Source of the DNA: Deltaproteobacteria bacterium
Lineage (GTDB): Bacteria > Desulfobacterota > Syntrophia > Syntrophales > Smithellaceae
Direction: 5' to 3'
Assembly: GCA_019136325.1 (NCBI GenBank)
Contig: JAGVUJ010000163.1
Span: 1-21,141, forward strand
Length of the DNA stretch: 21,141 bases
In this document: positions 1 to 21,141 of the stretch, piece after piece
Layout of the letters: every line of letters begins with the position of its first letter
Position numbering within the stretch: position 1 is the first letter of the stretch
Position numbers and translations under genes: made by a program
The notes under the pieces: generated by a model
The model's database searches: none
The model's input: only the letters and a program-made list of their open reading frames with translations
What the model was told of the DNA's origin: nothing

Positions 1-636
1 TTTCGACGGCTTGAAATACTGGCCGTCAAACAGCGTGGTTCTGTCTTTCGTGGAGGAGGCGGTATGATTCTGATCGATGTCCATGAAGACCGTGAACTCA
101 TACTCCATGCCGTCTCGCTGAATGGGCGACATGCCCAGCTTCTTCACGCTCTTTTTGCCGCCTTCTTCCACCTGGGTGTATTCCATCTTGCTGCGCATGG
201 TGGCGATGATGTGACAGGACGATTGCAAAAGCGCGTCCACCAGCTCGTTGTGCTGCGGCGTGACCATGCGCCAGGCCGACCACGAATTCCCGGACTTGTC
301 GGCGATCATCCCGTGCCGGTCCAGCAGGCCGCCCGTGCCTGCCCAGGCGTGGGTGAGCGAATCGATAATGATCGTGTCGTAACCGTCTTCTTCTGCGGCC
401 CTGATCGCGGCCACGTACTTTTTGGGTTCGAACGGCGCTTCCAGCGTGCAGGCGTCGTATTCCCCCAGGTGGTCATACAGTTCGCCCGATCCCCTTTCCG
501 TGTCGATAAAGGCGACTCGCCCGCCAATACCGAAGGCAATCAGCAAGGCCGAATACGTCTTGCCCGAACCGGCCGGACCCGCAATGGCCAGCCGCAGTTT
601 TCCTCTTTTTCTTTCTGCTTTGTGAAATTGTGACAT
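1..636 (-). CDS. AAA/RecA-like ATP-binding protein of phage or mobile-element type (partial, cut by left edge)
   Basis: The reading frame is open from an ATG at 636 to the window edge (212 codons seen), so the C-terminus is missing. A good ribosome-binding sequence (AAAGGAG) lies 8-10 bases before the ATG. Visible parts are a Walker A motif GPAGSGKT at residues 20-27, a Walker B-like strand DTIIID at 87-92, and a RecA-like ATPase layout: IDTERGSG after the first helix, then a conserved SLTHAW stretch. This matches the small ATP-binding proteins (AAA_24-like) found in phage and ICE recombination or replication modules. The exact role is unknown; loading or driving a recombinase is an inference. 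It sits 148 bases downstream of a PD-(D/E)XK nuclease gene on the same strand, consistent with one leftward operon. ATPase identity is well supported; the biological role is not. Confidence 0.85.
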   Translation of the reverse strand, partial: MSQFHKAERKRGKLRLAIAGPAGSGKTYSALLIAFGIGGRVAFIDTERGSGELYDHLGEYDACTLEAPFEPKKYVAAIRAAEEDGYDTIIIDSLTHAWAGTGGLLDRHGMIADKSGNSWSAWRMVTPQHNELVDALLQSSCHIIATMRSKMEYTQVEEGGKKSVKKLGMSPIQRDGMEYEFTVFMDIDQNHTASSTKDRTTLFDGQYFKPSK

Positions 637-757
637 ACTTGATTTCTCCTTTCTCGCGATACGCGATGGACATGTTCATACGTTCCCTGCGGATATTGCC
701 GGCGCAGCGGATCATCTGCGCACCCCGCAGGGCCCTGATTGCTTCATTGATGGTCAT
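473..757 (-). CDS. Small ORF overlapping the ATPase start; hypothetical
   Basis: An ATG at 757 (a GTG lies just before it at 760) follows a very strong ribosome-binding sequence, AAAGGAGG, at about 763-770. A leader repeat shared with the nuclease gene lies further upstream. The frame codes for 94 residues; the first 45 or so are plausible protein (MTINEAIRALRGAQ...) with many Arg/Lys. The rest runs out of frame through the P-loop region of the ATPase gene, which argues against a conserved C-terminus. Possible explanations are a small protein with a wasteful overlap, a ribosome-loading leader peptide for the ATPase, or a +1 frameshift/sequence error joining the two frames. I do not recognise it. 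The translation signals are the main support. Confidence 0.3.
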   Translation of the reverse strand: MTINEAIRALRGAQMIRCAGNIRRERMNMSIAYREKGEIKYVTISQSRKKKRKTAAGHCGSGRFGQDVFGLADCLRYWRASRLYRHGKGIGRTV

Positions 758-775
758 CACTTCCTCCTTTCCTTC

Positions 776-796
776 CGGACAGCCTCAGATCAAATC
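776..796. repeat. Leader direct repeat, copy 1 (upstream of small ORF RBS)
   Basis: A 21-bp sequence, on the minus strand GATTTGATC-TGA-GGCTGTCCG, matches 1759-1779 at 19 of 21 positions. This copy overlaps the stop codon of the nuclease gene (TGA at 785-787) and is followed on the minus strand by the strong RBS of the small ORF at 757. Confidence 0.6.
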
Positions 797-1723
797 CGCC
801 TCCCACATGCGGCCGCACGCTTCCTCCCCGAAAACCGAAGCCAGTTCCGCCCGATCTTTGCCCGCGCAGACCGGGGCATAGTCGCACCAGCCGCAGTGTG
901 TTCCGGGATTGCGGTAAAACCTGCCGTCCATAATGTTTTCATAAACGGCCTTCGCGGTTTCATAGAGGTCGATAAAATCCCGGATGGTTCGGAAGCCTTC
1001 CTGTTGCTGGATGGACGGAGTTTTTGTCTTGATGATGTTCAGGTAGCCGACGGGGATTTTATCAACATTCACATCCGCGTTGAGTTCGTTCAACAGCCGG
1101 GATTTGATCCAGTAGGCGTAGCAGGTAAGTTCCAGGGACACCCTGGGCTGTAATTCATCTCCTTTGCGGGAGCGCGTCTTGATCTCCAGTGCGCGGGGCG
1201 TGCCATTCGGCTGGTCCACAAGGTCGATGATCCCGACCAGCGGAACGGGCAGGATGTCGCCATTCTCGTAATTGACGACGGGGATGGAAAACTCCTTTTC
1301 CACGGCCAATGGATTCAGATCGACTTCCCGGATAAACAGGCACGCGTATCGCCCAGCCTCGCGTTTCGCCTGTTCCATTTCGTCGCGCGTTTCCGGAACC
1401 TGCATCTCATCGGCCCAGAAAGCATCCAGCGAGCCGGTCAGATCGGGAATCATGTTGGCCGCCCGCGCCAAAAAAGATTCGGCGATTAGCTTGTGGGTGG
1501 ATTTGCCGATGAGCAGTTCAACCGGCGTTTTGATCGGCTTGATGTTCAGTTGATAGGCCAGCCGGTAACTGCGGGGGCATGCCGTGTAGCGGGCCATCCG
1601 GCTTTTGGAGAGATAAAAGCCTTCTTCATTACCAGTACCTTTAAAAGGGTTCTTATCCATCCGCAGCGGCGGCAATACCCCGGCCAACGGTCCCGCGCTA
1701 TTTACAATTTCCTGTGTTTGCAT
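785..1723 (-). CDS. PD-(D/E)XK nuclease, Cas4/RecB-like, with probable Fe-S cluster
   Basis: The frame is open further upstream to 1852, but the ATG at 1723 is preferred because a clear GGAAAGGAG ribosome-binding sequence precedes it; this gives 312 residues. Nuclease signature residues are in order: GKSTH with His77, Asp167 in GIIDLVD, and Glu180-x-Lys182 in LEIKT. Four cysteines, Cys49 before the core and Cys277, Cys280, Cys286 after it, have the spacing of the 4Fe-4S cluster of Cas4/AddB-type nucleases. The LELTCYAYW stretch after EIK corresponds to the QhxxY motif of RecB-family nucleases. The family cuts or resects DNA, usually from ends. With the downstream ATPase and the SSB gene at the far right it suggests a recombination module of a mobile element. 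A Cas4 role in CRISPR adaptation is unlikely because no CRISPR genes or repeats are present. Confidence 0.85.
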   Translation of the reverse strand: MQTQEIVNSAGPLAGVLPPLRMDKNPFKGTGNEEGFYLSKSRMARYTACPRSYRLAYQLNIKPIKTPVELLIGKSTHKLIAESFLARAANMIPDLTGSLDAFWADEMQVPETRDEMEQAKREAGRYACLFIREVDLNPLAVEKEFSIPVVNYENGDILPVPLVGIIDLVDQPNGTPRALEIKTRSRKGDELQPRVSLELTCYAYWIKSRLLNELNADVNVDKIPVGYLNIIKTKTPSIQQQEGFRTIRDFIDLYETAKAVYENIMDGRFYRNPGTHCGWCDYAPVCAGKDRAELASVFGEEACGRMWEADLI

Positions 1724-1758
1724 AAATGTTTTCTCCTTTCCGAAAAGAATTTCGCCCC

Positions 1759-1779
1759 CGGACAGCCCCCGATCAAATC
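1759..1779. repeat. Leader direct repeat, copy 2 (upstream of nuclease RBS)
   Basis: This is the second copy of the 21-bp sequence at 776-796 (19 of 21 identical), read on the minus strand as GATTTGATC-GGG-GGCTGTCCG. It lies in the nuclease leader, about 30 bases ahead of its GGAAAGGAG site. Each copy therefore precedes the RBS of a leftward gene, which points to a duplicated regulatory leader. Confidence 0.6.
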
Positions 1780-1897
1780 GTTTCTTCTTCCGGGCGCCGG
1801 ATGAATTGCGGCACTGTCGGCGCCTGCAAAAGACACGCTGCGCAGTGAGCAAAATTCATGCGGTAATGCACGTGTAGCGGAAAGCAGAAAAAAAGTT

Positions 1898-2069
1898 ATG
1901 GCCTGGAGATGGCTTTTGTCTGGTTTTTTTATGGCTTTTTTATGGTCTCTTGATGGCTTTTATGGCCTCAAGGGCCGGGGAAATGGCTAAAACGGCCAGG
2001 CGTAGCTAAAACATATGGCCGAAATGGCTTTTTGATGGTCGAAACGGATAGGGAACTGGCTAAAATGGC
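1898..2069. repeat. Phased array of about 16 ATGGC-like pentamers (regulatory candidate)
   Basis: ATGGC/ATGGT pentamers start at 1898, 1909, 1931, 1942, 1953, 1962, 1983, 2015, 2024, 2035 and 2065. Degenerate members are at 1920 (CTGGT), 1992 (ACGGC), 2002 (GTAGC), 2044 (ACGGA) and 2056 (CTGGC). The first six are exactly 11 bp apart; later ones are 9-13 bp apart, so most fall near one helical turn. They are often followed by T-rich or TAAA tracts. The spacing is not a multiple of three and no gene crosses the array, so it is not coding. It lies between the WYL regulator gene and the nuclease gene, both leftward, and so upstream of the nuclease operon. Binding by the WYL protein or another regulator is inference; iteron-like or decayed satellite DNA are alternatives. 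I see no clear element in the remaining leader (1724-1897) beyond the direct repeat and GC-rich palindromic bits. Confidence 0.7.
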
Positions 2070-2092
2070 TATACTGACCGGGATAAGAAATT

Positions 2093-3037
2093 TCAGTGCC
2101 GGCTTTCCTGCCTTGTTACCCAGTCCTTCACTTCTGTAAGCAGGTTTTTGCGGAATGCTTCCGGCTCCAGGATCGTGATATGCGGAATCCAGGATTTCAG
2201 GATGTCGCGGATGGCCTCGAAGTGACCCACGCGGAAAACAGCCACCAGCGATCCGTCCGGCCTTTCTTCCTTGATTTCCTGCGTCGGGAACATCCTGCGC
2301 CGTTTGAAATAATGGGCAGCCTGGCTGTCGATCAGGACCGTCACATCCAAAGTCGCTTTTTCGGCAAACCAGATATTGGCGCTTCCTTTCAGAACGGCAT
2401 CCAGATTTTCCGGGATGGACTTGAACCCCGATTTGGAAAGGCGGATGTCCCGGATATTGTCCAGCGCATAGCGTTTGAGAATGCCCGTGGCCGGTTCGTT
2501 GCCGATCAGATACCAGAAGCCGTTGTAATAGACCACCCGGTAGGGCTCCAGTTTGACGGCGTGATCGGCCTTCTTGCCAGCATAACGGAATTCCACCTGT
2601 CTTTTTTCCCTGATCGCCTTCACCAGACGGTTGACGTAGGATGCATCCAGGGGAATGGCGTCATCGATCTTTACGAACACCGGCATCGAGGCCACGCTGT
2701 CATACAGGCGGTCCAGAACATCATCCGCCGCCTTCTGGAAGGGCCGGCCCAGCTGCCCCACAATGTTTTTCATGGCCACCATGAGCGCGAGTTCCGTGTC
2801 GTCAAAGACCTCCAGATTTTTCACCAGGTCCCGGCTCAGGCGATACGTCCCCTTCTTTTCCTCGTGCAGCGGAAAACCGGACTCCTTCAAAAGAAGCAGA
2901 TCGCGCTGGATCGTCCGGGGCGTCGTCCGGAAATAATCGGCAAGCCACGCGCTGGCGATCCTTTCCTTTTCCATAAAGAGCCGGAGGATCTGCCCCAGCC
3001 GGATCATTTTTGACTGCGCTTTTTTATCACGGGCCAT
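2093..3037 (-). CDS. WYL-domain transcriptional regulator
   Basis: This is a 314-residue protein with an N-terminal helix-turn-helix (about 10-60, including the recognition-type run TTPRTIQRDLLLLKESG). A WYL sensor domain follows at about 140-210 (VEFRYAGKK ... EPYRVVYYNGFWYLIG), and a C-terminal WCX-like region ends with DILKSWIPHITIL. The length and order are typical of the family. The ATG at 3037 follows a GAGGAGGG ribosome-binding sequence. WYL proteins sense nucleic-acid or nucleotide ligands and often control defence islands and mobile elements (BrxR, CapW). This gene lies directly upstream of the pentamer array and leftward nuclease operon, and its start faces the AT-rich defence block, so it could control either. 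DNA target and direction of regulation are not shown by the sequence. Confidence 0.9.
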   Translation of the reverse strand: MARDKKAQSKMIRLGQILRLFMEKERIASAWLADYFRTTPRTIQRDLLLLKESGFPLHEEKKGTYRLSRDLVKNLEVFDDTELALMVAMKNIVGQLGRPFQKAADDVLDRLYDSVASMPVFVKIDDAIPLDASYVNRLVKAIREKRQVEFRYAGKKADHAVKLEPYRVVYYNGFWYLIGNEPATGILKRYALDNIRDIRLSKSGFKSIPENLDAVLKGSANIWFAEKATLDVTVLIDSQAAHYFKRRRMFPTQEIKEERPDGSLVAVFRVGHFEAIRDILKSWIPHITILEPEAFRKNLLTEVKDWVTRQESRH

Positions 3038-3282
3038 AGCCTTTTGCCCTCCTCATATACAAAATGTATAAAATGCGAAGCAAATTTGTGGAAAAAGTCC
3101 CGAGAATCTTAAATATGCGACGTACGGTTGTCGCCAGACCGTTGAAATAGCAGATGGAACGATATAACGTCAACGGCAAAATTCCGATAAGGATCGCGGG
3201 CGATATTTTCTTCAATGCAAAGATGGTCAGGCGTATGATGATGTACCCTTGGAAAAATATGATTTAAGCTGTGTTTTCGTGG

Positions 3283-3342
3283 TATTATCTTGACAATAAT
3301 AATAAATTATGGAGAATCTTCATTATCTTAAATCCTGATAAT
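3283..3342 (+). promoter_or_regulatory. Candidate promoter/operator at the left border of the defence block
   Basis: A perfect TTGACA (3290-3295) is centred in a small inverted repeat, TATTAT (3283-3288)/ATAATA (3296-3301). A second inverted repeat, ATTATC (3322-3327)/GATAAT (3337-3342), lies just before the RBS of the first small gene. The -10 matching TTGACA is poor (GAGAAT around 3312-3317). TATTAT at 3283, preceded by TGG, could itself be an extended -10. The arrangement resembles a repressor-controlled promoter but is only suggestive. The rest of the 318-base gap (3038-3282) holds a 62-codon open frame on the minus strand with no good coding signs, and otherwise nothing I recognise. Confidence 0.35.
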
Positions 3343-3355
3343 CTGAGGGGGCAAT

Positions 3356-3622
3356 ATGAATATACAAAAGCTGTACGAAGCTTTGAATACGGATGAACAG
3401 AATTCTGCTCTGGGCATCATTTGCGGAGAGCTGGAAAATCAGGGATACTCCGTTGCCATAGATGCCATCCCGGTAACATCGGAAGGTTTCTTTGATGGCA
3501 AGCATGCGGCAATGGAAGAAAAAATTGGACCATATCGGTTTGCATTGAACAAGAACGGGAAAGAAGAGCAGATATTCACTATTGAGTTTACCGACTATCA
3601 TGAATTTATTATCAAACAATAA
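3356..3622 (+). CDS. Hypothetical small protein (88 aa)
   Basis: The ATG at 3356 follows GAGGGGG with good spacing. The protein is a soluble, mixed alpha/beta 88-mer without membrane segments or recognisable catalytic motifs; the C-terminal half (GPYRFALNKNGKEEQIFTIE) looks like paired beta strands. It is the first gene of the rightward AT-rich block, 43 bases before the next small gene. I do not recognise the family. Position suggests an accessory or regulatory protein of the defence cargo, or an independent small gene carried at its edge. Confidence 0.6.
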   Translation: MNIQKLYEALNTDEQNSALGIICGELENQGYSVAIDAIPVTSEGFFDGKHAAMEEKIGPYRFALNKNGKEEQIFTIEFTDYHEFIIKQ

Positions 3623-3665
3623 CCGGTCTGAACTAAGTTAACGATCAGGGAAAGGGAGGTAACCC

Positions 3666-3998
3666 ATGACTGATTATACAAAAAAAGCTTTGGAATGTGA
3701 TTATGAAGGCTTCGTGGAAAGCCTCATCAAAATGGTTGATGACGTGATCATCAGCAAGAAAATCCCTCTGCGGGAAGCAGCGGAAACAATTATTGATGAA
3801 GCTTTTTATCAACTTCGGGAACATAAGGGAGCGCTGGACAAGCTGATGCAGGATGCCAACGCAAACCTGGAACCACCCTGCAAAGATGACCGGGAATTGG
3901 AAGCCCACACATTTGATGCGGTTGTCGATGAGATCCACCGGGATGAGATTTATATATCAGGTAAAACTGGTACGTTGCCGGATCAGAATAGAATTTGA
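3666..3998 (+). CDS. Hypothetical small protein (110 aa), mostly helical
   Basis: The ATG at 3666 follows a strong GGGAGG ribosome-binding sequence. The product is acidic and mostly helical up to about residue 70 (EGFVESLIKMVDDVIISKK, then REAAETIIDEAFYQLREHKG), followed by an irregular tail. No catalytic motif, signal peptide or membrane segment is visible and I do not recognise it. It lies between another small unknown gene and vsr, with about 70 bases before vsr. It could be part of the defence operon or a separate two-gene unit with its upstream neighbour. Confidence 0.65.
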   Translation: MTDYTKKALECDYEGFVESLIKMVDDVIISKKIPLREAAETIIDEAFYQLREHKGALDKLMQDANANLEPPCKDDRELEAHTFDAVVDEIHRDEIYISGKTGTLPDQNRI

Positions 3999-4067
3999 GA
4001 GAACCATGTTTTTTGTCTGGAAGCAGCAATAAATGAGTAATAAACATTTTATAACTTGAAAACGCAT

Positions 4068-4490
4068 ATGCCACGAACCGATGTTCATGATGAAAAAACC
4101 AGAAGCTATAATATGTCACGGATCCGGAGCAAAGACACAAAACCGGAGATTCTTGTCAGAAAATTTCTTTTCTCGAAGGGTTTCAGATACAAGCTTCATG
4201 ATAAAACTTTACCCGGGAAACCTGATCTTACATTTCCGAAATATAAGACTGTTGTGTTCATCCACGGCTGCTTCTGGCACGGACATACAGACTGCAAGTA
4301 TTTCGTTGTCCCAAAAACACGCACGGAATGGTGGAAAGCAAAAATTAAACGAAATAAGCAGCTCGATGATGAAAATAGTGTAAAGTTAAAAAGGATGGGT
4401 TGGAAAATTATAACAATATTTGAATGCACATTAAGACCAAAATTCAGAAACAAAACGTTGCAGCTTCTGGCGATGAGGCTTGTAAAATGA
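4068..4490 (+). CDS. vsr: Very short patch repair (Vsr) endonuclease
   Basis: Vsr nicks DNA 5' of a T in T:G mismatches made when 5-methylcytosine deaminates, and so protects methylated sites from mutation. The 140 residues are full length for the family. Clear hallmarks are TRSYNMSRIRSKDTKPE at 11-27, LPGKPDL with the catalytic Asp53, IHGCFWHGH with His66 and His71, and FEC near the end. The ATG at 4068 gives the usual Vsr N-terminus; a TTG at 4056 in frame is less likely. No ribosome-binding sequence is visible, but a TATAAC at 4050-4055 could be a -10 that yields a nearly leaderless message (weak). Its TGA overlaps the ATG of the methyltransferase by 4 bases, so the two are translationally coupled. 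This is a standard Vsr/C5-methylase pairing. Confidence 0.95.
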   Translation: MPRTDVHDEKTRSYNMSRIRSKDTKPEILVRKFLFSKGFRYKLHDKTLPGKPDLTFPKYKTVVFIHGCFWHGHTDCKYFVVPKTRTEWWKAKIKRNKQLDDENSVKLKRMGWKIITIFECTLRPKFRNKTLQLLAMRLVK

Positions 4491-5731
4491 GATATATTGA
4501 TTTGTTTGCGGGGGCTGGAGGTTTTTCGGAAGGTTTTAAAAGGGCTGGCTTTGAGCCAATCGCGCATGTCGAAGTCGATTTGGCTGCTTGTTTTACACTG
4601 AAAACAAGGCTTGCCTATTTTTACCTGATAGAAAATGACAAAATAGACGTTTATATCCAGTATCTCAGCGGAACTATTAGCAGGGAGCAACTATATTCAC
4701 ACATACCTTCCCGCATCCTTCAGCAAGTAATAAATCTTCCAATATCAAACAAAAACAATCCAAAAATATTTCAAATTATAGATGAGCTGAAAGGACACAA
4801 CAAAGTCGATGTTATTGTTGGCGGTCCGCCGTGCCAGGCATATTCTCTGGTTGGAAGAGCACGCGATAAAAACGGGATGAAGGGTGACCATCGTAATTAT
4901 CTTTATATTCAGTACGGGAGATTTCTGAAAAAGTATTCACCTAAGGTATTTGTTTTTGAAAATGTGCTTGGATTATTGTCAGCCCAAGAAGGAAAATATT
5001 TCAGAAACATTCAGCGTTATTTCAGACACCTAGGATATATCGTTAAACCAGTGATTGTAAATGCAAAAGAATTTGGCGTGCTCCAGAACAGGCGGCGAGT
5101 GATTATAATAGGATATCAGAAAGATATCCATGTGCCTGTTAATGAGTTTGTAAATGGCAACAGTTGTAATTATACAGTTAAATCGATATTCCAAGATCTG
5201 CCGGCAATAAATGCCGGTGGTGGTAAAGATAAATTTTTAAACTATACTACAGATATTAATGATTATTTACGTTCTGCAAAAATTAGAAATGGCATAGGCG
5301 TCCTAACGCAGCATGTATCTAGGCCGCACACGGAACAGGACAAAGAAATATACAAAATTACTATCGATAAATGGGAAAGATACCAGGAGCGTCTTGACTA
5401 CAACGATCTTCCCGAAAGACTACAAAGTCACAAAAACAGAAAATCATTTCTGGACCGGTTCAAAATTGTTGCTGATGATCTGCACTGGTCACAGACCGTA
5501 GTCGCGCATATTGCAAAGGACGGTCACTACTACATTCATCCTGATATAAAACAAAATCGGTCGATATCAGTGAGGGAAGCTGCAAGATTGCAATCCTTTC
5601 CGGACGATTTCTATTTTGAAGGAGTAAAAGAGGGGCATAACAGAACCAGTGCGTTCAGACAGATAGGCAATGCAGTGCCGCCGCTGATGGCAGAAAATAT
5701 TGCAAACAAGGTTGCCGAGTATTTAAAATAA
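4487..5731 (+). CDS. DNA (cytosine-5) methyltransferase, DISARM drmMII-like
   Basis: This 414-residue C5-methyltransferase starts at the ATG overlapping the vsr stop; the start fits because motif I begins at residue 4 (IDLFAGAGGFSEGF). Other motifs are IV with catalytic Cys116 (GGPPCQAYS), VI (FENV, 157-160), VIII (QNRRRV, 200-205), IX (REAARLQSFPDDF) and X (RQIGNAVPPLMAEN). The variable target-recognition region lies between VIII and IX. An unusually long stretch of about 55 residues between the acidic motif II region (VEVDLAA) and motif IV is rich in Ile, Asn and Lys. All catalytic motifs are intact, so it should methylate cytosine at an unknown site. In class 2 DISARM the 5mC methylase (DrmMII) marks self DNA; the position here next to DrmA/DrmB homologues supports that role, though a stand-alone methylase with Vsr is possible. 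Confidence 0.93.
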   Translation: MRYIDLFAGAGGFSEGFKRAGFEPIAHVEVDLAACFTLKTRLAYFYLIENDKIDVYIQYLSGTISREQLYSHIPSRILQQVINLPISNKNNPKIFQIIDELKGHNKVDVIVGGPPCQAYSLVGRARDKNGMKGDHRNYLYIQYGRFLKKYSPKVFVFENVLGLLSAQEGKYFRNIQRYFRHLGYIVKPVIVNAKEFGVLQNRRRVIIIGYQKDIHVPVNEFVNGNSCNYTVKSIFQDLPAINAGGGKDKFLNYTTDINDYLRSAKIRNGIGVLTQHVSRPHTEQDKEIYKITIDKWERYQERLDYNDLPERLQSHKNRKSFLDRFKIVADDLHWSQTVVAHIAKDGHYYIHPDIKQNRSISVREAARLQSFPDDFYFEGVKEGHNRTSAFRQIGNAVPPLMAENIANKVAEYLK

Positions 5732-5738
5732 ATCAGTG

Positions 5739-5798
5739 AAACAATAATCATCACTTGTCACGCTATAATTCTTGCAGCGTAAAAAGTGATTATTGTTT
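5739..5798 (+). promoter_or_regulatory. Long inverted repeat enclosing a TATAAT box, between methyltransferase and downstream operon
   Basis: Left arm 5739-5756 (AAACAATAATCATCACTT) pairs with right arm 5784-5798 (AAGTGATTATTGTTT), apart from a 3-base insertion. An inner pair ACGCT (5760-5764)/AGCGT (5776-5780) extends the symmetry. The loop holds TATAAT at 5764-5769, but no convincing -35 is present. It begins 7 bases after the methyltransferase stop, and the GTG start candidate of the next gene falls inside the right arm. Possible roles are an operator-covered internal promoter, or an RNA stem-loop that limits read-through from the methylase into the effector genes. Confidence 0.55.
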
Positions 5799-6769
5799 GC
5801 GATAGTCAGGATAATATTCGCATGCAATTTTCTGAAGAAAATGAGAAATATCACGATATTCCAGAATGGGCCGAGTTCCTCATTATGTTTGGTGCATGGT
5901 GGCCACAAACACAGTACAATAAGCGCAGAATAGCCATCATTTCAATGCCCTGTGATTCCGCTGCAGCAGGGTTAGTCACACTTGGTGCTATGATCAGATT
6001 TCTCGAGCAACCTGAGGCAAATGACTTCAGCCAGCATCTCCATAGAATAAGAAATGAGAGAAGTAGGATATTGATTTACCGTAAATATCCAAATTGGACG
6101 TTTCGCTATGACGGCAGAGATGGAGGCTACGATATGATTATGCAAATAAAAAAATCCGGCAACAATTGTAGCCGCCCCCCGCTGCGTACAATATTTCATT
6201 TCAAAGATGTATGTTTTCAGGGTGAACCATTTATAGAAGATATCATTGGGCACGAATTGCCATACGGCACAATCTATAACGCTCTGGTATGCAACAAAGT
6301 GGATATTCTGAAAGATAATATGAGAAAAACCGATTCCTCAGTCTGTTTGGCAGGACGTAACATGGGCGAAACTAAGACACGTGATGTTTTGTCAACAATT
6401 CAATTCAGCAATGGCATAATCACCGCTAGCCTTGATCAATTGCTGTCTGTGCATAACTGGGCTCGTGAAAAAATATCCCGTGTTTCATTCTACAATACCA
6501 GAACCAGAAAAAAAGATCGTCCTACAGCACCACCCCGTCTCGTTGTTACAGATGGCGACAGTGCTTTTCTTACGGTTTTGGATGACAGAAATTTATTTAG
6601 CAAAAGTGATATTATCGCGACAATTGACAGAACATTGGAACGTGACAAATTGGAAGCAATTACAAAAAAGTTACAAGATATGTCTCAATGGTATGTCAGG
6701 GACGATAATCGTCCCAAGGACACGTCTGTACCAAAAGGTATTTCGCTGGCAATCTGGAAGGAAAGATAA
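5786..6769 (+). CDS. Unknown defence-operon protein X (327 aa)
   Basis: I do not recognise this protein. It starts at GTG 5786 or, more conservatively, at ATG 5822 (315 aa); the GTG lies in an inverted repeat and lacks a ribosome-binding sequence, while the ATG has AGGA at a long spacing. Visible features are a Trp-rich segment EWAEFLIMFGAWWPQ (28-42), then IAIISMPCDSAAAGLVTLGA (49-68), a beta strand plus Ala/Gly-rich helix typical of a nucleotide-binding or Rossmann-like core, and later RLVVTDGDSAFL. There is no P-loop, nuclease triad, signal peptide or membrane helix. It ends 2 bases before the next unknown gene, so the two are surely co-expressed. Together they total about 820 residues, which raises the untested idea that X plus Y correspond to a split DrmE-like protein. 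Function unknown. Confidence 0.8.
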   Translation: MIIVCDSQDNIRMQFSEENEKYHDIPEWAEFLIMFGAWWPQTQYNKRRIAIISMPCDSAAAGLVTLGAMIRFLEQPEANDFSQHLHRIRNERSRILIYRKYPNWTFRYDGRDGGYDMIMQIKKSGNNCSRPPLRTIFHFKDVCFQGEPFIEDIIGHELPYGTIYNALVCNKVDILKDNMRKTDSSVCLAGRNMGETKTRDVLSTIQFSNGIITASLDQLLSVHNWAREKISRVSFYNTRTRKKDRPTAPPRLVVTDGDSAFLTVLDDRNLFSKSDIIATIDRTLERDKLEAITKKLQDMSQWYVRDDNRPKDTSVPKGISLAIWKER

Positions 6770-6771
6770 AA

Positions 6772-8262
6772 ATGGCAGTTACAACTTCTGCAATATTCGA
6801 TTGCCTGAAAGCACAGGATAAATTCATCATTGAGCGGCACGAAGTTGCATCTTATAATTTCAGCGTCCTTCGCCAAAATTTAAGACTGATCATAAAGAAT
6901 TTGCATGAGTGTGACGCTTACGCAACAGAGATTTCCAATACGCTGCGCATAAAACTGTCTGAGTGGTTAACAGTACCTGTCCCCTTTGATGCAGAAATGG
7001 TCAACGCCATAACCAGCCTTGGTAGTCAATATGCAGTTACCAATCGATGGGGGAGGGATATTGGCGCTGCTTATGAAGCAGCGCTGAATGCAGCCAACAG
7101 GCTTTGTCAAAATGAAAATCCAATTCGTTACGAGATTCTGAGGGTAATTGAAGATCTGAAGGTTCATGGTCAAAAATTCAAAATCTTTTGCCATAGACTC
7201 GCGCAACCTCATTTCGTATCAGTTATCCATTCAATTTATGACTCCATTGATCCGGACATCTTTATTCATTCATGCAGGGACTATCGTCAGGTCATGCCTT
7301 TTGATGTTCTTATAAAGGTCGGTCCTCTGCGGTCCCGTGGGTGGGGAGGTTCGCCAGATGGTCTGCTTACCGCACCGCGTTTTTCAACTCTTGCTCATTT
7401 TGTTTGGTCCGGATGTACAGATGAGCAGGGTTTTGGCCTCGACCCTGCTTCAGGTGCTGTCAATATTGGAGGAGATATTTCTCATGCACAGATGCCCGCC
7501 AAAACCACAACATCGTTTGGTATATCTTGGATATCGAATACAAAAAAAATTGGGAATAATGATGATGAAAACGGGCTACCATTAATTGATGAAGATGAAT
7601 TTCAGGTATTCCAGTCACTGATTCAATCCCATGACAAACGTCGCACCATACTTCTGCAACTTGATAACCCAATTTTGGGCGAGATAGATATGCCAGAATT
7701 ACGTGCCAAAGACGGGACACTGAGCCCAATATGGAAACAGAGATTAATTACTGAATGCAAGAGAGATAAAAATCGTCTTTGCGAAAAACTTTTTGACAGC
7801 GGCATTGAATTATTGTCGCTCCACTCGCGTGTAAACGATTGGTGCAAAGCCACAACTACTGTGATTCCTGCACCTCAAAAGGCTGAGCACTTCAGAATTC
7901 TCATTAATGTTTTGGGTATATATTATGAGCAACCTGGTGGTGAGCAGAGACATCGACCCCAGTGGTGGCAATATGCATGGAAGGAAATACAACGCTCCCG
8001 CGGTGAAGCAATTTCAGAAGGTCGATTTGGGCAGGAAATTAAAGAAGAAAAAATTGATGCCCTCCTAAATGATTTACACACAGAGATCGGAAGCAAATGT
8101 AGAATTGATAATCATTTCGTTATAGAAATACCGTCAAACGAAGAACTGGAAGGAAAGTTACTTCTTTTAAAGGTCAGTTCTGTTGAAGACGGATTCCTTG
8201 CCCCTGACACGGCACTAAAAAAAATTTGCGACCTTAGTGAGTTTGAACAATGGCGCGTATGA
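6772..8262 (+). CDS. Unknown defence-operon protein Y (496 aa)
   Basis: The ATG at 6772 follows GGAAGGAAAG and lies 2 bases after the previous stop; the end overlaps the NERD-helicase gene by 13 bases. The protein is soluble with no transmembrane segment and no motif I can name. The N-terminal 160 residues are mostly helical. A conspicuous Gly/Arg-rich patch, GPLRSRGWGGSPDGLL at 184-199, is followed by FSTLAHFVWSGCTDEQGFG and looks like a conserved active or binding site. The C-terminal 130 residues are charged. No Walker motif and no HxK pair of a phospholipase-D nuclease (DrmC) are visible. Its place between protein X and the nuclease-helicase makes it an integral part of the system. Function unknown. 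Confidence 0.82.
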   Translation: MAVTTSAIFDCLKAQDKFIIERHEVASYNFSVLRQNLRLIIKNLHECDAYATEISNTLRIKLSEWLTVPVPFDAEMVNAITSLGSQYAVTNRWGRDIGAAYEAALNAANRLCQNENPIRYEILRVIEDLKVHGQKFKIFCHRLAQPHFVSVIHSIYDSIDPDIFIHSCRDYRQVMPFDVLIKVGPLRSRGWGGSPDGLLTAPRFSTLAHFVWSGCTDEQGFGLDPASGAVNIGGDISHAQMPAKTTTSFGISWISNTKKIGNNDDENGLPLIDEDEFQVFQSLIQSHDKRRTILLQLDNPILGEIDMPELRAKDGTLSPIWKQRLITECKRDKNRLCEKLFDSGIELLSLHSRVNDWCKATTTVIPAPQKAEHFRILINVLGIYYEQPGGEQRHRPQWWQYAWKEIQRSRGEAISEGRFGQEIKEEKIDALLNDLHTEIGSKCRIDNHFVIEIPSNEELEGKLLLLKVSSVEDGFLAPDTALKKICDLSEFEQWRV

Positions 8263-9980
8263 TACCATCTATCATGGATGATCGCACCCCTTCCGGCGAA
8301 AGAGATGTTTTTAGCATGCTTGCTGCCGGACCTGATGACTGGGTGATAATGCATTCGCTTGATCTTGCACCCTGGAACCGGGGATTGCGGACGGAGATTG
8401 ACTTTGTTGTTATTGTCCCTGATTGTGGTATTCTTTGCATTGAAGTCAAGTCGCATTCAAGCATAACATTTGATGGCGCTTGTTGGACCCCGCCGGAAAT
8501 CAAACGTTCACCATTCAAGCAGGCAGCTGATGGCCGGCATGCTTTTTATCGTCGCCTGCGTGATATAGCACCACAATTTCGGACTGTTCCGGTTGTGCAT
8601 ATGTGCATTTTCCCGAACGCACCATTTCATTTACAGATCAATATGTCCACACAACAATGGGAGTTGATGGATAACCGCGTCTTCAGAACCTTTAAAGATT
8701 CGTCTGTCTTCTGTAGGGACATAAAATTAAGAATTGCGGAAAGCATTGATGCAGATGGAAAACTTTGCCGGCTCAAAAATCCTCTTTCTGAGAGTCAGGT
8801 TCAATCGATCGTCAATTACTGCCTGCCAGTGCATAAATACCACCCTAATGCACGTGAGGAAATCATGTTACGTGAACAGACGATTGAACGCATATTGCGA
8901 GATCAGCAAAAACCTGTTCTCAAACTCGCATGTGCTAATAACAGGATAATTGTCTCTGGCGGTGCAGGAACCGGAAAGACACTTATTGCAATGGAATTGG
9001 CAAGGCGAAAGGCTGAATCGGGACAAAGAGTAGCCTTGCTTTGTTTCAATCAGCTTGTTGGTCAATGGATGAAAGAACAAATGGAACGAATCAGACCGAC
9101 TTTACCTAATCTGGTCGTCGGCCGATCTATCCAGATCATGGCTGAACTGACAGGGTTGGACATCCCGGAGACACCTGATGGCAATTACTGGAATAACGTA
9201 TTGCCTCTTAAACTGGAAGAAAAATTGACTGATCCGGAGATAAGCGTAATTGCACCTTTTGACTATCTTGTGCTCGATGAAACACAGGACATTCTTCTAC
9301 GCCCCGCACTCTGGCAGTGCTTAATACACCTTCTGAACGGTGGAATAAGAGAGGGAAAATATGCACTATTTGGTGATTTTGAACATCAGGTATTTGGTGA
9401 ACGCGAACTGTTAAAAAAAGAGTTGGACACAATATTGCGGGATGCTCAACCAGCACGGTGGAAATTATCGGAAAACTGCCGGAACTATAGCATAATAGGT
9501 GAAACTGCCGTGCAGCTCAGTGGATTTGATGAGAAAATATATACAGGATACATGCGTCAGGGTGGCAGCATTGCCAACTACAACATTCACTTTTATGCCA
9601 CAGAAGATGAACAGGCGCGCAAACTCTATGATCTGCTGAGAGAGTTTAAACAGCAGGGTTACCGACCGGAAGAAATAACAATTTTATCGTTTTCAGCAGA
9701 GAGATGTGCTGCAAAAAGTCAGCAGATGCAGGAATATAATATCCGTCCGGCATGGCAACAAGGCCGATTTACTCATTATTGCACTGTTCATGCCTTCAAG
9801 GGGTTGGAGAACAAGATAATCATTCTTACAGATGTATCTCTTGGTGAAGCAGAGTTTCATCGTGATCTGTTCTATACCGGGATGACGCGGGCAACAGAAT
9901 CAGTCCGTGTCTTATGTAATATTAAATGCCAGGAAACATTACTCAGGTGGCTGACAAAAGGAGGGCTTACCCATGTCTGA
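8250..9980 (+). CDS. NERD nuclease-domain / UvrD-like superfamily 1 helicase fusion
   Basis: This 576-residue protein has two parts. Residues about 12-110 are a NERD domain (nuclease-related, PD-(D/E)XK-like fold): TEIDFVVIV with Asp51, then CIEVK with Glu65 and Lys67, so the catalytic set looks intact. Residues about 200-575 are a compact SF1 helicase/ATPase with Walker A GGAGTGKT (237-244), Walker B VLDETQD (341-347), GDFEHQ (375-380), TVHAFKGLE (512-520) and YTGMTRA (542-548). The family is often found in phage-defence loci as a predicted DNA-cutting, ATP-driven enzyme. The start overlaps the upstream gene by 13 bases; ATG 8259 is an alternative. The end overlaps the DrmA-like gene by 8 bases. 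It may supply the nuclease activity otherwise missing from this DISARM-like set (inference). Confidence 0.92.
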   Translation: MARMIPSIMDDRTPSGERDVFSMLAAGPDDWVIMHSLDLAPWNRGLRTEIDFVVIVPDCGILCIEVKSHSSITFDGACWTPPEIKRSPFKQAADGRHAFYRRLRDIAPQFRTVPVVHMCIFPNAPFHLQINMSTQQWELMDNRVFRTFKDSSVFCRDIKLRIAESIDADGKLCRLKNPLSESQVQSIVNYCLPVHKYHPNAREEIMLREQTIERILRDQQKPVLKLACANNRIIVSGGAGTGKTLIAMELARRKAESGQRVALLCFNQLVGQWMKEQMERIRPTLPNLVVGRSIQIMAELTGLDIPETPDGNYWNNVLPLKLEEKLTDPEISVIAPFDYLVLDETQDILLRPALWQCLIHLLNGGIREGKYALFGDFEHQVFGERELLKKELDTILRDAQPARWKLSENCRNYSIIGETAVQLSGFDEKIYTGYMRQGGSIANYNIHFYATEDEQARKLYDLLREFKQQGYRPEEITILSFSAERCAAKSQQMQEYNIRPAWQQGRFTHYCTVHAFKGLENKIIILTDVSLGEAEFHRDLFYTGMTRATESVRVLCNIKCQETLLRWLTKGGLTHV

Positions 9981-12900
9981 AAGATCTGAACTCATTGCTT
10001 GTATCCGGAGTGAAATTGTGGGTCCTTCACGCCCTCCCGAAACGCAGTCAATAGCAATATTCCACGAGAGAGTCTTTGCGGATCCTGTCTCACTGCGCCG
10101 GGGTTCCCTTGGATGGCAACCGACTGCGGAAAGCACAATTGAAGAAATACTTTATTATGACAGGGAAACACCACATCGAAAATATGGTGCCGGTCTTTTG
10201 CATCCTGAAGGTATAACCCTTGTAAGTCCTGTCTCTCCCGACATATCGGCATCCAATACTACTGACACATTAGGTATTGATCCTGATGAGAGCGAAACTC
10301 TGAGTAACAACTCTGAAGAAAATATAGCGGATACCAATGTGCGCGAGAGCGCAGATTCCGATACTGAAGATGATTTTGAAGTCACAAGTGCCGATGTTCG
10401 GCATCCATCAACCATCGGCCTAACTTTCTGTGCAAAGTTAGGCGCTAATGGCAGGATAATTGTTCAATTGCCACAAAACCGGCGCTTTTCCTGGCAGGAT
10501 GAAGCAAATCAACCATTCCCTTTGAACGGCAGGTATGAGTATGCCACGCGCCAGTGGACTGATGAACAAGGCCAGACAAGAGAATCGCCAATGTGGCGCC
10601 GTCGGCCAGCGTTATTGCCAAATACAACAATCATCATTGATCGTGATGAACTCCTTACAGGAAAACCGATTTTCAGAAACGTGTCAATGCCGGAGGCATC
10701 ACCAATAGAACTGCGTCTTGACATTTTTCCGCGGCAAATTAAAAATCAATACGATGTTTGGCTGGTGACAGCTGTTCTCCGCAATAAAAGTTCGATTAAT
10801 GGGCCAATAGACCACCGTGAACAGGTACTGTACCAAACCTATTTTGAGGTATTCGTTGAAGATGGTTTGTTGGAAAAGTATCCCGAAAGCCCACGACCAT
10901 TCTCGCAACTTGATTCTGACGAGCAATCGCTGGCATTACTATATCGTGAATCTGCAACATGGGCTATTGGTCACGGGTGTGCCGCCGGCTGGGATGCCGA
11001 ACCCGATCAGGCGCCGGATAAAATATTTACAGATGTCATGCCAGCTGTGCAAATACCAAGTATAACTCCCGACATTAAAAAAAATGGGTGTGACGAACAA
11101 ATCCGACTATCCATGCGGTTACTTGCAACATTGTCTGATGATATGCAAGGACCAGCATGGCAATCTCTTACAAACCTCGCAGATGAGTACGCCAGATGGA
11201 TACAACAAAATCGTGATGAAGCGAATTTATTAACGCCTGAGCTTCGGGCAGTTGCAATCCGCCACCTGGATGTCTGCAATGATTGTCTCTGTCGAATCAA
11301 TGCCGGTATTACTGCACTCCGTAATGATCAGAATATCAGAACAGCTTTCAAACTAGCAAACCTGTCTATGCTTCTCCAGCAAATCACAACCAAGCAGTTG
11401 TCCAAGCGTCCGTTGCGCTGGGATCAGAGCAGCAATCTGGTTATCCCGGATGGCGATTATAAGACACCTTGGGATGTATATCAGCAGGGAAATGAAAATT
11501 CTGACCTAGGTCTTTGGCGTGCATTCCAGATTGCATTTCTTTTGATGTCAATTGAAGGTGTTAGTAATGGTCATGCGCCTGACCGCGAAATTGTCGACCT
11601 GATTTGGTTTCCAACAGGTGGTGGCAAGACGGAAGCATACCTTGCAGTTATGGCTTTTTATATGTTTCATCAGCGATTGTTGATGCAAGATAGCGATAAA
11701 ACACCTAAACGTGATGGCACAAATGTACTTATGCGATATACCCTGAGAATGCTGACCACGCAGCAGTTCCAGCGCGCAGCTAGTCTTATATGTGCGATGG
11801 AGTTCCTGCGACGAAATCCCTTGCAGCATGGTGTGGGTGAAATTCCAGGAAAACGCTTTTCACTTGGATTATGGATTGGCTCAGCCGCTTCGCCAAATGA
11901 TGTTGAGCAGGCAAAAAAGGATGTTGGCAAATTTCGTCAGGGGCATATCCAGGGTAATCCCCTTATTTTAACTGAGTGTCCATGGTGCAGGGCTGAAATT
12001 GGCCGTTATAAAGCAAACACGCCACCGCGTGGTGTGCGACAGAATCAATGGAACAACCTGCGGACCAGGGGGATCAGTGATGTTAATGCCGAAGGTCCCT
12101 TGCTGCACTGTACTGATGGCCGCTGTGCTTTTGGTCTGGAGAATTGGGAACATTGGATACCTGTTGAGGTTATTGATGAGCGTATCTATAAACATCCACC
12201 ATCAATGGTGATTGCAACTGCTGATAAATTTGCAATGATAGCTTACAGGCCAGATGCCGGTGCAATCTTCGGGCGTAATACCGTGAACAATGAAAAGTGT
12301 CAAACATATGTGCCGCCAGGTTTGATAATTCAGGATGAACTTCATCTTATCTCAGGCCCATTAGGTACAATGTATGCTCTGTACGAAGGTATTTTTGAAA
12401 GGTTATGCTCATATCGAATTAATGCCAGATGGATAAAACCAAAACTGATCGCCTCCACGGCAACTATTCGCGGTGCTGCTGACCAGGTCAAATCGCTATA
12501 TGCACGTGATCAGATGCAACTGTTTCCAAGCCCTGGCTTAAAGATGGGGGATTCCTTCTTCGGTAAATATGCCCGGGATGAAAGGGGAAATCTGCTTCCT
12601 GGACGACTTTATCTCGGTATTCATGCAAATGATTATGGTTCTGTTCTGACCACGCAGGTTCGCGCCTTTTCATCCGCACTGTTTCGTCCTTACGCTTTCG
12701 CTGCAAGTAGTAAAGATCCATGGTGGACTTTACTAACTTTTTATAACAGTATCCGGGAACTTGCCGGTGCAAAAACGCTGTTTGATTCCGATATCCGATC
12801 CAGATTGAAATTTCTTTTTAACCGGGAAAACTATTCGGCCGATAATCGCAGGAACCTCAGGATAGTAGAAGAACTGACAAGTCGTCTATCTCAGACAGAA

Positions 12901-13662
12901 ATCGTCGACATGATGGACAGATTGTCCATAAGATATGATGCCGATCCCGGCAAAGTTATTGATGCGTGTTTGGCATCCAGTATTATAGAGGTTGGAGTAG
13001 ACATTGACCGGCTTTCACTAATGGGTGTCGTGGGCCAGCCGAAAACCACAGCGCAATATATTCAGGTCACCGGTCGTGTGGGTCGTCGCTGGTGGGAACG
13101 CCCGGGATTGATCATCATGATTTACAATCCATCCAAGAGTCGCGACAGGTCACACTATGAACAATTTCACAGCTACCATAGAAGACTGTATGAACGTGTG
13201 GAACCGACTTCCGTGACTCCATTTGCGCTATCAGCTATTCAAAGAGCTTTGCCGGGTGCCTTGATCGCATGGGCGCGGCAGCATGGCACTGCAAATGTCC
13301 AGAACCTGTCCGTCTATGAAAACGAGATTGATGCAGCACATGAGCTGCTTCAGGAACGCTGCCAAATCGTTCAAAATACAGCAGACATGGCAAGATCACT
13401 TCAGGAACTTACGAGAGTTCGAGATGAACTGAAAGCAAAATGGGGATTAAATCCTCAGATGTGGGAACACTTTCCACCTGATGTAAACGGAGAATACCTT
13501 ATACTATGGCCTGGACAATATGCAACGCTTATCCAGAAGCAACGAGGGATCGTTGTTGCGAGCAGCATGCGCCAAGTTGACAGCAATGCAGAACTGACTA
13601 TAACTCAGGGTTATGCCCTTGCAAATACGCAGAGTCAAACACAGCAAGGAGGACAAGAATGA
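9973..13662 (+). CDS. drmA: DrmA-like DISARM helicase (YprA/MrfA-type superfamily 2)
   Basis: This is a 1229-residue helicase whose ATG follows GGAGGG, overlapping the NERD gene end. The N-terminal half (1-530) has no named fold visible beyond an acidic linker at about 85-145. The helicase core has Walker A FPTGGGKT (about 546-553), DELH (788-791), STAT (828-831), EVGVDID, and motif VI QVTGRVGR (1031-1038). A zinc-ribbon candidate, Cys669/Cys672 and Cys713/Cys718, is inserted between motif I and motif II. The LIWFPTGGGKTEAYL signature and the following DUF1998 partner are characteristic of DrmA. In DISARM, DrmA works with DrmB to bind and translocate on incoming DNA. The helicase branch also includes Druantia- and Dpd-linked members, so the precise class (DISARM or a related system) needs a phylogeny. 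It is translationally coupled to the next gene. Confidence 0.88.
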   Translation: MSERSELIACIRSEIVGPSRPPETQSIAIFHERVFADPVSLRRGSLGWQPTAESTIEEILYYDRETPHRKYGAGLLHPEGITLVSPVSPDISASNTTDTLGIDPDESETLSNNSEENIADTNVRESADSDTEDDFEVTSADVRHPSTIGLTFCAKLGANGRIIVQLPQNRRFSWQDEANQPFPLNGRYEYATRQWTDEQGQTRESPMWRRRPALLPNTTIIIDRDELLTGKPIFRNVSMPEASPIELRLDIFPRQIKNQYDVWLVTAVLRNKSSINGPIDHREQVLYQTYFEVFVEDGLLEKYPESPRPFSQLDSDEQSLALLYRESATWAIGHGCAAGWDAEPDQAPDKIFTDVMPAVQIPSITPDIKKNGCDEQIRLSMRLLATLSDDMQGPAWQSLTNLADEYARWIQQNRDEANLLTPELRAVAIRHLDVCNDCLCRINAGITALRNDQNIRTAFKLANLSMLLQQITTKQLSKRPLRWDQSSNLVIPDGDYKTPWDVYQQGNENSDLGLWRAFQIAFLLMSIEGVSNGHAPDREIVDLIWFPTGGGKTEAYLAVMAFYMFHQRLLMQDSDKTPKRDGTNVLMRYTLRMLTTQQFQRAASLICAMEFLRRNPLQHGVGEIPGKRFSLGLWIGSAASPNDVEQAKKDVGKFRQGHIQGNPLILTECPWCRAEIGRYKANTPPRGVRQNQWNNLRTRGISDVNAEGPLLHCTDGRCAFGLENWEHWIPVEVIDERIYKHPPSMVIATADKFAMIAYRPDAGAIFGRNTVNNEKCQTYVPPGLIIQDELHLISGPLGTMYALYEGIFERLCSYRINARWIKPKLIASTATIRGAADQVKSLYARDQMQLFPSPGLKMGDSFFGKYARDERGNLLPGRLYLGIHANDYGSVLTTQVRAFSSALFRPYAFAASSKDPWWTLLTFYNSIRELAGAKTLFDSDIRSRLKFLFNRENYSADNRRNLRIVEELTSRLSQTEIVDMMDRLSIRYDADPGKVIDACLASSIIEVGVDIDRLSLMGVVGQPKTTAQYIQVTGRVGRRWWERPGLIIMIYNPSKSRDRSHYEQFHSYHRRLYERVEPTSVTPFALSAIQRALPGALIAWARQHGTANVQNLSVYENEIDAAHELLQERCQIVQNTADMARSLQELTRVRDELKAKWGLNPQMWEHFPPDVNGEYLILWPGQYATLIQKQRGIVVASSMRQVDSNAELTITQGYALANTQSQTQQGGQE

Positions 13663-15611
13663 ACAGAGAAGTGCGAATAGGACAACTGATTGCGCCATTC
13701 GGCCCGGGTGCTATCTACACTGACCGTCAGGGCACCCCTCTTGTTGTTTGCGGCCTCGATCATTGGTTTAAGGTTATGGATCACGTCAATGGCTTGGTGC
13801 AGTGTCAAAAACCGGAAGAATTCCAAAAGTTCGAACCCCGACTGGCGGCACTTTTGCGAGTTGATCGTTTCTGCAGACCACCAGATTTTCGATCAGCCCG
13901 GCAGGGGCAACAAGCGCCACCGAATGCATGGCTTTATACACCGGCACAGAGATTTCCCCGGTGGTATCGGCATTCCAAAACCGGTGAGATGAAAAAGTTT
14001 AACCTAAGCACTGAAATTCTTGAAAGATCCCAAGGGGGAAGATGGCTTCCGGTCAGGTTTATTGCAGTGTGTACAGGTGGCCACTTGTGCGAATTCCCTT
14101 GGAAACAGTGGATTGGGTGCCAATGCCCGGGCGATGGTAACCTATACTTGACTGATCGAGGTGGTTCCGAACTCAGCAGTATCCGTGTTGAATGCCGCAC
14201 ATGCCCTGCGGGATCAAGTGGGAGAAAGGGAAGGACGCTTGCCGGTACCACAGTAAAGCCGGATTTGGAACATGGTGAAGAAAGCGCATTTCAGCAAGCC
14301 GGAATCGGTTGTCCCGGCGAGCGGCCATGGCTCGGTGAAGGTGCAAACGAGCAGGATTGCAGGCATCCATTGGTCGGTGCGCTTATAAATCAAACCAATC
14401 TTTATTTTCCGAAGACTATATCAGCTATACTTCTGCCAGATTTGCAACAACAGGACTCCACAATAACGCAACTCAGGAATGCGATTGAGCAGGACGCGGG
14501 ATCATGTGGAATAGCGAGAACCCTTTGGAATATGAACATGCGGCCTGGGGCAGTCGCATTGGTACAATCCTCTCTCATTAATCGTGGTATTAATTCCGAT
14601 CCAAACCAGATAGAACGAGCGTTGGAAAGCCTTTTCTCATCTGCTGCGGCAGGCATGCCTTGCGCAACCCAACCAGCTATTCCGGATTCTGATCTGCTTG
14701 CTTTCAGACGTGCCGAATTCAACATTATCCGAAGTGAAGTAAACGATATCGAGAATATTCCCAATCTGAGGGTAATTCCCGCTGATGTTCCCACAGACTT
14801 TACTGAATGGTTTGCTAGGATAAATCTTGTTGAGCGTTTGCGGGAAACCCGCGTTTTTTACGGATTTGACCGACTGGAGCAGAATCCACGGCCATTGGAT
14901 GCCATGCCTGATTCAGCAATGAGGCAGTTGTTTCGTAATCCGCCGGTGCAAAGACAGGAACAATGGCTGCCAGCGATTGAAGTCTTTGGTGAAGGCATTT
15001 ATATCGAGCTAAGTGAACCAAAAATAGAAGAATGGCAATTTCGAAATGACCTATGGCTGACTGATCGTTTGAATGATGGTTTCATTACAAGACTTTCAGG
15101 TGTCTTTCAGACTCTTGCACCAATTAATGGTGCAGACAAGAAATGGGCATCGAAGTATCTTCTCATTCATAGTCTTGCACATATTTTGATAAACCAGCTG
15201 GTTTTCGAGTGTGGATATAGCACAGCCTCCCTGCGTGAGCGGCTCTACATCTGTTCTGACAATCACGCACCCATGGCAGGCATACTGATCTATACCGCTG
15301 CAGGAGACTCTGAGGGAACATTGGGGGGGCTGGTTCGCTTGGGAAGACCAGATCGGTTGGGCCCTATTATCCGACGCGCATTGGGTCGGGCATCATGGTG
15401 TTCTGCTGATCCAGTCTGTTCAGAAAATCTCGGTGGCCAAGGATCACGCTTGGTTAATCTTGCAGCCTGTCACGCATGCACATTGCTTCCCGAGACATCA
15501 TGTGAAACTATTAACCAAGGACTGGACCGGGCTATGATTGTAGGTACACCGGACAATCGTCAGCCCGGGTTTATGGCGGATTTGCTCGATGAAGTATACT
15601 CATTAGAATAA
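13659..15611 (+). CDS. drmB: DrmB-like DISARM protein with DUF1998 domain
   Basis: A 650-residue protein starting at an ATG that overlaps the DrmA stop by 4 bases (ATGA), after a strong AAGGAGG. The N-terminus reads IGQLIAPFGPGAIYTD (7-22), the usual opening of DrmB proteins. Cysteines at 138, 144, 154, 156, 179 and 182 look like a zinc-binding cluster. The C-terminal DUF1998/MrfA-like domain, about 495-630, includes LLIHSLAHILINQL and a second cysteine-rich region (SWCSADPVC, then AACHACTLLPETSC). DrmB is the obligate partner of DrmA in DISARM; the pair forms the DNA-engaging core. It is the last gene of the operon: a 142-base gap follows and the next gene is convergent. No DrmC (phospholipase-D) gene follows, unlike canonical DISARM. 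Confidence 0.9.
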   Translation: MNREVRIGQLIAPFGPGAIYTDRQGTPLVVCGLDHWFKVMDHVNGLVQCQKPEEFQKFEPRLAALLRVDRFCRPPDFRSARQGQQAPPNAWLYTPAQRFPRWYRHSKTGEMKKFNLSTEILERSQGGRWLPVRFIAVCTGGHLCEFPWKQWIGCQCPGDGNLYLTDRGGSELSSIRVECRTCPAGSSGRKGRTLAGTTVKPDLEHGEESAFQQAGIGCPGERPWLGEGANEQDCRHPLVGALINQTNLYFPKTISAILLPDLQQQDSTITQLRNAIEQDAGSCGIARTLWNMNMRPGAVALVQSSLINRGINSDPNQIERALESLFSSAAAGMPCATQPAIPDSDLLAFRRAEFNIIRSEVNDIENIPNLRVIPADVPTDFTEWFARINLVERLRETRVFYGFDRLEQNPRPLDAMPDSAMRQLFRNPPVQRQEQWLPAIEVFGEGIYIELSEPKIEEWQFRNDLWLTDRLNDGFITRLSGVFQTLAPINGADKKWASKYLLIHSLAHILINQLVFECGYSTASLRERLYICSDNHAPMAGILIYTAAGDSEGTLGGLVRLGRPDRLGPIIRRALGRASWCSADPVCSENLGGQGSRLVNLAACHACTLLPETSCETINQGLDRAMIVGTPDNRQPGFMADLLDEVYSLE

Positions 15612-15659
15612 TACAAATATTGGGGAATGAGGTTTGGAAAAAAACAATGGCAGGGATAC

Positions 15660-15680
15660 TGGACCGATTAAAATCGGCCA
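15660..15680 (+). terminator. Weak stem-loop after the DISARM-like operon
   Basis: TGGaCCGAT and ATCGGCCA form an 8-bp stem with one bulged A and a TAAA loop, 49 bases after the DrmB stop. There is no following T-run, so it is a poor intrinsic terminator. It may mark the transcript end or act with Rho. The rest of the 142-base convergent gap is AT-rich and shows nothing else. Confidence 0.25.
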
Positions 15681-15753
15681 TAGTCTTGTAAAAATAAAAA
15701 CTGTCGGGTAGACGCATAAAATATATAAATAATCATTGATCGGCAGGACAATC

Positions 15754-18558
15754 TCACAGCACCGCAACATTCTCCCTGTCCAGATTCAGCATGTACCCCA
15801 TCCGGGGGCGGGTGACGATCATGTTTTTCAACCCGGCGGGATCGATGCCGGGAAAGCCTTTGATGACTTTCCTGATGCCGTCGAGCAGCTTGCGCTTATG
15901 GTCCGTGATCTGCTGCTCATAGGGCCGCGAGGCATCGTCATTGCCTTCGGATTCCGGCCAGAGCCGTTCATAAATCTGCGCCCTGGTGATCACTGCTTTG
16001 GGATTGCCGGCCAGCATCTCCAGCAGACGGAAGGACATCAGGGGCAGGATGACCTGCGCGCCCCGGTAAAAAACCAGCGCCTGCCGGACGTCCAGAAGCA
16101 GGACGGGCGGATCGGAGATAATTTCCCGCAGGTCTTTGGTCACGTTCAGCTTCGCGCACAACTCTTTTCGCTTCTGATCATCGCTGATGATTCCGGACAG
16201 GGAACAGGCGGCCGTTTCTTCCGGTTTTACCGGCATGCTTTCAGCCTTTTTTGTTACGGGTTTTCCGGCAGGCTCGCAAATGCCGTTTTCATTGGGATTC
16301 TTTTCCTCCTCTTCCCGGTAGCACCCGGCAAAGTGGCTATGAAGTTTCTCCGCCAGGCGTTTGGGCAGAAGGCGCTCCAGTTCCGCAAGCGGCAGATCGG
16401 CTATTGTTTCCGGGGTGTCATACCCTTCATGCACCAGGCGGTTGATATGGCTCCGGCCCAGGCCCCGGATGCGGATGGATGAAAGCGCCAGGCCTTTTTC
16501 AGTAATGCCGTGGATCAGGCGCTGCGACAGGCGGATCAACGCCCGGACAAAACGTTCTTCCCAGCCGGTGACCCTGGCCAGGGCGGCCAGCGTTTCCGCA
16601 AGCCAGCTGAAATCCTCCCCGACTTTCCTGATGGCTCCGCTGAAGACCTGGTAGTTTCGCTCAATGTCTTTTGTTTCAGCGGTGGAAAGCCATTCCTGCA
16701 TCATCAGCGCTTTCTTGACGGCGCGGTCCTTGTCATCCAGAAACAGATTGTCCATTTCCCAAAGGGACTGGAACAGCGGTTTGCAGTCCTCGCCGCTTTC
16801 GTAGATGATCTGCCGGAGTTCATCGCGGTGGCCGCCCCACCGGCCGTCGGGCCGTTTGAGAGAAAGGTAATTTCCCCGCGAGTCCCGACACAGCCCCAGA
16901 AGCAGCAGAACTTCCAGCTCGGAAACACGCCGGGGATCGGTATTGTTCAGAAATTTCAGGAAAAAGGCGGCCGTGTCAATCATCACGCCCTTGCCGGCGG
17001 CCACTTTGCCGGTTTCCGTGGCGGTCAGGGTGTTGCCTTTGTCCTTAACGATCAGTTTTTCCTTCAGACAGGCCTGGACGGTATCGGCAACCGCCCGGTC
17101 ATATTCGGCGTCGGTCATCTCTTTGTTCCAGACCGTTGCGGCGGTATAGGTGCTTTTCAGGAAGGTCTTGATCTCTGCTTCACTGTGGCAGATTTCCGCG
17201 GCTACCAGGTTCAGGATGTGCTTGTCCATGCTGTTTCTGTCCAGAGCAGGGGCGAAGTCTTCCAGGCTGCCGCAAGCGTAATGGTCATAGTAGAACTTGG
17301 AATTGACGAAGGAATGCGTGACGAACACCGCCCGGCCGAAATCGGAGATGTAGCCGTAACGGGCCACCCTGCCGCCCATGTTCTCGTATTCGGAAACCGT
17401 GAGGTTCACCGGCATGACGTCGCGGGTTTTGCCGAAGGTCTTCCAGCGCTTCGGGGCGATGACGGCGTTTTTCACGGGCAGATTCAACCCGACGGCCAGC
17501 GTGGAGGTGGTGCAAAGCACCCGGATTTCGCCCTGGCGGGTGTAGCGCTCGATGATGTCCCGCTCTTCCCAGGACAAATCGGCGTTGTGGACGGCGACGC
17601 CCTGTTGCAGGGTTTGCAGGAGCATCTCCCGGGAAACGCTTTCCTCCAGGGAATTCATCTCGGCCAGCGCGCCATGCGCAGGTTCAAGATCGAGCGCGCG
17701 GGTCAGCCTTCTGGCCAGCCCTTCCGTGGAGGGTTTGTCCGGCAGGAAAAAGACGGTCTGCTCCCCCAGCTTCCCGGCCAGGTGGCAGGCCGTTTCCACA
17801 TACTGGTCCATTTCCTTTTCGGATTGCAGATCAAACCAGGTCTCTTCTCCCTGTCCGCCGCTGTTGAATTCCCGGTATCTGAACTTTCCGCCGTAAAAGA
17901 CACCCTGCCGCAGTTCCACCGGACGGTTCTCTTCGACAAGGAGCGTCGCCGCGAGCCAGCGGGCCAGGGCATCGCTCTTCCCCAAGACGGCGGATAACCC
18001 GACAAGCTGCGGCCGGGCGGGATGCAGCAGGATGCGGGTCAGAAGCAGCTCCAGGGCCGGCCCCCGGTCTTCGTCGGTCATGTATTGCAGCTCATCGACC
18101 ACGACCAGGCCGACATCGCTGATGAGTGACGGCTTCTGGACCAGCAGGGCGCTGAGCTTTTCATAGACGACAATGGCGATGTGATACTTTCCCGCCAGGA
18201 TGCGCTCGTCGTATTCCCGGCGGTCGTGTGTGGAAATGACGGTGTCGATGCCCGCTTTCCGGTAGTCCTCATAAAATTGCTCGAACTTTTCTTCGGCCAG
18301 CGCCTTCATGGGCACGAGGTAGATCGCCCTGCGGCCTTTGCTGCCGTAATGGAGGGCGAGGATCTCCCCGATCAGGGTTTTTCCGGATGATGTGACGGCG
18401 GAGATCAGAAAATTGCCGCCGCGCAGGATAAGGTGGTCCCGGAACGCGCGCTCCTGGATCGGCAGGAGTTCCGCGTCGTACTTGTTCTTCAAAACATCAA
18501 TGATCTTCGGCTCCAGGCCGAAAGCTTCCAGGAGGTCGATACGCATGATGACAGACAT
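15754..18558 (-). CDS. Ski2/Hel308-like DEAD/DEAH helicase with C-terminal OmpR-type winged helix
   Basis: A 934-residue SF2 helicase. Motifs: PIQ (33-35), SAVTSSGKT (53-61), LVPMKALAEEK (81-91), VVDELQ (153-158), LSAVLG (188-193), CTTSTLAVGLNLP (349-361) and MGGRVARYG (394-402). A helix-hairpin-helix-like segment, RGLGRSHINRLVHEG, lies at about 698-712, as in Ski2/Hel308 proteins. Unexpectedly, residues about 819-925 match an OmpR/PhoB effector domain (LMSFRLLEMLAG, ITRAQIYERLWP, DHKRKLL, VTRPRMGYML), joined through a Lys/Glu-rich linker (745-790). The start is ATG 18558 or ATG 18546; an AAAGGA abuts the first. It is monocistronic and divergent from the AbiE pair. Likely roles are DNA unwinding in repair, mobile-element maintenance or defence; the winged helix may target it to DNA sites. 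GC-rich codon use resembles the flanks, not the DISARM-like block. Confidence 0.9.
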   Translation of the reverse strand: MSVIMRIDLLEAFGLEPKIIDVLKNKYDAELLPIQERAFRDHLILRGGNFLISAVTSSGKTLIGEILALHYGSKGRRAIYLVPMKALAEEKFEQFYEDYRKAGIDTVISTHDRREYDERILAGKYHIAIVVYEKLSALLVQKPSLISDVGLVVVDELQYMTDEDRGPALELLLTRILLHPARPQLVGLSAVLGKSDALARWLAATLLVEENRPVELRQGVFYGGKFRYREFNSGGQGEETWFDLQSEKEMDQYVETACHLAGKLGEQTVFFLPDKPSTEGLARRLTRALDLEPAHGALAEMNSLEESVSREMLLQTLQQGVAVHNADLSWEERDIIERYTRQGEIRVLCTTSTLAVGLNLPVKNAVIAPKRWKTFGKTRDVMPVNLTVSEYENMGGRVARYGYISDFGRAVFVTHSFVNSKFYYDHYACGSLEDFAPALDRNSMDKHILNLVAAEICHSEAEIKTFLKSTYTAATVWNKEMTDAEYDRAVADTVQACLKEKLIVKDKGNTLTATETGKVAAGKGVMIDTAAFFLKFLNNTDPRRVSELEVLLLLGLCRDSRGNYLSLKRPDGRWGGHRDELRQIIYESGEDCKPLFQSLWEMDNLFLDDKDRAVKKALMMQEWLSTAETKDIERNYQVFSGAIRKVGEDFSWLAETLAALARVTGWEERFVRALIRLSQRLIHGITEKGLALSSIRIRGLGRSHINRLVHEGYDTPETIADLPLAELERLLPKRLAEKLHSHFAGCYREEEEKNPNENGICEPAGKPVTKKAESMPVKPEETAACSLSGIISDDQKRKELCAKLNVTKDLREIISDPPVLLLDVRQALVFYRGAQVILPLMSFRLLEMLAGNPKAVITRAQIYERLWPESEGNDDASRPYEQQITDHKRKLLDGIRKVIKGFPGIDPAGLKNMIVTRPRMGYMLNLDRENVAVL

Positions 18559-18729
18559 TCCTTTGTCGGTTATTTTGGTGGTTGAGGACGATCTTAACGG
18601 AGGCAGGGAAATGGTTCAATGCTCAAACGACAACCGTGAGTCGCATTATTTTGCCGGGAGGCAAGATGGCCTGGTTGCGAAGATGGCGGGTGTGCTGTGT
18701 GATTTTGTGACTTTTTATGGTCAAATAGT

Positions 18730-18768
18730 ATCGGCAGACTTGACATTTTGCCGATGTTTTTGTACCAT
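18730..18768 (+). promoter_or_regulatory. AbiE promoter with overlapping inverted-repeat operator
   Basis: A perfect -35 TTGACA (18740-18745), a 17-base spacer and TACCAT (18763-18768) form a good promoter. A perfect 7-bp inverted repeat, ATCGGCA (18730-18736)/TGCCGAT (18749-18755), straddles the -35. AbiEi antitoxins are known to repress their own promoter through inverted repeats, so this is the likely operator. The ATG at 18777 is only 8 bases beyond the -10, so the message would be leaderless or nearly so; no RBS is visible. The wider divergent gap to the helicase gene (18559-18729) also has ATGGC pentamers at 18666 and 18683. Confidence 0.65.
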
Positions 18769-18776
18769 ACCATCCC

Positions 18777-19388
18777 ATGAATACTGCAAGAGAAAAAGCC
18801 ATCGAGATTATCCATAAGCAGGGCGGGATTATCCGCACTCAAGAGGCCTTCCAGCGGGGAATCCACCGAAGAACCCTGTACGGTCTCCGTGATGAGGGTG
18901 CGCTTTTTCCTATTGCGCGGGGTCTCTTTCACCTGGCAGCCGGACCGGACAGTCTGCCTACCGAAATCGACCTGGTCAACGTGACCAAACTCGTTCCCCA
19001 CGGGGTCATCTGCCTCATCTCCGCCCTTTCCTTTCACGAACTGACAACCGAAATCCCGCATGAAGTCTGGATAGCCGTGGAAAGAAAAGCCCACAAACCC
19101 AAGGTTAAATATCCGCCGGTCCGGGCCATGTTCTTCACGGGTGCCTGTTTCAATGAGGGCATTGAAGTTCATCGGATCATGGAGCAGGATGTCCGCATTT
19201 ACAATGCCCCCAAGACGGTGATTGATTGTTTCCGCTGGCGAAACGCTGTGGGAATCGATGTCGCCCTGGACGCAGCCCGGACGTATCTGAAGCGGCGCGA
19301 CGCAAGCCCGTCCCGGTTGATGGATTATGCCAAACTCTGCAAGGTGGAAAAGCTGGTGACACCTTATCTGGAGGCGATGGTGCCATGA
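18777..19388 (+). CDS. abiEi: AbiEi-type antitoxin / transcriptional repressor (type IV toxin-antitoxin)
   Basis: A 203-residue protein with an N-terminal winged-helix region (about 1-60: AIEIIHKQGGIIRTQEAFQRG, RRTLYGLRDEGALFPIARGLF). The C-terminal antitoxin domain includes HGVICLISALSFHELT and YNAPKTVIDCFRWRNAVGID, family hallmarks of AbiEi/AbiEi_4. AbiEi represses its promoter and counteracts the AbiEii nucleotidyltransferase without direct binding; in several systems the pair gives abortive phage resistance or plasmid stability. The TGA overlaps the AbiEii ATG by 4 bases. The length is normal and no damage is visible. The presumed operator lies immediately upstream. Confidence 0.92.
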   Translation: MNTAREKAIEIIHKQGGIIRTQEAFQRGIHRRTLYGLRDEGALFPIARGLFHLAAGPDSLPTEIDLVNVTKLVPHGVICLISALSFHELTTEIPHEVWIAVERKAHKPKVKYPPVRAMFFTGACFNEGIEVHRIMEQDVRIYNAPKTVIDCFRWRNAVGIDVALDAARTYLKRRDASPSRLMDYAKLCKVEKLVTPYLEAMVP

Positions 19389-20299
19389 GTGCAAACCAGG
19401 TTAAAAATATTGCGTCATCTGTCAAAAACCGTCTTCTGGCCACTGCGCGTGAAGGTGGAAAACCTTTCCAGTCACTGCTGACCCATTACGCGCTGGAACG
19501 CTTTCTCTTTCGCCTTTCCCGGTCACCCCTAAAAGAAAAATTCATTCTGAAGGGCGGCCTTCTGTTGGCGGGCATGGGCCTATCAATGGCAAGGACAACG
19601 CGGGACATAGATTTTCTGGGACTTTTCCCCGGAAATAGCGACGCCGTCGGCGCTTCGATACGCGATATCGGAAACGTGCACCTCGATGACGGCCTGGTTT
19701 ACAAATTCGATAATTTAAGTATTGAGGCGATGTCTGACGATCAGGAATATCCTGGCATACGTCTCAAGTTCGAGGCTTGGCTTGGCAAGGCAAAAATTCC
19801 CATGCAGATTGATGTGGGATTTGGTGATGCCGTGGTGCCTGACGCTCTTGATATGACGTACCCGACGCTGCTCGACATGGAGCCACCTGTTGTCAGGGCA
19901 TACAGCGTCGAGACCATTGTCGCGGAGAAGTTTGAAGCGTCGCTGGATTTGGCGGAGCTCAACAGCCGCATGAAGGATTTCTATGATGTGTGGATGCTGA
20001 GTCATGCCTATCCGTTTCACGGAGCGGTGCTTCAGGACGCGATTACCGCCACCTGCGCAAGGAGATCAACGCCTTTGAGCTCCCAGGGGCTGGTCTTTTC
20101 CAAAGAATTTGCCGACAGATCCGACAAGCAAACCCAGTGGACGACCTTCCTCCGGAAAACTCAGATTACAGGCGTACCGGAAGATTTCCCGGTGATCATG
20201 GAGGGTATGAGAAAATTCCTGCATCCCGTCGCTGAAGCAAGTGAAAAACAGATGAGGTTTGAAAAAGAATGGCTTCCCGGCGGCCCCTGGGAATCATAG
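19385..20299 (+). CDS. abiEii: AbiEii/AbiGii nucleotidyltransferase toxin (type IV toxin-antitoxin)
   Basis: The frame is open from 19226, but the ATG at 19385, overlapping the antitoxin stop (ATGA), gives a normal 304-residue toxin and is preferred. Nucleotidyltransferase motifs are present: KGG (56-58) with TRDID (72-76), a third acidic residue in QIDVGFGD (Asp143), VAEKFEA with Lys182, and SRMKDFYDVW (194-203), all characteristic of AbiEii/MenT-type enzymes that add nucleotides to tRNA or other acceptors and stop growth. Catalytic residues look intact. Its message ends at a strong terminator just downstream, so the AbiE pair is a self-contained module. Confidence 0.93.
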   Translation: MSANQVKNIASSVKNRLLATAREGGKPFQSLLTHYALERFLFRLSRSPLKEKFILKGGLLLAGMGLSMARTTRDIDFLGLFPGNSDAVGASIRDIGNVHLDDGLVYKFDNLSIEAMSDDQEYPGIRLKFEAWLGKAKIPMQIDVGFGDAVVPDALDMTYPTLLDMEPPVVRAYSVETIVAEKFEASLDLAELNSRMKDFYDVWMLSHAYPFHGAVLQDAITATCARRSTPLSSQGLVFSKEFADRSDKQTQWTTFLRKTQITGVPEDFPVIMEGMRKFLHPVAEASEKQMRFEKEWLPGGPWES

Positions 20300-20307
20300 G
20301 ACAGACA

Positions 20308-20349
20308 AGAAGGCAGCTCCGATCCTCGCCGGGCTGCCTTCTCTTTTTT
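20308..20349 (+). terminator. Intrinsic terminator of the AbiE operon
   Basis: A perfect 10-bp stem AGAAGGCAGC (20308-20317)/GCTGCCTTCT (20333-20342) with a 15-base loop is followed by TTTTTT (20344-20349), 9 bases after the toxin stop. In the opposite direction there is no T-run, so it acts on the plus strand. Confidence 0.9.
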
Positions 20350-20382
20350 GTAATCGCCGTTCATTGAAGCGGCCCATTTGCT

Positions 20383-20781
20383 TCAAAAGGGAATATCATC
20401 TGATGTTTCTGCTGTAACCGTGGCGGCCATATCTTCCGCCGCCGCGCCGTTTCCGTTCTTTCCCGAAAGCAGTTCCAGTTCCCTGGTGCGGATTTCCACC
20501 ACGCTGTGGTTGGCGCCTTCCGCGTCCTGCCAGGTGCGCTGGGTGAGCTGACCGCGGATACCGACCTTGCTCCCTTTGGTGCAGTATTCCCCGACGATCT
20601 CCGCCAGGCGCTGGAAGGCCGTCACTTTGAACCAGTGCGTTTTCTTCACTTTCTCGCCTTCCTTGTTCTTGTAATTCTCATTCACGGCAATGTTGAAATT
20701 GGCGACCGGCACGCCCTGCGCCGTGTATCTGATTTCCGGATCGTTTCCCAAATTTCCGACGATGGTGACTGTGTTGATCAT
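20383..20781 (-). CDS. ssb: Single-stranded DNA-binding protein
   Basis: A 132-residue SSB: an OB-fold (about 1-105, opening INTVTIVGNLGNDPEIRYT, with KKTHWFKVTAF and GSKVGIRGQL), a short Gly/Ala linker and the acidic recruiting tip DDIPF at the C-terminus. The ATG at 20781 follows AAGGAGGT. It is shorter than many chromosomal SSBs (about 160-180 aa) because of a short linker, which is usual for SSBs on phages and mobile elements. It binds ssDNA during replication and recombination and recruits partner enzymes through its tip. It lies on the same strand as the left-hand nuclease and ATPase, which supports one recombination module split by the cargo genes. A second host ssb elsewhere is likely. 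Confidence 0.95.
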   Translation of the reverse strand: MINTVTIVGNLGNDPEIRYTAQGVPVANFNIAVNENYKNKEGEKVKKTHWFKVTAFQRLAEIVGEYCTKGSKVGIRGQLTQRTWQDAEGANHSVVEIRTRELELLSGKNGNGAAAEDMAATVTAETSDDIPF

Positions 20782-20826
20782 GGCTGAAACCTCCTTAAGT
20801 TTATTTTACGTGCTGACAGTATGGAT

Positions 20827-21009
20827 TTAATTAGCTGTTGAATTTGTTGCCGCTTTGCCGTTCAGCGCTTCCTGCACCTTGGCCACAAGCTGGTCTTTCA
20901 AATCTTCCAACGCCTGCAGGTGATCCTGGTTTTCATCATTGAGCGTGGCCTTGATGGCGTAGGACACGCAGCAGGAGTTGAAATTGACCGACTTCTTCTT
21001 GCTCACCAT
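20827..21009 (-). CDS. Small uncharacterised protein upstream of ssb (60 aa, possibly longer)
   Basis: The ATG at 21009 has GGAGGT with 7-base spacing, giving 60 residues: a probable beta-strand pair (KSVNFNSCCVSYAIKATL) followed by one amphipathic helix (LQALEDLKDQLVAKVQEAL). The same frame is open without a stop from 21009 to the right edge (residues such as EVKRKAERIREALGRRAKA), so a longer gene entering from outside the window cannot be excluded, although 44 open codons are only mildly surprising at this GC. It sits 45 bases upstream of ssb and is probably co-transcribed with it. I do not recognise a named family; small proteins of this shape occur near SSB and nuclease genes in phage-like islands. 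Confidence 0.65.
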   Translation of the reverse strand: MVSKKKSVNFNSCCVSYAIKATLNDENQDHLQALEDLKDQLVAKVQEALNGKAATNSTAN

Positions 21010-21122
21010 CACACTGACCTCCGTAACCTTGAATGGAGAACCAGGTTCTGCTGCCTTTGCGCGACGGCCAAGCGCTTCCCTGATTCTTTCCGCTTTACGT
21101 TTTACTTCCCCCCATCTTGTCG

Positions 21123-21135
21123 TGAGCCTGTCGAA
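21123..21135. repeat. REP-like intergenic motif at right edge
   Basis: TGAGCCTGTCGAA matches the core of the widespread palindromic intergenic repeat family built on TGAGCYTGTCGAA. Only one arm is in the window, so the assignment rests on memory of the motif. If correct, the right edge is non-coding and the small gene starts at 21009. Confidence 0.3.
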
Positions 21136-21141
21136 CCATAG

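What the first reader, a model, noticed from the sequence alone, without database searches (positions are those of the whole stretch)
4068..15611. Non-canonical DISARM-like system: Vsr, 5mC methylase, X, Y, NERD-helicase, DrmA, DrmB
DrmA, DrmB and a C5-methylase are the DISARM hallmarks, but the usual DrmC phospholipase-D gene and a single DrmE are absent. In their place are a NERD nuclease/SF1 helicase and two proteins I cannot assign. The overlapping gene ends argue that all components work together. It may be an uncharacterised DISARM subtype or a member of another YprA-helicase defence class (for example the one I recall as ARMADA; membership not tested).
Basis: partly seen in the sequence, partly recalled or inferred. 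Interest (0 to 1): 0.85.

Follow-up and report, generated by a model that had tools for sequence, protein, structure and literature searches.

The report
DISARM-type phage defence with split DrmE
This stretch of DNA most likely encodes a little-studied version of the bacterial anti-virus system DISARM, in which one known component appears to be cut into two genes and a helicase-nuclease stands where the usual nuclease would be; the same five-gene set is found in distant bacteria, but it has not been tested here.

Summary
In detail: Vsr, C5-methylase, X, Y, NERD-SF1 helicase, DrmA and DrmB form one tight operon (4068-15611). X-Y-NERD-DrmA-DrmB is a conserved unit: 11 of 11 loci found through Y keep the order as far as held DNA reaches; C5-methylase and Vsr lie nearby in 8 of 8 loci with the whole cassette, a PLD (DrmC-like) match in none. 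DrmE is not simply absent: Y is a remote homologue of its C-terminal part, via intermediates that pass Pfam's DrmE_C cut-off. X stands where DrmE's N-terminal part belongs, but no sequence match shows it. DrmA and DrmB trees put the window with other split-X/Y loci, apart from class 1. ARMADA and TALON partner genes were not seen. Models hint that X and Y are the RecA1 and RecA2 halves of a dead SF2 helicase (inferred, weak for X). Proposed mechanism: methylation protects self; DrmAB senses foreign DNA; X/Y couples it to the active-looking NERD-SF1 nuclease-helicase. A new variant of a known kind, untested. The window's Y lacks 42 residues that 124 of 125 aligned rows have.

The parts
4068..4490 (+). 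Vsr, very-short-patch mismatch endonuclease (140 aa)
   Evidence: Pfam PF03852 E 1.2e-35; TIGR00632 133.7 bits over cut-off 97.85; HGCFWHGH motif
4487..5731 (+). C5-cytosine DNA methyltransferase, DrmMII-like (ORF opens at 4424; likely start ATG 4487)
   Evidence: Pfam PF00145 E 2.2e-64; PADLOC DrmMII PDLC02649 E 2.8e-165; GGPPCQ, ENV, FAGAGG; start inferred from sequence
5739..5798 (.). inverted repeat (12-nt perfect arms, 36 nt apart) between methylase and X; possible regulatory site
   Evidence: (z -2.08; 6 of 200 shuffles fold as well); weak
5822..6769 (+). X: in the place of the N-terminal part of DrmE; RecA1-like model, no P-loop pattern, DG instead of DE at the Walker-B-like strand
   Evidence: 64 homologues; profile to intermediate X proteins E 3.3e-11 over 312 columns; motifs; model. 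Homology to DrmE by sequence not shown
6772..8262 (+). Y: remote homologue of the C-terminal part of DrmE; RecA2-like model followed by a DrmE_C-like region; this copy lacks 42 residues
   Evidence: 282 homologues; profile to intermediate Y proteins E 2.5e-7 over 407 columns; intermediates pass Pfam DrmE_C; model of relative P0008; gap
8250..9980 (+). NERD nuclease domain fused to an SF1 (UvrD/RecD-like) helicase; likely effector
   Evidence: Pfam PF08378 E 1.5e-13, PF13538; E-x-D...E-x-K; GGAGTGKT and DETQ
9973..13662 (+). DrmA, YprA-family SF2 helicase (1229 aa)
   Evidence: NCBIfam DrmAS 832 bits, PADLOC DrmA E 6.6e-201; 7s9v E 2.7e-132; FPTGGGKT, DELH, QVTGRVGR
13659..15611 (+). DrmB, DUF1998/MZB zinc-binding partner of DrmA (650 aa)
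   Evidence: NCBIfam DrmB 382 bits (cut-off 240), Pfam MZB E 1.1e-9; Cys cluster; 7s9v chain B E 3.3e-68

Best explanation
An anti-phage system of the DISARM family, related to its DrmE-bearing branch and not to class 1, in which DrmE is represented by two genes (X and Y) and DrmC is replaced by a NERD-SF1 helicase-nuclease. Proposed working: the C5-methylase marks host DNA, and Vsr repairs the T:G mismatches that arise when 5-methylcytosine deaminates (inferred from family knowledge). DrmA-DrmB is the ATP-driven sensor/translocase, loading on unmodified DNA with single-stranded ends as shown for Serratia DrmAB in PMC9142583 (inferred here). X and Y together form a helicase-like, ATPase-dead scaffold that binds DNA and/or couples DrmAB to the NERD-SF1 protein (inferred from models and missing motifs). 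The NERD-SF1 protein unwinds and cuts the invader (inferred from intact motifs). Shown here: gene content, conserved order and overlaps, motif integrity, Y's relation to DrmE, phylogenetic placement. Not shown: any activity.
For: Order X-Y-NERD-DrmA-DrmB in 11 of 11 loci as far as held DNA reaches; C5-methylase and Vsr in 8 of 8 loci with the whole cassette, PLD in 0 of 11 loci and not in the window, by a four-sequence profile. Y profile to intermediates E 2.5e-7 and X profile to intermediates E 3.3e-11, against E>=0.09 for seven control profiles apiece. Intermediate Y proteins match DrmE_fam (below its cut-off except L032) and four pass Pfam DrmE_C. A Y profile that includes intermediates finds the annotated Halobacterium DrmE (E 4.9e-8) and a Haliscomenobacter protein with DrmE_C (5.1e-8); the best ORF of 1997 that is neither Y nor DrmE-like scores 0.47. 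DrmA tree: window clade 100/100, joint clade with other split loci 100/99, class 1 apart 96/94; DrmB tree joint clade 98/94. The trees pointed to a Deinococcus psychrotolerans plasmid, where X-like, Y-like and NERD genes were then found upstream of DrmA. NERD and DrmA motifs intact.
Confidence: 0.74

Rival explanations
1. X and Y are not DrmE but two DISARM accessory proteins of their own; the Y-DrmE similarity is only a shared C-terminal domain.
For: X has no DrmE match by any model or profile; direct Y versus fused-DrmE comparison is weak; the strongest matches lie in the C-terminal region.
Against: DrmE_fam matches the Nostoc Y-like protein over positions 393-802 of 838, which leaves an X-sized part; Y aligns to those intermediates over 407 columns; X comes directly before Y in the 11 loci and in Deinococcus; a metagenomic protein joins X's C-terminal half to Y (P0123).
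Confidence: 0.19
2. Two neighbours in a defence island: a methylase/Vsr pair, and an independent five-gene helicase system that needs no methylation.
For: The methylase is poorly conserved (24-34% identity to the window's in 7 loci, against 53-75% for DrmA and DrmB) and its place and strand change.
Against: C5-methylase and Vsr are near the cassette in 8 of 8 loci with the whole cassette and in the window; the best PADLOC model is DrmMII. No random-locus control was run.
Confidence: 0.2
3. A member of ARMADA or TALON.
For: YprA-family helicase with Vsr nearby (ARMADA) or with NERD (TALON).
Against: DrmB is separate from the helicase, Vsr is not fused, and no BrxHII-like, PglX-like, TPR-CSD or TBP protein was seen among the 17 window proteins scanned; DrmA's best models are DISARM DrmA.
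Confidence: 0.03
4. A decayed, inactive copy of the system in this genome.
For: Window Y lacks 42 residues that 124 of 125 aligned rows have.
Against: All seven frames are open and the motifs of DrmA, NERD and methylase intact; the gap keeps the frame.
Confidence: 0.2

Closest known systems
DISARM type/class II (DrmMII, DrmE, DrmA, DrmB, DrmC; PADLOC definition, PMC9252829 passage)
   Same: DrmA, separate DrmB, C5-methylase, a DrmE-related component upstream of DrmA
   Different: DrmE represented by two genes that current models do not recognise; no DrmC seen; NERD-SF1 gene between the DrmE part and DrmA; Vsr added
DISARM type/class I (DrmD, DrmMI, DrmA, DrmB, DrmC)
   Same: DrmA-DrmB core
   Different: no DrmD or DrmMI among scanned window proteins; DrmA and DrmB in another clade
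Fused DrmE-NERD-DrmA-DrmB loci found here (L031, L034)
   Same: same order, with Vsr and C5-methylase
   Different: DrmE in one protein (901 aa in L034; part of 1792 aa in L031)
TALON and ARMADA (PMC12458937)
   Same: YprA-family helicase; NERD or Vsr nuclease associated
   Different: single-gene helicase with fused DUF1998 part, and other partner genes
NERD-helicase proteins of other defence systems (PADLOC RTasNERD-Hel, C3a187)
   Same: same NERD plus SF1 helicase architecture (E 1.1e-26 and 3.1e-16)
   Different: partner genes

Membership tests
DISARM (any) | DrmA, YprA-family helicase | tested here: met
   PADLOC DrmA E 6.6e-201; NCBIfam DrmAS 832 bits, below the cut-off of 950
DISARM (any) | separate DrmB (DUF1998/MZB) gene | tested here: met
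   NCBIfam DrmB 382 bits over cut-off 240
DISARM (any) | DNA methyltransferase in the operon | tested here: met
   C5-methylase at 4487-5731
DISARM (any) | protects against phage | not testable with these tools
   bench only
DISARM type II as PADLOC defines it (PMC9252829 passage) | DrmMII | tested here: met
   PDLC02649 E 2.8e-165
DISARM type II as PADLOC defines it | DrmE | tested here: inconclusive
   window X and Y match no PADLOC, NCBIfam or Pfam model; Y is a remote homologue through intermediates; X not shown by sequence
DISARM type II as PADLOC defines it | DrmC (PLD nuclease) | tested here: not met
   no PLD match among 17 scanned window proteins; none in the window or 11 related loci by a four-sequence PLD profile
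DISARM type I | DrmD and DrmMI | tested here: not met
   no such match among scanned window proteins (PADLOC on the eight cassette proteins only)
[quoted passage not shown]
   not among 17 scanned window proteins; definition from PMC12458937 section 5
ARMADA | helicase fused to the OB-CON-DUF1998 part and a C-terminal Vsr domain | tested here: not met
   DrmB and Vsr are separate genes; definition from passages
TALON | ARMADA-like YprA with NERD, TPR-CSD and TBP genes | tested here: not met
   NERD present, on an SF1 helicase; no TPR-CSD or TBP among scanned window proteins
SF2 helicase fold (X plus Y) | RecA1 and RecA2 domains | tested here: inconclusive
Active SF2 helicase (X plus Y) | P-loop, DExx at the Walker-B strand, motif VI | tested here: not met
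   no GxxxxGK[ST] in X and no Q..GR..R in Y, 11 of 11 each; the VVxD strand of X is followed by G, not E, in 12 of 12. Patterns only; the Walker-B place is my reading of the model

The most novel reading that the evidence does not exclude
DrmE, the unexplained DISARM component, is a catalytically dead SF2 helicase of the XPF/Hef type. In one lineage its RecA1 and RecA2 halves became two proteins (X and Y) that clamp DNA and hand it from the live DrmAB helicase to a NERD-SF1 helicase-nuclease: a three-helicase machine with one dead member, deserving its own DISARM class.
Probability: 0.38. Interest if true: 0.72.

Novelty: new variant of a known kind. Interest (0 to 1): 0.55.

Why it matters
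In the passages I read, PMC9142583 leaves the role of DrmE to future work and calls DISARM's nuclease step a mystery. If X and Y are the two halves of DrmE with a dead-helicase fold, DrmE's role becomes testable (coupling, DNA binding), and a strictly linked NERD-SF1 helicase-nuclease is a concrete candidate effector. The models searched here miss X and Y, so such systems would be left out or misnamed in defence counts.

Tried and rejected
ARMADA and TALON: defining partner genes not seen. Direct profile comparison of X and Y with the fused-DrmE alignment A5: not significant; hence the route through intermediates. A forced global alignment failed. Sequence search of solved structures with X and Y profiles: nothing for X, two matches at E 0.27-0.28 for Y. 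Foldseek: no match at E<=0.001 for X or Y. Canonical DISARM_DrmE model NF038323: 0 of 299 genomes, and nothing rang in the controls, so uninformative. Viral contigs: no Y relative; flanking PD-(D/E)XK and Hel308-like proteins none either. Phage records with DrmA: none. Plasmids with a Y close to P0008: none. Repeats at the island's ends: no shared word of 12 or more between 2001-4070 and 15601-16600, one of 11. Small ORFs 3356-3622 and 3666-3998: no relative in fetched loci at E<=0.1. A first NERD pattern was too strict and missed all; relaxed. The DE pattern was too narrow and was redone.

Rows left out: plasmid loci were chosen by hand, 21 of 85 records with a DrmA match. The ORF set left out L007 (its fuller copy L045 was used), L012-L021, L027-L030 and L044. 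The DrmA tree kept ORFs of at least 900 aa, so L004, L042 and L043 fell out, and L009 and L032 have no DrmA on the held DNA. The DrmB tree left out L043 and ORFs under 560 aa.
Full report
WHAT IS THERE. The window holds seven tightly packed + strand genes from 4068 to 15611: Vsr, C5-methylase, X, Y, NERD-SF1 helicase, DrmA, DrmB. Neighbours overlap or lie 2 bases apart, except for a 90-base gap before X. Family scans name five of them and leave X and Y blank. G+C is 38-50% in 1-kb steps across the cassette against 53-59% in the flanks, which suggests acquisition from elsewhere. No whole genome is held for the window, so its host is unknown.

A CONSERVED CASSETTE. Y has 282 homologues at E<=0.001 among the 7999 candidates that were scored, X has 64 among 890. 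A scan of genome contigs with the Y alignment gave 11 loci, by record title four Chlorobiaceae, one Terriglobia, one Pyrinomonadaceae, one Verrucomicrobiales, one Gammaproteobacteria, one Gemmatimonadaceae, one Bradyrhizobium and Noviherbaspirillum galbum: five phyla by my reading. In all 11 the order is X, Y, NERD, then DrmA and DrmB as far as the held DNA reaches. Three stop early: L001 before DrmB, L004 within DrmA, L009 within NERD. A DrmB search of the 11 genomes found a match in 10, 9 of them over the cut-off; G009 had none. The Y/NERD overlap is 13 nt in the window and in all 10 loci where it was measured. C5-methylase and Vsr occur in 8 of 8 loci that hold the whole cassette, at changing places and strands; for L007 the methylase showed only on the fuller contig L045. 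The methylases are dissimilar (24-34% identity to the window's in the seven that BLAST aligned; the eighth came by profile), so methylation looks like an exchangeable module. A PLD profile built from four sequences found no DrmC-like gene in the window or in these loci.

Y IS RELATED TO DrmE. The window's DrmA led to plasmids with more distant DrmA (85 records; 21 opened, chosen by hand). In Nostoc HK-01, Priestia and Rhodococcus the genes upstream of DrmA match the Y profile (E 4.5e-10, 7.7e-4, 6.5e-5) and, in the first two, the X profile (2.9e-14, 0.0083); these E-values are for a set of 17 proteins. The Nostoc Y-like protein matches NCBIfam DrmE_fam over positions 393-802 of 838 (65 bits, cut-off 80) and passes Pfam's DrmE_C cut-off (28.2 against 27). 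Y-like proteins of L042, L033 and L032 pass it too; the Rhodococcus one does not. Profile-profile comparison links Y with the Nostoc/L033 group at E 2.5e-7 over 407 columns, and X with its counterparts at 3.3e-11 over 312 columns; seven other profiles apiece gave E>=0.09. A Y profile that includes the intermediates finds the annotated Halobacterium 'DrmE family protein' (E 4.9e-8) and a Haliscomenobacter protein with DrmE_C (5.1e-8). In a recount over 1997 ORFs of 38 sources, every ORF under 0.1 was a Y gene or a DrmE-place protein, and the best other ORF scored 0.47 (E set for 1000 sequences).

AGAINST. Of seven fused DrmE-place proteins the Y profile finds two well, L034 at 0.039, L031 at 0.61, L048 at 3.1, L053 at 13 and L046 not at all; the X profile finds none (best E 20). 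Direct comparison of Y or X with a fused-DrmE alignment is not significant. X is assigned to DrmE's N-terminal part only by gene order, by length arithmetic, and by one metagenomic protein that joins the C-terminal half of an X to a whole Y (P0123).

PHYLOGENY. In a DrmA tree of 33 rows the window and nine of its kind form a clade (100/100) that joins Nostoc, Priestia, Rhodococcus, L033 and Deinococcus psychrotolerans (100/99); class 1 rows form another (96/94). A DrmB tree of 32 rows agrees (100/100; 98/94; class 1 92/96), though Priestia there sits next to the window's clade (93/89). Several fused-DrmE rows have long branches and are unsure. Deinococcus had been unassigned because its upstream genes lie across the start of a circular record. 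Reading across it gave X-like (E 1.4e-6, over a 60-residue stretch), Y-like (8.3e-4) and NERD (1.1e-80) genes in the expected order with profiles that include the intermediates; with the plain profiles X gave 0.0033 and Y did not reach 0.01. The tree lacks the Bacillus class II operon and any ARMADA, Dpd or Druantia row. DrmE_fam searches of genomes gave 1 of 299, 3 of 247 and 0 of 149; all four loci have a NERD gene directly after the DrmE-like gene or genes (only 246 aa in L032), so NERD is not confined to the window's clade. Nostoc L022 and Priestia L025 lack NERD between Y and DrmA.

MECHANISM. Inferred: self-marking by the methylase, with Vsr guarding against 5mC deamination; DrmAB as sensor/translocase by analogy with Serratia (PMC9142583 passages); X/Y as dead-helicase coupler; NERD-SF1 as effector. 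That paper calls DrmC dispensable and the degradation step a mystery.

LITERATURE. PMC12458937 (abstract, passages, sections 5 and 26; [quoted passage not shown] the NERD mention that I saw concerns TALON, and DrmE does not occur in its main text. PMC9252829 (passages) gives PADLOC's definitions. PMC10952713, PMC11090510 and PMC10270631 (passages) do not describe this operon in what I saw. Ofir 2018 is not held and is recalled only.

VERDICT. A real, conserved DISARM variant that current models do not recognise, with a good case that Y, and probably X, is DrmE in pieces. After the recount I lowered confidence slightly (0.75 to 0.74; novel case 0.40 to 0.38), because five of seven fused proteins are not found well by the Y profile.

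Noticed in passing
window 6772-8262, junction near 7669: Y lacks a 42-residue segment present in 124 of 125 aligned rows, in frame; natural deletion or assembly error unknown.
   Followed up: partly
window 5739-5798: Inverted repeat with 12-nt perfect arms between methylase and X; folding z -2.08; possible operator or attenuator.
   Followed up: partly
window 15754-18558 (-): Hel308-like helicase with a C-terminal Trans_reg_C domain; below NCBIfam's Hel308 cut-offs.
   Followed up: partly
window 19226-20299 (+): AbiEii-type nucleotidyltransferase toxin gene near the cassette; partner not identified.
   Followed up: no
window 1-1852 (-), 2093-3037 (-), 20383-20781 (-): AAA_24 ATPase, PD-(D/E)XK nuclease, WYL regulator and SSB genes in the flanks, perhaps a mobile element or replication module; no viral relative of the nuclease found.
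   Followed up: partly
P0172, P0173, P0176: X homologues of 521-523 aa with an N-terminal extension; P0172 and P0176 gave no Pfam match over a cut-off.
   Followed up: partly
L022 7446-8387: A transposase gene sits between the X-like and Y-like genes on a Nostoc HK-01 plasmid.
   Followed up: no
L031 4613-9991: 1792-aa protein with sub-threshold N-terminal AAA matches and a DrmE-like C-terminus ahead of NERD-DrmA-DrmB.
   Followed up: partly
L039, L040, L041: Other DrmA-DrmB plasmid loci with NERD- or UvrD-type helicases in different orders, pointing to more DISARM-like variants.
   Followed up: no
L046 5913-8318, L052 5018-7525: Fused DrmE-place proteins show sub-threshold matches to Pfam Intein_splicing (E 0.01 and 0.068); perhaps a Hint-like part.
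   Followed up: no
L024/L054: A protein kinase, a PP2C phosphatase and a VWA protein lie a few kb upstream of the Deinococcus X-like gene.
   Followed up: no
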